Positions 1 through 64,000 of a stretch of DNA of 64,000 bases are shown piece by piece. Below the pieces are notes generated by a model, which had not been told where the DNA came from, searched no databases, and saw only the letters and a program-made list of their open reading frames with translations. This stretch comes from Thiomicrorhabdus sp. Milos-T2 (lineage in GTDB: Bacteria > Pseudomonadota > Gammaproteobacteria > Thiomicrospirales > Thiomicrospiraceae): contig NZ_KL370892.1 of NCBI RefSeq assembly GCF_000702325.1, forward strand, positions 1-64,000, given 5' to 3'. Both the position numbers and the translations under genes were made by a program. How positions within the stretch are numbered: position 1 is the first letter of the stretch; every line of letters starts with the position of its first letter.

Positions 1-18
1 AAAATATTTGACAACAAA

Positions 19-82
19 GGGGCGAAGGCTTTAGCCTTCTTTAAAAACATCAGCCCAACCAGCAGGCTAAAGCCTGCGCCCC
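19..82. repeat. REP/BIME double hairpin, copy 1
   Basis: The unit opens with GGGGC, then a hairpin GAAGGCTTTAGCCTTC, a spacer of about 25 bases, a second hairpin CAGGCTAAAGCCTG, and closes with GCGCCCC, which can pair with the opening GGGGC. This is the layout of a bacterial interspersed mosaic element. It lies next to the RAYT gene at 283, whose family processes such elements. Confidence 0.85.
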
Positions 83-106
83 AAGATAGTATATATTCTC
101 TTTCTA

Positions 107-116
107 CCAGGCCTGG
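107..116. repeat. CCAGGCCTGG palindrome, copy 1
   Basis: Intergenic copy, extended to TACCAGGCCTGGTTA, between two REP units upstream of the RAYT gene. The same surrounding sequence recurs at 917. Confidence 0.85.
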
Positions 117-163
117 TTAATCCCAACCAACGCAAGCTAAACATCAAAATATCAGACAACAAA

Positions 164-229
164 GGGGCGAAGGCTTTAGCCTTCTTTACACAAACAACCG
201 CACAACCAGCAGGCTAAAGCTTGCGCCCC
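164..229. repeat. REP/BIME double hairpin, copy 2
   Basis: Same two-hairpin unit as at 19. The second arm carries a change (AGCTTG for AGCCTG) that weakens its stem. It sits 53 bases upstream of the RAYT start. Confidence 0.85.
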
Positions 230-282
230 AAGATTTATGTTTTAATATTTGTTAACCATTTCGGCTATAAGAAGAGATCATT

Positions 283-816
283 ATGCGAAAAACCTTAGTG
301 CATTTTAGTGAATTAGACACTTTTCAATTTGTGACTTTTCGCACTCAAGCGAGCATTGAAGATTATCAACAACGTTTAAATCTACCCTCCAATTTGAACA
401 CATCCCACAAGCAAACTTTAATTGATGAGTATTGCGATAAATCCTTTCTCGGTCGTGACTTAAATGATGTGATATTGGATGAATTGATGCTCATCATCCA
501 AGCTTTAGAACCCGATTTTTACCATTTAATTGCGGTTAGCATTATGCCAAACCATGTGCATCTGCTTTTTCAACAAAAGCAAACAACAGCAAAAATTATG
601 CAGAAGTTAAAGGGTAGCAGCGCTTTAATGATTAACAGAGCGTTAGAGAGGCAAGGCCACTTTTGGGAAAAGAGTTATTTTGACAAAGCTATTCGTAATC
701 AAAAACATTTTGAATTGACGTATGAATACATTAAAAACAATGCCATTAAAGCCGGATTGAAGGATGCAGAGCAAAGATTTTGGGGGCTTTATGAAACTGA
801 AGACAAACCAAAATAA
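283..816 (+). CDS. REP-associated tyrosine transposase (RAYT), IS200-like Y1 family
   Basis: This 177-residue protein has the HUH nuclease motif NHVHLLF (His91 and His93) and the C-terminal YEYIKNN-IKAGL segment (about residues 147-158) that carries the catalytic Tyr in Y1 transposases. RAYTs are single-copy relatives of IS200 TnpA that bind and nick REP hairpins. They lack the inverted or hairpin ends of a free insertion sequence and rely on REPs. Here REP/BIME units flank the gene on both sides (19-229 and 827-1079), as expected for the family. A purine-rich stretch (AGAAGAG) precedes the ATG. The length fits an intact family member. Confidence 0.88.
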   Translation: MRKTLVHFSELDTFQFVTFRTQASIEDYQQRLNLPSNLNTSHKQTLIDEYCDKSFLGRDLNDVILDELMLIIQALEPDFYHLIAVSIMPNHVHLLFQQKQTTAKIMQKLKGSSALMINRALERQGHFWEKSYFDKAIRNQKHFELTYEYIKNNAIKAGLKDAEQRFWGLYETEDKPK

Positions 817-826
817 AAAATATTGT

Positions 827-892
827 GGGGCGAAGGCTTTAGCCTTCTTTACACAAACAACCGCACAACCAGCAGGCTAAAGCTTGCGCCCC
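827..892. repeat. REP/BIME double hairpin, copy 3
   Basis: Nearly identical to copy 2, including the AGCTTG variant. It starts 10 bases after the RAYT stop codon. Confidence 0.85.
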
Positions 893-916
893 AATATAGT
901 GTATATTTGCTTTCTA

Positions 917-926
917 CCAGGCCTGG
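917..926. repeat. CCAGGCCTGG palindrome, copy 2
   Basis: Intergenic, inside an approximately 80-base segment (893-973) that repeats 83-163 nearly identically. Confidence 0.85.
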
Positions 927-973
927 TTAATCCCAACCAACAAAAGCTAAACATCAAAATATCAGACAACAAC

Positions 974-1079
974 GGGGCGAAGGCTTTAGCCTTCTTTACA
1001 CAAACATCCACACAACCAGCAGGCTTTAGCCTTCTTTACACAAACAACCGCACAACCTGCAGGCTAAAGCCTGCGCCCC
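974..1079. repeat. REP/BIME composite, copy 4
   Basis: Three hairpins in a row: two GGCTTTAGCC-type arms and one CAGGCTAAAGCCTG arm, ending in GCGCCCC. It looks like a unit with an internal duplication of its left half. The stretch from here to the SWIM gene at 1220 holds nothing else I can support. Confidence 0.8.
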
Positions 1080-1219
1080 ATTTTTTTCACAAATTCCAAA
1101 CCAAGCTGGCCTTTATACCCTTTTGCGGGGTGTGTTGAGTTTATATTTGATTACTACCTTAGAAATAAGCTCTGAAGTTGAATATAATCGGGGTAAATTT
1201 TACAAAAAAGTCTACCCAA

Positions 1220-2953
1220 ATGAAGTTAATTACTGAAGAACTCCTCATCAACCTTGCTGGGCAAGCCGCTTTTGAGCGTGGAAAAAAACTCTTTGAACAA
1301 GGCAAAGTTCGCTCTATTGAACCTTTTAAAAACCATATTCTAGCAACAGTGCAAGGCACGCAACTTTATGCGATAAATATCTCCCATACCGCAAGTATAT
1401 TTGAAGGTTCTTGCAACTGCCCAGCTTCGGATAACATCGATTTTTGTAAACATTGCGTTGCTGTTGGGCTACATATTATGGCCGGAAGTAATCCAGAAAC
1501 GACAAGCAAAGCAGATAAACAAACAAAAGTTACGGCCAAAGAGAAGCAATTACAAACCATCTCCCAGTACTTTAACAGTCTAACCAAACCAGATTTAGAG
1601 AAGGCTCTGCTGGAATATATTGAACACCAGCCCGATCTTAGAGTTATGTGGCTCGCTAAAGCGGAAACCGCGTTAGGTCTAATCGACTTTAAAACGTTAC
1701 GTAAGAAAATGACCGCAGCGATCCCTTATAACCGAGACCTTTACTATTACGATCAAGTCAGAAATTACTTTGAAAAGGTTGACCAACTCGTCCAACAGAT
1801 TAAAGATAACCAGTTAAGCCTTACAGAAGAAGAGCTTTTTAAATTGGGAGAATACGGACTGCAGCGTTTGGAAAGAGCATTAGAGTCCATTGATGACTCA
1901 GGCGGCTTTCGTTTTCCAAGTCTGGGATATTTTGAAACCCTCGTCTTAGATGGCTTTTTAGAAATTGACTGGAAACCCAAACAAAAAACTGATTGGTTAC
2001 TCAACGCTATCCTGAAAAAGAGCGATATCAAGCCTGACTATAGCAACCTATTACTCTCACTCTCTGTTTCTGAGCAAGCCGACTTAATCAGCCAAGCAGA
2101 AGCGTTATGGCACAAACTACCCAATCAAATTGGCTTTTCATATGACTATGAGCACGATATTTACAGCTTACAATCGCTACTTGTAAAACACGCTGAAACC
2201 CAAAAAAATTGGACTCAAATTGTCGACTATTATGAAAAAACAGACACCTGTTTTAATACCCAATGCCTGCAACTGAAGCGTGAGATTGACTATGCGCTTT
2301 TTTCGCAAGCAGAAACACGTTTAGAAAAACTCAAACAACAAGCCAAATCTAAATACGATCAGAGCAGTCTTTATCCGCATGAGATTGAACTGGCTAAACA
2401 GCTTAATCAACCGCAAAGACAGAGCCAAGCGCAATGGCATCTTTACCAAGTGACAGGCGATATTGAAGTGCTCGAAACTCTACTTAGTTGGGAAAATAAC
2501 CCGCAACAAAAAGCCCTCTGGTTAAAACAGGCCGAGGATTTTTTTGAAGCTAAGCTTGACCCAAATAAAGGCTATGCTTGGAACGACTCGCCACCCGAAT
2601 ATTTAGTGGACTTGTATCTTTACCAAGATAAAAATGAGCAGGCCTATGACATTATTGCCAACTATGAAACGTCTCGACACGTCTGGAAAAAACTAGCAGA
2701 CCACCCTAAAACCCCATTCAAATTAACCTGGCATATCTACCGTAGATTAATTGAAACGGAATTAGATATGACCAATAACAAAGCTTATAAAAAAGGGCTT
2801 GGATTAATCAAAGAGGTTGCCAGCAAAACTCAACACGCACTGGATGAGCAGTATCTTAAAAACCAACTAGCTGAACTGCGTACCGATTACCAACGTAAAA
2901 TCAACTTTACCAAATGGTTTGATGAACTGCTGCCCAAACTATTTAAACAATAA
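1220..2953 (+). CDS. SWIM zinc-finger protein
   Basis: The 577-residue protein has a SWIM motif near the N-terminus: Cys65-x-Cys67, then Cys76-x-His78 (CNCP...FCKHC). SWIM domains are predicted to bind zinc and mediate DNA or protein contact, and bacterial members often accompany SNF2 helicases. No helicase is next to this one. The rest is helical and low in recognisable motifs. A longer reading with a TTG start at 1178 is possible, but that codon overlaps a good -10 box (TATAAT at 1183-1188), so the ATG at 1220 is preferred. REP clusters lie on both sides. Function in the cell is unknown. Confidence 0.75.
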   Translation: MKLITEELLINLAGQAAFERGKKLFEQGKVRSIEPFKNHILATVQGTQLYAINISHTASIFEGSCNCPASDNIDFCKHCVAVGLHIMAGSNPETTSKADKQTKVTAKEKQLQTISQYFNSLTKPDLEKALLEYIEHQPDLRVMWLAKAETALGLIDFKTLRKKMTAAIPYNRDLYYYDQVRNYFEKVDQLVQQIKDNQLSLTEEELFKLGEYGLQRLERALESIDDSGGFRFPSLGYFETLVLDGFLEIDWKPKQKTDWLLNAILKKSDIKPDYSNLLLSLSVSEQADLISQAEALWHKLPNQIGFSYDYEHDIYSLQSLLVKHAETQKNWTQIVDYYEKTDTCFNTQCLQLKREIDYALFSQAETRLEKLKQQAKSKYDQSSLYPHEIELAKQLNQPQRQSQAQWHLYQVTGDIEVLETLLSWENNPQQKALWLKQAEDFFEAKLDPNKGYAWNDSPPEYLVDLYLYQDKNEQAYDIIANYETSRHVWKKLADHPKTPFKLTWHIYRRLIETELDMTNNKAYKKGLGLIKEVASKTQHALDEQYLKNQLAELRTDYQRKINFTKWFDELLPKLFKQ

Positions 2954-2968
2954 AAACCAAAATTGTAG

Positions 2969-3033
2969 TGACGAAGTCTGTAGTCTACTGTAAACACTAT
3001 GCTTCTCAACCAGCAGGCTAAAGCCTGCGCCCC
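2969..3033. repeat. REP/BIME, degenerate copy 5
   Basis: The right hairpin and GCGCCCC are intact, while the left arm has decayed (GACGAAGTCTGTAGTC). It follows the SWIM gene by about 15 bases. Confidence 0.7.
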
Positions 3034-3122
3034 GATGTTTTTTTCTACACAAATTCAAAAGCCAGCAGGCCTGCTAACATTGATTCAAGGTAAACAAAAC
3101 ATAAAAGAGTAAAACAAGAATC

Positions 3123-3185
3123 GGGCGAAGGCTTTAGCCTTCTTTAAACCACGGAATCTCAACCTGCAGGATAAAGCCTGCGCCC
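3123..3185. repeat. REP/BIME, copy 6
   Basis: Both hairpins are recognisable, with one substitution in the second (CAGGATAAAGCCTG). It lies just past the stop codon of the minus-strand rhodanese gene and may act as its 3' end structure. Confidence 0.75.
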
Positions 3186-3197
3186 ATAGTCAGGTTT

Positions 3198-3650
3198 TTA
3201 GCAAACATTACCTTCTTGAAATCCTGGATTCCATGGGTGATCTAGACGAATTAAGCCATTATCAACAGGCGGTACAGAAATATCGCCATTACATTTCTTC
3301 CAGGCACTAAAACCACCGGCTAAATTAACCACATTTTTGTAGCCCATTTTAACCATAGTATCTACTGCTAAGGCTCCACGCCCACCAGATAAACAAAAAA
3401 CCACCCAACCTTGTTCCAAGTCAGCTAAATCCCCACTATGACCTTCATAACATTTATCACACATAGGCTCTAACATGCCACGGGGCACATGAACTGACAT
3501 GGGAATAGTACCATCTAAGTATTCAGCTGCTTCTCGCACATCAAGAGGCTTATAGCCACCACATTTAAATAAGTCTTTAGCTTCAGAAGTCGTCACTTCT
3601 TTTATATTGGCTTTAGCGGCTGAAACTAGGTCTTTTAATCTTGCTGGCAT
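3198..3650 (-). CDS. rhodanese-like domain protein
   Basis: The 150-residue single-domain protein has a rhodanese active-site loop CLSGGRG at residues 86-92, with Cys86 as the predicted persulfide-carrying nucleophile, and the family segment MGYKNVVNLAGGF after it. Such proteins move sulfane sulfur between thiols. Substrate cannot be told from sequence. Four further Cys residues (30, 64, 67 and 120) could bind metal or form disulfides. The ATG at 3650 is preceded by GGGAG at a good distance, so an upstream TTG at 3665 is unlikely. It lies downstream of uvrD-fetA-fetB on the same strand, about 100 bases after fetB, possibly with its own promoter. Confidence 0.82.
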   Translation of the reverse strand: MPARLKDLVSAAKANIKEVTTSEAKDLFKCGGYKPLDVREAAEYLDGTIPMSVHVPRGMLEPMCDKCYEGHSGDLADLEQGWVVFCLSGGRGALAVDTMVKMGYKNVVNLAGGFSAWKKCNGDISVPPVDNGLIRLDHPWNPGFQEGNVC

Positions 3651-3748
3651 GTTATTTCTCCCCAATTAATTCAAGAATACATTTGCTTTTAATTTAGCAT
3701 AAATCGATTAAACGAAAGATGACATAGAAATGAAACCTACTCTAATTA

Positions 3749-4540
3749 TTAGTGCTTTTGCAATACATCTAGGGTTAATCGTTGACGAGAATCGAATAAT
3801 TTTCGGCTTGCTATATTTACTGCAATCAAGGTTCCAAAACCAGTTGAGGTAACAATTAATAGCATGATCATAATTTGATATTTTACGGCTTCCATGGGGT
3901 CTGCACCGGCTAATATTTGCCCGGTCATCATCCCTGGAAGTGAAATGATTCCTGCCGCTACAAGCATATTGATGATGGGAATCATTGCTGAGTGCAGACT
4001 TTGTTGACGTATAAAATTCATTGACTGTTTAGCGGTTTTGCCCAATGCCAACTGGGCTTCAATTTTGGCTTTTGATTGCACGGCACTGCGAGTTAAGCTG
4101 TCCATACCTAAGCCAATTGCCGTCATACTGTTGCCCAACAACATACCTAAAAGCGTAATAGCATATTGCGGTTCATACCAAGGTGTGGGTTGAATAATAA
4201 CGGTTAAGGTAATCATTAAAAGTACCAAAGAGGTCATTGAAAGCGCTAAAAAGCCGAATAGCCAACCATTTAATTTTTTAAAACGGTATTGCTGGCGTTT
4301 ACTAATTTCATAACCCGCTGCGGTGAGCATAATTAGCCCGACTAAAATAATCCAAATAGGATTATCAGCATAAAACACATAACTTAACCACACTCCCATA
4401 AAGAGCAATTGCACAACCATTCTGGCTGTAGCAAGCCAAAGTTGTTTTACCTTACTAAAGCCATTTAGCCATAGAAAAACCCCAAGTAAAAAAACCAATA
4501 TGGAAAGGCTCGCTAAATCCCAATAACTAATTAAAATCAT
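3749..4540 (-). CDS. fetB: FetB-like ABC transporter permease (UPF0014)
   Basis: The 263-residue protein is very hydrophobic, with about seven predicted membrane segments and the family landmarks GMLLGNSMTAIGLG and LPGMMTGQILAGADP. The UPF0014 family includes E. coli FetB (YbbM), which with FetA exports iron and protects against oxidative stress. It follows its ATPase partner by 32 bases on the same strand. Substrate assignment to iron rests on the family and the paired gene, not on residues I can point to. Confidence 0.85.
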   Translation of the reverse strand: MILISYWDLASLSILVFLLGVFLWLNGFSKVKQLWLATARMVVQLLFMGVWLSYVFYADNPIWIILVGLIMLTAAGYEISKRQQYRFKKLNGWLFGFLALSMTSLVLLMITLTVIIQPTPWYEPQYAITLLGMLLGNSMTAIGLGMDSLTRSAVQSKAKIEAQLALGKTAKQSMNFIRQQSLHSAMIPIINMLVAAGIISLPGMMTGQILAGADPMEAVKYQIMIMLLIVTSTGFGTLIAVNIASRKLFDSRQRLTLDVLQKH

Positions 4541-4572
4541 ATGTTTAACCTATACCCTCTAACCTATGTCTT

Positions 4573-5214
4573 CTAACCCATGGTCTCAATTTTATAACCC
4601 TGTTTTGCAAAGGTCAGTGTGGTTGTTGCCATTCTTTGAGTTTGCTCTGAGTCATGACTAATCCACAATGCGATTGCATGGTTTTGTTGAACATACTCTT
4701 TAACCATAGTTTCAACAAGGTGTTCGCTACTAGGGTCTAGATTTGCGGTTATCTCATCGAGCAATAGCACTTTAGGTTGATATTGCAGACCACGAAGTAA
4801 CGCTAAACGTTGTTTTTCGCCCGATGAAAGTGAATCAGGATTAGCATTTAACATTGAAATATCCAAGCCAATTGTTTCAAGCTGCTGCGCATTTGGTAAA
4901 GTCTCGAAATGCGTAGCAATCATATCCTCCCACCAAGCGGTTTCTGCTGAAAAATACATAACTTGCACTCGCCAGTTTTCAGGGCAAATTTGTTGTAAAG
5001 CTTGCTCATCTAATTGAACCTTTCCGGTATGTTCAATTAAGTCTGCCAAAGCTTTAAAAAACTGTGATTTACCACTTCCAGAAGGCCCTGAAACCATACA
5101 GATATCTTGAGAATTTAATTGCAAATCAATGGCGACAGACATTCCCTTCGCTTGCAGCTTTTCAATCTTAAAAAAGCCTTTTTTATCAGCCGATTTAGTC
5201 TCTGTCTGTGGCAT
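4573..5214 (-). CDS. fetA: FetA-like ABC transporter ATP-binding protein
   Basis: The 213-residue ATPase has Walker A GPSGSGKS (43-50), ABC signature LSSGEKQ (129-135), Walker B VLLLDE (149-154) and a switch His in WISHD. With the permease encoded next door it matches the FetAB (YbbL-YbbM) iron exporter. The start is three bases after the uvrD stop, so the two genes are surely co-transcribed. This could link iron export with DNA repair, but the arrangement may be incidental. Confidence 0.88.
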   Translation of the reverse strand: MPQTETKSADKKGFFKIEKLQAKGMSVAIDLQLNSQDICMVSGPSGSGKSQFFKALADLIEHTGKVQLDEQALQQICPENWRVQVMYFSAETAWWEDMIATHFETLPNAQQLETIGLDISMLNANPDSLSSGEKQRLALLRGLQYQPKVLLLDEITANLDPSSEHLVETMVKEYVQQNHAIALWISHDSEQTQRMATTTLTFAKQGYKIETMG

Positions 5215-5217
5215 TAT

Positions 5218-7497
5218 TTAGCCCTTTTTCTCTAAATTGGCATAAGCTGTCACTAACCATTTAGATCCGGCATGCGAAAAGTTAATTTGAATGCGTGCAT
5301 GGTCGCCACTACCTTCTGTAGCCACAACAGTACCATCACCAAACTTTTGGTGAAACACTCTTTCGCCAACACTAAACCCCGTTTCATTGACCTTACTGCT
5401 TAACCCAAACTCAGGCTGTTGTGAATAACCACCAAAGGCAGGAGTAACAGAACCAGACAATCGCACGGCCTCTATACAGTCTTGTGGAATCTCTTTAATA
5501 AAACGTGATGGCGTAGGAAACAGTTCTTTACCGTGAATTCTTCGGCGGTTGGCATAGGTAATCATTAATTGTTTTTCAGCACGAGTTACGCCTACGTAAG
5601 CTAAACGTCGCTCCTCTTCTAAACGAGAGGCATCTTCATGCGATTGCTGGGATGGAAACAGCCCTTCTTCTACACCAATCATAAACACTAACGGAAACTC
5701 TAGCCCTTTGGCAGCATGTAAAGTCATTAACTGAACAGAAGACTCCCATTCATCTGCCTGGCGTTCCCCGGCTTCTAAAGCGGCTTGTGCTAAAAATTCT
5801 GCTAAAGGATTATCAAATACAGGGGTCAATAATATGGTGTTGCCATCTTCATCAACCCCTTCCATCTCATTTTGAGAGGAAAATGCTTGTGCTTCTGATT
5901 CTGATTCAACGCCATCTGCATTTTGCTGAGCATTAGCTTGTTTAAACTGACTGGCGGCGTTTATCAGTTCATCAATATTCTCTAAACGACCTTGTCCTTG
6001 TTCAGAACGATCTTTTTCAAAATGCGCTTGCAAGCCAGACTGAGAGACTACTTTCAGCATTTGATCTTCAAGATTAAGAGACTGTGTGAGTTCATCCAAG
6101 TTGTCTATTAACTCTAAAAACCCTGAAATTGACGTTTTAGCTCTTGGAGTTAACCCATTTTCAAGCAATTGTTGTGCGGCATCCCACAAAGAGATTTGAT
6201 TATGTTTGGCGACTTCACGAATGGTATCAGCCGTTTTTTGACCAATGCCTCTTGGAGGGTGATTGTAAACACGTTCAAAAGCTGCATCGTCAGCACGATT
6301 TACTAATAAGCGTAAATAACTTAAAACATCTTTAATCTCTGCACGGTCATAAAAACGTAAACCGCCATAAACACGATACGGAATTTGTGCCTGCATTAGA
6401 GCTTGCTCTAAAATTCGGGATTGCGCGTTAGAGCGATATAAAATAGCGGCTTCATTTCGCGCGCCACCCTCTTCACACCATTGCTCAATTTGATTACAAA
6501 CATAACGGGCTTCGTCCACTTCATTAAACGCCTCATAAACCTTAATCGGTTCGCCCGTTTCACCCGCACTCCACAGCTCCTTACCCATACGTGACGTATT
6601 ATTAGCAATTAACCCATTTGCCGCCTTTAAAATAGTTTCGGTAGAACGATAGTTCTGTTCTAAACGCACCATTTTGACATTGGCAAAATCTTCATCAAAC
6701 TGGCGTATATTTTCAACCTTGGCCCCACGCCAACCATAAATAGACTGGTCATCATCCCCGACCACAAACAGCTTACCTGCACCACCAGCTAAAACACGTA
6801 ACCAAGCATACTGCAAAGTATTCGTATCTTGAAACTCATCCACCAAAATGTGTTTAAAACGTGCTTGATAATGCGCCAAAACCAAAGGCTGTTTTAACCA
6901 CAACTCATGAGCTCTTAACAGTAGTTCAGCAAAATCTACCAGGCCTGATCGTTGGCACTGCTCTTCATAAGCTTTATAAACTTGAACCATTTTGGCAACA
7001 AAAGGGTTATGCCCAATATCAATATGATGAGGACGACGCCCCTCTTCTTTCTCACCATTAATAAAGGCTTGGATTTGTTTATGCGGCCACTGAGCTTCAT
7101 CTAATTCCATGGCTTTTAATAAACGCTTAATCACGCGTTTTTGATCATCAGAATCTAAAATTTGAAAATCTTTTGGCAGCCCGGCTTCTTGATGATGTTG
7201 GCGTAAAATTCGGTAAGCAATACCATGAAAAGTTCCCATGGTTAAACCATTGGCTTGTTGCCCAATAAGCTTTTCGATTCGACCACGCATCTCATTAGAA
7301 GCTTTATTGGTAAAAGTTACCGCCAACACATTATAAGGCGAATGCCCCATTACCTGTGTTAGCCAAGCAATGCGATGCACTAAGACACGAGTTTTACCAC
7401 TACCAGCACCCGCTAAAATTAACGCATGTGTTTCATCTGCAGTAACCGCTTCTCTCTGAGCATCATTTAAATCATTTAATATAAAAGAAATATCCAT
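5218..7497 (-). CDS. uvrD: DNA helicase II
   Basis: The 759-residue superfamily 1A helicase has Walker A AGAGSGKT (29-36), motif II DEFQDTN, the GDDDQSIYGWRGA motif III, LEQNYRST (IV) and the late motif TLHAAKGLEF...VGVTRAEKQL. The C-terminal 50 residues (GERVFHQKFGDGTV...) form the Tudor-like domain seen in UvrD and PcrA that contacts RNA polymerase. It unwinds DNA 3'-5' in nucleotide excision and mismatch repair. A poorly conserved acidic, Gln-rich insertion lies near residues 520-560. It is the first gene of a minus-strand run into fetA and fetB. Confidence 0.95.
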   Translation of the reverse strand: MDISFILNDLNDAQREAVTADETHALILAGAGSGKTRVLVHRIAWLTQVMGHSPYNVLAVTFTNKASNEMRGRIEKLIGQQANGLTMGTFHGIAYRILRQHHQEAGLPKDFQILDSDDQKRVIKRLLKAMELDEAQWPHKQIQAFINGEKEEGRRPHHIDIGHNPFVAKMVQVYKAYEEQCQRSGLVDFAELLLRAHELWLKQPLVLAHYQARFKHILVDEFQDTNTLQYAWLRVLAGGAGKLFVVGDDDQSIYGWRGAKVENIRQFDEDFANVKMVRLEQNYRSTETILKAANGLIANNTSRMGKELWSAGETGEPIKVYEAFNEVDEARYVCNQIEQWCEEGGARNEAAILYRSNAQSRILEQALMQAQIPYRVYGGLRFYDRAEIKDVLSYLRLLVNRADDAAFERVYNHPPRGIGQKTADTIREVAKHNQISLWDAAQQLLENGLTPRAKTSISGFLELIDNLDELTQSLNLEDQMLKVVSQSGLQAHFEKDRSEQGQGRLENIDELINAASQFKQANAQQNADGVESESEAQAFSSQNEMEGVDEDGNTILLTPVFDNPLAEFLAQAALEAGERQADEWESSVQLMTLHAAKGLEFPLVFMIGVEEGLFPSQQSHEDASRLEEERRLAYVGVTRAEKQLMITYANRRRIHGKELFPTPSRFIKEIPQDCIEAVRLSGSVTPAFGGYSQQPEFGLSSKVNETGFSVGERVFHQKFGDGTVVATEGSGDHARIQINFSHAGSKWLVTAYANLEKKG
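6939..6947. repeat. CCAGGCCTG, one-base-short variant of the palindrome
   Basis: Inside uvrD. Nine of the ten palindrome bases are present (final G replaced by A). Confidence 0.6.
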
Positions 7498-7876
7498 TCA
7501 TGTTTTCCAAGCCTAAAACAGGGACTCTTGTGTTCTTTAGCTAACTGTGTAGGCATTAAGTTCAATGAGAGTTTTGCAAAAGTCTCTCAATATTAGTTGG
7601 CTCATATCGTACGATAAATTGGGGTAAATTTGGTGAATTCCGCCATCTATTTACACTCCATTTAATTAAAAGCGTATATAATCACTTGCCTAAGCGAATA
7701 AGCTATTCAACAACTTAATTTACTTATATTCATTACGTATACTCAAATCAAAGAACTGAAAAGAACTGAGTTTTTAAAGCGATTTATTAAATATAACTTG
7801 ATATTTAAAAATTGTTAGGGTAATGTTAGCCAAATACCGAAAAAATGATTACATAATCCGTTCGAAAAACGTATTT

Positions 7877-7905
7877 TTCGACATCACATCATAAACAGAT
7901 ATAAC
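7877..7905 (+). promoter_or_regulatory. candidate trxA promoter in the 507-base uvrD-trxA gap
   Basis: TTCGAC and TATAAC are separated by 17 bases, which would give a leader of about 90 bases for trxA. A second strong -10 (TATAAT at 7943-7948) lacks a clear -35. The rest of the gap between the divergent genes uvrD and trxA (7498-8004) is AT-rich and shows no open reading frame or RNA gene I can support. Confidence 0.35.
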
Positions 7906-8004
7906 TCCATACAGTTCCTATAAAATTCTTAGACGTTATCTTTATAATGAATTCGTTCATTCGTATTAGAATTGACTGTATGTTTATTAGAATTAGGAGA
8001 AAAC

Positions 8005-8319
8005 ATGATTTCAACCAGCGATTCAAACTTTGATGCAGAAGTTTTACAATCAGACATTCCAGTATTAGTTGATTTTTGGGCTGAATGGTGTGGACCTTGT
8101 AAAATGATTGCACCGATCTTAGAAGATATCACTTCAGAATATGAAGGCCGTGTAAAAGTAGCTAAGTTAAACATTGATGAAAACCCTGGTACGCCTCCAA
8201 AATACGGTGTACGTGGTATCCCTACATTAATGTTATTCAAAAATGGTGAAGTCGATGCAACTCAAGTAGGTGCATTATCTAAATCACAATTAACGGCTTT
8301 CTTAGACGGAAACCTTTAA
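8005..8319 (+). CDS. trxA: thioredoxin
   Basis: A 104-residue thioredoxin with active site WCGPC (28-32) and the cis-proline in GIPT (Pro73). Length and motifs match E. coli Trx1, a cytoplasmic disulfide reductase fed by thioredoxin reductase. The ATG at 8005 is preceded by AGGAGA at a good distance, so an upstream start at 7972 is rejected. The segment [15 protein letters not shown] carries TPPKY where most homologues have TAAKY or similar, a mild oddity. A perfect palindrome follows the gene and rho is next, a trxA-rho order known from other Gammaproteobacteria. Confidence 0.96.
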
Positions 8320-8327
8320 ATGATTAA

Positions 8328-8353
8328 ACTCCCAAATTTATAAATTTGGGAGT
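8328..8353. terminator. perfect 26-bp palindrome between trxA and rho
   Basis: The two halves of ACTCCCAAATTTATAAATTTGGGAGT are exact reverse complements. There is no T tract after it, so it is not a standard intrinsic terminator. It may protect the trxA 3' end, act on the rho leader, or serve as a protein-binding palindrome. Confidence 0.5.
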
Positions 8354-8468
8354 GACCTTATCTCTCAGCACTATCCACCTGAACCTCGTAACAATCAATC
8401 AATTTATTAAATTAATTTACATTAATTTCAATTTCTCAAAACAACCATCAAATAAAAAACTATAAATT

Positions 8469-9725
8469 ATGCATTTACTCGATTTAAAAAAACAATCTGC
8501 CGCTAAACTTCTAGACCTTGCTTCAAGCATGGGTTTAGACAATCTTGCGCGATTACGTAAACAAGACATTATCTTTGCCATACTAAAAGCGCACTCCAAA
8601 AAGGGTGAAGATATTTATGGTGAAGGTGTTTTAGAAATATTGCCTGATGGTTTTGGTTTCTTGCGTTCAGGAGACGGCTCTTACTTAGCTGGCCCAGATG
8701 ACCTTTATGTCTCACCTAGCCAAATCCGACGTTTCGGACTGCGTAAAGGGGATACTATTCAAGGTAAAATTCGCCCTCCAAAAGACGGTGAACGTTATTT
8801 TGCACTACTCAAAGTTGAAAAAATTAACTTTGAAGACCCTGAAATTGCGCGTAAGAAAATTGCGTTTGAAAACTTAACCCCTCTTCACGCCCAAGACCGC
8901 CTAAAAATGGAAATTGGTAACGGCAGTACAGAAGACGTTACCCCACGTATTATTGACATTGCCTCTCCATTTGGTAAAGGTCAACGTGGTTTGATTGTGG
9001 CTCCGCCAAAGTCTGGTAAAACGGTTATTCTTCAGCAAATGGCACAATCTATTGCGGAAAACTATCCTGATGCTCATCTAATTGTATTATTGATTGATGA
9101 ACGTCCAGAAGAAGTGACTGAAATGCAACGTACCGTTAAAGGTGAAGTTATTTCATCCACCTTTGATGAGCCTGCTGCCCGTCACGTTCAAGTTGCCGAA
9201 ATGGTAATTGAAAAAGCTAAACGTTTAACCGAGCATAAAACCGACGTCATTATTCTTTTAGACTCCATTACCCGTCTAGCTCGTGCTTACAACACAGTAA
9301 CACCTGCTTCAGGTAAAATTCTATCAGGTGGTGTTGATGCCAACGCATTACACCGTCCAAAACGTTTCTTTGGTGCGGCACGTAACATTGAAGAAGGTGG
9401 TTCATTAACCATTATTGCCACCGCATTGGTCGACACAGGTTCTAAAATGGATGAAGTTATCTTTGAGGAATTCAAAGGTACCGGTAACATGGAACTTCAT
9501 TTATCACGTAACATTGCTGAAAAACGCACCTTCCCTGCTATTAACCTAGTTAAATCGGGTACTCGTAAAGAAGAGCTACTGACTACGCCAGATGAGTTAC
9601 AAAATATATGGATTCTTCGTCGTTTCTTACAATCTATGAATGAAATTGAAGCGATTGAAACCCTAATTGATCAAATGAAAGTGTCAAAAACTAACGCCGC
9701 TTTATTTGACGCAATGAAAGGCTAA
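8469..9725 (+). CDS. rho: transcription termination factor Rho
   Basis: The 418-residue hexameric RNA helicase has the N-terminal Rho domain, the RNP1-like GFGFLR (61-66) in the primary RNA site, Walker A PPKSGKT (179-185), Walker [17 protein letters not shown], and the Q/R-loop region. Length is standard (E. coli 419). No clear Shine-Dalgarno precedes the ATG. The leader of about 115 bases contains the palindrome at 8328, and Rho genes are commonly controlled by attenuation in their own leader. Confidence 0.97.
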
Positions 9726-9800
9726 AATCTCACCACAAATCAACGCATTATTTCGTCAACAATTAAATCACAAAAGAGTCGCAAGTTTTAAATAATAAAC

Positions 9801-9828
9801 TTGCAATTCTAATTTTTATGAATATAAT
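9801..9828 (+). promoter_or_regulatory. rpmE2 promoter with overlapping inverted repeat
   Basis: TTGCAA and TATAAT are 16 bases apart, about 40 bases upstream of the rpmE2 ATG. The -35 overlaps the right arm of an inverted repeat, GCAAGTTT...AAACTTGC (9781-9804), placed where a repressor could act. It does not look like the usual Zur box. Confidence 0.55.
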
Positions 9829-9869
9829 GCTCTTTTTTATCGAATTTTAAATATTATTGGACCGTCATC

Positions 9870-10118
9870 ATGAAAGCAGACATTCATCCAGAGTACAAAG
9901 AAGTAGTTTTCCAGGATATCTCAACTGGCGAAACTTTCATTACTCGCTCAACAATTGAAAAGACTTCTGGCGACACTATTACTCTAGACGGTAAAGACTA
10001 CCCCCTAGTACGTGTTGAAGTTTCTAGCGCATCTCACCCTTTCTACACAGGTAAACAAACACTTGTGGATACAGAAGGTCGTGTTGAGAAGTTCAAGCAG
10101 AAGTACGCTCGCCGTTAA
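9870..10118 (+). CDS. rpmE2: 50S ribosomal protein L31 type B
   Basis: The 82-residue L31 begins MKADIHPEY and contains the family core [15 protein letters not shown]. It has no cysteine at all, so it is the zinc-free type B form that in many bacteria replaces zinc-binding L31 when zinc is scarce, usually under Zur control. No second L31 is seen in the window. It has its own promoter and is followed by a strong terminator. Confidence 0.93.
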
Positions 10119-10140
10119 TCAAATCTTTTTGGTTAATCAA

Positions 10141-10179
10141 AAAAAGCGCTATTGGCCAAAAGCCTCTAGCGCTTTTTTT
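10141..10179 (+). terminator. intrinsic terminator of rpmE2
   Basis: An 11-bp stem (AAAAAGCGCTA with TAGCGCTTTTT), a loop of about 15 bases and a run of seven T. Confidence 0.85.
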
Positions 10180-10278
10180 ATATCTAAATATTTTACCCTC
10201 TCACTTTTATCATTTTCTTTTATGTTTTCTTTTATGTTTTCTTTTTTGTGAACCCCTTACAAAACCCCTTTTAAATGA

Positions 10279-10288
10279 CCAGGCCTGG
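10279..10288. repeat. CCAGGCCTGG palindrome, copy 3
   Basis: Intergenic, extended to ACCAGGCCTGGT, between the rpmE2 terminator and the nuclease-like gene. Confidence 0.85.
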
Positions 10289-10363
10289 TAAAACTCAGAA
10301 ATGTTATTTTTTTGGCTTATCAATTGCTTGGTATTTACTCTTAAAATCATTACAATCAATATC

Positions 10364-11197
10364 ATGAAATTACTTACCTTACCCATTTTTAGCCTTGCCA
10401 TTCTAATGAGCACTTTATTCTCTATAAATGCTTCTGCAGAGGACGAACAAAACTGCAAAATTGATACTAGCAAATTACTCTGGACTAAAGCCGAATATGC
10501 TCTCACAGGCGATACATTGGTTATTAACAAACAACGAGTAAGACTCATTGGTATTCATGCACCCAAAATAGCCAAAGAACAAAAATTTAATGCCTCTGGA
10601 GAACCGCTTGCAAAAGAGTCGCAAACCTTTCTAAATAAACTGCTTGCTAATAACGATCTAGAAGTGGGTGTTGAATTTGATACCACACGCCTAGACAACC
10701 GAAATAGACAGCTCGTACACCTATTTTTAAAGGATGGCACTAGTGTTCAACAAAAAATGCTAGAAAGTGGTTTTGCAGTAAACCGCACCATGTATAACAA
10801 CCTAAAACATGCCAAATGTTATTATCAGGCTGAAGAAAAAGCTCGTAAAGGTGGCTATCAATTGTGGGATTATTTAGCTAAACATCCTGAAGACCACTTT
10901 CCAGTAGTTGAGAGCTCTAAACTCACGACTCAAGATACAGGCTTTAGAATTATTAAAGGTAAAGTGGTAAAGGTAGAAAAATCGTCAACCAACTATATTA
11001 TTAATATGGACACCACGGGTATTCGTGTTCCTAAAGACTATTGGGATCAGTTTGATTACAATAAAATCAAAGCTCTTAAAGGGCAAACCATCGAAGTACG
11101 CGGTTACGCATATCTTTATAAACGTGTGATGTATATGATTATTAAAACCCCTTATGCATTCGCTCCATTAAGCCCTATTGGCGACTCTTCACCATAA
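10364..11197 (+). CDS. secreted SNase-fold protein with altered catalytic residues
   Basis: A Sec signal peptide (MKLLTLPIFS... ending ASA at about 25) precedes a staphylococcal-nuclease fold and then a second domain of about 80 residues. Aligning to nuclease motifs, Asp50 (Asp21 equivalent), Arg60 (Arg35) and Arg115 (Arg87) are kept. The GIDTPE element reads GIHAPK, so the calcium ligand Asp40 is His65 and the general base Glu43 is Lys68. The protein may therefore be a binding protein or a much weakened enzyme. The C-terminal part (KGKVVKVEKSS... to EVRGYAYLYKRVMYMII) resembles an added OB-type domain. The ATG at 10364 starts the signal peptide; a longer reading from 10301 is less likely. 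Confidence 0.75.
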   Translation: MKLLTLPIFSLAILMSTLFSINASAEDEQNCKIDTSKLLWTKAEYALTGDTLVINKQRVRLIGIHAPKIAKEQKFNASGEPLAKESQTFLNKLLANNDLEVGVEFDTTRLDNRNRQLVHLFLKDGTSVQQKMLESGFAVNRTMYNNLKHAKCYYQAEEKARKGGYQLWDYLAKHPEDHFPVVESSKLTTQDTGFRIIKGKVVKVEKSSTNYIINMDTTGIRVPKDYWDQFDYNKIKALKGQTIEVRGYAYLYKRVMYMIIKTPYAFAPLSPIGDSSP

Positions 11198-11307
11198 ACT
11201 TCAGCTTCATAACTCTTTAACTATTCAGCAGGGTAAATCCTTGCTTTAATGCCTTTTTCCGCTAAAATAACTCTCTTATTTTCGCTAGTTAAAGAAAGGG
11301 CCTTATT

Positions 11308-12372
11308 ATGGCAGAGTTACAAAACGATCGTTTTTTACGCGCACTTCTAAAAGAACCCGTTGACCGCACTCCGGTTTGGATGATGCGTCAAGCAGGTCGT
11401 TATCTGCCAGAATACCGTGCAACACGCGCCAAAGCCGGCTCTTTCATGGACCTGTGTAAAAACAAAGAATTGGCCTGTGAAGTCACTTTACAGCCCATTG
11501 AGCGTTTTCCAATCGACGCAGCCATTTTATTCTCTGACATCTTAACCATTCCTGACGCAATGGGCTTAGGGTTACGTTTTGAAACCGGTGAAGGTCCAAT
11601 ATTTGATAAACCTATCAAAACTCAAGCTGATGTAGACCGCCTATTTGTGCCTGATATGGGTTCAGATTTAGGTTACGTAATGGATGCGGTAAGCACTATC
11701 CGTAAAGACTTAAATGGTCGTGTTCCCTTAATTGGTTTTTCTGGTAGCCCATGGACATTAGCCACTTACATGATTGAAGGCGGTTCAAGCAAACAGTTTG
11801 GTAAAGTTAAAGGTATGCTTTTTGAACAGCCTAAAATGATGCACCAAATTTTAGACGTACTAGCTGACTCAGTTACCGCTTACCTAAACGCTCAAATTGA
11901 AGCCGGCGCACAAGCGGTTCAAATTTTTGATACCTGGGGCGGGATATTAACACCACGCGACTATAAAGCCTTCTCTTTAGACTATATGGCTAAAATTGTA
12001 GATGGCTTAATTAAAAAGAAAGACGGCCGAAAAGTGCCTTGTATTCTATACACCAAAGGTGGCGGTCAGTGGCTTGAAGCCATGGCAGATACTGGTGCTG
12101 ATTGTTTAGGTATTGACTGGACAATGGACATGTCAGACGCCCGCGCCCAAGTAGGTGACCGAGTCGCTTTACAAGGTAATATGGATCCAACCGTTCTATA
12201 TGCGTCACCTGAACGAGTTCGTCAAGAAGTAAAAAGTGTTTTAGATAGCTACGGTAAAGGTGAAGGTCATATCTTTAACCTAGGCCATGGTATTCACCCT
12301 GGAATTGATCCTGAAAACGTGGATGCCTTTATCAATGCGGTTGTAGATTACAGCCCTGAGTATCACAAGTAG
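11308..12372 (+). CDS. hemE: uroporphyrinogen decarboxylase
   Basis: The 354-residue enzyme has the N-terminal signature [12 protein letters not shown] (26-37), with the conserved Arg residues that bind tetrapyrrole carboxylates, and the [17 protein letters not shown] motif. It converts uroporphyrinogen III to coproporphyrinogen III in the cytoplasm. Length matches the family. AAAGGGCC precedes the ATG. It stands alone and converges on the EAL-HDOD gene across a bidirectional terminator. Confidence 0.97.
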
Positions 12373-12403
12373 TCGTTTCAAAAAAACAATTCGCATTGTT
12401 AAA

Positions 12404-12440
12404 GACACTAAAAAACCCGCAATGCGGGTTTTTTAGTGTC
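12404..12440. terminator. bidirectional intrinsic terminator
   Basis: A near-perfect palindrome: GACACTAAAAAACCCGC, AAT loop, GCGGGTTTTTTAGTGTC. It has A and T tracts on both sides and so can end both hemE and the converging gene at 12464. Confidence 0.88.
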
Positions 12441-12463
12441 GAGTGTTTAAACCGCTAATCAAG

Positions 12464-13687
12464 CTAACCTAGATCAATTGTCTCAGCAAACTGCATAGCT
12501 TCTAAATATAATCCCGATAATTCAGTTGCACTTATATTTGCTGGTAATTCAAAGTCTGTTTTACCTTGCTCCATCGCTTTAACCGCGGCAAGCACAATAC
12601 CCAAATCCCCCTCTTGCTTTAACAGGGCCAAATAGATCGCATCATCTAAGCCTAATTTTTCTAATAAAACCGATAACTCCGTATCCATGACCGCATCTAA
12701 ACAAGAAAACAGGCCTACGGTAAAATAACTGTCTTTAGAGAAGTGTCCCAACTTACCGCCAACTAATTCACAAAATTTCGCTCGGGTTAACGCCGTGTTA
12801 AATAACTCAGTTGGCTTATCATCCACCCCCGATAAAACCAGCATACTTGCCCAGCTTTTCAGACGATTTAAGCCAAAACGTAATACCGCATCATGAATCG
12901 AAGATATTTGCACACCAGAGCCATTTGTCTCCGCGACAAATTTAAGTAATTTTTGACTTAAAGAAACATCTTTACCAATAATGTCTGACAACTGATGCAT
13001 ATCAATATCAGGATTATAGACATTGGCTAATAATTCCAGCATCGTCAATTTATTATTGGGTAAACGTTTACCTTGAATAATCTTCGGTTTAGCAAAAAAG
13101 TAACCTTGAAAATAATCAAACCCTAACTTAAGACAAAACTCAAACTGCTCACGGGTTTCCACTTTTTCAGCCAGTAACTTAATACCTTTGGCTTTTAAGC
13201 GTTTTGAATGCTCTATTAACTGTTTGGGACCGACTTCTAGAATTTCGACCTTGATAATATCGGCAAACTCTTCAAGCGGCATTAATTTAGGATTAAAAAT
13301 GTAGTCATCTAAGGCAATCGTGAAGCCCATCTCTTTTAACTTAGCTAAAGAACTAATCAACTTAGGGGTCACTTTGACATCTTCTAAGACTTCAATAACG
13401 ATCGATCTGCGCGGAAAAAATGGTTGATACTCTCTTAACAACAAACCTTCGGTAAAGTTAATAAAACCTCGGTGCTCACCTAAAACTTCGGTCAGTCCCA
13501 TCTCTCCAAAAACATTCATCATGACTTGAGCAGAAGCGGCATCGCCACCAATAATCATGGCGTGATTATCTTGAGTATTCCCTCTAAAAAGCAGTTCATA
13601 AGCCATCACTTCCATATTTTGATTAAAAATAGGTTGACGACCAACAAAAATATCAACAAAATCACTTTTTTCAGCAGAAGTACTCAT
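12464..13687 (-). CDS. EAL-like and HDOD domain signalling protein
   Basis: The 407-residue protein belongs to the YuxH/CdgJ-type family: a modified EAL domain (about 10-200) followed by HDOD (about 205-400). The family opening IFVGRQPIFNQ is present. The EAL motif reads ELL, and DDFG is replaced by DDYIF, though the late KVET and IIKVE elements remain. Such proteins usually do not hydrolyse c-di-GMP and act as binding or scaffold proteins in motility or stress control. The gene is last in a minus-strand run after mutY and yggX but has a 96-base gap before it. Confidence 0.85.
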   Translation of the reverse strand: MSTSAEKSDFVDIFVGRQPIFNQNMEVMAYELLFRGNTQDNHAMIIGGDAASAQVMMNVFGEMGLTEVLGEHRGFINFTEGLLLREYQPFFPRRSIVIEVLEDVKVTPKLISSLAKLKEMGFTIALDDYIFNPKLMPLEEFADIIKVEILEVGPKQLIEHSKRLKAKGIKLLAEKVETREQFEFCLKLGFDYFQGYFFAKPKIIQGKRLPNNKLTMLELLANVYNPDIDMHQLSDIIGKDVSLSQKLLKFVAETNGSGVQISSIHDAVLRFGLNRLKSWASMLVLSGVDDKPTELFNTALTRAKFCELVGGKLGHFSKDSYFTVGLFSCLDAVMDTELSVLLEKLGLDDAIYLALLKQEGDLGIVLAAVKAMEQGKTDFELPANISATELSGLYLEAMQFAETIDLG

Positions 13688-13783
13688 TTAACACCTTTTC
13701 ATATTTTTTCGTAACTTTTCATAACTTTTCAGTTTGCCTTGTGACCAACTAAAGTTTTGATACCTTAAAACTAAGGGGGATGA

Positions 13784-14053
13784 TTAAATAGATTTAAACT
13801 CTTCAGGCATATCAATATCTTGATCATCAAATAGAAACTTCTGCATTTCTTCTAATAAAAAAGTACGTGCTTTGGGATCTAAACTAGATAAACGGTACTC
13901 ATTAATCAAAACCGTTTGCTGGGCTAGCCACTGCTTCCATCCCTCTTTAGACACATGGTCAAAAACCTTTTGTCCTAATTCACCCGGAAATGGTAAAAAA
14001 TCTAAACCTTCTAATTTTTCACCCATTTTCACGCAATCAACCATTCTACTCAT
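13784..14053 (-). CDS. yggX: Fe(2+)-trafficking / oxidative damage protection protein YggX
   Basis: The 89-residue protein matches YggX throughout: the N-terminal DCVKMGEKLEGLDFLPFPGELG with the conserved Cys7, and LINEYRL-LDPKAR in the second half. In enterics it protects Fe-S clusters against oxidants and is in the SoxRS regulon. It lies 70 bases after mutY on the same strand, the conserved mutY-yggX order, which pairs an Fe-S repair enzyme with a cluster-protecting protein. Confidence 0.94.
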   Translation of the reverse strand: MSRMVDCVKMGEKLEGLDFLPFPGELGQKVFDHVSKEGWKQWLAQQTVLINEYRLSSLDPKARTFLLEEMQKFLFDDQDIDMPEEFKSI

Positions 14054-14123
14054 TTTGCTCTCCGTAACCCGTTTGTGACTTGTGTTTTAAACACATAAAC
14101 TCTTGAAAAAATTCTATTATATT

Positions 14124-15260
14124 TTAACTCTTCTCAAGGCTCTCTAACAGTTTTGTCACTGGAGCTGGTACACCCACTTTTCCAGTTTTTATTGCTGCTA
14201 GAGAATACCAGGCCTCAACAGAAGCCTTTTCAGAAGCCTTTTCAGAATCCAGGGCATACGCAGCCCTATTTTCATTTAGTTTTAAAGAAACATCTTGTTT
14301 AAAAAAGACAGGATGAATATCTAAATGATAGTGTGAAAACGTATGCCTTAATACTTTCCATTCTATCAAACTATTCTGCTCACTGCTTTGGGTTTGGGCT
14401 TTGAATTTTAATAAGTTTTTTTGTGCTAAAAAATCTAAGCAGGCCTGGTAACTTTCAAATTCTGGAAAACTCCATAACCCCCCCCAAATCCCTTTTTGGG
14501 GACGTTGTTCTAAGCAAATTTCTCCCTGACTATTTTGATTAATCAATAACCAGGCCTGCTTAGTGGGCTTATCTTTTTTGGGCTTTTTAAATGGATAAAC
14601 ACTAACTTGATTTGCTTTAAAAGCGCCACATCCAGATTTTACCGGACATTGCTCACAATTAGGTTTACTGCGTTTACAAACAGTTGCTCCTAAATCCATA
14701 ATAGCTTGAGTGTAGTCATTAAAGCGTTGTTGAGGGGTCAGTTCTTCAGCCAATAGCCACATTTTATTTTCTATGATTTTCTCACCGGGCCAACCCTCAA
14801 TAGCAAAATAGCGGCTTAAGACTCTTTTTACATTTCCATCTAAAATGGCAAACCGTTGTTGTAATGAAATAGCCAGAATCGCCCCCGCAGTTGAGCGACC
14901 AATCCCGGGAAGAGCCAAAATTTCTTCAAACTCGCCTGGGAAAACTCCCGCATGATTTTCCATTATTAACTGTGCAGCTTTGTGTAAGTTGCGACCACGT
15001 GCGTAATAACCGAGTCCTGCCCAATGAGATAACACTTCTTCTTGAGAAGCTCTCGCTAAATCACTTAGCGCTGGAAAACTCTGCATAAATTTTTCATAAA
15101 AAGGAATCACCGTTTTGACTTGAGTTTGCTGCAACATAATTTCTGAAACCCAAACTCTATAGGGGTTAATATTCTGCTGCCAAGGCAGGTCATGCCGACC
15201 AAACGTATCAAACCAACTTAAGAGTTGTTGAGAAAATGGATTTGTTTGCTTTTCAAGCAT
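14124..15260 (-). CDS. mutY: A/G-specific adenine glycosylase
   Basis: The 378-residue enzyme removes adenine opposite 8-oxoguanine. It shows Glu40 in SEIMLQQTQV, the helix-hairpin-helix LPGIGRSTAGAI (118-129), catalytic Asp141 in DGNVKR, and the Fe-S loop Cys195-x6-Cys202-x2-Cys205-x5-Cys211. The C-terminal part (from about 225) is the NUDIX-like domain that recognises 8-oxoG. Two palindrome-type inserts (14440 and 14550) fall in this less constrained domain, one of them encoding Gln-Ala-Trp. Confidence 0.95.
   Translation of the reverse strand: MLEKQTNPFSQQLLSWFDTFGRHDLPWQQNINPYRVWVSEIMLQQTQVKTVIPFYEKFMQSFPALSDLARASQEEVLSHWAGLGYYARGRNLHKAAQLIMENHAGVFPGEFEEILALPGIGRSTAGAILAISLQQRFAILDGNVKRVLSRYFAIEGWPGEKIIENKMWLLAEELTPQQRFNDYTQAIMDLGATVCKRSKPNCEQCPVKSGCGAFKANQVSVYPFKKPKKDKPTKQAWLLINQNSQGEICLEQRPQKGIWGGLWSFPEFESYQACLDFLAQKNLLKFKAQTQSSEQNSLIEWKVLRHTFSHYHLDIHPVFFKQDVSLKLNENRAAYALDSEKASEKASVEAWYSLAAIKTGKVGVPAPVTKLLESLEKS
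14440..14448. repeat. CAGGCCTGG, variant of the palindrome
   Basis: Nine of ten bases, inside the C-terminal domain of mutY. A second variant, CCAGGCCTG, lies at 14550-14558 in the same domain. Confidence 0.6.
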
Positions 15261-15437
15261 GAAGAATACCTATAAGAGAACTTTACGAAGAGCCTATGAT
15301 GACCCTGTGACGAGCCGATAAAATCAGACTAATGTTAACTTTTTTACTTTTAGAGACTCTCGCTTAAAGGTCTCATTTAATAATTTACGCTATACTATAC
15401 GCATTCAAAATTAACACAACCCACACTAGAATAGATT

Positions 15438-16160
15438 ATGACTGATACCCACAATTCAACCCAAGAAAAAGAAAACTCCTCAACCAATATTACTCGCCGC
15501 ATTAAAAGCTTTGTACTTCGCCAAGGCCGTTTATCAAAGGCGCAACAAAATGCCATTGATACACAATGGCCTAAGTTTGGTTTAACCCTCAAAGATGAGT
15601 TACTTGACCTTACTGAACTTTTTGGCCGCGATGCCCCAACCATATTAGAAATTGGTTTTGGAATGGGTAAAAGCTTAGCTGAAATGGCTGAAGCAAATCC
15701 ACAACAAAACTACATTGGCATTGAGGTTCACCGTCCAGGTATCGGCGCATTACTTAAGCTGGTTGAAGAGAAAGGCTTAACCAATATTCGTGTTTATAAC
15801 GATGATGCGATTGAAGTGCTTGAAAAATGCATTCCTAAAAATGCCTTGGCAGGGGTTTATCTTTTCTTTCCAGATCCTTGGCATAAAAAGCGTCACAACA
15901 AACGACGTATTGTACAGCCGCATTTTGTAGAAACCATTGCGACTCATCTAAAACCTGGTGGGCAATTTCACATGGCAACAGACTGGGAAGATTATGCGAT
16001 TCATATGATGGAAGTCATGAATAACGCACCAAACTACAATAATATTAGTGGTGAGGGTCAGTACACTCCCCGCCCAGAATATCGCCCGTTAACTAAGTTT
16101 GAAGCACGCGGTCATAAATTAGGGCACGGTGTTTGGGATTTAATATTTGAACGTGTTTAA
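15438..16160 (+). CDS. trmB: tRNA (guanine46-N7)-methyltransferase
   Basis: The 240-residue enzyme has the SAM-binding motif EIGFGMG (71-77) and the family motif [15 protein letters not shown] with the catalytic Asp. It makes m7G46 in tRNA variable loops. The first 30 residues are polar and variable, as is usual. It is divergent from mutY across 177 bases and converges on the AsmA gene. Confidence 0.96.
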
Positions 16161-16206
16161 TATTTGAACGGATTTAAGGTTTTAGGCATAAGGTTTAATG
16201 AACCAA

Positions 16207-16216
16207 CCAGGCCTGG
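16207..16216. repeat. CCAGGCCTGG palindrome, copy 4
   Basis: Intergenic, extended to AACCAGGCCTGGTT, between the converging trmB and asmA-type genes. Confidence 0.85.
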
Positions 16217-16238
16217 TTATCGCCACAAAATGCAGTGA

Positions 16239-18521
16239 TTATGGCAATAAACTCTTTAATGATTTTAAACTCGGTGAATTTTGAACAAGCTTTGGGTTTA
16301 ATGCCTCACTATCAATTGCCCAAACAGGCTGGCTCAATTTGCCTGATAACGTTAACGGCAAAGATACCCCTCTTAAATCAGCCTGTACGGTTTTGGCGTG
16401 AGAGATATTAAGTAAAACATCACCAATCAAGTCTTGAGTGGTTAAATCTATCTTTGCGGTACCCGTTGCATTAAAGTATTTGCTTTTAGCTAACATTCTT
16501 TTAGGGCTAAAAACGCCTTGGTTAAAATAGCCATCTAACTTTATAAATTCAAATTCGGTTGAGCGGTTTATATCTTGATTTAACGCTAAAGTACCCGATA
16601 ATATTTCATTAATGTCCAGGCCTGGTAACTTCAACTGCTCCAACTCAGCATTCATTGAACCCTTTAAATGAGCTAACCATTCCTTGAAATCTTTACCAAT
16701 GGTAGCTAACCTAAAATGACTATTTAACATACCCATCTTTGTGGCTAGAAATTCACTTTGGTTAACCTCGCTAGAGCTTAATACACTAGCCAAAGCCAAA
16801 TCTTTAACTTGCCCTTTCCAAAACAATTCAGCATTAGGCTTGCTGATATCTGCCATTAATTTAGATTCAACACGCCCTTGCTTAAACTTGATATCAAGAG
16901 GTGCAACTTGCCACTTTCCCAAATTGGCATTCAATGCCAAGTTCACCTCCTTCATAAAAACCTGGTCAACCGTTAAATCTTCAAACGTTAAACTCCCAGA
17001 GGCATTCAAATTTTGCAGAAAAGACAATGGAATTGGATAATATTGTTGGGTTAAGACATCATCGGTTAAAACATCATCGCTTAAAACCTCAGCGTCAGAC
17101 ATATTACCCGTCATGCTACCAGGCCTGTTAGATTCATTAATTGGCAACCTAGCTTGTGCTAAATAATCATTGGTATTGAGTTGTTTAATCTTTAAATCTA
17201 ACTCAGCTTCTTGGTTGTTTACAGGCCAAAAAATGCGGCCTAAAACCTCAGTTTTATCCAACTTAGCGTCTAACTTTTCTATATTTAAAACCTGCCCATT
17301 CCAACGCCAATTAAACTTACCTGACGCCTCAGTTAATGCACTTTTTTTAACCATTTTAGGTGCTGGCAGGCCTAAATGATTTATCCATTTTTTAAGATTA
17401 ATTTTATCCGCTTCAAACACGCCTTCATAAACCGGATTAGCACCAAAACCACCTTCAAAACTCATTAATACTAGGGCATCTAAGCCTTCTAGTTTTGCCT
17501 GGTTTACAAAGATTTTTTGATGAGCAAAATCTACCATAAAATTTTCACCTGAAGTCGTTAAACGAATATCAGGCTTATTCAACTTTTTAGGTAAACTCAA
17601 TCTAAAGACCCCATGCCAATTAGCCAAATGAAGCTGAGTGTAATGATGGCTTAGCAATAAGTTACTGTTTAATTGAAAATCAAACGTTCGTGGCGATTGA
17701 CTGTGCTTATAAACAAAATCACTCGTCATTTTAAATGGCTTATTGGGAACAACATCAAACGCCAATAAATTCGCTTGGGAGAGTGTGACCGTAAAGTCTT
17801 GCTCAACATTGCTGTAGTTAATCTCAGCATTTTTAACAACCAAACTCTCTAACTTCCAATTCTCAGCAACCTGACCTAATGAAACCGGCCTTTCAATTTC
17901 AGTGTTATTTGATTCATGTTCTGCCGTGCTTTTTAGCGACTCTTGCTCTGGATCGGAAACTGAAGTTAATACGGGGTTGTTCTCACTATTTAAAACCACC
18001 TTAGTTAACCCAGAATTATCATCTTTTAAAAGTCCCATTTGTGCCAATACCTTTTGAGGCTTTAGCCCTTGTCGATCCATTTTTTTAATCAATGGCTCCG
18101 CAAATCCTAAAAGTGGAATATTGCTCCAGTTGTTTTGATTAGACTGTTTAATAAAATTAAATTTGGGTTCAATTAATTCTAAACTAGTGACTTTAAGCGT
18201 TTTGCTCAAAAATAGACTTTTTAAAGAAAGTTCAATTTCTGCCTCTTTCATGGTCATCAGGTTTGCTTCTTTAAAAGCAGATGGATTTTTTAATGTCATC
18301 TTTCCCAAGTGAAATTTAAAAGGTAAAACAGAAACTTCGACTTCGCCTTCAATTTTAAAGTCTCGATTCGTTAACGCTTTAACTTCTTGCTCTATTTGCG
18401 GCTTGTACTGATTAAAATCAATTAAGCTTACCGCTCCTGCAAAGGCTAAGAATATTAGAATAGGAATAATCGCCAGCACTAAAGCGGCACGTTTGCTCCA
18501 TTTTATTGTTGTTTTGGTCAC
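16239..18521 (-). CDS. AsmA family protein
   Basis: The 760-residue protein has one N-terminal membrane anchor (about 13-33) and then the AsmA opening LIDFNQYKPQIEQEVKALTNRDFKIEGEV, with a long beta-rich periplasmic body ending in the AsmA C-terminal region (ATGTAKIDLTTQDLIGDVLL). AsmA-like proteins are bridge-type proteins that help phospholipid movement and outer-membrane assembly. Short low-complexity repeats (VLSDDVLTDDVLTQQ, about 485-500) look like local slippage. Three palindrome copies or variants (16616, 17119 and a weaker one at 17366) lie inside. Confidence 0.88.
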   Translation of the reverse strand: MTKTTIKWSKRAALVLAIIPILIFLAFAGAVSLIDFNQYKPQIEQEVKALTNRDFKIEGEVEVSVLPFKFHLGKMTLKNPSAFKEANLMTMKEAEIELSLKSLFLSKTLKVTSLELIEPKFNFIKQSNQNNWSNIPLLGFAEPLIKKMDRQGLKPQKVLAQMGLLKDDNSGLTKVVLNSENNPVLTSVSDPEQESLKSTAEHESNNTEIERPVSLGQVAENWKLESLVVKNAEINYSNVEQDFTVTLSQANLLAFDVVPNKPFKMTSDFVYKHSQSPRTFDFQLNSNLLLSHHYTQLHLANWHGVFRLSLPKKLNKPDIRLTTSGENFMVDFAHQKIFVNQAKLEGLDALVLMSFEGGFGANPVYEGVFEADKINLKKWINHLGLPAPKMVKKSALTEASGKFNWRWNGQVLNIEKLDAKLDKTEVLGRIFWPVNNQEAELDLKIKQLNTNDYLAQARLPINESNRPGSMTGNMSDAEVLSDDVLTDDVLTQQYYPIPLSFLQNLNASGSLTFEDLTVDQVFMKEVNLALNANLGKWQVAPLDIKFKQGRVESKLMADISKPNAELFWKGQVKDLALASVLSSSEVNQSEFLATKMGMLNSHFRLATIGKDFKEWLAHLKGSMNAELEQLKLPGLDINEILSGTLALNQDINRSTEFEFIKLDGYFNQGVFSPKRMLAKSKYFNATGTAKIDLTTQDLIGDVLLNISHAKTVQADLRGVSLPLTLSGKLSQPVWAIDSEALNPKLVQNSPSLKSLKSLLP
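16616..16625. repeat. CCAGGCCTGG palindrome, copy 5
   Basis: Coding copy inside the AsmA gene, read there as Pro-Gly-Leu. A nine-base variant lies at 17119. Confidence 0.85.
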
Positions 18522-18591
18522 GCTAAATTTCTCTTAATTGTGTGTATATTTTGATTAAAGTTTTGACTGCACATTTGACTATAGATTAATT

Positions 18592-18750
18592 GAGACCTTT
18601 GCACGAGATAGGTGCGAAAGAAAAATGAGGAAAAATTCACCTGATTGCGGCGGAAAACGCAGGGAATAGCTAGCTATTCGCAAGTTTTTCAACAAAAATC
18701 AGGTGAATTTTAACCATTTTTATTCGCGCATACTCTCGTGCAAAGGTCTC
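18592..18750. mobile_element. MITE-like element A, 159 bp
   Basis: Terminal inverted repeats GAGACCTTTGCACGAGA and TCTCGTGCAAAGGTCTC enclose a non-coding body with its own inner inverted repeat (TTCACCTGATT / AATCAGGTGAA). TAATT flanks both sides, a possible target duplication. No transposase is encoded; the ends resemble those of IS5-family elements. The element abuts the stop codon of the GGDEF gene at 18754. Confidence 0.82.
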
Positions 18751-18753
18751 TAA

Positions 18754-20256
18754 TTAATAATCGTCAGCGAATTCATCTAAAAATCCACCCTGACTAGCAC
18801 CATCATGATGACTACCATCTTTATCTTTTAAGAGCATAAACTCTATTTCTTGCGCAGATAAAGATTCACTTAAAAAATCTCCCTGCATAAAATAACATTG
18901 CTGACTTTTTAAAAACTCAAATTGTTCTGCGGTTTGCACACCATAGGCGACCACCTTTTTATTTAAAATAATCCCCATTTGAATCAATGCAATCGCCATG
19001 GCTTCCATTGAACGTTTATTTGCCACTTCACTGACAAATAAAGGGCTTAAGTGCAAACGCTCAATGGGCCAGTCATGTAAACGTAAGGGAGATAAATGGC
19101 CTGAACCAAAATTTTGCAAAGCCACTTCTACGCCTTGCTTAGAAAGTTGTTTTAGCTGTTTTTCTACCGGAAAGCGTTGACTGTTTAGACATTGATCATT
19201 TAAATTTAACACTATAATTTCAGGGCTAAGGTCATAAAATTCTAGGCGTTCTTCAAGCCAATCTACAAACTCTTTAGCGTGAAAATGACTCGGCCTAACC
19301 GGCACCACCAAAGACACCTCAACCTCACTCTCTTGCAAACCACAAATAAACTCTAAACCTTGATTAATTATCCACTCACTCAGCTGAATAGCCACTTGAG
19401 ATTCATCCGCAATTGAGAAAACTTCAACTTGATCTAAAACCGACAATTCAGCGCAGTATTCCAAGTTCAAAACGGCTTCAATCGATACAATTTCACTATT
19501 TTTAGCATCAAAAATAGGCTGAAAATCTAAACGTAATGACTCTTCTCTTAAGGCTTTACGAATTGCGGTTTGCATGTCTCGGCGGTATTGAATTTTACGA
19601 ATCATTTGAGGATGGTAAGAGACCACTTGATTTCGTCCAGAATGCTTTGCACGGTACATAGCTAAGTCAGCAAACTTAAGTAAATCGCTTAAATTTTCAG
19701 CATCTTGAGGATAATGGGCGATACCAATGGAAGCTCCAATTTCAACTTCAGAATGGCTTAATTGAATAGGCTGAGAAAGTACATCCACTAAGCGTTGAGT
19801 TAAGGTATCAAGTTGCTTAATAGATTCTGGATTCTGAATAAACGCAACGAACTCATCTCCCCCCATGCGTCCGACTAGGTTGATGGTATTGTAATTTGAT
19901 TCATTCAACTGTAGCGCAGGGTTAGATTGAAACTTTGAATGAAGCTCTGAATTAAGTTCTGACTGAAGACACTTAGCGACTTTAATGAGGAGTTCATCAC
20001 CAGCATCATGACCTAATGAATCATTGACCCACTTAAAACGGTCTAAATCAATAAACAAAACCGCTTTTGAGGCAATCTCTTTATTGGCTTGTTTACCTTT
20101 TTTAAACTGGCCATCTTTCGTTAAGGCTTTCTCACAAAACCTTAACCATGCTGCACGATTGGGTAGTTGGGTTAAGCTATCTAAACCACTCGCTATATCA
20201 GACTGAGCTTCGGTTTCTGCCATTTTTTCAGTTTTTGTTTTCTGATTTTTACTCAT
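18754..20256 (-). CDS. GGDEF protein with degenerate EAL domain
   Basis: The 500-residue protein has an intact GGDEF site (132-136, RMGGDEF), so it probably makes c-di-GMP. There is no RxxD product-inhibition site before it. The C-terminal EAL-like domain (about 220-480) has lost its catalytic set: EAL reads EAV, the DDFGTG loop reads QNFGSG, the Lys before the late strand is gone and GVET reads GVQT. It should not hydrolyse c-di-GMP but may sense or bind. The N-terminus lacks a membrane or sensor domain, so it is a cytoplasmic enzyme. Confidence 0.86.
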   Translation of the reverse strand: MSKNQKTKTEKMAETEAQSDIASGLDSLTQLPNRAAWLRFCEKALTKDGQFKKGKQANKEIASKAVLFIDLDRFKWVNDSLGHDAGDELLIKVAKCLQSELNSELHSKFQSNPALQLNESNYNTINLVGRMGGDEFVAFIQNPESIKQLDTLTQRLVDVLSQPIQLSHSEVEIGASIGIAHYPQDAENLSDLLKFADLAMYRAKHSGRNQVVSYHPQMIRKIQYRRDMQTAIRKALREESLRLDFQPIFDAKNSEIVSIEAVLNLEYCAELSVLDQVEVFSIADESQVAIQLSEWIINQGLEFICGLQESEVEVSLVVPVRPSHFHAKEFVDWLEERLEFYDLSPEIIVLNLNDQCLNSQRFPVEKQLKQLSKQGVEVALQNFGSGHLSPLRLHDWPIERLHLSPLFVSEVANKRSMEAMAIALIQMGIILNKKVVAYGVQTAEQFEFLKSQQCYFMQGDFLSESLSAQEIEFMLLKDKDGSHHDGASQGGFLDEFADDY

Positions 20257-20325
20257 AACATTTAGCTCATATGTGGCTTATAATTGAAGCGTAATTTATA
20301 CATTTAGCCTTATACATTTAACCTA

Positions 20326-20335
20326 CCAGGCCTGG
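20326..20335. repeat. CCAGGCCTGG palindrome, copy 6
   Basis: Intergenic, extended to CTACCAGGCCTGGTAG, between hemW and the GGDEF gene. Confidence 0.85.
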
Positions 20336-20409
20336 TAGAAATAATCTTTTGTTTTGTTTTGCTTGTTTTATTTTGCTTATTTTATGTTGTTCATTTAAGG
20401 TCTCTTAAC

Positions 20410-21579
20410 TTAGTCATTTAAAAACGCACTCACCACATCATTTAAATACTGTTGACCCTTACTGGTTAATAACAACCTATTTTGTTCACTCACCGTGATT
20501 AAACCTTGCTGAATTAGCTCATCTAAGCGTGGTTTAATTTTAGTTAAAGAAAGTCCCGTTCTTAATGCAAATAAGTCTAAATCAAAACCTTGCTGCAAAC
20601 GTAAGGCATTCAGCATAAATTCAAAAATAGCATCGTCCTCAGTCACATCATAAGTTCGACCCGCTTGATTTTGTTTCATGGCCTCCAAATAGCCACCAGG
20701 TGAAGCTGGCATTTGCGTTCTAAAAATTCGACCTTCTGGCGCCATCGTAATTTTGCCATGCGCTCCTGCACCTAAGCCAATGTAATCACCAAACTGCCAA
20801 TAATTAAGATTATGCTGACACTGCTTACCTTTTTGCGCATACCCTGAAACTTCATAATGTTCATAACCAGAATTTGCAATTAACTGCTGACAAGCTTGCT
20901 GAAACTCCCAGGCCTGGTCATCATTAGGTAATACTGGGGGATTTTTGTAAAACGGTGTATTTGGCTCCAAGGTTAATTGATAGTGAGATAAATGCGGCGG
21001 TTGGTAGCTAATAACCTGTTGCACATCTGCTATGGCCTGCTCTACAGTTTGGTTAGGCAAGGCAAACATTAAATCCAAATTAAAATTAGTAAACCCAGCT
21101 GATTTAGCTACCTCAACCGCTTTGTGTGCTTCATCTGCAGAATGTATTCGTCCTAAAGCTTTAAGCTTTTCATCATCAAAGCTCTGAATCCCCATCGACA
21201 AACGGTTTATGCCCGCCTCATAAAAACCCGCAAACTTTTCAAAATCTACCGTACCCGGGTTAGCTTCAAGGGTAATTTCAATATTAGGTGAAAACCCTAG
21301 CAAAGCACGAGCTTGTGATAAAAAACGATTTAACCCCTCTTCTGAAATTAAGCTTGGCGTTCCACCACCAAAAAATATCGACTTAATCGGGCGCCCCCAA
21401 ATTTGAGGCAAAACCCGTTCCAATTGTGTAATGAGTGCATTTATATAAGCCGCTTCATCAATATCCGTTTTAAGGGTGTGCGAATTAAAGTCGCAATAAG
21501 GACATTTCTGCACACACCAAGGATAATGAACATAAAGGCTTAAAGGTAAGGGTTGGGTAAAATTCACAAAAGATTCCAA
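20410..21579 (-). CDS. hemW: radical SAM heme chaperone HemW
   Basis: The 389-residue protein has the HemW-type cluster motif Cys22-x3-Cys26-x2-Cys29 (CVQKCPYC) and lacks the extra N-terminal features of true HemN, so it is the HemW heme chaperone rather than coproporphyrinogen dehydrogenase. FFGGGTPSL and the C-terminal HemN_C region are present. A CCAGGCCTGG copy at 20908 encodes Gln-Ala-Trp inside a loop. Confidence 0.92.
   Translation of the reverse strand: MESFVNFTQPLPLSLYVHYPWCVQKCPYCDFNSHTLKTDIDEAAYINALITQLERVLPQIWGRPIKSIFFGGGTPSLISEEGLNRFLSQARALLGFSPNIEITLEANPGTVDFEKFAGFYEAGINRLSMGIQSFDDEKLKALGRIHSADEAHKAVEVAKSAGFTNFNLDLMFALPNQTVEQAIADVQQVISYQPPHLSHYQLTLEPNTPFYKNPPVLPNDDQAWEFQQACQQLIANSGYEHYEVSGYAQKGKQCQHNLNYWQFGDYIGLGAGAHGKITMAPEGRIFRTQMPASPGGYLEAMKQNQAGRTYDVTEDDAIFEFMLNALRLQQGFDLDLFALRTGLSLTKIKPRLDELIQQGLITVSEQNRLLLTSKGQQYLNDVVSAFLND
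20908..20917. repeat. CCAGGCCTGG palindrome, copy 7
   Basis: Coding copy in hemW, read as Gln-Ala-Trp. Confidence 0.85.
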
Positions 21580-21831
21580 AGGGGTTTATAACAATTTTTT
21601 CACTAGACAGTTTTAAAGCCAAGTACTTAAAAGGATAAGACCTTTTTAACAAACGGCAAGGTAAGAAAAAATAAATTCTACTTTTTCTAGAGTCATCTAT
21701 CCGTGAAAATGTCTCACGGTATTTTACCTCTTTTTTATGGGTTAAAAAGCCAATAAAACTTGCTTCATAATTTTAAAGTTGTCTACGGAGTACACTAAAT
21801 TGCATTAACGAGTTTATTGATATTACATAAG

Positions 21832-21858
21832 TTGATCAGCAGGCAAACCTGCTATTCT
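21832..21858 (+). promoter_or_regulatory. candidate promoter with palindromic spacer
   Basis: TTGATC and TATTCT flank AGCAGG-CAAA-CCTGCT (21838-21853), a palindrome placed in the spacer as an operator would be. Spacing is short (15), so promoter strength is doubtful. The rest of the 324-base gap between hemW and the next gene shows nothing else. Confidence 0.35.
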
Positions 21859-21903
21859 TTAAATACTAACTACATGCATGGCAAATTCCTCTAAGGAGCT
21901 ATT

Positions 21904-23301
21904 ATGACGCTAATTCAATCTTTTGGTGCAGCACAGACGGTAACCGGCTCTTGCCATCTTTTACAAACTAAACACGGACCAAATATCTTAATTGATTGCG
22001 GAATGTTTCAAGGCAGAACGCCCTACCACTCTAGCGACCCTTTTGGGTTTGACCCTAAAGAAGTTGATATTCTTCTTATTAGCCATGCCCATTTAGACCA
22101 TGTAGGCCGAATTCCTAAACTGGTAAAAGAAGGTTTTAATGGAAAAATTGTAGCCACAAGAGCCACTCTTGAACTGGCTGAAGTGGTACTTTTGGATAGC
22201 GCCAAAATTGCCGAAGAAGACTACAGAACCGCACTTAAAAAAGCATTACGACGTGGGGAAGAAGATTCCGTTAGAAAACCCATTTACACCCTTGATGATG
22301 CAAGAGCCGTATTTGATTTAACCATTCAGTACGCTCAATATAATGACATCATAAAGCTAACTCAAAACGTCACCGCAACCTTTAGAAATGCAGGACATAT
22401 TCTAGGATCATCAACCATTCAAATTGATTTCCAAGAAAAGGAACAAGTTAAAACCATTGTTTTTAGCGGAGATTTGGGTAATCAAACAGATACAGCCATG
22501 CCAGCCCCAGAGGCCGTCAAAAAAGCCAATGCACTCTATATAGAGTCAACCTATGGCGATAGAGACCACCGCTCATTAGATGAGAGTGACGATGAATTTA
22601 AAAGCGTCATCAAAAACACCTTAATCAATCAAGGTAATGTCATTATTCCCTCGTTTGCCATTGAGCGCACTCAAGAGATATTAATTCTGTTAAAACAGAT
22701 GTATTACAACGATGAACTTCCAAACTGCAAAGTATTTTTAGATTCCCCCATGGCTATAAAAGCCACTAAAATTTATGACCAACATCACAAAGACTTAAAT
22801 AAAGACGCTAGAGAACTATTTGATAAAGATGGTTCAGTGTTTGATTTTCCATACTTGCAATACACAGAAAAAGGCGCAGATTCAATGTTAATCAATGATA
22901 TTGAAAGCGGTTGTATTATTATTGCCGGTAGTGGAATGTGCAGCGGTGGGCGAATTTTACATCACATGAAACATCGGTTATGGAACCCTCGTAATAGTCT
23001 TTTATTTGTCGGCTATCAAGCCGTGGGAACCTTAGGTCGTATTTTAGTAGATGGTGCAGAAGAGATTCGTATTTATCATGAAAAAATCAAAGTCCGCGCC
23101 AATATTCACATGATTAACGGTTTTTCAGCCCATGCAGACCAATCTGATTTATTACACTGGATGAGTGAATTTAAAACGTTAGACAAAGTCTTTTTAGTTC
23201 ACGGAGAACCCGATAAACAAGCCATATTCAAACAAGCCATACAACAAAAACTTCACAAAACGGTACATATTGTTGAACATGCTGAAGAGATTTGGGTGTA
23301 A
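21904..23301 (+). CDS. metallo-beta-lactamase / beta-CASP RNase-like protein
   Basis: The 465-residue protein has the metal motif HAHLDH (61-66), GHILGS for the third His, SGDLG for the bridging Asp, and the beta-CASP plus KH-type motifs IPSFAIERTQEIL, GSGMCSGGRILHHMKHRL and GFSAHADQSDL. This is the YSH1/CPSF73-like group, predicted to cut RNA with two zinc ions. Bacterial members of this subgroup are poorly characterised. A good Shine-Dalgarno (AAGGAG) precedes the ATG. It is monocistronic. Confidence 0.88.
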   Translation: MTLIQSFGAAQTVTGSCHLLQTKHGPNILIDCGMFQGRTPYHSSDPFGFDPKEVDILLISHAHLDHVGRIPKLVKEGFNGKIVATRATLELAEVVLLDSAKIAEEDYRTALKKALRRGEEDSVRKPIYTLDDARAVFDLTIQYAQYNDIIKLTQNVTATFRNAGHILGSSTIQIDFQEKEQVKTIVFSGDLGNQTDTAMPAPEAVKKANALYIESTYGDRDHRSLDESDDEFKSVIKNTLINQGNVIIPSFAIERTQEILILLKQMYYNDELPNCKVFLDSPMAIKATKIYDQHHKDLNKDARELFDKDGSVFDFPYLQYTEKGADSMLINDIESGCIIIAGSGMCSGGRILHHMKHRLWNPRNSLLFVGYQAVGTLGRILVDGAEEIRIYHEKIKVRANIHMINGFSAHADQSDLLHWMSEFKTLDKVFLVHGEPDKQAIFKQAIQQKLHKTVHIVEHAEEIWV

Positions 23302-23477
23302 AAACTCGATTAAAACCTAGGTTAAGTTGTAAAAAATTAAATTTAATCTGGCAAGACAACAGTTAATTACTAATCTAACTTGAAAAAAATTCATTATCAG
23401 ATTTGAGTTATTTTCCACTTTTTTGATGCTTAATATTGAAGCTTGGGCAAACGCCTAAAGTCCCCTTGTAATAAATG

Positions 23478-23752
23478 GTGCAAGGTTCTTAGCGTAGTGA
23501 ACGATTAAAAAACGCTGCTGTTTCTCGTCTCTACAGCCGAGTTCTTCGTTTGAGCGTAGCGAGTTCAGCGTTTTCAGTTCACAAGCTTAGAACTTGCCCA
23601 TTTATGGAGCGGGGTTTGTTTTTTGGTTACTTTTTGCCAAATTGCAAAAAGTAACGGGAAGCCTGAGTGACAATATTTAAGGCAAAGGCTAATATTTATA
23701 AAGGCTTCTCAATTGCTGTACTGTGAAGTGACCCCAATAAGTTGGACAGCAT
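23478..23752. repeat. inverted repeats and insertion-sequence end in the 579-base gap
   Basis: The gap between 23,302 and 23,880 carries related segments in opposite orientation (GTTCTTAGCGTAGTGAAC at 23488 and GTTCACAAGCTTAGAAC at about 23577), a hairpin GTTACTTTTTGC...GCAAAAAGTAAC (23626-23655), and TGAAGTGACCCCAATAAGTTGGACA (23723 on, 25 bases read in parts). The last resembles the terminal repeat of IS3-family elements. No transposase is present, so this is a scar. Confidence 0.5.
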
Positions 23753-23880
23753 GGTAAGATCTATGTTTCAAACCTAGATTTTATTCAAAGAATGAATCTG
23801 TATAAGTGCTCTCCCCTTATAAAATAGAGCACTACATGCTTAAAGTTGACTCTTGCAAAGGTATTTTAATGAACCAAAAA

Positions 23881-24492
23881 TCAAGCGCCGCGTCTTAATT
23901 GCATTACCAATGCATTTAGAGCTTGAGCACGGTGACTGACTTGGTTTTTTTGTGTTTTTGGCATTTGTGCCGCTGTTTTAGCAAACTCCTCTACCCAAAA
24001 AATAGGGTCATAACCAAAACCGCCATCGCCTTGCTTTTCAGTCAAAATTTCACCATACCAACGCCCTAAACCAATAATAGGCGTTGGGTCTTGTACATGT
24101 TCAACATAAACCATCGCACAGTAATAACTGGCTTGGCGCTGTTCTGCGGGTTTACCGTCTAATTCACTTAACAATTTCTGTATATTTGTTTCATCACAGG
24201 TCTTATCACCATAAAGGTCTTGCGAATAACGTGCAGAATAAATACCAGGACGACCCTGCAAAGCAGAAACTTCAATACCAGAGTCATCTGCAATGGCTGG
24301 CAAGCCGGTTTTATCTGACGCATAACGCGCTTTTAAAATCGCATTTTCAATAAAACTTAACCCGGTTTCATCGGCCTCGCTATCAAAAAACTCAGACTGC
24401 GGCTTAACGTCCCAGCCATGCGGCTCCAAAATATCAGATATTTCACGCAATTTACCGGCATTACCGGTTGCCAAAACCACCGTTTGAGTCAT
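23881..24492 (-). CDS. rdgB: RdgB/HAM1 non-canonical purine NTP pyrophosphatase
   Basis: The 203-residue enzyme begins VVLATGNAGKLREI, the HAM1 substrate motif, and has the metal-binding segment ADDSGIEVSALQGRPGIYSARY and the late GGFGYDPIF and SHRAQALN motifs. It hydrolyses dITP, dXTP and ITP to monophosphates and keeps them out of DNA. The gene stands alone, with a MITE-like element between it and yicC. Confidence 0.95.
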   Translation of the reverse strand: MTQTVVLATGNAGKLREISDILEPHGWDVKPQSEFFDSEADETGLSFIENAILKARYASDKTGLPAIADDSGIEVSALQGRPGIYSARYSQDLYGDKTCDETNIQKLLSELDGKPAEQRQASYYCAMVYVEHVQDPTPIIGLGRWYGEILTEKQGDGGFGYDPIFWVEEFAKTAAQMPKTQKNQVSHRAQALNALVMQLRRGA

Positions 24493-24558
24493 AGTGTTTC
24501 CTTTTTATTATAAAGCTTGTTAAATTGGTTAAGTTGGTCTCATTATAAAAAACCTAAA

Positions 24559-24717
24559 GAGACCATTGCACGAGATAGGTGCGAAAGAAAAATGAGAGAA
24601 AATTTGCCTGATTGCGGCGGAAAACGCAGGGAATAGCTAGCTATTCGCAAGTTTTTCAACAAAAATCAGGTGAATTTTAACCATTTTTACTCGTGCATTC
24701 TCTCGTGCAAAGGTCTC
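24559..24717. mobile_element. MITE-like element B, 159 bp
   Basis: The same length and body as element A, with the left end slightly changed (GAGACCATTGCACGAGA). It lies in the divergent promoter region between rdgB and yicC, where it could carry or alter promoters. Confidence 0.82.
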
Positions 24718-24785
24718 CAAAACAATAATATTTCGCATAATCCTATTTAAACCGATCAAAACAGACAAAAAAGATAAAACAAGCT

Positions 24786-25703
24786 ATGCAAAAAAAATAC
24801 AACGCTAAAAGCATGACAGCCTTTGCACGTACTCAAGAAAACACCTCTCTTGGACGTTTCAGCTGGGAGATTCGTTCCGTTAATCAACGTTATCTGGAAA
24901 TCAACCCTCGCTTACCAGATGCGTTTAGGCACCTTGAACCTGACATTCGCAACCTGTTAAAAAAACAGATTGCTCGCGGCAAAATAGATATTAGCTTAAG
25001 TTTTGAAAATAGCCATAATGACAATAAAATGCAGGTTAATCAAACGGTTTTACAGCCGCTGACCCAAGCAATTAATGAAGTACAGCAATCAATAATAGAG
25101 GCAACCCAAGTCAATCCATTAGAAATTCTAAAATGGCCGGGTGTTTTACAAACCAATACCCATGATGAAGATGCCCAAAAGTTACAAAAGGCGCTCGATT
25201 CAGAACTGCTTAATGCCTTACAAACTGCCACTACATTGTTTAATGAAAACCGTTTGCGTGAAGGCCAGGCCTTAGCAGAACTCATAAACAATCGTTGCCA
25301 AAGCATCTCTAAACAAATTCAAAACTTAGAGCCACAACTTGAAGAAATTCTACAGAGACATATCGATAAACTGACACAACGCATTAAAACCTTAACAGAA
25401 CAATTAGATGAGGGGCGTTTTCACCAAGAAATTGCCATCCTTGCGCAAAAGATGGATATTTTCGAAGAAATTGATCGTTTAAAGACTCATATTATTGAGG
25501 TTAAACACATCCTTTCTACCCAGCCAGACCAAAACAATAAAATTTTACCCATTGGCCGTCGTTTAGACTTTTTAATGCAAGAACTCAATCGTGAAGCCAA
25601 CACCTTAGGATCAAAATCCATAGACACTCAAATTTCACAAACCAGTGTGGAACTTAAGGTACTGATTGAGCAAATGAGAGAACAAGTTCAAAACATTGAA
25701 TAA
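24786..25703 (+). CDS. yicC: YicC family endoribonuclease
   Basis: The 305-residue protein starts MTAFAR (after a nine-residue extension) and has the family motifs WEIRSVNQRYLEINPRLPD and the C-terminal DUF1732 segment IEEIDRLKTHI...PIGRRLDFLMQELNREANTLGSKS. E. coli YicC takes part in degradation of certain small RNAs, and the family is now regarded as endoribonucleases. The middle is a long helical stretch. The ATG at 24786 gives a longer N-terminus than E. coli; a start at the internal Met10 is possible. Confidence 0.9.
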   Translation: MQKKYNAKSMTAFARTQENTSLGRFSWEIRSVNQRYLEINPRLPDAFRHLEPDIRNLLKKQIARGKIDISLSFENSHNDNKMQVNQTVLQPLTQAINEVQQSIIEATQVNPLEILKWPGVLQTNTHDEDAQKLQKALDSELLNALQTATTLFNENRLREGQALAELINNRCQSISKQIQNLEPQLEEILQRHIDKLTQRIKTLTEQLDEGRFHQEIAILAQKMDIFEEIDRLKTHIIEVKHILSTQPDQNNKILPIGRRLDFLMQELNREANTLGSKSIDTQISQTSVELKVLIEQMREQVQNIE

Positions 25704-25752
25704 CCAAAAAAACTCATTAAACTGAAAAAATAAATCATAGCTTTTACTTATT

Positions 25753-25852
25753 GAGACCTTTGCACCCAATGACATAAACACAAGTCGGAGATTTTAAGAA
25801 TAAAGTAGCATCATCACTTTTTTAACCATTCATCGATTCCTTCAAAGGTCTC
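25753..25852. mobile_element. MITE-like element C, 100 bp, shortened
   Basis: Termini GAGACCTTTGCA and CAAAGGTCTC match elements A and B, but the body is different and shorter. It sits in the 279-base gap between yicC and the small membrane protein gene. That gap shows nothing else. Confidence 0.65.
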
Positions 25853-25982
25853 TTATAAACTTAGCTTGTAAAAGTTGATATAAATCAATCTTACTCATGT
25901 AAATTAATTGAATTTTCCCTTAAATGTAAGTATAGTTCGAGATGTTAAAAAACAAAAAAACTTCTAGCTGAGGCATTAAATC

Positions 25983-26192
25983 ATGAATAACTTTGTAAAT
26001 ATGTTACTTGTTATCGTTGCAACTGTGGTGATTCCACTTGCAGTATTATTAGGTATTTGGGCAGATATTCTGCCTCAAACAGTTCAAATCGCAATTGGTC
26101 TTGCAGGCGTAGGATTAGCTGCCGCGTTTATCATTGTTGGTAACTTATACCTAATGTGGAGCGACATCAAAACAGGTCGTTATAGCAAATAA
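25983..26192 (+). CDS. small two-span membrane protein, unknown
   Basis: The 69-residue protein has two hydrophobic segments (about 5-27 and 35-60) joined by a short polar turn (DILPQT) and ends in a basic tail (DIKTGRYSK). I do not recognise the family. A clean terminator follows, which supports a real monocistronic gene. Confidence 0.6.
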   Translation: MNNFVNMLLVIVATVVIPLAVLLGIWADILPQTVQIAIGLAGVGLAAAFIIVGNLYLMWSDIKTGRYSK

Positions 26193-26215
26193 GCTGCTGA
26201 TTACAGATTTTTGCT

Positions 26216-26243
26216 AAAAAGCCCAGCCTAGCTGGGCTTTTTT
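26216..26243 (+). terminator. intrinsic terminator
   Basis: AAAAAGCCCAGC, short loop, GCTGGGCTTTTTT. It ends the small membrane protein gene. The following 350 bases to the PBP gene hold no feature I can support beyond AT-rich sequence with a -10-like TATAAT at 26495. Confidence 0.88.
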
Positions 26244-26591
26244 GTATCTAAAAGACAAGCCTGCCCAATCCTCTTCTTAGGTAAATCAAAATTAAACTTT
26301 GCCTAAACTATACAAATACTGCGCTTATAAGCATGAGTTAAGTTCATTAAGTTCATTAAGCTATGATTTTCTAATCGATTTTATTTATTCTTTTAATCTT
26401 CGTGTCTTTGTGGTTAATTTTTACAATACTGAATAATCAATCACAAAATATGAATACCCTTAAAATCCTTTCTCTATTTACTACCCAATAACGCTATAAT
26501 ACCCAAAAATTTTCATATAAAAACAACTAAGTTATCCTGCGTTTTTTGTTTGTATTTAATATAAGCGCGGGATACTAGACAGAGCCATTAC

Positions 26592-29042
26592 ATGAGTGAA
26601 ATAGACGTTCAAGTTAAAAATGATTCTCCGAGTGAAACCGATAACACTCAACAAACTCCACCGTCAAAGCCGCCTAAAAAGAAATCTCGCTGGCTGTTAT
26701 GGCTATTTGCCATTAACGTTATCTCATTCAGTGCCTTAGCGATTGCCGCCGCAACTTATTACTATGTAACGGTTTACCCTACTCTACCTGACACCGCTGA
26801 ACTTAAAGAGGTCAGCTACCAAGTTCCTCTACGTATCGTGACGCAAGACAATAAATTAATCAGTGAAATTGGAACCAAAAAACGTTTACCCCTAGAGTAT
26901 TCTGAAATTCCTGAAAGAATGACTCAAGCCATTATCTCTTCTGAAGATGAGAATTTTTTTGAACATGGCGGCGTAGATTATAAAGGTCTTGGAAGAGCTG
27001 TTTTTGAGCTGGTAACGACGGGTAAAAAGAAGTCAGGTGGTTCCACGATTACCATGCAGGTTGCACGTAACTTTTTCTTAAGTAAAGAGAAAACCTATCT
27101 TCGTAAACTCAATGAAATTATACTCTCTTATAAAATCGAACATGATTTCAGTAAACAAGAGATATTAGCCCTTTACTTAAATAAAATCTTTTTAGGTTAT
27201 CGCTCTTACGGTGTTGCGGCTGCCGCACAAACTTACTATGGCCGTAACATCAACGAGTTAACTCTAGATGAATATGCAATGATAGCAGGGCTTCCCAAAG
27301 CCCCTTCTGCCTATAACCCTATTGCTAATCCAAGCCGCGCCAAATTGCGACGTAACTATGTGTTACGCAGAATGCATGACCTCAACTTTATAACTGAAGA
27401 AGAGATGGTTACCGCTCAAGCCATTGAAGTGCACGCTAGAAAACATGCCTCAATTATTGATGTTGAAGCCGACTATGTCGCTGAAATGGCACGTTCATTC
27501 GCCTTAGAAAAATTTGGTATAGAGGCCTTAAATAATGGATTAACCATTGTGACCTCTATTGACAGTAAGCTACAAGCTCAAGCTAATTTATCGGTTCGTG
27601 ATGGCTTACAACGTTATGAACGTCGTCACGGTTATCGTGGTCCTATTACTAACGTCGATTTAACCACCTTCGAAGATGAAGATAAACTGTTAGAAAAACT
27701 AAAAAACACCCCTAACTATGGTGATCTTAAAGTAGGCGTAGTCACCGGCTTTGCCAAAACGGATACTAAAGTCTTAATGGAAACCGGTGAGCAGTTAGTT
27801 TTACCTTTTAATAAAATGACCTGGGCCGCTGAGTACAAGAGCGTAAACCATAAAGGCAAAACCCCAAAAAAACCGCAACAATTTCTTAAAGCGGGTGACC
27901 TCATTTACCTACAGTGGTTTGAAAACCAGTGGCAACTTGCGCAAGACCCTAAAACCGAATCGGCTCTTATATCCATTGATTCAAAAGACGGACGCATCTT
28001 AGCGTTAGTGGGAGGCTACGACTTTTTCAGAAGTAAGTTTAACCGTGTTCTACAGGGTCGTCGTCAAGTCGGTTCAAACATTAAACCTTTCTTGTATTCA
28101 GCCGGCTTAGATAACGGACTGACCGCGGCTTCTACCATAAATGATGCACCGGTAGTGTTTCATGACCGCAACTTAGAAGATGTTTGGCGTCCCGAAAATT
28201 ACTCTGGTCGTTTTTATGGTCCAACCCGTTTACGCAATGCTTTGGCGTTTTCACGTAATTTAGTCTCTATTCGCCTGTTACGTAAACTAGGGATTGATAC
28301 CGCCTCTAAATATATTCAACGTTTTGGTTTTCCTGAAGAAGAAATCAATAAACACCGTGATTTATCACTCGCGTTAGGGAGTGTGCAATTTACCCCTTGG
28401 GAAGTGGCTCGAGCTTACGCCACCTTCTCAAACACCGGTTATTTAATTAATCCTTATTACATTAAAGAAGTCCGAGCGTTTGATGGTGAAATACTTTACA
28501 AAGCGGAGCCTAAAGTAGCCTGCACTGACAATCAATGTGTTGCCGGAGACGAAGAACACAATGCACCTCGCATTATTGAAGAACGTAACGCCTATATTAT
28601 GGACACCATCATGCAAGATGTGATTCGTATTGGTTCAGGTAAAAAAGCCAAAGCACTTAAACGTAAAGACATTGCAGGTAAAACGGGAACTACCAATGAT
28701 CAAAAAGATGCTTGGTTCTCAGGCTTTAACTCCAATATAGTCACCACCGTTTGGGTAGGATTTGATAGCCCAAAAACGCTTGGTCGTAGTGAAGTAGGTG
28801 GGCGAGCGTCTTTACCGACTTGGATGGAATATATGGAGTTAGCGCTAAAACCTTATCCAAATATTCCCTTTACCCAACCTGATGGCTTAGTCAATATTCC
28901 AATTGACCGAGAAACTGGGCAAGCTGTTCCAAAGAGCACCCCTGGAGCGATAATGGAGATATTCCGTGAAGAAAATGCTCCAGAGATTCCAAGCGTTTCT
29001 CAAAAACAAATTGAAGACATTACAGAAGACCTGTTTTATTAG
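26592..29042 (+). CDS. mrcA: penicillin-binding protein 1A
   Basis: The 816-residue bifunctional class A PBP has a short cytoplasmic tail rich in Pro and Lys, one membrane span (about 33-57), the glycosyltransferase motif EDENFFEHGG (118-127) and GGSTITMQVARN. The transpeptidase has SxxK at Ser495-Lys498 (GSNIKP), SRN, and KTG at 697-699. The insert between the two domains (about 370-440) is the OB-type ODD region of PBP1a. It polymerises and crosslinks peptidoglycan. No pilus genes are upstream, unlike in some relatives. Confidence 0.94.
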   Translation: MSEIDVQVKNDSPSETDNTQQTPPSKPPKKKSRWLLWLFAINVISFSALAIAAATYYYVTVYPTLPDTAELKEVSYQVPLRIVTQDNKLISEIGTKKRLPLEYSEIPERMTQAIISSEDENFFEHGGVDYKGLGRAVFELVTTGKKKSGGSTITMQVARNFFLSKEKTYLRKLNEIILSYKIEHDFSKQEILALYLNKIFLGYRSYGVAAAAQTYYGRNINELTLDEYAMIAGLPKAPSAYNPIANPSRAKLRRNYVLRRMHDLNFITEEEMVTAQAIEVHARKHASIIDVEADYVAEMARSFALEKFGIEALNNGLTIVTSIDSKLQAQANLSVRDGLQRYERRHGYRGPITNVDLTTFEDEDKLLEKLKNTPNYGDLKVGVVTGFAKTDTKVLMETGEQLVLPFNKMTWAAEYKSVNHKGKTPKKPQQFLKAGDLIYLQWFENQWQLAQDPKTESALISIDSKDGRILALVGGYDFFRSKFNRVLQGRRQVGSNIKPFLYSAGLDNGLTAASTINDAPVVFHDRNLEDVWRPENYSGRFYGPTRLRNALAFSRNLVSIRLLRKLGIDTASKYIQRFGFPEEEINKHRDLSLALGSVQFTPWEVARAYATFSNTGYLINPYYIKEVRAFDGEILYKAEPKVACTDNQCVAGDEEHNAPRIIEERNAYIMDTIMQDVIRIGSGKKAKALKRKDIAGKTGTTNDQKDAWFSGFNSNIVTTVWVGFDSPKTLGRSEVGGRASLPTWMEYMELALKPYPNIPFTQPDGLVNIPIDRETGQAVPKSTPGAIMEIFREENAPEIPSVSQKQIEDITEDLFY

Positions 29043-29067
29043 AGACATTTGAACACAAGGGCAATCT

Positions 29068-30003
29068 ATGAACTGGTTAACTTTTTCTAAAACACTCAGT
29101 CAACAGCTTAACCAGAACATAGTCATTCAAACCGCTCATGCTGTAAGCGGCGGCGACATTCATCAATCGTTTCATTTACACACCAACCAAGGTAACTTGT
29201 TTCTTAAGCTTAACCAAGCTCACCTATTACCCCTATTTGAAACTGAAGCTCACAACCTTAATGCCATTTCGCAGTCACAAAGCATACGTTGCCCTAAAGT
29301 GTTGGGCTATGGTCTTTTTGAAAATGGTCAATCCCACCAGGCCTGGTTACTTATGGAATACCTTGATTTAACCCATCAAGGTGATGATGCTCAACGAGGC
29401 AAAGACTTAGCATTAATGCATCATCAAGTCTACAAAGCAACCCAACCCTTTGGTTGGTTTGAAAATAACTATATTGGTCATACCTTACAGCACAACCAAT
29501 GGCATTCAAGCTGGGTCAGCTTTTACGGACAACAACGCTTAAAACCCCAGTTCGAGCTTGCGCAACTTAGAGGTGCAAACACCGAACTTTTTACGCAAGG
29601 GCAAAAACTAATCGCAGAACTCCCCTTTTGGTTTAAAAGCTATGAACCTCAATCCTCATTACTACATGGTGATTTATGGGCAGGAAACAGCGCCTTTAGC
29701 AAAGACGGAACTCCAGTCATTTTTGACCCCGCTTGCTACTATGGAGATCGAGAAACCGATTTAGCCATGACCGAACTGTTTGGCGGCTTTAGCCCCGAAT
29801 TTTATGCTGGCTATAATCAAGTGTTTCCCTTAGATGCAGGTTATGCACAGCGAAAGCCACTTTATAATCTCTATCACATTCTAAATCACTACAATTTATT
29901 TGGCGGGCACTATCAACAGCAAGCATTACAACTTGTTAACGCCCTACTCAAACAAGCACAAGCAAATACACATACAAGTGCGCATACATGTGCAAAACAC
30001 TAG
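29068..30003 (+). CDS. fructosamine kinase family protein
   Basis: The 311-residue protein has the aminoglycoside-phosphotransferase-like kinase fold: SGGDIHQSFHL in the nucleotide loop, catalytic LLHGDLWAGN and metal-binding FDPACYYGDRETDLAM. The family phosphorylates ketosamines or ribulosamines on glycated proteins for removal. It starts 25 bases after the PBP1a gene and is likely co-transcribed. The C-terminus ends in a His/Thr-rich tail. A palindrome copy at 29337 encodes Gln-Ala-Trp. Confidence 0.85.
   Translation: MNWLTFSKTLSQQLNQNIVIQTAHAVSGGDIHQSFHLHTNQGNLFLKLNQAHLLPLFETEAHNLNAISQSQSIRCPKVLGYGLFENGQSHQAWLLMEYLDLTHQGDDAQRGKDLALMHHQVYKATQPFGWFENNYIGHTLQHNQWHSSWVSFYGQQRLKPQFELAQLRGANTELFTQGQKLIAELPFWFKSYEPQSSLLHGDLWAGNSAFSKDGTPVIFDPACYYGDRETDLAMTELFGGFSPEFYAGYNQVFPLDAGYAQRKPLYNLYHILNHYNLFGGHYQQQALQLVNALLKQAQANTHTSAHTCAKH
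29337..29346. repeat. CCAGGCCTGG palindrome, copy 8
   Basis: Coding copy in the fructosamine-kinase-like gene, read as Gln-Ala-Trp. Confidence 0.85.
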
Positions 30004-30088
30004 GCCATAAAGCCTAAAGCAGTTAATCTTTTATGCCTTGCAGAAAAACCGTATAATACCGCCAACTTATTTTTAACTTCAAATCTAG

Positions 30089-30745
<657 letters not shown>

Positions 30746-30771
30746 TCTTATTTAAGCATTACATTTGTAGA

Positions 30772-30808
30772 AAAAACCGGTTGAGCTACTCGTGTTTGAC
30801 CGGTTTTT
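30772..30808 (+). terminator. intrinsic terminator of adk
   Basis: AAAAACCGGT, loop of 17, ACCGGTTTTT. The A tract on the left could also serve the converging MFS gene. Confidence 0.8.
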
Positions 30809-30863
30809 CTGTATGAACTCTGTATTAACGATGTATTAACTAGTTTGCACAAGATTATAAAGA

Positions 30864-32078
30864 CTAAACCTTCTTAGCCACATTTATCCACAATATAACC
30901 GCAACAAACCACATAACAAACATTGCCAAAGCCATTTCAACAAGCGATTCATGCACAAAAGGCACAACAAATATCGCAATAATAGAAGCCATTCCCATCT
31001 GCAATAAACTTTGTAAAGAAGCTGCCATGCCACGTTTAGTCGGCAAACAATCTAAAGCTAAAATAGACAGCACCGGAAAGCTCATCGACATAGCAAAGGC
31101 ATAAAGACTTAAAAATGGAATGATGGTAAACACACTCGGCTCCAACCATAGACTACTCAACAACCCCATTAACGCCGCCAAACCGGTTACCACATAAGAA
31201 AAGTAAGCGATATGATTAGGAGCATAACGCCCAGTAATTCTGTGCACCGTCATAGAGCCCAGCATCATACCGCCCACCATCGGCACAAACTGTAACCAAA
31301 AATCTTCTGCTTGCAGTTTTAAATGATCAAACATCAAACTCGCAGACCCGGCAATATAAACAAACATCCCAGCAAAAAGTAACGCTTGCGCAAACACTAA
31401 CTTAATAAATAAAGGATGCTTAAGGCTATGCCAATAAGAGCTTATTAATGCCTTTGGCGCAATGGATTGCGCATGATCTGGGTGTTGTGTTTCAACAATA
31501 AAAAACACTAAAATTAAAATGGTTAACAAACCATAAAGACTTAAAAACCAAAAAATACTTTCCCAATCAAACCAAGTTTGTAAGTAGCCACCAATAATGG
31601 GCGCAATTGCAGGCGCTATCGCAAAAAACATCATAATTAACGCCATATTCTTTTGCGCTTCTTGCGGTGGGAAATAATCTCTTACCATCGCTCTAGCGGC
31701 AATAATCACGCCACCAGCCAACATTCCTTGAAACACCCTAAAAATCATAAAGCCATCAAAACTCGGGGATAAAGCACAGCCCACAGAAGCTAATCCAAAG
31801 CCAAACAAAGAAACCATGGCCACATATTTACGACCAAATCGATCTGCTAAAGGTCCCCAAAATAGCGTTGTAATTGCAAAGGTTGCTAAATACGCCCCCA
31901 TTGAAGAACTCAATAACTCGCGCGAAACACCATAGTAATTCTCAATAGCTGGAAAAGAGGGAATATAAGTATCAATTGAAAATGGCGCAATCATGCTCGC
32001 CATAGAAGCAAACAAAATCAACCAAAATTTAGACATGGTTTTTGCCTGCTGATTAGCCGATTTATTGCCTGCCGTCAT
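30864..32078 (-). CDS. Bcr/CflA-type MFS drug exporter
   Basis: The 404-residue protein has about twelve membrane spans and the drug:H+ antiporter motifs of the 12-span group: WGPLADRFGRKYV in loop 2-3, an Arg in span 4 (IIAARAMVRD), and PFSIDTYIPSFPAI in span 1, which is typical of Bcr/CflA. It likely exports small toxic compounds across the inner membrane. The substrate is unknown. Confidence 0.88.
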   Translation of the reverse strand: MTAGNKSANQQAKTMSKFWLILFASMASMIAPFSIDTYIPSFPAIENYYGVSRELLSSSMGAYLATFAITTLFWGPLADRFGRKYVAMVSLFGFGLASVGCALSPSFDGFMIFRVFQGMLAGGVIIAARAMVRDYFPPQEAQKNMALIMMFFAIAPAIAPIIGGYLQTWFDWESIFWFLSLYGLLTILILVFFIVETQHPDHAQSIAPKALISSYWHSLKHPLFIKLVFAQALLFAGMFVYIAGSASLMFDHLKLQAEDFWLQFVPMVGGMMLGSMTVHRITGRYAPNHIAYFSYVVTGLAALMGLLSSLWLEPSVFTIIPFLSLYAFAMSMSFPVLSILALDCLPTKRGMAASLQSLLQMGMASIIAIFVVPFVHESLVEMALAMFVMWFVAVILWINVAKKV

Positions 32079-32172
32079 AATTTTCCTTAGTACTCATTTA
32101 ATGCTAAATTAGTGTTAATGCTGTCAATCAGTTAGGATACGTTTTTTTGTTATCTCGTATTCTGGAATTTCA

Positions 32173-32976
32173 TTGTTTAAACACTCTGCTGACCGCCTAC
32201 CCGTCATCTTAATTTTATTAATCTCATTAGTCGATTTTATTGTTTATTTTGAACTACAAAATATCTGGATCTTAGTCGGTTTTTGGTTATTAATGATTAT
32301 ACCCAAAGGCATTATTTCTGCATGGAACCATCACCATCAACACTGCCATGTATTCAAAGGTAAAACACTGAATCGAATTTTAGAATTCTTTTATGCCTTG
32401 CATACGGGGGTAACCACTAACCTATGGGTGTTGCATCACAACCTAGGACATCACCGTAACTTTTTAGATCAAGAAAAAGACGAAAGCCGCTGGAAACGAA
32501 CCGATGGCTCACAGATGGGAATGCTGGAATACACTCTTAACGTCACACTAACTGCCTACCCAAGAGGCTATAAAGTAGGCAAAAACTACCCTAAACTCCA
32601 ACGTCAGTTTTTGGTTTTTGGAACCATTACATTAATACTGCTAGGAGTATTAACTTACCTAAATCCGGTTAACGCCCTATTTATATTTATATTGCCAATG
32701 ATAGGCAGTCTAGCCTATACCTCATGGGCAACCTACGGCCATCACACCGGTTTAGAGAGCAGTGATCAATTTTGCAGCTCACACAACATTACTGACAAAT
32801 GGTTTAACACCCTAACCGGAAACTTAGGCTTTCATACCGCGCACCATTTCAAACAAGGCGTGCACTGGTCAAAATTACCACAGTTACATGAAGAAATTAA
32901 ACATAAAATCCCCACAGAATGTTTTAGACCCTCATTTTTTCAAAATATTGGCCGCTACCTCCCTATAGGCAAATAG
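32173..32976 (+). CDS. fatty acid desaturase family protein
   Basis: The 267-residue membrane protein has the three His boxes of di-iron desaturases: HHHQH near 50, HHNLGHH near 85, and HTAHH near 217, among about four to six hydrophobic segments. It probably introduces a double bond in membrane lipids or a related hydroxylation. The start is uncertain: the only available start near the expected N-terminus is TTG at 32173, with GGA eight bases upstream. Confidence 0.8.
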   Translation: MFKHSADRLPVILILLISLVDFIVYFELQNIWILVGFWLLMIIPKGIISAWNHHHQHCHVFKGKTLNRILEFFYALHTGVTTNLWVLHHNLGHHRNFLDQEKDESRWKRTDGSQMGMLEYTLNVTLTAYPRGYKVGKNYPKLQRQFLVFGTITLILLGVLTYLNPVNALFIFILPMIGSLAYTSWATYGHHTGLESSDQFCSSHNITDKWFNTLTGNLGFHTAHHFKQGVHWSKLPQLHEEIKHKIPTECFRPSFFQNIGRYLPIGK

Positions 32977-33003
32977 CAACAATACAAACCTCAATGCATT
33001 CCA

Positions 33004-33013
33004 CCAGGCCTGG
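33004..33013. repeat. CCAGGCCTGG palindrome, copy 9
   Basis: Intergenic and the most extended copy: CCACCAGGCCTGGTGG is fully palindromic. Confidence 0.88.
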
Positions 33014-33184
33014 TGGAATCAAAATAAATATCAGATTTTCTTCCCGTGTAATAAAACTTATCAAATATTAATAAAAATTAACAAATATTACACATACACA
33101 TGTAAAAACTTCCATTAAGCTACACATTAACAAGAAGTAACAAAACTAATTGATATACATAAATAGCTTACAAAGCTGCATACC

Positions 33185-33216
33185 TAAGTAATTAAGTAAT
33201 TAAGTAATTAAGTAAT
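33185..33216. repeat. four tandem copies of TAAGTAAT
   Basis: A perfect 8-bp tandem repeat in the 517-base gap ahead of the exopolysaccharide genes. Copy number could vary by slippage and so change expression. The rest of the gap is AT-rich and without a gene. Confidence 0.8.
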
Positions 33217-33493
33217 TACGCCAAAGTAGTTAATTGTAACCGGAGTTAAGTCTTTTTTGTAATAACTCATTATTTTTTAAGTAAAAAACAACTCCAGGTT
33301 GGCTTAAAAATAAGATAAATAAATTTGCTAATCAGTTTTTTCTTATATAAAATACGTATTTAATATCAATATACATCGATGTGTATTATGTAATTAATGA
33401 AAGTAAATGATGACATCACTTAAATTAAACAGCTTTAATTTAATAAATTTACATAAAACAAATTTAAACAAACAAATAATTAGGAGCACTAAA

Positions 33494-33973
33494 ATGCGTA
33501 ACATCTTAACTGTATTAGCGACTTCATTGCTGCTACTTGCAACCCATGCTAATGCAGACCAAAAAACTGTTGCATCGATTGAAAAAGCGGGAGGAACTTT
33601 AACTAAAGAAGAAGCCGCTGGTCTTAAAGACATTCAATGCAAAAAGCCCAATCCAAACAAAGAGTTTGTTGTATCTGAAAGCTGCCAAAGCCTAGTAGAT
33701 AAAGTTGCTGAGCTTATTGCAAACTATTCTGCTGATGAAAACATGGTTAATGCAATTTTTACCGGTGCGGTTGAAGCTCATCCAGAGTTATCACAACAAT
33801 TTGCCGATGCTTCAATCGCTGCATCGCCAGATAACGTTGCCCAAATTGCTTCACTCATGATTCAATTGGCGCCTACTGCAGCTGGTGGAGTAACAAATCC
33901 AACAGCAAACATCGCTGCAAACATACCAACGCCTGCCGCAGCTGGTGGTGGTACCTCATCTAGTCCAAACTAA
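33494..33973 (+). CDS. secreted protein of the exopolysaccharide locus, unknown
   Basis: The 159-residue protein has a clear signal peptide (MRNILTVLATSLLLLATHANA). Two cysteines (about 47 and 63) bracket a Lys/Pro-rich stretch, followed by a helical part and a low-complexity tail rich in Ala, Pro, Gly, Thr and Ser. The ATG at 33494 has TAGGAG upstream and starts the signal peptide. I do not recognise the family. Being first in the operon, it may be a periplasmic factor of polymer export. Confidence 0.6.
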   Translation: MRNILTVLATSLLLLATHANADQKTVASIEKAGGTLTKEEAAGLKDIQCKKPNPNKEFVVSESCQSLVDKVAELIANYSADENMVNAIFTGAVEAHPELSQQFADASIAASPDNVAQIASLMIQLAPTAAGGVTNPTANIAANIPTPAAAGGGTSSSPN

Positions 33974-34041
33974 ATAAAATTCAAACTAAAACCCTACCCT
34001 GTTAAGCGCAGCTTTTCAGGGGTAATTGCGAGCAGAGCATT

Positions 34042-35184
34042 ATGAATACGTATAAAAACCGACTCATTACGGCATTAACCCTAATCTATAGTGGTTCAAG
34101 CTACGCCTTAGATCCGGCTGCTATCGATTTTGAAGGTCTTGAAGTTACCCCTGCCGTAGAAATTTCAGGGACATACGATGACAACTATCAGGCTGTCAAT
34201 AATGGACCAGATTCATGGATTACTGCAATTACTCCTGGTGTCTTAGTCACCGCTTATGGTGATAAAACACTTTATCAATTAAAATCAGGTATTAAATACG
34301 AACTTTATAGTGCTTCAAACGCAAAAGACCTAACAAGCTACTTTGTGACAGGTACAGCGACATTTAATTTTGATGTTCGCAATCAACTTGACATTGAAAT
34401 TGGGCTTGATAAAACTGAAAGCGCCGCAAATGCCTTTGTTGCAAACACCATTAATAGCTTTAAACAGACTAATATTGGCGCCAGCTATGTTTATGGAGCT
34501 CCTTCTGCAACAGGCAACATAGAATTTGGTGTAAATCATGAAATCCACCGCTCAGGTAATGGTCTAAATTTAGACCGAGAAAGAGATTCAACTGCTTACA
34601 GAGCTGCATTCTTGTATAAAATTACAGATAAAACCAAACTAGTTGCAGAACTAAACGGATCAAGACATGATTACGTTACCAATACCGCATTAGACGCTAC
34701 AAACATATCCTACTTACTCGGAGCAAGATGGGAAGCTACTGCAAAAACAACTGGACATGCAAAATTTGGTAGTGAAACCAAAGATTTTGATGATTCAAGT
34801 CGAGCTAACGCTAATTTAACAAAATGGGAAGCTAGTGTAGACTGGAGCCCTCTAACCTATTCAACCGTTACCTTAACAACCAACCAACAAATTGATGAAG
34901 GAAGCTACGGGGCTTCATACACAGACTCAGCCAATAATGGAATACAATGGAAGCACGATTGGGGCAGAGGTTACGCTAGCCAGGTTTCATTAAACAATAG
35001 AACCGATGATTACAATGGCATTCGAAAAGACACTACCAATTCAATTGGAGCTGGAATTACCTACAACATTAGACGTTGGGCGGATATTGCATTTGACTTC
35101 CAACATAGCGATAGAACATCAACAGACAGTACTCAAGAGTACAATCGAAATATCTATAAGTTAACATTTAATGTTGGCCTATAA
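34042..35184 (+). CDS. outer-membrane beta-barrel protein of the EPS operon
   Basis: The 380-residue protein has a signal peptide (to about residue 22, SSYA) and alternating aromatic/polar strands ending in a C-terminal aromatic-rich strand (YKLTFNVGL), as in outer-membrane barrels. Its place before a Wza-like gene matches the EpsL/beta-barrel proteins of several exopolysaccharide loci. It probably helps polymer cross the outer membrane. Confidence 0.72.
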   Translation: MNTYKNRLITALTLIYSGSSYALDPAAIDFEGLEVTPAVEISGTYDDNYQAVNNGPDSWITAITPGVLVTAYGDKTLYQLKSGIKYELYSASNAKDLTSYFVTGTATFNFDVRNQLDIEIGLDKTESAANAFVANTINSFKQTNIGASYVYGAPSATGNIEFGVNHEIHRSGNGLNLDRERDSTAYRAAFLYKITDKTKLVAELNGSRHDYVTNTALDATNISYLLGARWEATAKTTGHAKFGSETKDFDDSSRANANLTKWEASVDWSPLTYSTVTLTTNQQIDEGSYGASYTDSANNGIQWKHDWGRGYASQVSLNNRTDDYNGIRKDTTNSIGAGITYNIRRWADIAFDFQHSDRTSTDSTQEYNRNIYKLTFNVGL

Positions 35185-35227
35185 TATCAACATTAAAAAT
35201 TCAACAACACAAATCTGGTAAAGCAAT

Positions 35228-35776
35228 ATGGCAAATTTTTTTCGCCTAATCATCACTCTAAACTTAATTCTAATGCCATCTATAGCTTGGTCCGCTGCAA
35301 CACAAAACACGAATACTGATTACACACTCTCCTCGGGAGATGTCATATCGATTACCGTCTTTTCAGAAGAGGACTTAAGCCTTGAATCGATTAAACTTGA
35401 TGAATCGGGAAGTTTTAGCTACCCATTCATAGGTCAAGTTAAAGCTGAAGGCTTAACCGCCTCGCAACTACAACAAAAAATAACCAAGGCTCTAACAGGG
35501 GATTACCTAGTTAAACCTCGTGTATCAGTCACTGTTTTAGAATATCGTCAGTTTTATATCAGCGGAGAAGTAAAAGATCCCGATGGCTATCCTTACCAAC
35601 CAGGCCTTACCGTACGAAGAGCAATAGCATTAGCGGGAGGCTTAACAGAACGCGCCTCAGAAAGACGCATGACAATTATTCGGGAATCCGACGCTTCGAA
35701 AACACCCAAATATGTCGACATGGAAGACCTTGTTATGCCTGGCGACTCTATTACCATTGATCAAGGCTTCTTTTAA
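35228..35776 (+). CDS. polysaccharide export protein (Wza-like, short)
   Basis: The 182-residue protein has a signal peptide (ending about WSA) and the export domain TLSSGDVISITVFSEEDLS, followed by one SLBB-type segment (YISGEVKDPDGYPYQPGLTVRRAIALAGGL). It is half the length of E. coli Wza and lacks the C-terminal helix that crosses the outer membrane and a lipobox Cys, so it needs a partner pore, plausibly the barrel encoded just upstream. It is directly followed by the Wzc-like gene. Confidence 0.88.
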   Translation: MANFFRLIITLNLILMPSIAWSAATQNTNTDYTLSSGDVISITVFSEEDLSLESIKLDESGSFSYPFIGQVKAEGLTASQLQQKITKALTGDYLVKPRVSVTVLEYRQFYISGEVKDPDGYPYQPGLTVRRAIALAGGLTERASERRMTIIRESDASKTPKYVDMEDLVMPGDSITIDQGFF

Positions 35777-38020
35777 ATGTCTACTAATTCGCAAATTCTT
35801 GAACAAAACCAAAATACCCCACTTAATAATGATGTCATCGACCTGCTCCCGTTAATAAAGTTAGTGTGGCGAAGAAAATGGCGGATTATAAGTCTAGTTT
35901 TTGTTGTCATGCTGCTAACAGCGTTAGTAGTCATGAGCATAGCTCCAACTTATCAAGCCTCAGCAACAATGCAAATTGAAGAAAAAGGTTCCAATGTTGT
36001 CTCTATTGAACAGGTATATGGTCTTGACGGCGGCAGTAGTGAGTATTTACAAACTCAATTTGAACTATTGAAATCAAGAGCTTTAGCGGAAAGTGTCGTT
36101 AAAGACTTAAACTTAACCACCCATAAAGAATTTGATCCCTCACAACAAGAACCCCCATTAATTGACATAAAAGGTTGGCTTAAAGACCTGAATGTAAAAA
36201 AATTAATTCCTGGAGTCACTCCAGAAGAATTAGAAGCCGAGCCACTACCGACAGAACAAGAAATTCTTGATGGTGTTGTCCAATCTTTTATGAAAAAAGT
36301 CTCCATTTCTCCAATAAAAAAGAGTCAATTAGTCGTTATCAAAGTAGATATGACAGACCCCGTTATGGCGGCAAAAGCGGCTAACAAACTAGGCGAAAAC
36401 TTCATTAACAGCCAGTTAGATGCGGCAATGCAAGCCAGCATAACAGCTAGCACCTGGATGAATAGTCGTTTAGAAGAGCTAAAAATTAATCTTCAGAAAT
36501 CAGAAAACAAGCTACAAGCCTTTAAAGAAAAAGAAGGTCTAATCGATGTTGATGGAATAGTCACTGTTTCCGCCAATGAACTTTCAGCAATCAACCAAAG
36601 ACTCGTTGATGCCCGTAGTAAACGTGCCGAAGCGGAAAGCCAATATCGCCAAGTAAGAACGATTAAAAAGAATGACTGGCAAAAACTATCCAGCGTACCT
36701 GCGGTTTTAAGTAACCCCTTAATCCAAACATTTAAAGCAGAAGAAGCTCGCGCTAAAGCCAAAGTAGAAGAACTTTCAAAACGTTACGGGAAACGCCATC
36801 CTGCTATGCAAGCAGCCTTAAGTGATTTAAATGCGGCTCAAGCCAGCCTTAAATCTCAAGTTGCCCAAATTGTGGCAGGAATTAAGCGCAAATATCAAAT
36901 TGCTGCCGCGAATGAATACTCATTAAAAAGTTCGGTAAAAGAGAATAAAGAACAGATTAAAGACATTTCAAAAAATGAATTTAAGCTTCGTGAACTTCAG
37001 AGAGAAGTAGATTCTAACCAAGCAATATTTGATACCTTTATGACTCGTTTAAAAGAGACGACAGCTACATCAGACCTAAACACAACCAATGCTCGTATTG
37101 TTGATCCAGCTGTTGTACCAAATGAGCCCATCAAACCCAAAAAGCCATTAATTGTGATTTTAGCGGGTCTTTTAACTGGGTTATTAGCAGTATTTTTAAC
37201 GTTGTTATTTAATGCCCTAAATAATACCTTTAAAACAAGTGATGAAGTAGAACAAAAGCTCAACCTACCTGTTTTAGGTATTCTACCTTATATAAAACAC
37301 ACCTCTAAAGACCAAAAGGTCGCTCTAACTTTTCATAAAAATAGCGACAAAATCTTTACCGAATCCGTTAGAACCATTCGCACTAGTGTCATGCTATCTT
37401 CAATAGAAAGTCTTCATAAAGTAGTAGTAGTCACCTCTTCTGTACCTGGTGAAGGTAAAAGTACAGTATCCATTAACTTGGCAGATGCGATTAGCCAAAT
37501 GGAAAACACCCTGCTTATAGAAGCAGATATGCGTCGCCCCACTATGTCAAAAATCCTGGGATTACCTCCTGGCACACCAGGCCTGGCAAATCTAATTGCG
37601 GGCAGCAACACATTTGAAGACTGCGTTAAATCTCTATATGGAGGTATAGACACCATTGTAGCGGGAGTGGTTCCGCCAAACCCTTTAGAGCTACTAGCTT
37701 CGGATCGTTTTAAAGAAATTCTCACTGATCTCTCAACCAAATATGAGCGAATCATAATCGACAGTCCTCCAATTCAAGCAGTGAGCGACTCAATTGTCCT
37801 CTCAACTTATGCAGACTCGGTTATTTATGTAGTCAAATCAGACGATACTAAAACTCAAACCGTTGTTAAAGGTGTAGGCAAATTATTACAAAATAACGCC
37901 CCTATTCGTGGAGTAATTCTTAACCAAGTCGATATCAAAAAAGCCAAAAAACAAGGATACTCTTATGAAGGTTACTACGATTATTATGGTTACAGTGACC
38001 CAAAATCTAAAAAAGCATAA
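35777..38020 (+). CDS. polysaccharide co-polymerase and tyrosine autokinase (Wzc/GumC-like)
   Basis: The 747-residue protein has an N-terminal Wzz region with two membrane spans (about 35-55 and about 458-480), a long coiled-coil periplasmic part, and a cytoplasmic BY-kinase: Walker A PGEGKS (557-562), Walker A' LIEADMRRP, and Walker B IIIDSPP. The tail is a Tyr cluster (YSYEGYYDYYGY) that is the usual autophosphorylation site. It controls chain length and export of polysaccharide. It begins right after the stop of the Wza-like gene, and its phosphatase is encoded next. Confidence 0.93.
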   Translation: MSTNSQILEQNQNTPLNNDVIDLLPLIKLVWRRKWRIISLVFVVMLLTALVVMSIAPTYQASATMQIEEKGSNVVSIEQVYGLDGGSSEYLQTQFELLKSRALAESVVKDLNLTTHKEFDPSQQEPPLIDIKGWLKDLNVKKLIPGVTPEELEAEPLPTEQEILDGVVQSFMKKVSISPIKKSQLVVIKVDMTDPVMAAKAANKLGENFINSQLDAAMQASITASTWMNSRLEELKINLQKSENKLQAFKEKEGLIDVDGIVTVSANELSAINQRLVDARSKRAEAESQYRQVRTIKKNDWQKLSSVPAVLSNPLIQTFKAEEARAKAKVEELSKRYGKRHPAMQAALSDLNAAQASLKSQVAQIVAGIKRKYQIAAANEYSLKSSVKENKEQIKDISKNEFKLRELQREVDSNQAIFDTFMTRLKETTATSDLNTTNARIVDPAVVPNEPIKPKKPLIVILAGLLTGLLAVFLTLLFNALNNTFKTSDEVEQKLNLPVLGILPYIKHTSKDQKVALTFHKNSDKIFTESVRTIRTSVMLSSIESLHKVVVVTSSVPGEGKSTVSINLADAISQMENTLLIEADMRRPTMSKILGLPPGTPGLANLIAGSNTFEDCVKSLYGGIDTIVAGVVPPNPLELLASDRFKEILTDLSTKYERIIIDSPPIQAVSDSIVLSTYADSVIYVVKSDDTKTQTVVKGVGKLLQNNAPIRGVILNQVDIKKAKKQGYSYEGYYDYYGYSDPKSKKA
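37577..37586. repeat. CCAGGCCTGG palindrome, copy 10
   Basis: Coding copy in the Wzc-like gene, read as Pro-Gly-Leu. Confidence 0.85.
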
Positions 38021-38062
38021 TTCACTTAACTTAAGTTAAGTTAAGTAAAGTTAGGTTAAATT

Positions 38063-38785
38063 ATGTACGACCTACATAACCATCTTCTACCCGGCATTGA
38101 CGATGGCGCACCAGACCTAGCAACTTCTATTGAACTTGCTAAAGTTGCCATCGAAGAAGGCTTCACCCATATGGTATGCACACCGCATATTCATCCTGGG
38201 AGATATGACAACACTCTTGATTCAATCGATAATGCCCTAAAGCAGTTTAAAGCCGAACTACAAACCCAAAAACTTAACCTACAAGTTAGTGCCGCCGCCG
38301 AAGTTCGTATTGGGCCAGAAATACTCCAAGCAGTAAAACTAAATACCCTGCCGTTTCTTGGCGAATGGAATAACCAAAACGTATTACTGCTTGAATTTCC
38401 CAATAACATGATTCCTATTGGTAGTGACAACCTAACAAAGTGGTTACTCTCCCAAAACATCGTACCAATCATTGCTCATCCAGAGCGTAATCAAGCCATT
38501 ATCGACAACCCTAACAAACTAAAACCCTTTTTAGACCAAGGCTGCCTAACCCAACTTACCGCCAGTGCCTTAACCGGTAACTTTGGCATGCAATCAAAAG
38601 CATTTGCAGAACAACTTTTGTTAGAAGACAAAATCACAATAATGGCCACCGATGCTCACAATAAACGCTATCGCCGGCCTGTTATACAAGAAAGCCTACA
38701 AATAGCCATTGATTTAATCGGAGAAACCAAAGCAAAAAAACTAGTGCTAGACAACCCGATTGAAATCACCAAAAACAAATTTTAA
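38063..38785 (+). CDS. CpsB/CapC-type manganese tyrosine phosphatase
   Basis: The 240-residue PHP-fold protein has the metal-binding motifs DLHNHLLPGIDDG (3-15), TPHIHPG, HPERN and TDAHN. It should remove phosphate from the Tyr tail of the Wzc-like kinase just upstream, setting the phosphorylation cycle that governs polymer length. In most Gram-negatives a low-molecular-weight phosphatase (Wzb) does this, so the PHP type is notable. Confidence 0.9.
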   Translation: MYDLHNHLLPGIDDGAPDLATSIELAKVAIEEGFTHMVCTPHIHPGRYDNTLDSIDNALKQFKAELQTQKLNLQVSAAAEVRIGPEILQAVKLNTLPFLGEWNNQNVLLLEFPNNMIPIGSDNLTKWLLSQNIVPIIAHPERNQAIIDNPNKLKPFLDQGCLTQLTASALTGNFGMQSKAFAEQLLLEDKITIMATDAHNKRYRRPVIQESLQIAIDLIGETKAKKLVLDNPIEITKNKF

Positions 38786-38814
38786 ACACTCTACGCGGTT
38801 AAACCCAAAAAAGG

Positions 38815-39430
38815 TCAAAACAAAGCTTATCCAGTCAAGCTGGATAATGACGTAATGAAAAGATTACCTGATAAAGTCGGGTAATGACGAACCACTAGAC
38901 TGTCATTGCGAGGAGCAAAGCGACGTGGCAATCCATGAACACACACCATCATCCTCGAGCTTGAGAAACTCCGTCATCCTCGGGCTCGACCCGGGGATCT
39001 TGCAAAGGCATAGCAAACATCAAACTTAATCCCTGGATTACTACGCTTCACTCGTAATGACAAAAACAAAAAACTTCGCGTCTTCGTGACTTCGTGGTGA
39101 ATCAATCCCGGCATGCTCAAGCCTGAACAACTCCGTCATCCTCGGGCTTGACCCGGGGATCTTACAAAGGCAAACACAGATTATCCAGTCAAGCTGGATA
39201 ATGACGTAATGAAACAGATTACCAATCTAGTAACGTAATAACGAACCCTCAAACCGTCATTGCGAGGAGCAAAGCGACGTGGCAATCCATGAACACACAC
39301 CGTCATCCTCGGGTTTAAGCAACTCCGTCATCCTCGGGCTCGGCCCGGGTTTCTTACAAAGGAAAACACAGATTACCCAGTCAAGCTGGATAATGACGTA
39401 ATGAAAAAGGTTACCTGATCAAGTCGTGTA
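38815..39430. repeat. mosaic intergenic repeat block 1
   Basis: Four modules recur: ATTATCCAGTCAAGCTGGATAAT (read in two arms), GATTACCTGAT-AA-GTCGGGTAATGAC, CATTGCGAGGAGCAAAGCGACGTGGCAATC (in parts) and CGTCATCCTCGGGCTTGACCCGGGGATCTT (in parts). Two to three sets are present. The same modules recur at 60.75, 61.7 and 63.45 kb. No gene lies in this 730-base gap. Confidence 0.85.
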
Positions 39431-39479
39431 ATAACGTAATAATAGAAATTATTTGATAAGTGTGGCGCAACAAAAAAAT

Positions 39480-39497
39480 GGTACACTATTCGGTACA
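39480..39497. promoter_or_regulatory. candidate autoregulatory operator of the Phd/YefM-type pair
   Basis: Two GGTACA half-sites (39480 and 39492) are 12 bases apart just before the antitoxin start. YefM/Phd antitoxins bind paired TGTACA-like sites overlapping their own promoter. Confidence 0.45.
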
Positions 39498-39517
39498 TCA
39501 AGTAAAAGGATACCGTT

Positions 39518-39775
39518 ATGCTAGTAACAGCAACCGAAGCTAGAAAAACTTTTTTTGAACTCATTAAACAAACCAACCAGCAACATGAAATTTTTGAGAT
39601 CCAACACAAGTCTGGTAACGCCATAATCATGTCGGCTCAAGACTATGAAAGTTTACAAGAAACATTACACCTTTTGTCTCAGCCAGATTTTAAACAGAAG
39701 TTTAATCAATCTTTACAAGAAGCCGATGCAGGGCAGGTTTCAAGTTTTGAAGAAGTCTTTGGTGAGCCCTTGTGA
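39518..39775 (+). CDS. type II antitoxin, Phd/YefM family
   Basis: The 85-residue protein has the Phd/YefM N-terminal DNA-binding fold (TATEARKTFFELIKQ) and IIMSAQDYESLQETLHLL, then an acidic tail that would wrap the toxin. Its stop codon overlaps the toxin start, so the two are translationally coupled. It lies inside the exopolysaccharide locus, between repeat block 1 and the vpsP-like gene. Confidence 0.9.
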   Translation: MLVTATEARKTFFELIKQTNQQHEIFEIQHKSGNAIIMSAQDYESLQETLHLLSQPDFKQKFNQSLQEADAGQVSSFEEVFGEPL

Positions 39776-40035
39776 GCTGTCAAAACTATCAAATTGAATT
39801 TACCAAACAAGCCCAAAAAGATATTACAAAGTTAAGCCCAAAACTCAAAAACAAACTAAAAGACATACTCAGAAATAAAATATCAATCATGCCTGAAACA
39901 GGCAAACCATTAGTTGGTGACTTAAAAGGCTACTATTCCGTTCGTTTGAGTTTTCAGGACCGTATTGTTTATAGAATAGAACATAATTGTTGCGTTGTAT
40001 TAGTAGTACGCGCAAAAACGCATTATGAAGAATAG
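39772..40035 (+). CDS. type II toxin, RelE/YoeB superfamily
   Basis: The 87-residue protein has the RelE/ParE fold pattern: IEFTKQAQKDITKLSPKLK, then GDLKGYYSVRLSFQDRIVYRI and the C-terminal RAKTHYE, where the final His-Tyr is typical of mRNA-cleaving YoeB-type toxins. It probably cuts mRNA on the ribosome. The GTG start overlaps the antitoxin stop by four bases. Both proteins look intact, so this pair is likely functional. Confidence 0.88.
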   Translation: MSCQNYQIEFTKQAQKDITKLSPKLKNKLKDILRNKISIMPETGKPLVGDLKGYYSVRLSFQDRIVYRIEHNCCVVLVVRAKTHYEE

Positions 40036-40195
40036 ATTTAAATTAACAATTTAATTTTATCAACCATAAAACTTAGACCGTCCAAACAAGATAAGAGAAA
40101 GGCTTTTTAGCGAGTCCCACCCTTAATCTAAAACTGTTTGGCAAAGTCTAAAGCATTGGATTAATATAGAAACAAGCTAATTAGAAGATTTTGCA

Positions 40196-40540
40196 ATGAG
40201 ACTCGCAGATCATCAAATTCAAACTATCACAACAACTGTGCATCATTGTCTTGATGAGCAAGCACAAGTAAAACTGTTTGGATCCAGAACAGATGACAAC
40301 GCAAAAGGTGGAGAAATTGATTTACTTCTCTATGCCGAATCTAAAGCCTTTAATCCACCACTTACACTAAGACTAGTTGAAGACCTAGAGCATGAACCAG
40401 ACTTATCTTTAAGACTAGAAGCTTTTACAAGCCGATTTTGTCGACTACAAGATACGCTTGGAGATAAACTGTTACCTAATTTATTAGAAACCCTGCAAGA
40501 GCCTAAAAGTCCTTTTCTAGTTAACCTACAAAAAATCTGA
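40196..40540 (+). CDS. minimal nucleotidyltransferase-like protein, solitary
   Basis: The 114-residue protein carries a nucleotidyltransferase motif FGSR...GGEIDLLLY, in which the usual DxD is Glu-x-Asp. MNT proteins normally pair with a HEPN toxin, which they modify. No HEPN gene is next to it, so this could be an orphan or work elsewhere. It lies in the interrupted part of the exopolysaccharide locus. Confidence 0.68.
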   Translation: MRLADHQIQTITTTVHHCLDEQAQVKLFGSRTDDNAKGGEIDLLLYAESKAFNPPLTLRLVEDLEHEPDLSLRLEAFTSRFCRLQDTLGDKLLPNLLETLQEPKSPFLVNLQKI

Positions 40541-40575
40541 AAAATATCAGAATAATCAGACAAAGATATAACAAA

Positions 40576-41301
40576 ATGACAAGCAGCCATACACTACAAA
40601 CCAAAGACAAAAAACTTAAAGCCATAAGCCTAATATTTATAGCAGGGCTGGTAATTTTTGTAAGCACTAAAATGCTACTCTCTAGCCTATACGGCTTACA
40701 AACCACTCTTTTTTTAGAAGATTGGCAAAACAAAGCCAAAATATCAGACCAAATCGCCTTTAAACCGATTGACCAGGCCTGGTCAAATGCCAATCAAGCT
40801 AGCCAAAAAGCCATTAACATGAGTCCTGTAAACAACGCCTTTTTACAAGAAAGTGCGGGCAAAATTTATCAATGGAAAACATACGATCAACCGTTCGGTA
40901 ATCAAGCAAGTCAAAGCAATAGAGTACAAGCTTTAGAAGCCTTCAGAAAACAAACCAAAATTACGCCAAAATGGCCCAAAGCCTGGTTAAACCTATTAGC
41001 CGTTAAAATAGAATTAAACGAGTATGATAAAGAGTTCTATAACGCTTTTAATATGGCAAAAATAACCGCTAATCAAAATCCAGAAGTAAGCACTCAGTTC
41101 ACACTACTAAGTATCCAGGCCTGGTCAAATGTAAACAACTCAGCCAAAAACCAAGTGCTAAAAAACATTATTAACGAAGCCGGCCTAGGCAAAAAACAAA
41201 GCCAAGACCTCAAGCCACTATTACAAGCCTATAACTTACTAGAAGTCAGCTGCATTTACGCAAGAGCCATCAAAGAAAACACCTACGAGTTGTGTAAATA
41301 A
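40576..41301 (+). CDS. VpsP-like exopolysaccharide biosynthesis protein
   Basis: The 241-residue protein has one N-terminal membrane span (about 17-37) and a helical periplasmic part with TPR-like features (SQKAINMSPVNNAFLQESAG; KITPKWPKAWLNLLAVK). VpsP-type proteins occur in exopolysaccharide loci. Its placement after the toxin pair and the nucleotidyltransferase suggests it once followed the phosphatase gene directly. Two CCAGGCCTGG copies each encode Gln-Ala-Trp here. Confidence 0.65.
   Translation: MTSSHTLQTKDKKLKAISLIFIAGLVIFVSTKMLLSSLYGLQTTLFLEDWQNKAKISDQIAFKPIDQAWSNANQASQKAINMSPVNNAFLQESAGKIYQWKTYDQPFGNQASQSNRVQALEAFRKQTKITPKWPKAWLNLLAVKIELNEYDKEFYNAFNMAKITANQNPEVSTQFTLLSIQAWSNVNNSAKNQVLKNIINEAGLGKKQSQDLKPLLQAYNLLEVSCIYARAIKENTYELCK
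40773..40782. repeat. CCAGGCCTGG palindrome, copy 11
   Basis: Coding copy, extended to GACCAGGCCTGGTC, read as Gln-Ala-Trp in the vpsP-like gene. Confidence 0.85.
41115..41124. repeat. CCAGGCCTGG palindrome, copy 12, last before the island
   Basis: Coding copy (Gln-Ala-Trp) near the end of the vpsP-like gene. The next copy is 18 kb away at 59,218. Confidence 0.85.
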
Positions 41302-41390
41302 AAAACAGATTACATGACTTGATCGAGTAATGATGCCAAAGTTGAATAATGACGTTAGATATTATAGAAATGTAGCTTGTTTTGTAAAAA

Positions 41391-41510
41391 ATTGGCTTAT
41401 TGTGACTTGTTGAAATTTTGGCATGATGTATACCAAAAGAGTTCTCTTTTGATGTATGAGAAGTCGAAATTTTCAAACGGGTTCTTAACACTTCTACCTT
41501 AAGCGCAACT
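41391..41510 (+). pseudogene. vapB relic with remains of its promoter
   Basis: The stretch 41433-41490 translates to PKEFSFDV-stop-EVEIFKR, matching residues PKEFRFDVSEVEIFKR of the intact vapB at 61009. The stop (TGA) falls where the intact gene has Ser (TCA). Upstream, 41391-41431 resembles the vapB promoter region at 60922 (GTGACTTGTTGA, GATGTATAC), but the first third of the gene is missing between them. No vapC follows. The rest of the 41302-41661 gap has one degenerate repeat module and nothing else. Confidence 0.72.
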
Positions 41511-41661
41511 TGACTAAAGTTGATGGCCTTATGCTAGAAGTTTTTAAAACGAGGCAACATCATTTTTTAATTCGACATGAGACATGTCTATAATGAACTT
41601 TTTAATTTTTTTCATGACTCTATTTTAAGTTAACCAACTCCAAATGATCATTAAGACGGTC

Positions 41662-42312
41662 CTAATTACTTGGTACAGGCAATTCCCCATCAACCAAAAA
41701 TTTCTCAATAGAAAACTCAGTGCTTTTATCTGGATAAGCTGAGCAGAAAAACAAAATACTATCAGAAGTCTGTTTAATTTCCCATTCAACCATTTCGTCA
41801 GGTTTTACACTTTTAATTGCGTCAATATCAAAAACGCCAATATCTTCAGCATGTGTACATCTGGCAGAGGTATAAGAAAACACTTGCACACCTTGCTCTC
41901 TCATTTGTTTGCCGGTTCTTTGAGATTTATTGTAGTCCTGTTTATCACATATAGATTTGTCACCCTTTAAATCCACAAAGCAATCAGATTCAATTCCAAC
42001 ACCAAACGAAGTCTTGTGATTAATAATAATATCCTCAAAAGGTTTAAGCATGCGGCTTGCAAAATAAAAAATATAAAAAGCAGACTAACACAAAGCACTA
42101 TTTAAACTTAAACCTGCATAAAACAATGACGGCTCAAATCGTGTGGCAAAGCGTGAACCATGATTGAGAGGTGGATAACGAAAAGGGGTTTGAATTAAAT
42201 AGTGACGCTCACCTGATTTAGGCTTCGTGTTGTCTATCAACGCTTCAAGCAAAGACTGCTCTTCAAAAGAATCGACAATCTTCATGGTAGCTACTTTCTC
42301 TTGAGATTCCAC
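41662..42312 (-). pseudogene. RES-domain toxin, disrupted by an in-frame stop
   Basis: Two open segments in the same frame (42312-42085 and 42051-41662) join into one RES-domain toxin: RIVESQEKVATMKIVD, then TPFRYPPLNHGSRF and RFEPSLFYAGLSLNSALC, a TAG at 42087-42085, then SAFYIFYFASR and the C-terminal part. In RES toxins the sequence after SLFY usually reads about TALAE, so the TAG sits at the conserved Glu. RES toxins degrade NAD+. The matching Xre antitoxin lies upstream and is intact. No normal start codon precedes the conserved RIVES segment, so the start may also be lost. Confidence 0.8.
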
Positions 42313-42356
42313 AATGCGATGGCCAGTTAATTGGCACTGGCTAAGTGAAAAAACTA

Positions 42357-42710
42357 CTAAGCATGACCTCGCATTTCATCAAGGTACTGAACAACCTCAA
42401 CTAAACCTATCCAACTTGCCATGATAGAGACAGGCTTCTGCTTTTGGAAATCTTGGTTCTCAGTATTAAGCCAATGATACATTGCCTTTTTAGAACCGCC
42501 AAACAAAGCATATAAAGAGCGATATACACGAATCAATAACAGAGCAGCTTCATATGATTTGTTCTCTTTCATGTCACCTTTTTTACCAATGCGAAACACA
42601 GTACTGGCATCCGCACCAATAATTCCACCCACAACTTCATTAGAAATTGAAAACTCTTCTTTAACATTCATTAAGGCTTTTGCAACCACTTGTGTTTTTT
42701 CAACTGTCAT
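42357..42710 (-). CDS. Xre/MbcA/ParS-type antitoxin (DUF2384)
   Basis: The 117-residue protein has the N-terminal Xre-like DNA-binding part (SNEVVGGIIGADASTVFRI) and the ParS/MbcA toxin-binding part (LLIRVYRSLYALFGGSKKAMYHWLNTENQDF...PVSIM). This family neutralises RES toxins and represses its own operon. It stays intact while the toxin after it is broken, the order expected as a pair decays, because antitoxin loss first would be lethal. Confidence 0.88.
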   Translation of the reverse strand: MTVEKTQVVAKALMNVKEEFSISNEVVGGIIGADASTVFRIGKKGDMKENKSYEAALLLIRVYRSLYALFGGSKKAMYHWLNTENQDFQKQKPVSIMASWIGLVEVVQYLDEMRGHA

Positions 42711-42883
42711 TCTTTTTTCCAGGTTGAGATTGTAGATTATCTTTTTTCAGATTAAAGCTTAGAGGCTATTTCTATAAGATCAATAACAGACTTTTGTGCT
42801 TAACTTAAAGGGTCTTGTTTATGTTTTAAGATTCACATAACCTTTAACTGATGATTCCTTAAGCAGGAGTTAATAACATGCTT

Positions 42884-43081
42884 CTAATATATAAACCTTA
42901 GTAAGCCGACCTTGACTAAGCCAGAAGGCAAACCGAATTCAGGATAAAACGTTAACGTATCCATTGTCTTAGCCAGTCCATCATAATAATCTTTAGATTG
43001 AGCTATACCAAAATGATTGATCGCATAAATCAGAATGTTCTACAAATCCGTTTAAGCTTCTAGTGTCAACACAACATCCAT
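42884..43081 (-). pseudogene. ParE-family toxin relic
   Basis: Read from an ATG at 43081, the frame gives MDVVLTLEA-stop-TDL-stop-NILIYAINHFG, then AQSKDYYDGLAKTMDTL and YPEFG, ending at 42884. This matches the ParE pattern (LT-eA--DL--I--Y----G-aQA--Y---L---P--G). Two nonsense codons and loss of the C-terminal strand make it non-functional. No ParD-like antitoxin is visible upstream. The rest of the 42711-43283 gap shows nothing. Confidence 0.62.
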
Positions 43082-43283
43082 TAACTTGATGAATTAATGC
43101 CAGGAATCCTTAAGTCACAATCAAGAGCCATACAAGCTGAGTCATACACACAGACATTTCAACTACCCATATATCCTCAATAGCCATTTGTTAATGATAA
43201 TGTCGAATCAAGATTATCAATCATAGAAATAAATAGAAGCTTTATTTATCACTACTAGAAAAATGAGCAGTTTCTCATTTTTT

Positions 43284-43769
43284 TTATTGAGCCAAAAAAA
43301 GGATTATGAATAAAGAATAAATTCCCCAAAAATGCCAATACAAAAATTTATTCTGAGAATAGCTATTGGGCTCAGAAATGTGTTTCTTAATAGCTTTTAA
43401 TAACAGATTATTTCTCTTCTGAAATTCTGACCTTTTCCTAGAACATAGGGCAAGGTTAGTTGCTTCAGTATCTTTCTTTATATCAATCAAAGCATTAGCA
43501 AAAAGGTTTGAATCTTCTTCAGATAATCTTTTTAACTCTGTTAGCAATATTCCATTATTGATCAAATACCTTTCATTATTATTTGCAGCCTTTGAGGTAA
43601 TATATAAAAGTATAAAAATTGGGTCATCATCAGGGTAATCTTTCAAGGCATCATAGATCTGTCCTTTATTTTTATCAGAACCAAGTTCTCTAAAAACCAA
43701 ATCCTTAATTGATACCTTTTCAATTTGTTCTGACTGTTTTCTTTCAAACTTCTCAAATAACATAACCAT
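43284..43769 (-). CDS. unknown protein with C-terminal membrane span (TraM-like position)
   Basis: The 161-residue protein is soluble and charged for most of its length and ends with one hydrophobic segment (about 140-158, FWGIYSLFIILFL). The ATG at 43769 has GGAGG eight bases upstream and overlaps the stop of the ATPase gene. Following a P-loop ATPase, a small C-terminally anchored protein recalls traM of the IncP traKLM set, but I see no diagnostic motif. Confidence 0.55.
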   Translation of the reverse strand: MVMLFEKFERKQSEQIEKVSIKDLVFRELGSDKNKGQIYDALKDYPDDDPIFILLYITSKAANNNERYLINNGILLTELKRLSEEDSNLFANALIDIKKDTEATNLALCSRKRSEFQKRNNLLLKAIKKHISEPNSYSQNKFLYWHFWGIYSLFIILFLAQ

Positions 43770-43770
43770 A

Positions 43771-44466
43771 TCAAGCCTCCAAAAGTTGCAGAACGATTTC
43801 AATATCTTGTCGCTTCAAAGCTTCAAAAAATTGATTTAATTGAATACGTTGTAAAACTGGCAATCTAATCAAAGCCTCTGCTAAACTCTCATCTTCTTTA
43901 ATCAGTCTCATAACATTTTCATGTATCACATCAAACTCAAAAACGGGGTACGAATTTAGTGCCTTTGAAATCTTAGCTGTGCCAAAAAAGCGATTTTTCA
44001 CGAGATAAATTTCATGAGCATATTTAGCTAATTTTCCATGCATAACCTTTTCAGCTTGCTTTATGGCAACTTCAGTTTTAAATAAGCTATAAAAGATAAC
44101 AAGACGGAAGCCCAGTTCTTTGCAAGCCATTCCAAGCAGTTCGCCCACGTCTTCTAAAACATCACTAGCCCCAGCAGGGGTATTAATAACAATGTGTTCT
44201 ACATCGGTTGAATCGATTAACTCGAAAAGCTGAGCAATTAAATCTCGAGAAGATCCCGCACCTGATATGGGTGCTGATGCGACTTGTGCATATTCAGAAA
44301 GCTCAAACCTAGGTCCCACATCAGGCTGCCCCCCATTTTCATTTGCATCTGACTCTATTAACAAAAATGGCTGTTTATTCATTTCAAAAAAACTTCCAAT
44401 CGTATTGGCAACAAAGCTTTTACCTGTGCCCCCTTTATCACCGTGGCTTAAATAAATCGTTTTCAT
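43771..44466 (-). CDS. ParA/MinD-like P-loop ATPase (TraL-like)
   Basis: The 231-residue protein has a deviant Walker A KGGTGKS (11-17) and the lines HIVINTPAGASD for Walker B, as in the SIMIBI class. TraL proteins of IncP-type mobilisation regions are of this kind, as are partition ATPases. No ParB-type partner is seen nearby. It sits between a small DNA-binding-like protein and a C-terminally anchored protein, all co-directional with overlaps or short gaps. This suggests a traKLM-like mobilisation accessory set. Confidence 0.72.
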   Translation of the reverse strand: MKTIYLSHGDKGGTGKSFVANTIGSFFEMNKQPFLLIESDANENGGQPDVGPRFELSEYAQVASAPISGAGSSRDLIAQLFELIDSTDVEHIVINTPAGASDVLEDVGELLGMACKELGFRLVIFYSLFKTEVAIKQAEKVMHGKLAKYAHEIYLVKNRFFGTAKISKALNSYPVFEFDVIHENVMRLIKEDESLAEALIRLPVLQRIQLNQFFEALKRQDIEIVLQLLEA

Positions 44467-44478
44467 AGTATTCTCCTT

Positions 44479-45036
44479 TTATTTGAAAACTTGATGTTTA
44501 ATATCGAATTTAATAATTTGTGAAATAAGAACTTCATTTTCGAAGGGTTTAGCATTGAAAAACATAAGTCCAGATTTTTCAGACTTGTAAAACATTTCAA
44601 ATATTTTGTTCTTGTAGTTAAGATGAAAATTTTGTTTTGACAACACCCAATTGATTTCTATACTGTTTATAGGTTCACCCTTAAAATAGATACAGCGTTC
44701 AATTCTTTCTGAATCCTCAGATGCTCTTCTTTCAAGAAGAGGTTGTTCTGCATTTGTTAGTATTTTTTTCGACATGAATGTTTGAGTTGAAATAGGTTTA
44801 GGTAAATCAGAAGACACTTTGGTTTTTCTTGATAAACATGTCTTCAGACTATTCGGATTTATACCTAAAGCTTGAGAGAGGCTTTTCAAAGACAACGGTC
44901 CTTTGTTTTTATGTGTTCTCAGTAAAGTGAGTATTTCAACTGAATGACTATCGACCAAATATTGAATGGTTACCCCTTTATCAAGACCGACTCTGAAAAC
45001 ATTTGATAACTGAGATAATTTGTCCTGCCACTGCAT
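44479..45036 (-). CDS. small HTH-like protein, possibly TraK-like
   Basis: The 185-residue protein has a helix-turn-helix-like stretch in its N-terminal third (LSLKSLSQALGINPNSLKTCLSRK, about 50-73, read in parts). The rest has no recognised domain. The ATG at 45036 is chosen over a GTG at 45042 because AGGAG ends six bases before it. As the first gene of a run into the TraL-like ATPase it could bind an oriT, for which 45,043-45,191 would be the place. That is inference. Confidence 0.5.
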   Translation of the reverse strand: MQWQDKLSQLSNVFRVGLDKGVTIQYLVDSHSVEILTLLRTHKNKGPLSLKSLSQALGINPNSLKTCLSRKTKVSSDLPKPISTQTFMSKKILTNAEQPLLERRASEDSERIERCIYFKGEPINSIEINWVLSKQNFHLNYKNKIFEMFYKSEKSGLMFFNAKPFENEVLISQIIKFDIKHQVFK

Positions 45037-45191
45037 ATTCACTCCTAATAAATTTCATGCTATAAATCCAAGGTACATTTTTGAATCTGAAAAGTCAGGA
45101 ATTAATTTATTTTTTTCGGAAGTTTTTAAGAAAAAATGAAAATGAAAACTAAATGAGGAGAATTTGAATCTAATCTAAACCTAATTTGAGT

Positions 45192-46184
45192 CTAATTAGA
45201 ATTCGGTACGAATGATTGATGAGAGGTTTTAGAGGATATTTTGAGAACATCCTCAGTAGCTGCTTTTACAAAGAAATCATGCTTACCATTAATTTTTCTT
45301 CCATAGAATTTACCGTTTGTTTCTACAGAACCGTGCCCCATTAAAGCTGCTATTTCTATTGAAGAAAGACCATTCCTTTTTGCATCCGCTGCAAACTGAT
45401 GCCTCGCACTATAAAGTGAAATTCGTTTGTTAATAGGCACTGACTTTAACCTATTGTTTTTACGAAACAATTGATTTAAATACTGCCTTGATTTAATAAG
45501 TTGAACATCAACGTATTTGCGATAAGCCTCTGGATTGTTATTTAACCCTGTAGAAGAAAAAAAATTAATTAACCAGTCTGCTGATTTAATCCCCTCTACT
45601 AAATCCAGTTCTTCCTTTTCTAAACTTGAAGTATTAAATTCAACTGTTCTAAACTTGCCAAAAGACCTGCCTTGAGTAGCTTTGGCATTTTTTACTTTCA
45701 AAGCATAATCATCTCTACTTAGATAAATCATTTCTGCATAAGCCCACTCTACTGGCCGTAATCCAAATACTTTTGACGCTTGAAGGATATGCAAGGCTAG
45801 CTTTGCATGAGCGCTTTTTGACACTTTCAATACTGGCTTAAGAAGATTCCATGTTTTTAAATCTATTGACTTTGCTTTTTTTGCTGAAGTACGTTTACCA
45901 AATTTGGCCCTTATCTGCTTTTTAGAGACACCACTCTGCATAAAATTGGAATTTAAACTCAAAACATCAATGTCAAAGAAATGCTTAAAGCAATACTGAA
46001 CCGCCGAACGATATAGTCGGTTGGTCGCTGGAGAAAGGGTGTTTGACTTGATATCTAACCAAACCAAAAAATTATTTTGGTGATTTTCAAATGCATAACC
46101 TGTCTTTACTTCAAACTCTTTAATTAAAGCTAAACACCTTTTTGAGTATTCTTCTATCGTTATAGAATTAATTTCAGTTGTCAT
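45192..46184 (-). CDS. tyrosine recombinase / integrase
   Basis: The 330-residue protein has a core-binding N-terminal part and a catalytic domain with Arg143 (GLRPVEW), a Lys near 168, Arg261-His262 in YSARH, His284 (LMGHGS) and the nucleophile Tyr294 (KFYGRK). The first His of the HxxR box is Tyr258, a common variant. It may integrate the element or resolve dimers. No tRNA gene or obvious att repeat is beside it, which favours a resolvase-type or non-tRNA site. Confidence 0.85.
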   Translation of the reverse strand: MTTEINSITIEEYSKRCLALIKEFEVKTGYAFENHQNNFLVWLDIKSNTLSPATNRLYRSAVQYCFKHFFDIDVLSLNSNFMQSGVSKKQIRAKFGKRTSAKKAKSIDLKTWNLLKPVLKVSKSAHAKLALHILQASKVFGLRPVEWAYAEMIYLSRDDYALKVKNAKATQGRSFGKFRTVEFNTSSLEKEELDLVEGIKSADWLINFFSSTGLNNNPEAYRKYVDVQLIKSRQYLNQLFRKNNRLKSVPINKRISLYSARHQFAADAKRNGLSSIEIAALMGHGSVETNGKFYGRKINGKHDFFVKAATEDVLKISSKTSHQSFVPNSN

Positions 46185-46300
46185 ATTTATTTCTCTTTAA
46201 ACTACTCGTTACATAGATACTTTTAATGATAGAGAAAGATATAAAGGATTAGTGGATTAAATTATTTTTTAAAAACGACGACTTAAAAATTAATTGCTCA

Positions 46301-46325
46301 AAAAATAAAAAAAACTATATATTTA
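46301..46325 (+). promoter_or_regulatory. AT-rich box 1 (AAATAAAAAAAACTATATATTTA)
   Basis: Located about 75 bases upstream of the gene at 46399. The same box occurs inverted at 49593-49615 and with small changes at 50358-50381, each time ahead of an island gene and pointing toward it. It ends in a -10-like TATATT. Confidence 0.5.
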
Positions 46326-46398
46326 GGAAAATATTCTCTGTAAATTTGAAAATAGAATCACAAGATTCAATAAATTAAATATAAAGAGAAATTTTAAA

Positions 46399-46800
46399 AT
46401 GACTAAATTAAAAGTTTGTACTGAAAATAAATTGGCTATTGAGAATGCATTACGTCAAGAGAATGGTAAAGCTAAAGCTCATACCTATAATGAGTTTTAT
46501 CAAATAAAAAGACTTGCTGAGCAAGCAGAAGCGATGCTTGAAGAATTAGGGTTGCCCAAAACCTACCGAAATAGAGCTATTTACGAAAGTAAGAGTGGGG
46601 AGTCAGTTCCAAACTCATATAAATATAGCCGAAGAGCTACGCATGTAAAACTTGTAAGAGGTAGCAAAGATTGGTTTATCACAGAAATTGAACTCTGCTT
46701 TTTGAATAAAGATTGCGGTAAGCAAAAACTGTTATTAACTCGAGTTCAAGACCAAAAACTTGTTGAAATTTTCAGAAGAAGTTACAAAATTGCAGCCTAA
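46399..46800 (+). CDS. island protein, unknown
   Basis: The 133-residue protein is basic, with an N-terminal helical part and a beta-rich second half (HVKLVRGSKDWFITEIELCFL). I do not recognise it. It is divergent from the integrase, has its own AT-rich box upstream, and ends exactly where a truncated IS256-family relic begins. Confidence 0.6.
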   Translation: MTKLKVCTENKLAIENALRQENGKAKAHTYNEFYQIKRLAEQAEAMLEELGLPKTYRNRAIYESKSGESVPNSYKYSRRATHVKLVRGSKDWFITEIELCFLNKDCGKQKLLLTRVQDQKLVEIFRRSYKIAA

Positions 46801-46912
46801 TTAATAAGGGATGTTGTTTGCCCCATTTCTCCTCTAGCGCATCCAGTGTGGTTTCCGGTTTTTGCTTGGTAGCCGCTCGATAAACAGGTGCAGTGGCTTC
46901 ACTATTTCGTAC
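46801..46912 (-). mobile_element. IS256-family transposase relic, 3' part
   Basis: The minus strand reads VYRAATKQKPETTLDALEEKWGKQ (in parts), the middle of IS256-family transposases. It continues the sequence interrupted at about 48,050, so an IS3-like element has split the gene. The part after EKWGKQ is missing. Confidence 0.75.
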
Positions 46913-48050
46913 CTAGATGATTGATATAATTTCATCATCTAAGGAGAAAATGATGGCTCAACGTAAATACGACGACAAACTGAAAAAAGACGTGATCGAA
47001 GCCGTGCTGGTTGCAAATCGAACTGCTGCAAAAGTGGCTCGTGACTATGATATTTCATCCAGTGCGTTTATTCATGGATTCACAATTACAAACAAGACAA
47101 TGATTTAGCGGTTCTTAAATTAAACAGCGAAACACCAGAACAAGAGTTAGCACGACTTAAAGCAGAAAACCGCCAGTTAAAAGAAGAGCGAGACATATTA
47201 AAAAAAGCAACGGCGTACTTTGCAAGCCAAGACAAGTAAAGTACGCCTGGATTAAGCAGCACGAAAAAGCGTTTAATTTACAAGCCATGATTCATGCACT
47301 AGACGTGCCTAAAAGCAGTTACTTTAGTTGGCGAAAATTAGCCATAAAAATCGAGAATTGATTAAAAAATCAGAGCAAGCCAAAGTCACCAATGCGTTTT
47401 ATGAATTCAAAGAAAACGCAGGTACTCGAACACTAAAAGCCCACTTAAAAAATGACATTGTCATGAGTCGCCAAAAGATTGCACCGAATCGACTTAATCG
47501 GAATTTTAATGTAATTCTACCCAATCAAGTATGGGTAGGCGACATCACCGAAATCAAGACAACGGAAGGAAAAGGTTACCTCGCTACCTATATTGACCTA
47601 TTCTCACGCAAAGTAGTTGGTTGGGATTTTGAGTCTCATATGCGCTCAGAGCTTGTTGAAACGGCCTTAAAAAGAGCACTATGGAATTGAAAGCCACCAA
47701 ATGGCTTGATGGTGCATACAGACCAAGGTAGACAATTTATCAGTGATAATTACCTCGCGCTACTCAAGAGTTGGCATCTTAAACCCAGCATGAGTCGACG
47801 AGGAAATTGTTGGGATAATGCCGTTATTGAAAGCTTTTTCAAAACATTGAAAACAGAAATGATTTACCAGCTAGTAAAGCGATTAAGTTTAAAAGAAACT
47901 CTGTGGCAAATACAGGAGTATATCGGTTACTAAAACAGTTCTCGATTACACAGCAAGAACAACAACGTTGCCCCTGCAAGTTTTGAAGCAAAGCATAGAT
48001 AATCTGTTAACACTCCAAGGCTTTAAATACCAAATAAATTCTTTCTAATT
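46913..48050 (+). mobile_element. IS3-family element, decayed
   Basis: OrfA starts at 46949 (MMAQRKYDDKLKKDVIEAVL), loses frame near 47,085 and continues to ENRQLKEERDILKKATAYFA at 47,239. OrfB then shows the rve core with GDITEIK, VHTDQG and the late Glu in WDNAVIESFFKTLKTE, but is broken by frame changes near 47,690 and 47,930. It is inserted into the IS256-family relic and is surely inactive. Confidence 0.82.
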
Positions 48051-48772
48051 CTTAGACGCCACATACTTCATTGAATTGCGGATTTGATGAATCACACAGA
48101 TCTAAACATCGGTCTCTAAGGTAGAGGCTACCAATTGCTTCTGGTGACCCTGTGAGCTCCATCAACACTGGAATAAGGATATCTTTGACGCCACGATTAT
48201 GTAGGTCGGTAAGGACTGAGAGCCAGATATACCGATAGACCCATCTAATGGCCGTGATTGACACGCTTTGACTTCAGGAATCAGTTGGTAGGTAACAGCA
48301 CTGATAGTGTACTCTGAGATTTCAATCCCGTAGAGTTCTTCAATATGGAAACGAATATCTCGATAGCTGGTGCCCAGCGTATAAAGGCCTAGAACCTTTT
48401 GATCAATTTCTGGGTTGAGCTTGGTTTGATGTTTTTGACCAGTTGAGATCCAAAAAGAGCCTTAGCGATCACGAGGTGTTTCTAATGCATATTCTTGCTC
48501 TAATTGCCCCACACCGGTTTTAACAGTCTTTTAAGAGACACCATTTTTAAGGTTTGGAGAAGACACTTGTTCTAGATACTGGTTGATTTCAGCTTTGAGT
48601 GCAGCTTCGGTAAGTTGTTTAATCAACGGTGTTAGCACACCGTATTTCGCCGTTAACCTTTTACTGGCGTGTAATTGCTCAATTGCTTTATTGAAATAGA
48701 AATCTGTTTTGCTCATGTGTCATTCCTTTTTGAATAATCAAAAATTAATGACACAGTTTTTTGAACACTCCC
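48051..48772 (-). mobile_element. IS256-family relic, 5' part with terminal repeat
   Basis: From 48,716 the minus strand reads the IS256 N-terminus (KYGVLTPLIKQLTEAALKAEI), then in shifted frames TPRDR, LGTSYRDI, IELYGIEISEYTISAV and VLTDLHNRGVKDIL. The terminal repeat GGGAGTGTTCAAAAAACTG ends at 48,772. Several frameshifts make it inactive. Confidence 0.82.
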
Positions 48773-48783
48773 GTTGCAGATAC

Positions 48784-49506
48784 CTACCTGATATTAATTA
48801 CTTTATCTTTACTAGACTTTCGGCTATCAAAAACTTTCCAAAAGCCTTGGTCTTCAAGATACTTCAAATGAGAGCCCAATTGTATATCTTGGAAGTGACT
48901 AATATGTCCAATTGCATTGAATAAAAGGTGGTCACGACCATTATCAAGCTGATCCATAACATTCTTTGCCAGTTTAGGAATGATAATATGATTATGTAAT
49001 CCGAGATTTAGTCTCGCTTCTTTGATAGTTCCTTTAGTGAAGTGGTAAACCTCAGAAACATATTTTAAAGAGAGTGAATCATATAACTTATTTTTTTCTT
49101 CTTCAACCTCATCAAAATCATTAAGTGCATTAAGCAAAACAACTCTGAAGTCTAATGATTCTAATGCTAAGAAAAAATCACCATCGTCAGTCATCAATGC
49201 CTCACTTACAATGTTATCCATCAAAACTACATAGCTGTTAAAACTTGTGTCACAAATTTTATCAAATAGCTTAGCTTGCATATCTTTCAATGACTCGTTC
49301 ATATAATAATTATTACCTTCAATAACCTTATCTGAAGAAATCATATTCAAAAAATCTTTCATTTTTGGATTCGAGTTTCTATAAGCTTCACATGTCTCAA
49401 CCCGAACCGCTTTTGAGTTATTGGCTAGCCTACTAACCGCTCTAGTTGCAATCTCAGACTTTAAACACTCATTATTACCAAATACTACGAAAATGTTTTT
49501 AATCAT
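48784..49506 (-). CDS. island protein, unknown
   Basis: The 240-residue protein starts IKNIFVVFGNNECLKSEIATRAV, which hints at a nucleotide-binding first strand but lacks a P-loop. It has an acidic middle and a basic C-terminus. I do not recognise it. It reads away from the 22-bp repeat array, and an IS256-family element has inserted right after its stop, possibly cutting it off from former operon partners. Confidence 0.55.
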   Translation of the reverse strand: MIKNIFVVFGNNECLKSEIATRAVSRLANNSKAVRVETCEAYRNSNPKMKDFLNMISSDKVIEGNNYYMNESLKDMQAKLFDKICDTSFNSYVVLMDNIVSEALMTDDGDFFLALESLDFRVVLLNALNDFDEVEEEKNKLYDSLSLKYVSEVYHFTKGTIKEARLNLGLHNHIIIPKLAKNVMDQLDNGRDHLLFNAIGHISHFQDIQLGSHLKYLEDQGFWKVFDSRKSSKDKVINIR

Positions 49507-49592
49507 TTTATATACTCTTATTTACAAATAAAAAAAATCGACTACAACTTTTTGTAACCGCTTGATTTCAATAATATGTTTTACAAATTTAA

Positions 49593-49615
49593 AAATATAT
49601 AGTTTTTTTTATTTT
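49593..49615 (-). promoter_or_regulatory. AT-rich box 2, inverted copy
   Basis: The reverse complement of box 1 (46301) over 23 bases, about 90 bases upstream of the minus-strand gene starting at 49506. Confidence 0.5.
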
Positions 49616-49679
49616 GCAGAAAGATTGTTAAAAAAATTAGAAATCTTGGTTTTAACCCAAAATATCAGAAATATTCATT

Positions 49680-49798
49680 AAGCCCTTTATAAGCCCTTCG
49701 TAAGCCCTTTTTTCACCCTTTATAAGCCCTTTTTTCACCCTTTATAAGCCCTTTTTTCACCCTTTATAAGCCCTTTTTTCACCCTTTATAAGCCCTTC
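49680..49798. repeat. iteron-like array, four exact 22-bp repeats plus partial units
   Basis: Two 11-bp units (AAGCCCTTTAT, AAGCCCTTCGT) are followed by four identical 22-bp repeats (AAGCCCTTTTTTCACCCTTTAT, in two halves of 11) starting at 49702, 49724, 49746 and 49768, then a final half unit. Units of 11 and 22 keep the same DNA face. With a primase-like gene 1.1 kb downstream and 930 bases of non-coding AT-rich DNA (49,507-50,438), an origin of replication with iterons is plausible. Not a CRISPR, since the repeats have no spacers. Confidence 0.82.
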
Positions 49799-50357
49799 AA
49801 AAGAGTTTAACTCGTATAATTTCCTAATAAAAAGGCTTTCTAAGCCACAAAAAAGATATAAAACTGACTTTATTAATGTTTTTCTCGTTCAAACGAAGTG
49901 ATTTGCAAAAATACATGAGATTTATTGAGATGACTCTAGGCACCTTATTACACACAAGCTTTCATAAGCATCAAAAGCCAAAAAAATATAGAAACAAAAC
50001 AGGATTAAAATTGGAATAGCTGTCTCTCTAACACTGTTACTAGACGCAACGTACAAGTGTATTTAGAGTGCATATTATGTCTAACTGAGTGAAATGATTT
50101 GGATCTTAGTTAATTTGAAGATAAACAATAATTACCCCAAATCCTTATTCAACAACAAATGAATTAAAAGTCACAATCAAGGTATAAGCACATAGTGGAA
50201 ATACTATAATTTTTATAATATCGAAAAATAAACAAAAACACCACCTATCTTTATATATTAGTTTTATTACAGAACAAATAATTCATCGTAGCCTAAAATA
50301 CCAGCCTTTTATCGAAACTCCCAAGACTGTAAATAATTCTTATTAAGTTTTACCTGT

Positions 50358-50381
50358 AAAATAAAAAATTCTATATATTTA
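50358..50381 (+). promoter_or_regulatory. AT-rich box 3
   Basis: AAATAAAAAATTCTATATATTTAC is box 1 with two changes, about 60 bases upstream of the gene at 50439. Confidence 0.45.
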
Positions 50382-50438
50382 CATTTTTCATTGTGATGAA
50401 ATTCTAAATAAGCCATCAAGGCAATTATAAATTTCACA

Positions 50439-50885
50439 ATGGATATATATATGAAAGATCATTTAAAACAGAAGAAGCAAACAACATTAACTGTAATTTG
50501 CAATAAAGCTTCTATTGTTAAGACACCTTTTGGTACATCAATTAAATTAACCTGCTATGACAGAGATAATAATATCGAAGAAGAATTTATTGCATTTTTC
50601 AATATAAAAAAGTATACAGAGCCCAATGCATCAGTCGGCATAGATAGTAAGTTTGCTAAATTATTTAGATTAGCAACTGGTCTAAACCCACGACGAAATC
50701 GTTACTACAAAGCACAACAGCTTATGAAAAAACTTACTTCATCTGAATGTAATCAATTCATTATAGAGTTTGATGAAGGTTCAACAATGAAGCTCCATAA
50801 TAGTTTCAAAATTAAAAAAATAAAACCACTCAACCCTGTTTATTGCGATAAATGGTTTTTAAATGGTGAGCTTAAAAGTGCCTAA
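50439..50885 (+). CDS. island protein, unknown, upstream of primase
   Basis: The 148-residue protein is beta-rich at first (TLTVICNKASIVKTPFGTSIKLTCYD), which could be an OB-like fold, then basic (GLNPRRNRYYKAQQLMKKL). A single-strand binding or replication accessory role would fit its place 17 bases before the primase-like gene, but no family is recognised. The start could also be the ATG at 50451; neither has a clear Shine-Dalgarno. Confidence 0.55.
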   Translation: MDIYMKDHLKQKKQTTLTVICNKASIVKTPFGTSIKLTCYDRDNNIEEEFIAFFNIKKYTEPNASVGIDSKFAKLFRLATGLNPRRNRYYKAQQLMKKLTSSECNQFIIEFDEGSTMKLHNSFKIKKIKPLNPVYCDKWFLNGELKSA

Positions 50886-50902
50886 TTGGGGAATAAACAA
50901 AT

Positions 50903-51952
50903 ATGAAAAAAGTGAATAAAATAAAGAGTTTGTTTTGTTCTGGCTATGGGCGTTCACACACAAACTCTTTAAAAAGCAAGTCTAGAAAGCCCTATTGTAA
51001 AATCAATATAAACTATGTTACGGAGTTAATGAAAGTCCCGCAACAGTGTGCAAAGTCGAATGCGCAATGGGCTATTTTTTCTAGCACCACTAACGAGCAC
51101 GCAAGAAGCAATCAGTACCTTAAATCTAAGGGGCTGTTCTGTGCAGTTTGGTTTGATATTGACTATACAAATTTAGACATGCAAGAACTGGCCAAAAAAT
51201 TCGAAAAGCTAGGTTATTTTGCACTTTTGTATACAACGAAAAGCGCGACTAAAAACAACCCTAGGTATCGCATAATCATACCTTTATTAAACTCTGTAAA
51301 ACATGAAGTTTATTTAGAAATCCAAAAATATTTAAAAAGTATAATTCAGGCATGGAAATGCGAAGTAGATGACTGTAGTCAAAGCTTAAATCAAATTTGC
51401 TATTTACCTAACCGCGGTGACTATTATGATTACAGAATTATTGAAGGAGAACTCATCAATTCAGCAAAGCTTGGTTTACATCAATCGCAGACTAAAATCG
51501 TTAACAAGCCAGTTGAGAAAGAAAAAATAACGGCTAGAAAAGCCGCATCATCAAAATCAATTAAAAATCTCTTAAAAATTGATAATAGCTATATTAGAAC
51601 TGTTGAACTATTCAATCAGTACTTTAAAACGGAGGATTTATTACTTAGATACGGCTATGAACTCATTAACGAAAAATGGTTATCCCCTCTGTCTTCAAGC
51701 AAAGAAGCGGGCGTGATTGTAAATAAAGATAATAGTTGGGTTAGCTATCATGAATCTGATAGAAAAGCCAATCTTGGCAAATCTCGAAAAACTGGCGGTG
51801 TTGTCTGTTGCTTTGGTAATGCTTATGACTTGTTTTGTTTTTTTGAATTCAAAAATAATCCTAAAACAGCCATTAAAGCTGCTGGAAACTCGATCATATT
51901 ACCCAACGGAATCAGCTTGACGAAATACAATCAACTTCAATTCTATAAATAA
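50903..51952 (+). CDS. primase-like replication protein
   Basis: The 349-residue protein has the pattern of archaeo-eukaryotic-type primase domains of plasmids and phages: CAVWFDIDYTN (about 75-85) with an acidic catalytic pair, YTTKSATKNNPRYRIIIPL, and QICYLPNR after an Asp-rich segment. The C-terminal half contains LSPLSSSKEAGVIVNKDNSWVSYHESD, which resembles primase C-terminal modules found before helicases. No helicase domain follows. GGGG precedes the start. It likely primes replication of the element when it is free. Confidence 0.65.
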   Translation: MKKVNKIKSLFCSGYGRSHTNSLKSKSRKPYCKININYVTELMKVPQQCAKSNAQWAIFSSTTNEHARSNQYLKSKGLFCAVWFDIDYTNLDMQELAKKFEKLGYFALLYTTKSATKNNPRYRIIIPLLNSVKHEVYLEIQKYLKSIIQAWKCEVDDCSQSLNQICYLPNRGDYYDYRIIEGELINSAKLGLHQSQTKIVNKPVEKEKITARKAASSKSIKNLLKIDNSYIRTVELFNQYFKTEDLLLRYGYELINEKWLSPLSSSKEAGVIVNKDNSWVSYHESDRKANLGKSRKTGGVVCCFGNAYDLFCFFEFKNNPKTAIKAAGNSIILPNGISLTKYNQLQFYK

Positions 51953-51962
51953 AGCATCGATG

Positions 51963-52000
51963 TTTAGACTAAATCTGATAGCGCGTCACTTTAGTCTAAA
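51963..52000. terminator. hairpin between converging genes
   Basis: TTTAGACTAAA and TTTAGTCTAAA form an 11-bp perfect inverted repeat with a 16-base loop, located between the primase-like gene and the converging phosphatase operon. No T tract follows on the plus strand. Confidence 0.5.
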
Positions 52001-52144
52001 ATCCCATAACTTTGTTATTGCCTTTTGCACAACTAAATAGACTATAATTCCGTTTAAATTTTTATACTAGCCTTTTAGAACTAAATTCTTCTAAAAAAAA
52101 TGAGTATTTATGCATATAAATTTGCTTACAACAATGTACTTTTT

Positions 52145-52789
52145 TTATTTTGTTAGCAAGTCGATAATCTTTACAGGCTTAAAGCCAATACGCTCGATAC
52201 TTACGTTAATCTCATTTTTATCAGTGTGCTCATCATTAGTGTGAACATGGCCATGAATGTTTACCTCACAAGCTTCACGTTTAAACACTTCGGCCATAGC
52301 ATCTCTAGTTTCTTTTGCATTGCCTCGCATGTAAGGATTATCACTCACTAGCGGATAGTGTGAAAACATGATTCTAAAACCGCACATTTCTCTGATCAAA
52401 CCACTAGACCACTGAGGGTCTAACAGCCAAGGCTGACAATCTTTGACTCCGTAAACTACTTCTAACTTTCCTGGGAACTCTTCTACAAACTTTTTAAGCT
52501 TATTTACCATTGGAATATCATGATTACCAAGGATTAGGATGATTCTGCCATTTAACTTCTGAATCACATCAAAACCTTTCTTGGTTGAAAAATCTCCCAA
52601 GTGCAGCACTAAGTCGCCAGGCTTAACAACACTATTCCATTGGTAAATTAGAAACTCATCAGGCTCATTAAATCCTGCTTTGCTCATAGCCTTAAGGCGA
52701 GATGGTTCATATTTATTGATATTGAAATGGTAGAAGTGAGTGTCACTTACAATCCATGTATTTTCATTTAATTCTTCTAACCAACTCAT
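52145..52789 (-). CDS. calcineurin-like metallophosphoesterase, last gene of the operon
   Basis: The 214-residue protein has all metal motifs: VSDTH (14-18), LGDFS, LGNHD, FSHYP and HGHVH. It belongs to the small YfcE/phage-type phosphoesterases. The ATG overlaps the stop of the nucleotidyltransferase gene by four bases (ATGA), a tight coupling that suggests the two work together. The substrate cannot be told from sequence. It ends a minus-strand operon that begins at 58210. Confidence 0.85.
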   Translation of the reverse strand: MSWLEELNENTWIVSDTHFYHFNINKYEPSRLKAMSKAGFNEPDEFLIYQWNSVVKPGDLVLHLGDFSTKKGFDVIQKLNGRIILILGNHDIPMVNKLKKFVEEFPGKLEVVYGVKDCQPWLLDPQWSSGLIREMCGFRIMFSHYPLVSDNPYMRGNAKETRDAMAEVFKREACEVNIHGHVHTNDEHTDKNEINVSIERIGFKPVKIIDLLTK

Positions 52790-53082
52790 AATATAATTGC
52801 TTCTTTCATTATTCTTTTTAAAGTCCTTTCAGATATCGGATAAGTCGTTGAAAGGTCAATGTTAAAACTTGAAAATGCTTCAAGCTCTGCAATCATATCG
52901 GCTAGCTCAAGATAGTCTGTTTCATTAGAGTCCTCGACAAGAATATCGATATCGCTATCTTCTCTATCATCGCCTCTAGCTACTGAGCCAAAAATAACTG
53001 GATTACTTACACTGTACTTCAAGATAATTGACTTTATCTTTTCCAAATTGACCTTATCTGCTAAAAACTCTGATGGTTTCAT
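52786..53082 (-). CDS. minimal nucleotidyltransferase (MNT-like)
   Basis: The 98-residue protein has the full nucleotidyltransferase motif FGSVARGDDREDSDIDILV, with the DxD pair intact. MNT proteins typically add nucleotides to a HEPN toxin or to tRNA. Here the translationally coupled partner is a metallophosphoesterase, not a HEPN protein, which would fit an add/remove pair acting on one target. Three 11-bp AAGCCCTTTAT-type repeats lie four bases upstream of its ATG. Confidence 0.82.
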   Translation of the reverse strand: MKPSEFLADKVNLEKIKSIILKYSVSNPVIFGSVARGDDREDSDIDILVEDSNETDYLELADMIAELEAFSSFNIDLSTTYPISERTLKRIMKEAIIL

Positions 53083-53086
53083 ATTT

Positions 53087-53119
53087 AAGCCCTTTATAAG
53101 CCCTTTATAAGTCCTTAAA
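53087..53119. repeat. three 11-bp units of the AAGCCCTTTAT repeat
   Basis: Two exact units (53087, 53098) and one diverged (53109). On the coding strand they read AAGGGCTTATA in front of the nucleotidyltransferase start, so one unit may also serve as ribosome binding site. Confidence 0.8.
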
Positions 53120-53126
53120 TTGACCT

Positions 53127-53846
53127 TTAACCTAAAATTTCAATAATCTGAGGTCTATTTTTAACCTTGTAATCACCGTTTAAAATAGAGCTATTTAAGG
53201 CAATATAGTCATGACTTTCATCTCGCCCGTAACTCTCGTGGATATGTCCAAACAAATGCCCTTTAAGGTTTTTTAATTGTTTAACTCTATTGGCTAAATA
53301 CTGACAGCCCAATGCAGACTCTTTCTCAATTATTTTTCTGTTTGATTCACACACGGTTACACCCCACAGATTTTCAGCATGTTTATCGTCAAGAACATGC
53401 TGAGCAGGACCATGCGTAATCAGAACATCTATATCATCAGGAATCGTAGACCATAATGCTTCAGCCTCATTCTCATTTAACTGAAACCCCCAATTCATAA
53501 ATCCGGGTGTATAAGGGCTTCCCCAAAATTTGACTCCATCAATAACCAATTCTTCATTTATTAACAGATGGATATCATCAGGAACGGTTAATTGTCTTAA
53601 TTCATTATCATGCTCTAACTGTTCGCACCAAACGTCATGATTACCTGGCACAAGGATTTTGTGTGGTACGTCCTTACTTTGCATCCATTCAAGTATATCT
53701 TCTACGTCTTGTTGTTTTTTTGAGTGACGCATAAAGTCACCGCTATGAACAAGAACATCAGGTTGATGCTCTTCAATTATTTTTTCTAACAAATAATCAA
53801 TGGATTCATGAAATCCGTGAGTATCACTAATATGTATAATTTTCAT
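53127..53846 (-). CDS. calcineurin-like metallophosphoesterase, paralogue A
   Basis: The 239-residue protein shows HISDTHG (5-11), HSGDF, PGNHD, THGPA and GHIHESYG, the metal set of the MPPED/Rv0805-like phosphoesterases. It is a close paralogue of the next gene (53886): same first ten residues, same KILVPGNHD, the GSPYTPG/GSPFTVQ element and the final NSSI/NSAI. Homologues act on phosphomonoesters or cyclic nucleotides. Confidence 0.86.
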   Translation of the reverse strand: MKIIHISDTHGFHESIDYLLEKIIEEHQPDVLVHSGDFMRHSKKQQDVEDILEWMQSKDVPHKILVPGNHDVWCEQLEHDNELRQLTVPDDIHLLINEELVIDGVKFWGSPYTPGFMNWGFQLNENEAEALWSTIPDDIDVLITHGPAQHVLDDKHAENLWGVTVCESNRKIIEKESALGCQYLANRVKQLKNLKGHLFGHIHESYGRDESHDYIALNSSILNGDYKVKNRPQIIEILG

Positions 53847-53885
53847 TTAAGCACCTATGCATGACCTTGAACAACAACATCAACA

Positions 53886-54548
53886 TCAATATCCTATTAC
53901 TTCTTTTACCATTACAGTATTTTCTTCCAATATTACGAAATGTGGATTTTGGGTTGGTTTATACTTTTCATCTGCAATAGCAGAGTTAATGGTTGTCAGA
54001 CCATTAACATTTTGCATTCCATGTGCAGCATGGATATGGCCATGCAAATGAAGTTTTAAGCTAGCTAATTCTGCCAGTCTATCTTTCAGGTATTTATCAC
54101 CTGTTCTGAGATTCATGGAATCTAAATCAAGCCCTCTATAAGCCCCTCCATGAGTAATCAAAACATTCGTGTCATCAGGAACTTCTTTCCAATGCACTTC
54201 TTGATTATGCTGAAAAAACTGAAATGCCCAACTAAATTCTTGCACTGTAAATGGACTTCCATAAAACTTAACATCATCTAATTCAACACCCTGGCCAATA
54301 AGCACATGCAGATTATCAGGAGCATAAAAGTTTTTTTCTTCAAAGTAAAAATCATGATTACCTGGCACAAGGATTTTGTGTTTGTGTGGTAGCTCTGAAA
54401 ACCAATTAAGGAAGTCTTTTACTTGCTCATCATTTCCTCTATCACACACGTCACCTGAATGAATAATCACATCAGCCAACGGTATTTTCTTTTGCCTTTC
54501 AAGCTCTCGGTGGTATCCATGAGTATCACTGATATGAATAATTTTCAT
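53886..54548 (-). CDS. calcineurin-like metallophosphoesterase, paralogue B
   Basis: The 220-residue paralogue of the 53127 gene has HISDTHG, HSGDV, PGNHDFYF, THGGA and GHIHAAHG. A tandem duplication followed by divergence explains the pair. The array of AAGCCCTT repeats just upstream, similar to that at 53087, could have promoted the duplication. Confidence 0.86.
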   Translation of the reverse strand: MKIIHISDTHGYHRELERQKKIPLADVIIHSGDVCDRGNDEQVKDFLNWFSELPHKHKILVPGNHDFYFEEKNFYAPDNLHVLIGQGVELDDVKFYGSPFTVQEFSWAFQFFQHNQEVHWKEVPDDTNVLITHGGAYRGLDLDSMNLRTGDKYLKDRLAELASLKLHLHGHIHAAHGMQNVNGLTTINSAIADEKYKPTQNPHFVILEENTVMVKEVIGY

Positions 54549-54552
54549 TTTG

Positions 54553-54611
54553 AAGCCCTTTATAAGCCATTCGTAAGCCCTTTTTTCACCCTTTATAAGC
54601 CCTTTCTTTCC
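54553..54611. repeat. AAGCCCTT repeat array, same arrangement as at 49680
   Basis: The order is 11-bp unit, 11-bp CGT-type unit, 22-bp unit, then a half unit, matching the start of the 49,680 array. It begins five bases from the ATG of paralogue B and overlaps the end of the gene at 54586. Confidence 0.82.
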
Positions 54612-54921
54612 ATTGCAAAATCCTGTTCTGCATTACTTCATTAGGAACAATGAATGTTAAAGGGCATACTTGTCTTAATGATTCGTAAGGTTCGCCTTTG
54701 CAGCATAAAATCTTTAATAAATTTTGATTCGAGTAAGAAGTAAGAATTTCATCCCAACTATCTATATAGACTTGGCTCATATCATTCATTTTAGTATGCA
54801 ATCGCTCTAATCCAGCCTTTCTAAAAAGAGAGGGATTTTCTTTAAATTTACGGGCAATTTCGATGTATAGAAATCTTCTGTATCGATGCTCTTTACGCTC
54901 GTTAATCATTTTTTTGAACAC
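54586..54921 (-). CDS. operon protein, unknown
   Basis: The 111-residue protein is strongly basic in its first third (INERKEHRYRRFLYIEIARKF) and helical. No family is recognised. The GTG at 54921 is chosen because AAGGG lies about six bases before it, itself part of an AAGCCCTT-type repeat (54926). The start overlaps the preceding gene by 20 bases. Confidence 0.55.
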   Translation of the reverse strand: MFKKMINERKEHRYRRFLYIEIARKFKENPSLFRKAGLERLHTKMNDMSQVYIDSWDEILTSYSNQNLLKILCCKGEPYESLRQVCPLTFIVPNEVMQNRILQWKERAYKG

Positions 54922-55285
54922 CTATAAGCCCTTCAATAAACTCAACTCTTTCATCACTGCAGGTAGCTTCAGCGCATTCAAGCTCTTCTTCTACAAGCGT
55001 TTCAAATTCTTTTAATCTGCCTGAAACATTAAATCTAATATCTGTATTTAGTGATTTTATTGATGCTGACATCGCTAATACATCCTTTAATCGCAAAACC
55101 CCATCAGCTCCCTCAACATTCCATTTAATATTTTGAATAGGAACGCCAAGAATCATTATCCCCATTGAGTTAAAAGTAACTCTTCCATCCCGATAAAAAA
55201 TAACCTGTCCTTCAGCTTTATTTTGTCCAAAATCATTACTAAAAAAAGTATGAAAATAAATTGGTTCTTTTTTGGATAAACTCAC
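54902..55285 (-). CDS. operon protein, unknown
   Basis: The 127-residue protein is beta-rich in the first two thirds (PIYFHTFFSND...EGQVIFYRDGRVTFNS) and ends in an acidic, Cys-containing helix. No family is recognised. Its GTG start overlaps the phosphatase stop by one base (TAGTG), indicating coupling with the PPP-type gene at 55285. Confidence 0.55.
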   Translation of the reverse strand: MSLSKKEPIYFHTFFSNDFGQNKAEGQVIFYRDGRVTFNSMGIMILGVPIQNIKWNVEGADGVLRLKDVLAMSASIKSLNTDIRFNVSGRLKEFETLVEEELECAEATCSDERVEFIEGLIGVQKND

Positions 55286-56082
55286 TATTCAATACCTGTT
55301 TTAAGAGAATGTTTTGCCTCTGAAATTTTCGTTTCTCGCCAATCTTTATTTTTATCTAGCCTTGCTAAAAGTTCTTTAACACTTAAGACGGTTAATCTTT
55401 TTGACTTATCAAAGGTGTCAATAAAAGCACTAAACGTCTTAAAAACTGGCTTTTCAAAACAAGTATGACCATGCACCGTGTAATCAATATCAAGTAGCGT
55501 TCTCTCAATCCCTTTGTCATGAAACTCAGCATGTCTTCTAGTGCGTAAACAAAGCTCACGAGTATCACGTTTTTCTAAGTCATTTACAAAGTCGTTCCAC
55601 GAGTTACCGTAGCGACTTGGAACGCCTGCGTGACTAATACCTATGCGATAGCCATGTGTTTGTAGTTCAATCACATAAGGCAACGGCATTAATAGCTTTG
55701 CTAGATATTCCCTGCATTGTTCATCAAGCTTAAAAAACCAAGCGCCTTCTATTTTTCGATGTAATTCCGCAGGTTCATAATGGCTATATCTGTTATAAAG
55801 TTGAATGCGCTCAGGCTCAAATTGGTCAAGAATAAATTGGTCATGATTACCTCTCACTGAGAAGAACCAGTCATGCTCTAGCAGTTGAATGACTTTCTCA
55901 CTCTCCAATCCTCTATCGCCTAAATCACCAACCGCAATCAAACGGTCATTATCAAAGTCAAAGCCAACCTCTTTAAGTTGAGTCATTAACTCAGAATATC
56001 GACCATGCAAGTCACCTACAATAAAATCTTGGCCTTGATGATTTAGTTGCATAATTTGAATGTATAAACTATTGCTATTCAT
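55285..56082 (-). CDS. PPP-family serine/threonine-type phosphatase, paralogue 1
   Basis: The 265-residue protein has the lambda-phosphatase/PrpA-type motifs GDLHGR, GDLGDRG, RGNHDQ, ISHAG and HGHT. Bacterial and phage enzymes of this group dephosphorylate proteins, 2',3'-cyclic nucleotides or dinucleoside polyphosphates. It is a paralogue of 56628 with the same length. The start overlaps the exonuclease stop by eight bases. Confidence 0.87.
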   Translation of the reverse strand: MNSNSLYIQIMQLNHQGQDFIVGDLHGRYSELMTQLKEVGFDFDNDRLIAVGDLGDRGLESEKVIQLLEHDWFFSVRGNHDQFILDQFEPERIQLYNRYSHYEPAELHRKIEGAWFFKLDEQCREYLAKLLMPLPYVIELQTHGYRIGISHAGVPSRYGNSWNDFVNDLEKRDTRELCLRTRRHAEFHDKGIERTLLDIDYTVHGHTCFEKPVFKTFSAFIDTFDKSKRLTVLSVKELLARLDKNKDWRETKISEAKHSLKTGIE

Positions 56083-56647
56083 AGTTGTTACTCTTTATCT
56101 CCTGAATCGCATTCCATGTCCAAATATGCTTTAAAGTATCGCTATCTGCTTTATGTGCAATTAATCCATAAACCTTAAACTTTTTTTCTGCCATAATTTG
56201 GGCTTTCACTGCAATAGAAGAAGGTATCTTTTGCTCGTAAGCTAATGTTGAGATTAGCTTAAATTCAGGTATAGGGTAGTCCTCACCAGTTAGTCTCGCT
56301 ACATCATTTAGTAGCATGTTAAGCCATGCCATATCTGCTTTACTGTCTGCATAGATAACTTTGCCATTCAGGTCATCAGAGACTTCACGAGCGACCGATT
56401 CAGGATTAATTCCGTATTCATTAATGTATCTCTTGCTAAAGCCATGAATTTCTTGAGAGTCGAAACTCCAAAGATGCTCTTCATTGTTCCATTCTGCTAA
56501 TGGCTTGATTAAAAAGTACTTCAAATCTTCCTCGCAAGAGCCGTAAGCCACTTGAAGAGGGAAGCCATTGATTGAACTTGCTTCAAAATCAATAAATATT
56601 GGCTTTTCCATTTTGGTGTTTAGATAATCAAGCATTTCTTTGCTCAT
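56075..56647 (-). CDS. DEDDh-type 3'-5' exonuclease
   Basis: The protein (190 residues from the ATG at 56647) has FIDFEAS for exonuclease motif I, ADSKADMAWL for II and AHKADSDT for III, in which His is followed five residues on by Asp, the DEDDh set. The family trims DNA or RNA 3' ends (DnaQ, RNase T, oligoribonuclease). The longer GTG reading from 56668 is possible. The gene sits between two PPP phosphatase genes, overlapping both, so its product probably acts with theirs. Confidence 0.78.
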   Translation of the reverse strand: MSKEMLDYLNTKMEKPIFIDFEASSINGFPLQVAYGSCEEDLKYFLIKPLAEWNNEEHLWSFDSQEIHGFSKRYINEYGINPESVAREVSDDLNGKVIYADSKADMAWLNMLLNDVARLTGEDYPIPEFKLISTLAYEQKIPSSIAVKAQIMAEKKFKVYGLIAHKADSDTLKHIWTWNAIQEIKSNNYE

Positions 56648-57425
56648 CAACCAACCTAAATACTTCACTTACTTCCAAAATGTTTAATTTAGTAGAACCC
56701 GATGAAACATCAATAAACACCTGATTGTTGTAGGCTATCGGCTCAGCAACACTTGAATGACCATGAACTGTTGCACCGATGCCATCGAGCCACCTTTGTT
56801 CAACCGGTACACCTTCTTCCCAAGGTCTTTTTCGATAATAATCATAAAACTCACCGATAACATCTCGTGTCCAAATGCACTCTTCACGAACTGACGCATC
56901 GGTTTCTAAGGCACTTAGAAATTCGCCCCAATTCTTGAATTCAAGGGGAACGCCAGCGTGTGAAATACCTAAGTTTCCATACTCAGTCTCAAGGGTTATT
57001 GCGAGAGGCAATTTCTTAAGAAGGGTCTTAATTCTTAATCGAGCAGTATCACTTCGCACTTTTTCAAACCAACTTCCACCATTGTAGTTATGAAGCTGAG
57101 CAGCATCCCATTTAGTCTTTTTTTTAGCATCTTCAGGACTACAACAAGGAATGTCTCCTGGGAAGTCGTATCGATTAATTAGAAGCTGTTCATGGTTGCC
57201 ACGAATAGAATAGAACCAATTTTTTTTGTATAGTAAATCGAGGATTTTCAGATTATGTTTTCTACCATCAATTAAGTCGCCTACAGCAAACAAACGGTCT
57301 TTAGATTCATCAAAATTCACGCTATCCAAAGCTTCTTTAAATTTTTTCAGTCTTGCGTGAATATCGCCAATCACGAAATCACGCCCGTTTTTATTAATGG
57401 GTAATTTTTTGTGAAAATTGGGCAT
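56628..57425 (-). CDS. PPP-family phosphatase, paralogue 2
   Basis: The 265-residue protein has GDIHAR, GDLIDG, RGNHEQ, ISHAG and VHGHS. The second motif lacks the usual Asp-Arg-Gly, reading DGRKHN, so the active site is slightly changed. It is a duplicate of 55285, with LGISHAGVP and TVHGH kept. The ATG at 57425 has AAGGAAG upstream; the longer frame to 57551 is only overlap with the previous gene. Confidence 0.85.
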   Translation of the reverse strand: MPNFHKKLPINKNGRDFVIGDIHARLKKFKEALDSVNFDESKDRLFAVGDLIDGRKHNLKILDLLYKKNWFYSIRGNHEQLLINRYDFPGDIPCCSPEDAKKKTKWDAAQLHNYNGGSWFEKVRSDTARLRIKTLLKKLPLAITLETEYGNLGISHAGVPLEFKNWGEFLSALETDASVREECIWTRDVIGEFYDYYRKRPWEEGVPVEQRWLDGIGATVHGHSSVAEPIAYNNQVFIDVSSGSTKLNILEVSEVFRLVDEQRNA

Positions 57426-57798
57426 TATCGAACTTCCTTTTTGCTTCCCCTGTAAATTCAGTGTTGTAAGATTCAAGTTGAAAAAGGATATATCTAATTT
57501 CTTTTTCATTATCTGATTCGACATGATTAGGATTGTTTTTCTTTTCATCATCGTAAGGCTCGACGAGCATCCAATACAAATCCACCGCCTCTTCTACGCT
57601 GTTGAATTCTTGAGATCCATAAACTATGTCGTATACCACAGTCTTACCTGTTTCTGAAATAGTCACATAACAAGTCAAACCTTTATTTAGATTTCTCTGT
57701 TTAAACTTAAATTTACGTGCATTTTTTTCTTTTTCATCTTTGCATTGTTTGTCTAACTTCAGAAACTCCTCGTATAGACTTTCTAAGCTCTGTTTCAA
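57394..57798 (-). CDS. operon protein, unknown
   Basis: The protein (134 residues) is rich in Lys and Glu, with a coiled-coil-like N-terminus (LESLYEEFLKLDKQCKDEK), a beta middle (LTCYVTISETGKTVVYDIVYGS) and an acidic C-terminus. No family is recognised. A TTG start at 57798 is chosen because GGAGG lies five bases before it; a TTG at 57810 overlaps that site. It overlaps genes on both sides. Confidence 0.5.
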   Translation of the reverse strand: MKQSLESLYEEFLKLDKQCKDEKEKNARKFKFKQRNLNKGLTCYVTISETGKTVVYDIVYGSQEFNSVEEAVDLYWMLVEPYDDEKKNNPNHVESDNEKEIRYILFQLESYNTEFTGEAKRKFDNAQFSQKITH

Positions 57799-58210
57799 GA
57801 GGTCCTCCAATTATTTTCCCGCAATAAAGTCCCCGCTTTGCATAGTAGCAAGGTGTTTCCTTCTTTTTAATCGCCTTTACTACCTCACTTTTTGTTCCGA
57901 AAGTAGGCTCTGATAAAGAAAAAGAGCTTGTAAAGAACCATTCTGGCAAGTCATCAAGAATATCGTACATTTCAAATAATTCTTCAGTTAATCCAGAAAT
58001 CAATGCTGCTTCTAACTCTAGAATTTGATCACCTTCTACTTCATCCAGCTCAAAAGGCTTATCCTTAAATAAATCACGAATATCACCTTCATAACGATTT
58101 ATATGAAGACATATCCCATCTAAAAACTCTTTATTCCAATAAGACAACGGAAATGGATCTGTGTCATTCTTAATACATTCAAAAGTTTCTTTTGCTGTCC
58201 TTATGTTCAT
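57734..58210 (-). CDS. first gene of the phosphatase operon, unknown
   Basis: The 158-residue protein is acidic (DILDDLPEWFF) with a short basic Cys-containing end (CYYAKRGLYCGKII). No family is recognised. A strong Shine-Dalgarno (AGGAGG) precedes the ATG. Its leader shares an 88-base gap with the divergent gene at 58299, so one promoter region serves both. Confidence 0.6.
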   Translation of the reverse strand: MNIRTAKETFECIKNDTDPFPLSYWNKEFLDGICLHINRYEGDIRDLFKDKPFELDEVEGDQILELEAALISGLTEELFEMYDILDDLPEWFFTSSFSLSEPTFGTKSEVVKAIKKKETPCYYAKRGLYCGKIIGGPLETELRKSIRGVSEVRQTMQR

Positions 58211-58298
58211 ATTTTTCCTCCTAAATAAACACCGTTAACCTATATAGTAAATCATCAGGTATAATTAGGGCAATTAATTTTAATTTTTTGGTTACAAC

Positions 58299-59063
58299 AT
58301 GAACTATTTAGATTTTGAATATGAACTTTATCAGTATATTTTTAATGAGGCTAATTGCTTATGGAAATCAAAACAATATTCAGATATCTACCCTCCTTCA
58401 CATTTTGAACAAAAAGGTGCTAAGTATCTATCGTACAAAATAAAAGCTTTTTTTGATATATCCAACATTGCTGGTATTGAATCTGAAATAGAGCGCCTAC
58501 AAAAATTTTATCTAGAACACTATGCAGGGAACACCCATAAAACAAAAAAAATGCCCGAACGCTTTCCTATTATTTTTGACACCAATGAACATCAAATAGA
58601 ACAAGCACAAATAAGGTTTGAGAATGCTTTTTCATCAAAAAAAATAAAAAATATTAATGCAATTTACAACTTGGGGACAGTGTCAAGAAAAGAACTATCG
58701 CGCATTCAAAATAAGTTAAAAGAATCTAATGCCAATATACGTATACGTAGTAAACATGCTTCTGAAGATTCTTATGAGCCACCAGCAAGAGACAGTGATG
58801 AGTTTTTCTGCTATCTAAGAAAAAGTGAATTAATCAATCAATTTGGGGAGGATGCACAAATACGAAAAAAGACGGGTAAAAGATTTAAAGCAATTTTCAA
58901 AACTAATTCTGACACAATTCGAACCAATGCTGGTTTTTATTTATTTCATCAAAGTTTTGATGTACAAGAAATCGACTTTCCTTTAAGAAAAAGAGCAACT
59001 AAAGAACATCGCATCAGCATACCTGGATTTAGTGATATTCAAATTTCATCACCTGGACTGTAA
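58299..59063 (+). CDS. unknown protein divergent from the phosphatase operon
   Basis: The 254-residue protein is basic, rich in Lys, Arg, Ser and Asn. It has an aromatic N-terminus (NYLDFEYELYQYIFNEANCLW) and a middle stretch NLGTVSRKELSRIQNKLKESNANIRIRSKH that could be a DNA-binding helix pair. No family is recognised. Being divergent from the operon, it may be its regulator; that is inference. A -10-like TATAAT lies at 58260. The 230 bases after it hold one CCAGGCCTGG copy and no gene. Confidence 0.55.
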   Translation: MNYLDFEYELYQYIFNEANCLWKSKQYSDIYPPSHFEQKGAKYLSYKIKAFFDISNIAGIESEIERLQKFYLEHYAGNTHKTKKMPERFPIIFDTNEHQIEQAQIRFENAFSSKKIKNINAIYNLGTVSRKELSRIQNKLKESNANIRIRSKHASEDSYEPPARDSDEFFCYLRKSELINQFGEDAQIRKKTGKRFKAIFKTNSDTIRTNAGFYLFHQSFDVQEIDFPLRKRATKEHRISIPGFSDIQISSPGL

Positions 59064-59217
59064 AGGTTTAAACTTACACAGACGGTAATCAACTATTTAT
59101 CTATTCATCTTATTAAAGCAATCATTAATAAAATCAATATAACCCTACTCTAACCAGCTGATAATAAATAATAAATTGACAATGCTAATATATTCAATAA
59201 TCTATTCATTATAGTTA

Positions 59218-59227
59218 CCAGGCCTGG
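59218..59227. repeat. CCAGGCCTGG palindrome, copy 13, first after the island
   Basis: Intergenic, extended to TACCAGGCCTGGTTA like the copies at 107 and 917. It is the first copy after an 18-kb gap and lies about 30 bases before the TnpB element. Confidence 0.85.
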
Positions 59228-59254
59228 TTAAAAGCATTCAAACAAAGAGTTATT

Positions 59255-59400
59255 GACATCCTACCCGCCCTAAAGGACAGGGATTCCTAGCAGGCGTTAT
59301 GCCGTTAAGAGTAGGCTTGTATTGCTACTACCTACTGGTTCCTGCTTCACAGACGAAACTAACGTTTCAACTCCACAGGCTAACAAGCGATGTCCTCGCT
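59255..59400 (-). ncRNA. candidate omega RNA at the tnpB 3' end
   Basis: In TnpB elements the guide RNA overlaps the 3' end of tnpB and runs to the element end, with a terminal stem before the guide. Here the stem CCCTGTCCTTTAGGG is in that place. The guide would be the flanking sequence below about 59,250. Inferred from family knowledge, not from a covariance search. Confidence 0.4.
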
Positions 59401-60529
59401 CAAGTACATTTAAAGCCCCCACCAAGTCGGCATTGGCTTTAAATCCACATTCTGTACACGCAAAAGCACTTTGGCTTTTGCGGTTGTCACGGCTAACATG
59501 ATGACAGCTAGGGCAGATTTGCGAGGTGTATTGAGGGTTTACCCTCATAACATCTCCGCCTGACCAGGCCTGTTTATACTCCAAAAACGAAACGAACATT
59601 CCCCACCCTTGGTCAAGGATAGATTTGTTAAGACCGGATTTCGCTTTGACGTTTTTACCAGGCTGCTCAATATTTCCCTTTGAACTTTTAGACATATTCC
59701 TTACCTTTAAATCCTCAACAACAATCATTGCGTGGTTTTTGCTGATTTCGGTTGAAGTTTTGTGTAAGAAGTCTAAACGAGCATTGGCAATACGCTCATG
59801 CAGTCGTGTAATGATTTGTTTCTGTTTTTTCCAATTAGCAGAGAAACGGACTTTTTTAGACAGCTTGCGCTGTTCAAAAGCCAGTTTCTTTGATAACTTC
59901 CTAAAACTGTTTAAAGGCTCTATGTATGAACCGTCCGATAACGTTGCAAAACGGGTAATGCCCATATCTATACCAACCATTGATGTTGATTTATGGTGTT
60001 GAATTTCAGCTTCGTACTCAGTCTGAATCGACACATACCAATGTTTTCCCTTGCGAGAAATGGTCATGTTTTTAACATCACCGATAACTTGGCGTGAATT
60101 ACGATACTTCACCCAACCTATTTTAGGAAAGAACACTTTGTTAGACTCTTGCTCCAGTTTAAACCCTTGGGGGTATCGAAAACTATCGGAAGCCCTTTTC
60201 TTTTTAAATCGTGGCACACGCTTCAAAGACTGCTTTTTATCAAAACCGTCTTTGAACGCTTTTTCTAAGTTTTTTAAGGTTTGTTGCAACGGTTGAGAAT
60301 GAACGGTTTTTAGAAATCCATAATCTTCTGAGGATTTCCAAAGCTTTAGCCAAAATGCCAACTCGTTGTACCAAAGCAATGGTTGCTTCTGCTCTAATCG
60401 AAACAGATTCATGGCCAAAGCTTTATTCCACACAAAGCGGTTTGCACCCGCAAACTCAATCATTTTTTGAGATTGTTCAGATGTCGTATTGAGCCTGAAT
60501 TTAAAAGCTTTGCGAATCATTTTTTTCAT
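59297..60529 (-). CDS. tnpB: RNA-guided endonuclease TnpB
   Basis: The 410-residue protein has the RuvC-type triad Asp188 (GIDMGI), Glu272 (VVEDL) and Asp368 (NADLVGA), and a zinc ribbon with Cys339, Cys342, Cys358 and Cys361. All are intact, so nuclease activity is likely. TnpB cuts DNA guided by omega RNA and helps retain its element. The ATG at 60529 is preferred over a GTG at 60562, since MKKMIRKAFKFRL is the usual start. A nine-base CCAGGCCTG variant lies inside at 59564. Confidence 0.9.
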   Translation of the reverse strand: MKKMIRKAFKFRLNTTSEQSQKMIEFAGANRFVWNKALAMNLFRLEQKQPLLWYNELAFWLKLWKSSEDYGFLKTVHSQPLQQTLKNLEKAFKDGFDKKQSLKRVPRFKKKRASDSFRYPQGFKLEQESNKVFFPKIGWVKYRNSRQVIGDVKNMTISRKGKHWYVSIQTEYEAEIQHHKSTSMVGIDMGITRFATLSDGSYIEPLNSFRKLSKKLAFEQRKLSKKVRFSANWKKQKQIITRLHERIANARLDFLHKTSTEISKNHAMIVVEDLKVRNMSKSSKGNIEQPGKNVKAKSGLNKSILDQGWGMFVSFLEYKQAWSGGDVMRVNPQYTSQICPSCHHVSRDNRKSQSAFACTECGFKANADLVGALNVLERGHRLLACGVETLVSSVKQEPVGSSNTSLLLTA

Positions 60530-60629
60530 ATGAATATCGTAACAGTATTCAATTAATGACACAATCTAAAACAGGCTACGCCTGTTGTGCTTATATCCCC
60601 GACCTGAAGGGCGGGGTTTTACGAACTGA

Positions 60630-60767
60630 GTGATAAAAAACGCGCTTAAGATTGCAAAAACCTTTTGGTCAATGATTATAGATCACCCTTTAATCTCAGA
60701 AGACTTCAAAAAAATCATTAAACCATTTATTGAAGAAATCAAGAGATTACCCGATCAAGTCGGGTAA
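60630..60767 (+). pseudogene. C-terminal remnant of an unknown gene
   Basis: The frame reads MIKNALKIAKTFWSM, then DHPLISEDFKKIIKPFIEEI, and ends in a stop supplied by an intergenic repeat. It starts exactly at the left end of the TnpB element. It looks like the tail of a helical protein whose 5' part was lost. No family is recognised. Confidence 0.35.
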
Positions 60768-60905
60768 TGACGTGAGAGCTTTTTGTCAGCCTCGGCATTG
60801 CCCACCACGTTCATCACTAGTACAACCCTCTCCGTCATCTTCGGGCTTGACCCAGAGATCTAAAAACCGCCAACAAAGATTATCCAGTCAAGCTGGATAA
60901 TGATG
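60748..60905. repeat. mosaic intergenic repeat block 2
   Basis: Modules GATTACCCGATCAAGTCGGG, TAATGACGTGAGAGC, CGTCATCTTCGGGCTTGACC and ATTATCCAGTCAAGCTGGAT follow each other. The same order recurs at 61,712. Confidence 0.82.
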
Positions 60906-60941
60906 CTTGGTGCTACATGAAAATTGGTTAGTGGTGATTTG

Positions 60942-60970
60942 TTGATATCCCGGTACAATGTATATACAAT
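60942..60970 (+). promoter_or_regulatory. vapBC promoter and operator
   Basis: TTGATA and TACAAT are 17 bases apart. TGTATATACA (60959-60968), a perfect palindrome, overlaps the -10, and GGATATACA follows. VapB-type antitoxins repress through such sites. A decayed copy lies at 41391. Confidence 0.6.
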
Positions 60971-61008
60971 AATGGATATACAAAAAAGATTGGGGGGAGC
61001 GCAAAAAT

Positions 61009-61236
61009 ATGGAAGCAAAAATTTTTCAGTCCGGAAACAGCCAGGCAGTAAGGATTCCAAAAGAGTTTCGCTTTGATGTTTCAGAAGTAGAAATCTTCAA
61101 ACGTGGCGAAGAAATCATCCTAAAACCTAAACCTAAAAACCTTGGGGTGGCCTTTAAGCTTCTTTGTGATATGCCAAGTGATTTTATGGAAAACGATCGA
61201 GATGTTTCTCCTCCTCAAGAAAGAGAAGCTTTCTAA
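61009..61236 (+). CDS. vapB: VapB antitoxin (AbrB/MazE-type)
   Basis: The 75-residue protein has the swapped-hairpin DNA-binding fold (AKIFQSGNSQAVRIPKEFRF, EVEIFKRGEEIILKPK) and a C-terminal toxin-binding tail. GGGGGGAG precedes the ATG. VapC follows two bases after its stop, in the usual antitoxin-first order. A relic of a second vapB is at 41,433. Confidence 0.93.
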   Translation: MEAKIFQSGNSQAVRIPKEFRFDVSEVEIFKRGEEIILKPKPKNLGVAFKLLCDMPSDFMENDRDVSPPQEREAF

Positions 61237-61238
61237 CC

Positions 61239-61634
61239 ATGTATATTCTTGATACCAATATTTGCATCTACATAATCAAAAAGAAACCTCCAGGAGTTTT
61301 TAAAAAATTCGAACAACTACCTATTGGCTCAGTATCCATGTCGCTAATCACCTATGGAGAGCTTGAATACGGTGCTTTAAGGAGTAACAATTCAGAAAAA
61401 GCCCTAAATGTACTTGAAGAGCTGGCGAATTACATTCCTATATTGCTTGCTGGGGTTGATGTTGCTAAAGAGTACGCTAGCATTAGAGCTGATTTAGCCT
61501 CCAAAGGAACTCTTATTGGCAATAATGATTTATGGATTGCTGCTCACGCCCGTTCTCTTGGCTACACTCTTGTAAGCAACAATATCAAAGAATTTGAAAG
61601 AGTAGAACACCTTCAATTAGAGAACTGGGTATAA
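61239..61634 (+). CDS. vapC: VapC toxin, PIN-domain RNase
   Basis: The 131-residue protein has the PIN acidic set: Asp5 (LDTN), Glu41 (YGELEYG), Asp97 (GNNDLWIAAHA) and a late Asn/Glu in SNNIKEF. All are present, so it should be an active Mg-dependent RNase that cuts tRNA or rRNA when freed from VapB. It lies between two copies of the same repeat block. Confidence 0.93.
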   Translation: MYILDTNICIYIIKKKPPGVFKKFEQLPIGSVSMSLITYGELEYGALRSNNSEKALNVLEELANYIPILLAGVDVAKEYASIRADLASKGTLIGNNDLWIAAHARSLGYTLVSNNIKEFERVEHLQLENWV

Positions 61635-61711
61635 ATCCAAACAGCTTAAGTCTTTACAAAATGTTAGCCCTTTTAATTACAAACCATAAAATTCTCACAT
61701 CCAATAAAAAT

Positions 61712-61945
61712 AAGATTACCCGATCAAGTCGGGTAATGACGTGAGAGCTTTTCGTCAGCCTCTGCATTGCCCACCACGTTCATCACCAATAAAACCCTCT
61801 CTGTCATCTTCGGGCTTGACCCGGAGATCTACCAACCGCCATCACAGATTATCCAGTCAAGTTGGATGATGACGTAATGAAACAGATTATCGGATCAATC
61901 CTAAAACGATGAAAAAAAGATTACCCGATCAAGCCGGGTAATGAC
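61712..61945. repeat. mosaic intergenic repeat block 3
   Basis: The same modules as block 2, in the same order, plus a second GATTACCCGATCAAG-CGGGTAATGAC hairpin. The 385-base gap between vapC and the ATPase gene holds nothing else. Confidence 0.82.
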
Positions 61946-62019
61946 GAACCCTAGTTTCCCATAACGACAAACACAAAAAACTTCATGCCTGCATGAATTG
62001 GTGATTCACACTCTCAAAC

Positions 62020-63333
62020 TCAAATACGAGATAAAAGAAATTCAGTGTAATAAAGCGGCATAACAATATTATCTTGCTCTAACTCACTAGAGCCTTGAGT
62101 GCCTGTCAGTTTAATGGTCTTATGAGGAGCATACTTATCAATATAAGATTTAAGGGACTTAGCTCGAGTCCGCTTACCACTTTTTACCTCTACTGGGACA
62201 ATTTTCCCAGAATCATTACTTACAACAAATTCAATTTCAGCTCGCCCACTTAACCACGAAAAACTTGGTTCTATACCCAGTGCAGCCAACTCTTGTTGCA
62301 CAAAATTTTCTGCAATATATCCTTTATACGCATAACCCTGCTGTTTAATCTCCTTAAAGCTTGTTTCCAGCATGGCATTAAGCAGACCAACATCAAATAA
62401 AAACAGCTTAACCATATTATCTTTTTTATACGCCGCCAAAGGCGATCTAGGCTTACCTTCAATAGGATAGTTTTTTAAAACTAAACGGCAACGATGCAAC
62501 CAGTTAATCGCCCCCTCAAACTCTAAATAACGTGATTTTTTTTCAAAAACACCTTTAAACTTAAAGCGCTTAACCGACTCATCTAACACCAAAGACAATT
62601 GAGAAGGCACCCCACTAAAAACAGACTCAATTAACTGTGAATCCAACTTGCCAGAATATTTTCCAAAATCTCTTTTATACCCCTCAATCAAGTTCAAATG
62701 TATCTGACTTACCGCCGCAATTCTCTCCAAACTGCCCACATTAGAATTTTCAAACCAGCACTTAACAGCTTCAGGCATACCACCCGTAAAGTAATAATCT
62801 GTTAATTTTTCAAATAACTTAGTATGAACGATTTCTGAGTTAGCCTGGGATTCAAAAGCCTTAATAAGCATAGCCTCATTAGATGCCCATAAAAACTCTC
62901 TAAAAGTAAACGGCCTTAAATAATACTGCTCTACCTTACCAACCGGAAAAGAACTCAATAAACCGATATTAGAACCACTCGCAGCAACAAAATATTCAGG
63001 AGCCTTTTCCGCAAAATATTTTAAAGACGTCACCGCTCTCTGGCATTCGCCAATCTCATCTAATATCAATAAATCGGCTTTAGGATCAAACGCAACTCCG
63101 GTAAAAACTTCTATATTTGCAATTAATTCAGTAGGATCAAGACTTCCTGAAAAAACCTGAATCAAATCAGGGGTTTCAAGAAAATCTAAACGTAAAACCT
63201 GAGCAAACTCCTTACCTAACAACTCCTCCAATAGAAAAGTTTTTCCAGTTTGCCTAGCACCATCAATTAATAATGGTTTTCTTTTATCTCGATTCTTCCA
63301 AGCAATCAGCTTATCCAACAACAGGCGTTTCAT
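62020..63333 (-). CDS. AAA ATPase with DUF4143 domain
   Basis: The 437-residue protein has the AAA_14 part with Walker A GARQTGKT (25-32) and Walker B ADLLILDEIGE, and the C-terminal DUF4143 with a restriction-endonuclease-like element (PSFSWLSGRAEIEFVVSNDSGKIVPVEVKSG). These ATPases are common in gut and marine bacteria and archaea, often solitary and near mobile elements. Function is unknown; defence or nucleic-acid handling has been suggested for relatives. It is flanked by repeat blocks 3 and 4. Confidence 0.86.
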   Translation of the reverse strand: MKRLLLDKLIAWKNRDKRKPLLIDGARQTGKTFLLEELLGKEFAQVLRLDFLETPDLIQVFSGSLDPTELIANIEVFTGVAFDPKADLLILDEIGECQRAVTSLKYFAEKAPEYFVAASGSNIGLLSSFPVGKVEQYYLRPFTFREFLWASNEAMLIKAFESQANSEIVHTKLFEKLTDYYFTGGMPEAVKCWFENSNVGSLERIAAVSQIHLNLIEGYKRDFGKYSGKLDSQLIESVFSGVPSQLSLVLDESVKRFKFKGVFEKKSRYLEFEGAINWLHRCRLVLKNYPIEGKPRSPLAAYKKDNMVKLFLFDVGLLNAMLETSFKEIKQQGYAYKGYIAENFVQQELAALGIEPSFSWLSGRAEIEFVVSNDSGKIVPVEVKSGKRTRAKSLKSYIDKYAPHKTIKLTGTQGSSELEQDNIVMPLYYTEFLLSRI

Positions 63334-63377
63334 CTATAGACCTTATTAATTTACACACCCTTTCCATTATAACAAAT

Positions 63378-63424
63378 ACACTTTTATGTACAATTTTTTT
63401 GTAAAAAAACACACTTATATGTAC
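63378..63424 (-). promoter_or_regulatory. direct repeats upstream of the AAA/DUF4143 gene
   Basis: ACACTTTTATGTAC (63378) and ACACTTATATGTAC (63411) start 33 bases apart, about three helical turns, in the promoter region of the minus-strand ATPase gene. They could be a pair of operator sites. Confidence 0.45.
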
Positions 63425-63449
63425 GTAAAAATGTAAAAACCAATAAATA

Positions 63450-63785
63450 TTATCCGGTCAAGCAGGATAATGACGAACCACTAGACCATCATTGCGAGGA
63501 ACGAAGTGACGTTGCAATCTATGAACACTCGCCGTCATCCTCGGGCTTGACCCGGGGATCTTCCTAAGGCAAAGCAAAGCAAAGCAAAGAATCAAACTCA
63601 AACCATGGATTACCACGCTGCGCTCGTAATGACAAACCCAAAAACCTTAATGCCTTCGTGTCTTCGTGACTTCGTGGTTAACCCATCTCGTCATTGCGAG
63701 AAGAAAAGTGACGTGGCAATCTCATTCGGCAAAATGCTTAGCCTTGGAAGATTCTTCACTGCGTTCAGAATGACAGGCCTGGTAA
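63450..63785. repeat. mosaic intergenic repeat block 4
   Basis: The modules seen in block 1 recur (TTATCCGGTCAAGCAGGATA, CATTGCGAGGAACGAAG, CGTCATCCTCGGGCTTGACC, CTTCGTGTCTTCGTGACTTC). A CAGGCCTGG variant lies at 63774. Except for these the 628-base gap from the ATPase gene to 63,962 is empty. Confidence 0.82.
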
Positions 63786-63961
63786 ATAGCATTAAACTCA
63801 AACTCTGGACTAGCAATCTCTGCAAGTAAGACCATCAGAAATCGCTAAACCCAAATCTACATTCAAAAAATAAGAATACACTCAAAACCTTTATCTACCA
63901 TTACAAACAAGAAATCATTATAATTAAATCACCAAAAATCAATATCTATACAGAGAAAATC

Positions 63962-64000
63962 GTGCCTAAATTATTCGAGTATCTTGGTATCATCATTATG
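63962..64000 (+). CDS. DUF4160 protein, 5' end only
   Basis: A GTG start gives MPKLFEYLGIIIM before the window ends. This matches the opening of DUF4160 proteins (MPKLYEYLGI-I), small proteins often paired with a DUF2442 partner in toxin-antitoxin-like loci. Purine-rich GAGAAAA precedes it. Only 13 codons are visible, so the call rests on the start alone. Confidence 0.5.
   Translation, partial: MPKLFEYLGIIIM

Follow-up and report, generated by a model that had tools for sequence, protein, structure and literature searches.

An 11-bp tandem array in AT-rich DNA of a Thiomicrorhabdus contig may be an amplified gene linker

Genomic setting

The window, by which we mean the whole 64-kb stretch of DNA analysed here, is the opening 64 kb of a contig of 443 kb in a genome of 2.66 Mb. 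At 26.6-38.8 kb, nine of the ten proteins scanned gave Pfam matches (penicillin-binding, adenylate kinase and capsule families among them), and none of these ten matched a mobile-element family in Pfam. The segment from about 40 to 60 kb is a mosaic that holds toxin-antitoxin genes, a MobD-like operon, a recombinase-like gene, insertion-sequence remnants, a tandem repeat array, a primase domain, a cluster of metallophosphoesterase (MPP) genes and an OrfB/TnpB-type gene. Four of these components, the tyrosine-recombinase-like gene, the MobD-like operon, the phage-type primase domain (part of a 349-aa protein) and the insertion-sequence remnants, fall within about 8 kb. One remnant is IS3-like, supported by an rve match; the stretch at 48.0-48.7 kb, labelled from reading, we take to be IS256-like. 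The earlier note had proposed an integrated plasmid-like element with an iteron origin, and the recombinase-like gene, MobD-like operon, primase domain and insertion-sequence remnants bear out the mobile setting; the iteron-origin part was not supported. The genes that matter for what follows are these:

43284..45042, minus strand: three-gene operon for a 187-aa protein with a weak HTH match, a 231-aa MobD/StbB-like ATPase and a 172-aa protein
45192..46184, minus strand: tyrosine-recombinase-like protein of 330 aa (phrog_1 integrase, E 8.8e-8; Pfam match below the cut-off)
48784..49506, minus strand: 240-aa protein, by sequence comparison a distant relative of the MobD-like ATPase encoded at 43771-44466
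50439..50885, plus strand: 148-aa protein with no assigned function (protein searches of the genus genomes)
50903..51952, plus strand: 349-aa primase-like protein, corresponding to the N-terminal part of a primase-helicase (protein searches, alignment to a protein of genome G019)
52145..58210, minus strand: cluster of five MPP-domain genes and one nucleotidyltransferase-domain gene (ORF list, Pfam)

MPP clusters occur in differing gene orders, at 52145-58210 here and at L045:8250-13577 in G025, which is another species of the genus. Beside the G025 cluster stand two very long genes with no assigned function (L045:1381-7987; 715 and 1498 aa) and genes that, from reading, are presumably type I restriction-modification-like. 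On two Marinobacter plasmids (L075, L076) an MPP gene stands behind one annotated as a 3'-5' exonuclease. The OrfB/TnpB-type gene of the window lies at 59297-60562 and has a Cas12f1-like TNB domain.

Structure of the array

The array occupies part of the non-coding DNA between the 240-aa and 148-aa genes, where the following features were found:

49507..50438, no strand: AT-rich non-coding stretch surrounding the array (ORF list, base composition)
49539..49560, minus strand: terminator-like hairpin separating the array from the 240-aa gene (hairpin scan)
49679..49799, strand not assigned: tandem array of 11 units of 11 bp (exact-repeat search, Tandem Repeats Finder)
49834..49846, minus strand: terminator-like hairpin immediately beyond the other side of the array (hairpin scan)

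Seven of the 11 units contain AAGCCCTT and the other four TTCACCCTTTA; together they form four exact 22-bp pairs. The 22-mer TAAGCCCTTTTTTCACCCTTTA, which starts at 49701, 49723, 49745 and 49767 and spans 49701-49788, is thus itself a pair of diverged 11-mers. Tandem Repeats Finder reported the array at 49679-49797 with a period of 22 (5.4 copies, 93% matches) and also with a period of 11 (10.8 copies); its score of 196 was the highest of the 14 rows returned for the 64-kb window. No repeated exact 22-mer appeared in 1000 first-order Markov sequences built from the 932 bases of 49507-50438.

Much of the earlier description was accurate. The AT-rich non-coding region of about 930 bases measures 932 bp, has a GC content of 27.5% compared with 38.8% for positions 1-40000, and contains no ORF of at least 60 aa in the ORF list; the four exact 22-bp repeats are present; and the ORF list confirmed both the primase-like gene 1.1 kb downstream of the array (ORF start 50903) and the divergent flanking genes (48784-49506 on the minus strand, 50439-50885 on the plus strand). 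Over its length, the 932-bp stretch was matched in none of the 31 other genus genomes. In the same intergenic stretch, 49593-49615 forms an exact, AT-rich 23-bp inverted repeat with 46302-46324, which likewise lies between divergent genes; the pair scored 46, and the best of 200 Markov pairs reached 42.

An array between divergent genes, with an 11-bp phasing that sets the units on one face of the helix, might serve as an operator for a regulator of the two genes, of a type other than stb. We consider this unlikely, for promoter-like sites were not in excess in 49400-50500 (four found, 5.5 expected) and the same unit stands at start codons elsewhere. Terminator-like hairpins numbered two in that interval against 0.4 expected, and Rfam returned nothing at gathering score across 45000-60000.

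Tests of a replication origin

Tandem repeats of a suitable length in AT-rich non-coding DNA are what an iteron origin would offer, and the array presents them. The remaining evidence leaves the iteron-origin reading weak, as no Rep family, exact DnaA box or lasting GC-skew switch was found and the primase comes without a helicase half. Pfam identified no Rep initiator family in 40 window proteins, ten of which were also searched with NCBIfam and ten with PHROGs; proteins of 148, 172, 187 and 240 aa remain without a family assignment. The checks that bore directly on the proposed origin gave it no support. The skew is negative on both sides of the array and shows no lasting switch, small positive values being confined in that part to 46-48 kb and 51-52 kb. 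The 932-bp stretch lacks an exact TTATNCACA; it has three sites that differ from it at one position, a class that occurs at chance level over the window (88 sites, 84.8 expected). As for related free plasmids carrying the array together with the primase, positions 49507-51952 matched none of the 72,556 plasmid or 50,697 phage records at the DNA level.

The primase and 148-aa genes

In G019 a 723-aa protein shares 39% identity over its first half with the 349-aa primase, and its second half gives an AAA_25 match below threshold. The gene in the window stops before the region corresponding to this second half and so falls short of a complete primase-helicase. G019 is the only one of 57 other genomes searched with a relative of the primase, and no relative was confirmed in the collections of genome contigs or viral contigs or found by sequence in the PDB. 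Among the 50,697 phage records, 196 match the primase and 82 cover at least 80% of the query, all at less than 60% identity (the corresponding gene of Vibrio phage 168E36-1 is 2736 bp long), and seven of the 72,556 plasmid records match, none over 80%. The 148-aa protein also has a single relative in the 31 other genus genomes, in G013, where it lies behind an integrase and an AlpA gene. G013 thus combines integrase, AlpA and a relative of the 148-aa gene, and G019 combines integrase, AlpA and primase-helicase; AlpA, present in both, had no match among the Pfam-scanned proteins of the window. Given the make-up of these elements and the truncation of the primase, the 148-aa and primase genes of the window are probably a remnant of the replication module of such an integrase/AlpA element. 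Single-sequence structure models were weak for the 148-aa protein and for the 240-aa protein (mean pLDDT 36.0 and 45.7 respectively).

The array could be imagined as the replication origin or a control site of a satellite-like element, serving the 148-aa and primase genes, which we regard as unlikely; that the site is bound by a protein of the element, whether an initiator, the primase-helicase or an AlpA-type regulator, we judge equally doubtful. Such an origin would be a relic or would need help in trans, the primase being without its helicase half. Besides the AT-rich flanks and divergent genes, the evidence in its favour comes from G013, where a 50-bp CCCTTTT-rich repeat (L072:7633-7682), with cores spaced about 10-11 bp apart, lies upstream of AlpA and the 148-aa relative in the orientation of the array. 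This repeat scored 34 against the array over 51 columns, compared with a maximum of 32 in 500 Markov sequences, all of which it beat, and it is this likeness that lifts the element-site reading to the standing we give it. In a ranking of 2083 half-overlapping windows of genus DNA, from which the known array places were left out, only two G025 places (40) stood above it; the next scores, 31 and 30, are close to that of G013, which weakens the case. In addition, TTCACCCTTTA reads GGGTGAA on the minus strand and resembles the GGTGAA core of the P4 type I iteron; among the papers listed in a literature search on these iterons, none was to the point by title. Against an element site, the G013 and G019 loci contain neither AAGCCCTT nor a CCCTT run at 10-12 bp, no site comparable to the G013 repeat was seen in G019, and the array unit is found also at the start codons of MPP genes. 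The missing Rep family and helicase half and the lack of plasmid and phage DNA matches count against this reading as well. Behind the 148-aa relative in G013, at the contig end, lies a further tandem repeat of 108 bp in 7.3 copies (L072:9465-10254).

The MobD/StbB-like operon

The 231-aa ATPase carries KGGTGKS and aligns with a plasmid mobD protein at 31% identity over 167 residues; the gene of that protein, like that of the ATPase, has a small gene on either side. The 240-aa protein encoded next to the array is distantly related to the 231-aa ATPase (E 2e-5 in a single comparison, E 0.00195 in a genome search). In plasmid R388, according to PMC3098194, the stbDRs are two sets of five 9-bp repeats with 2-nt spacing, which gives an 11-bp period; the array stands before the stb operon, and smaller numbers of stbDRs occur in other promoters. 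The window has both an StbB/MobD-like ATPase and repeats of roughly 9 bp with an 11-bp period, and together with the small genes flanking the ATPase and the kinship of the 240-aa protein they make it conceivable, although in our estimation unlikely, that the array is a partition or operator array of this kind to which the 187-aa protein binds. Positions 45030-45200, upstream of the gene for that protein, hold no such array, and the mobD plasmid lacks a tandem array at the corresponding place. The 187-aa protein, encoded where an StbA-like protein would be expected, gave nothing beyond an HTH match below threshold in Pfam and shows no similarity to its plasmid counterpart. Moreover, G025 has the 11-mers, yet the 187-aa and 231-aa proteins are unmatched in the 31 other genus genomes.

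The repeat unit at gene junctions

The unit recurs within the MPP cluster, where a fifth exact 22-mer lies at 54574-54595 and further 11-mer groups at 53086-53116, 54552-54604 and 54926-54933. The copies bearing on the origin of the array are:

49679..49731, no strand: 53-bp block, array copy (51/53 against 54552-54604)
53086..53116, no strand: group of three 11-bp units preceding the gene with the nucleotidyltransferase domain, which starts at 53082 on the minus strand (Tandem Repeats Finder, spacing list)
54552..54604, no strand: other copy of the 53-bp block, preceding the MPP gene with its start at 54548 on the minus strand (alignment, 51/53)
54926..54933, no strand: single AAGCCCTT (minus strand AAGGGCTT), with AAGGG 7 nt before the GTG at 54921

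The two copies of the block are identical at 51 of 53 positions, and the second includes the fifth exact 22-mer as well as the stop codon of the gene at 54586-54921. With up to three mismatches allowed, a two-unit 20-mer was found 13 times in the genome; 12 of these places fall within 49.6-54.6 kb of the window. When up to two mismatches were allowed across 32 genus genomes, matches were restricted to three: this genome (five places), G025 (two) and G018 (one). The two G025 places are 2.3 kb apart and both lie inside an MPP cluster. Among the papers listed in a full-text literature search for AAGCCCTT, none was related by title. In viral contigs (L022-L032), 11 stretches carry three AAGCCCTT with an 11-bp period, compared with 2, 2 and 0 for three control patterns; several of these stretches share flanks, leaving about seven kinds by eye, and seven of the 11 have no overlapping ORF of at least 60 aa.

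For the spacing list we took every AAGGGCTT in the window (n = 17) and in L045 of G025 (n = 8) and measured the distance from AAGGG to the starts of ORFs of at least 60 aa. Six groups of units stand shortly before a start codon, and in four of these AAGGG lies exactly 7 nt from it (the genes at 54921, with GTG, 54548 and 53082, and the L045 MPP gene at 11857). The other two fall outside the ORF filter: the array is 4 nt from the ATG of an 8-codon frame, and the L045 group at 9537 is 14 nt from an ATG adjoining MPP fragments. One further occurrence, at L045 16446, is 5 nt before a possible TTG, a spacing that we take to be chance. In the MPP cluster the unit reads AAGGGCTTATA on the coding (minus) strand, and at two places it also holds the stop codon of the upstream gene (the gene at 54586-54921 and a 176-aa gene of L045).

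An amplified linker

The strand, place and spacing of the units are explained if the unit is a Shine-Dalgarno/stop linker, and the account we favour, at slightly less than an even chance, is that the array is a slippage-amplified copy of such a linker from the MPP cluster. The 11-bp unit before the starts of the cluster would supply a Shine-Dalgarno core (AAGGG) 7 nt from the start; a linker of about five units, the 53-bp block, would have been copied to, or left behind at, 49679-49731; and steps of 22 bp would then have been added, most likely through replication slippage. The present-day array has no sizeable reading frame directly behind it and most likely plays no part in replication, and we infer that it is without a present function.

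In favour of this account are the clustering of the 20-mer at 49.6-54.6 kb, the agreement of the two 53-bp blocks, the position of both G025 places inside an MPP cluster, and the same unit standing at gene junctions at a fixed distance in four of six gene-adjacent groups. On the other side, the array itself and one L045 group depart from the 7-nt spacing, the array precedes no sizeable gene, only one of the 31 other genus genomes (G025) carries the 20-mer more than once, and the similar repeat in G013 is not near an MPP gene found in that genome.

A linker origin might predict a decayed MPP gene behind the array, but DNA tests did not support one: alignment scores were 18 and 19 against null means of 21-22, and 24 of 300 random flanks scored as high. 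The ATG after the last unit opens MNISDILG-stop, which by eye resembles an MPP start (HISDTHG).

With terminator-like hairpins on both sides, on the minus strand, there is room for a small RNA. CsrB-type RNAs titrate CsrA, and by analogy a minus-strand transcript of the array might be a short decoy RNA ending at the hairpin at 49560-49539, which we hold to be very improbable; it is just as improbable that a translational repressor would be titrated away from the AAGGGCUU leaders of the MPP cluster by the 11 AAGGG-type motifs of such an RNA.

Should the linker origin be correct, a false origin call is removed and the way in which such calls arise is exposed: a tandem array, AT-rich DNA and a nearby primase would be insufficient for calling an origin, and a genome-wide search for the single unit would point to another source. 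A linker consisting of a Shine-Dalgarno core and sometimes a stop codon within one 11-bp unit, set before different genes in two species, would then be a small, testable case of gene-junction multiplication in accessory clusters.

Comparison with known systems

Iteron origins such as those of R6K, RK2 and pPS10 have repeats of 17-22 bp, arranged in tandem, within or close to AT-rich DNA (PMC4980987). The array shares with them the combination of tandem repeats and AT-rich DNA, but its true unit is 11 bp and is found at the start codons of other genes, and here no Rep gene is recognised and there is no exact DnaA box. In the PLE satellites of Vibrio cholerae, origin repeats are bound by a RepA_N protein (PMC7145576); these, too, are repeats in non-coding DNA of an integrated element, whereas Pfam and NCBIfam revealed no RepA_N family here. 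With the R388 stbDRs the array has in common the 11-bp period, a MobD/StbB-like operon nearby and smaller sets at other genes; it differs in not lying upstream of the operon, in its sequence (that of the R388 repeat is TTGCATCAT) and in having no recognisable StbA relative. Short tandem repeats that have grown by slippage at ribosome-binding sites are a known kind, and a literature search combining Shine-Dalgarno, tandem repeats and slippage yielded nothing relevant in titles and the beginnings of abstracts. Unlike such repeats, the longest array here adjoins no sizeable gene's start codon; like them, its unit has a Shine-Dalgarno core at a fixed distance from starts.
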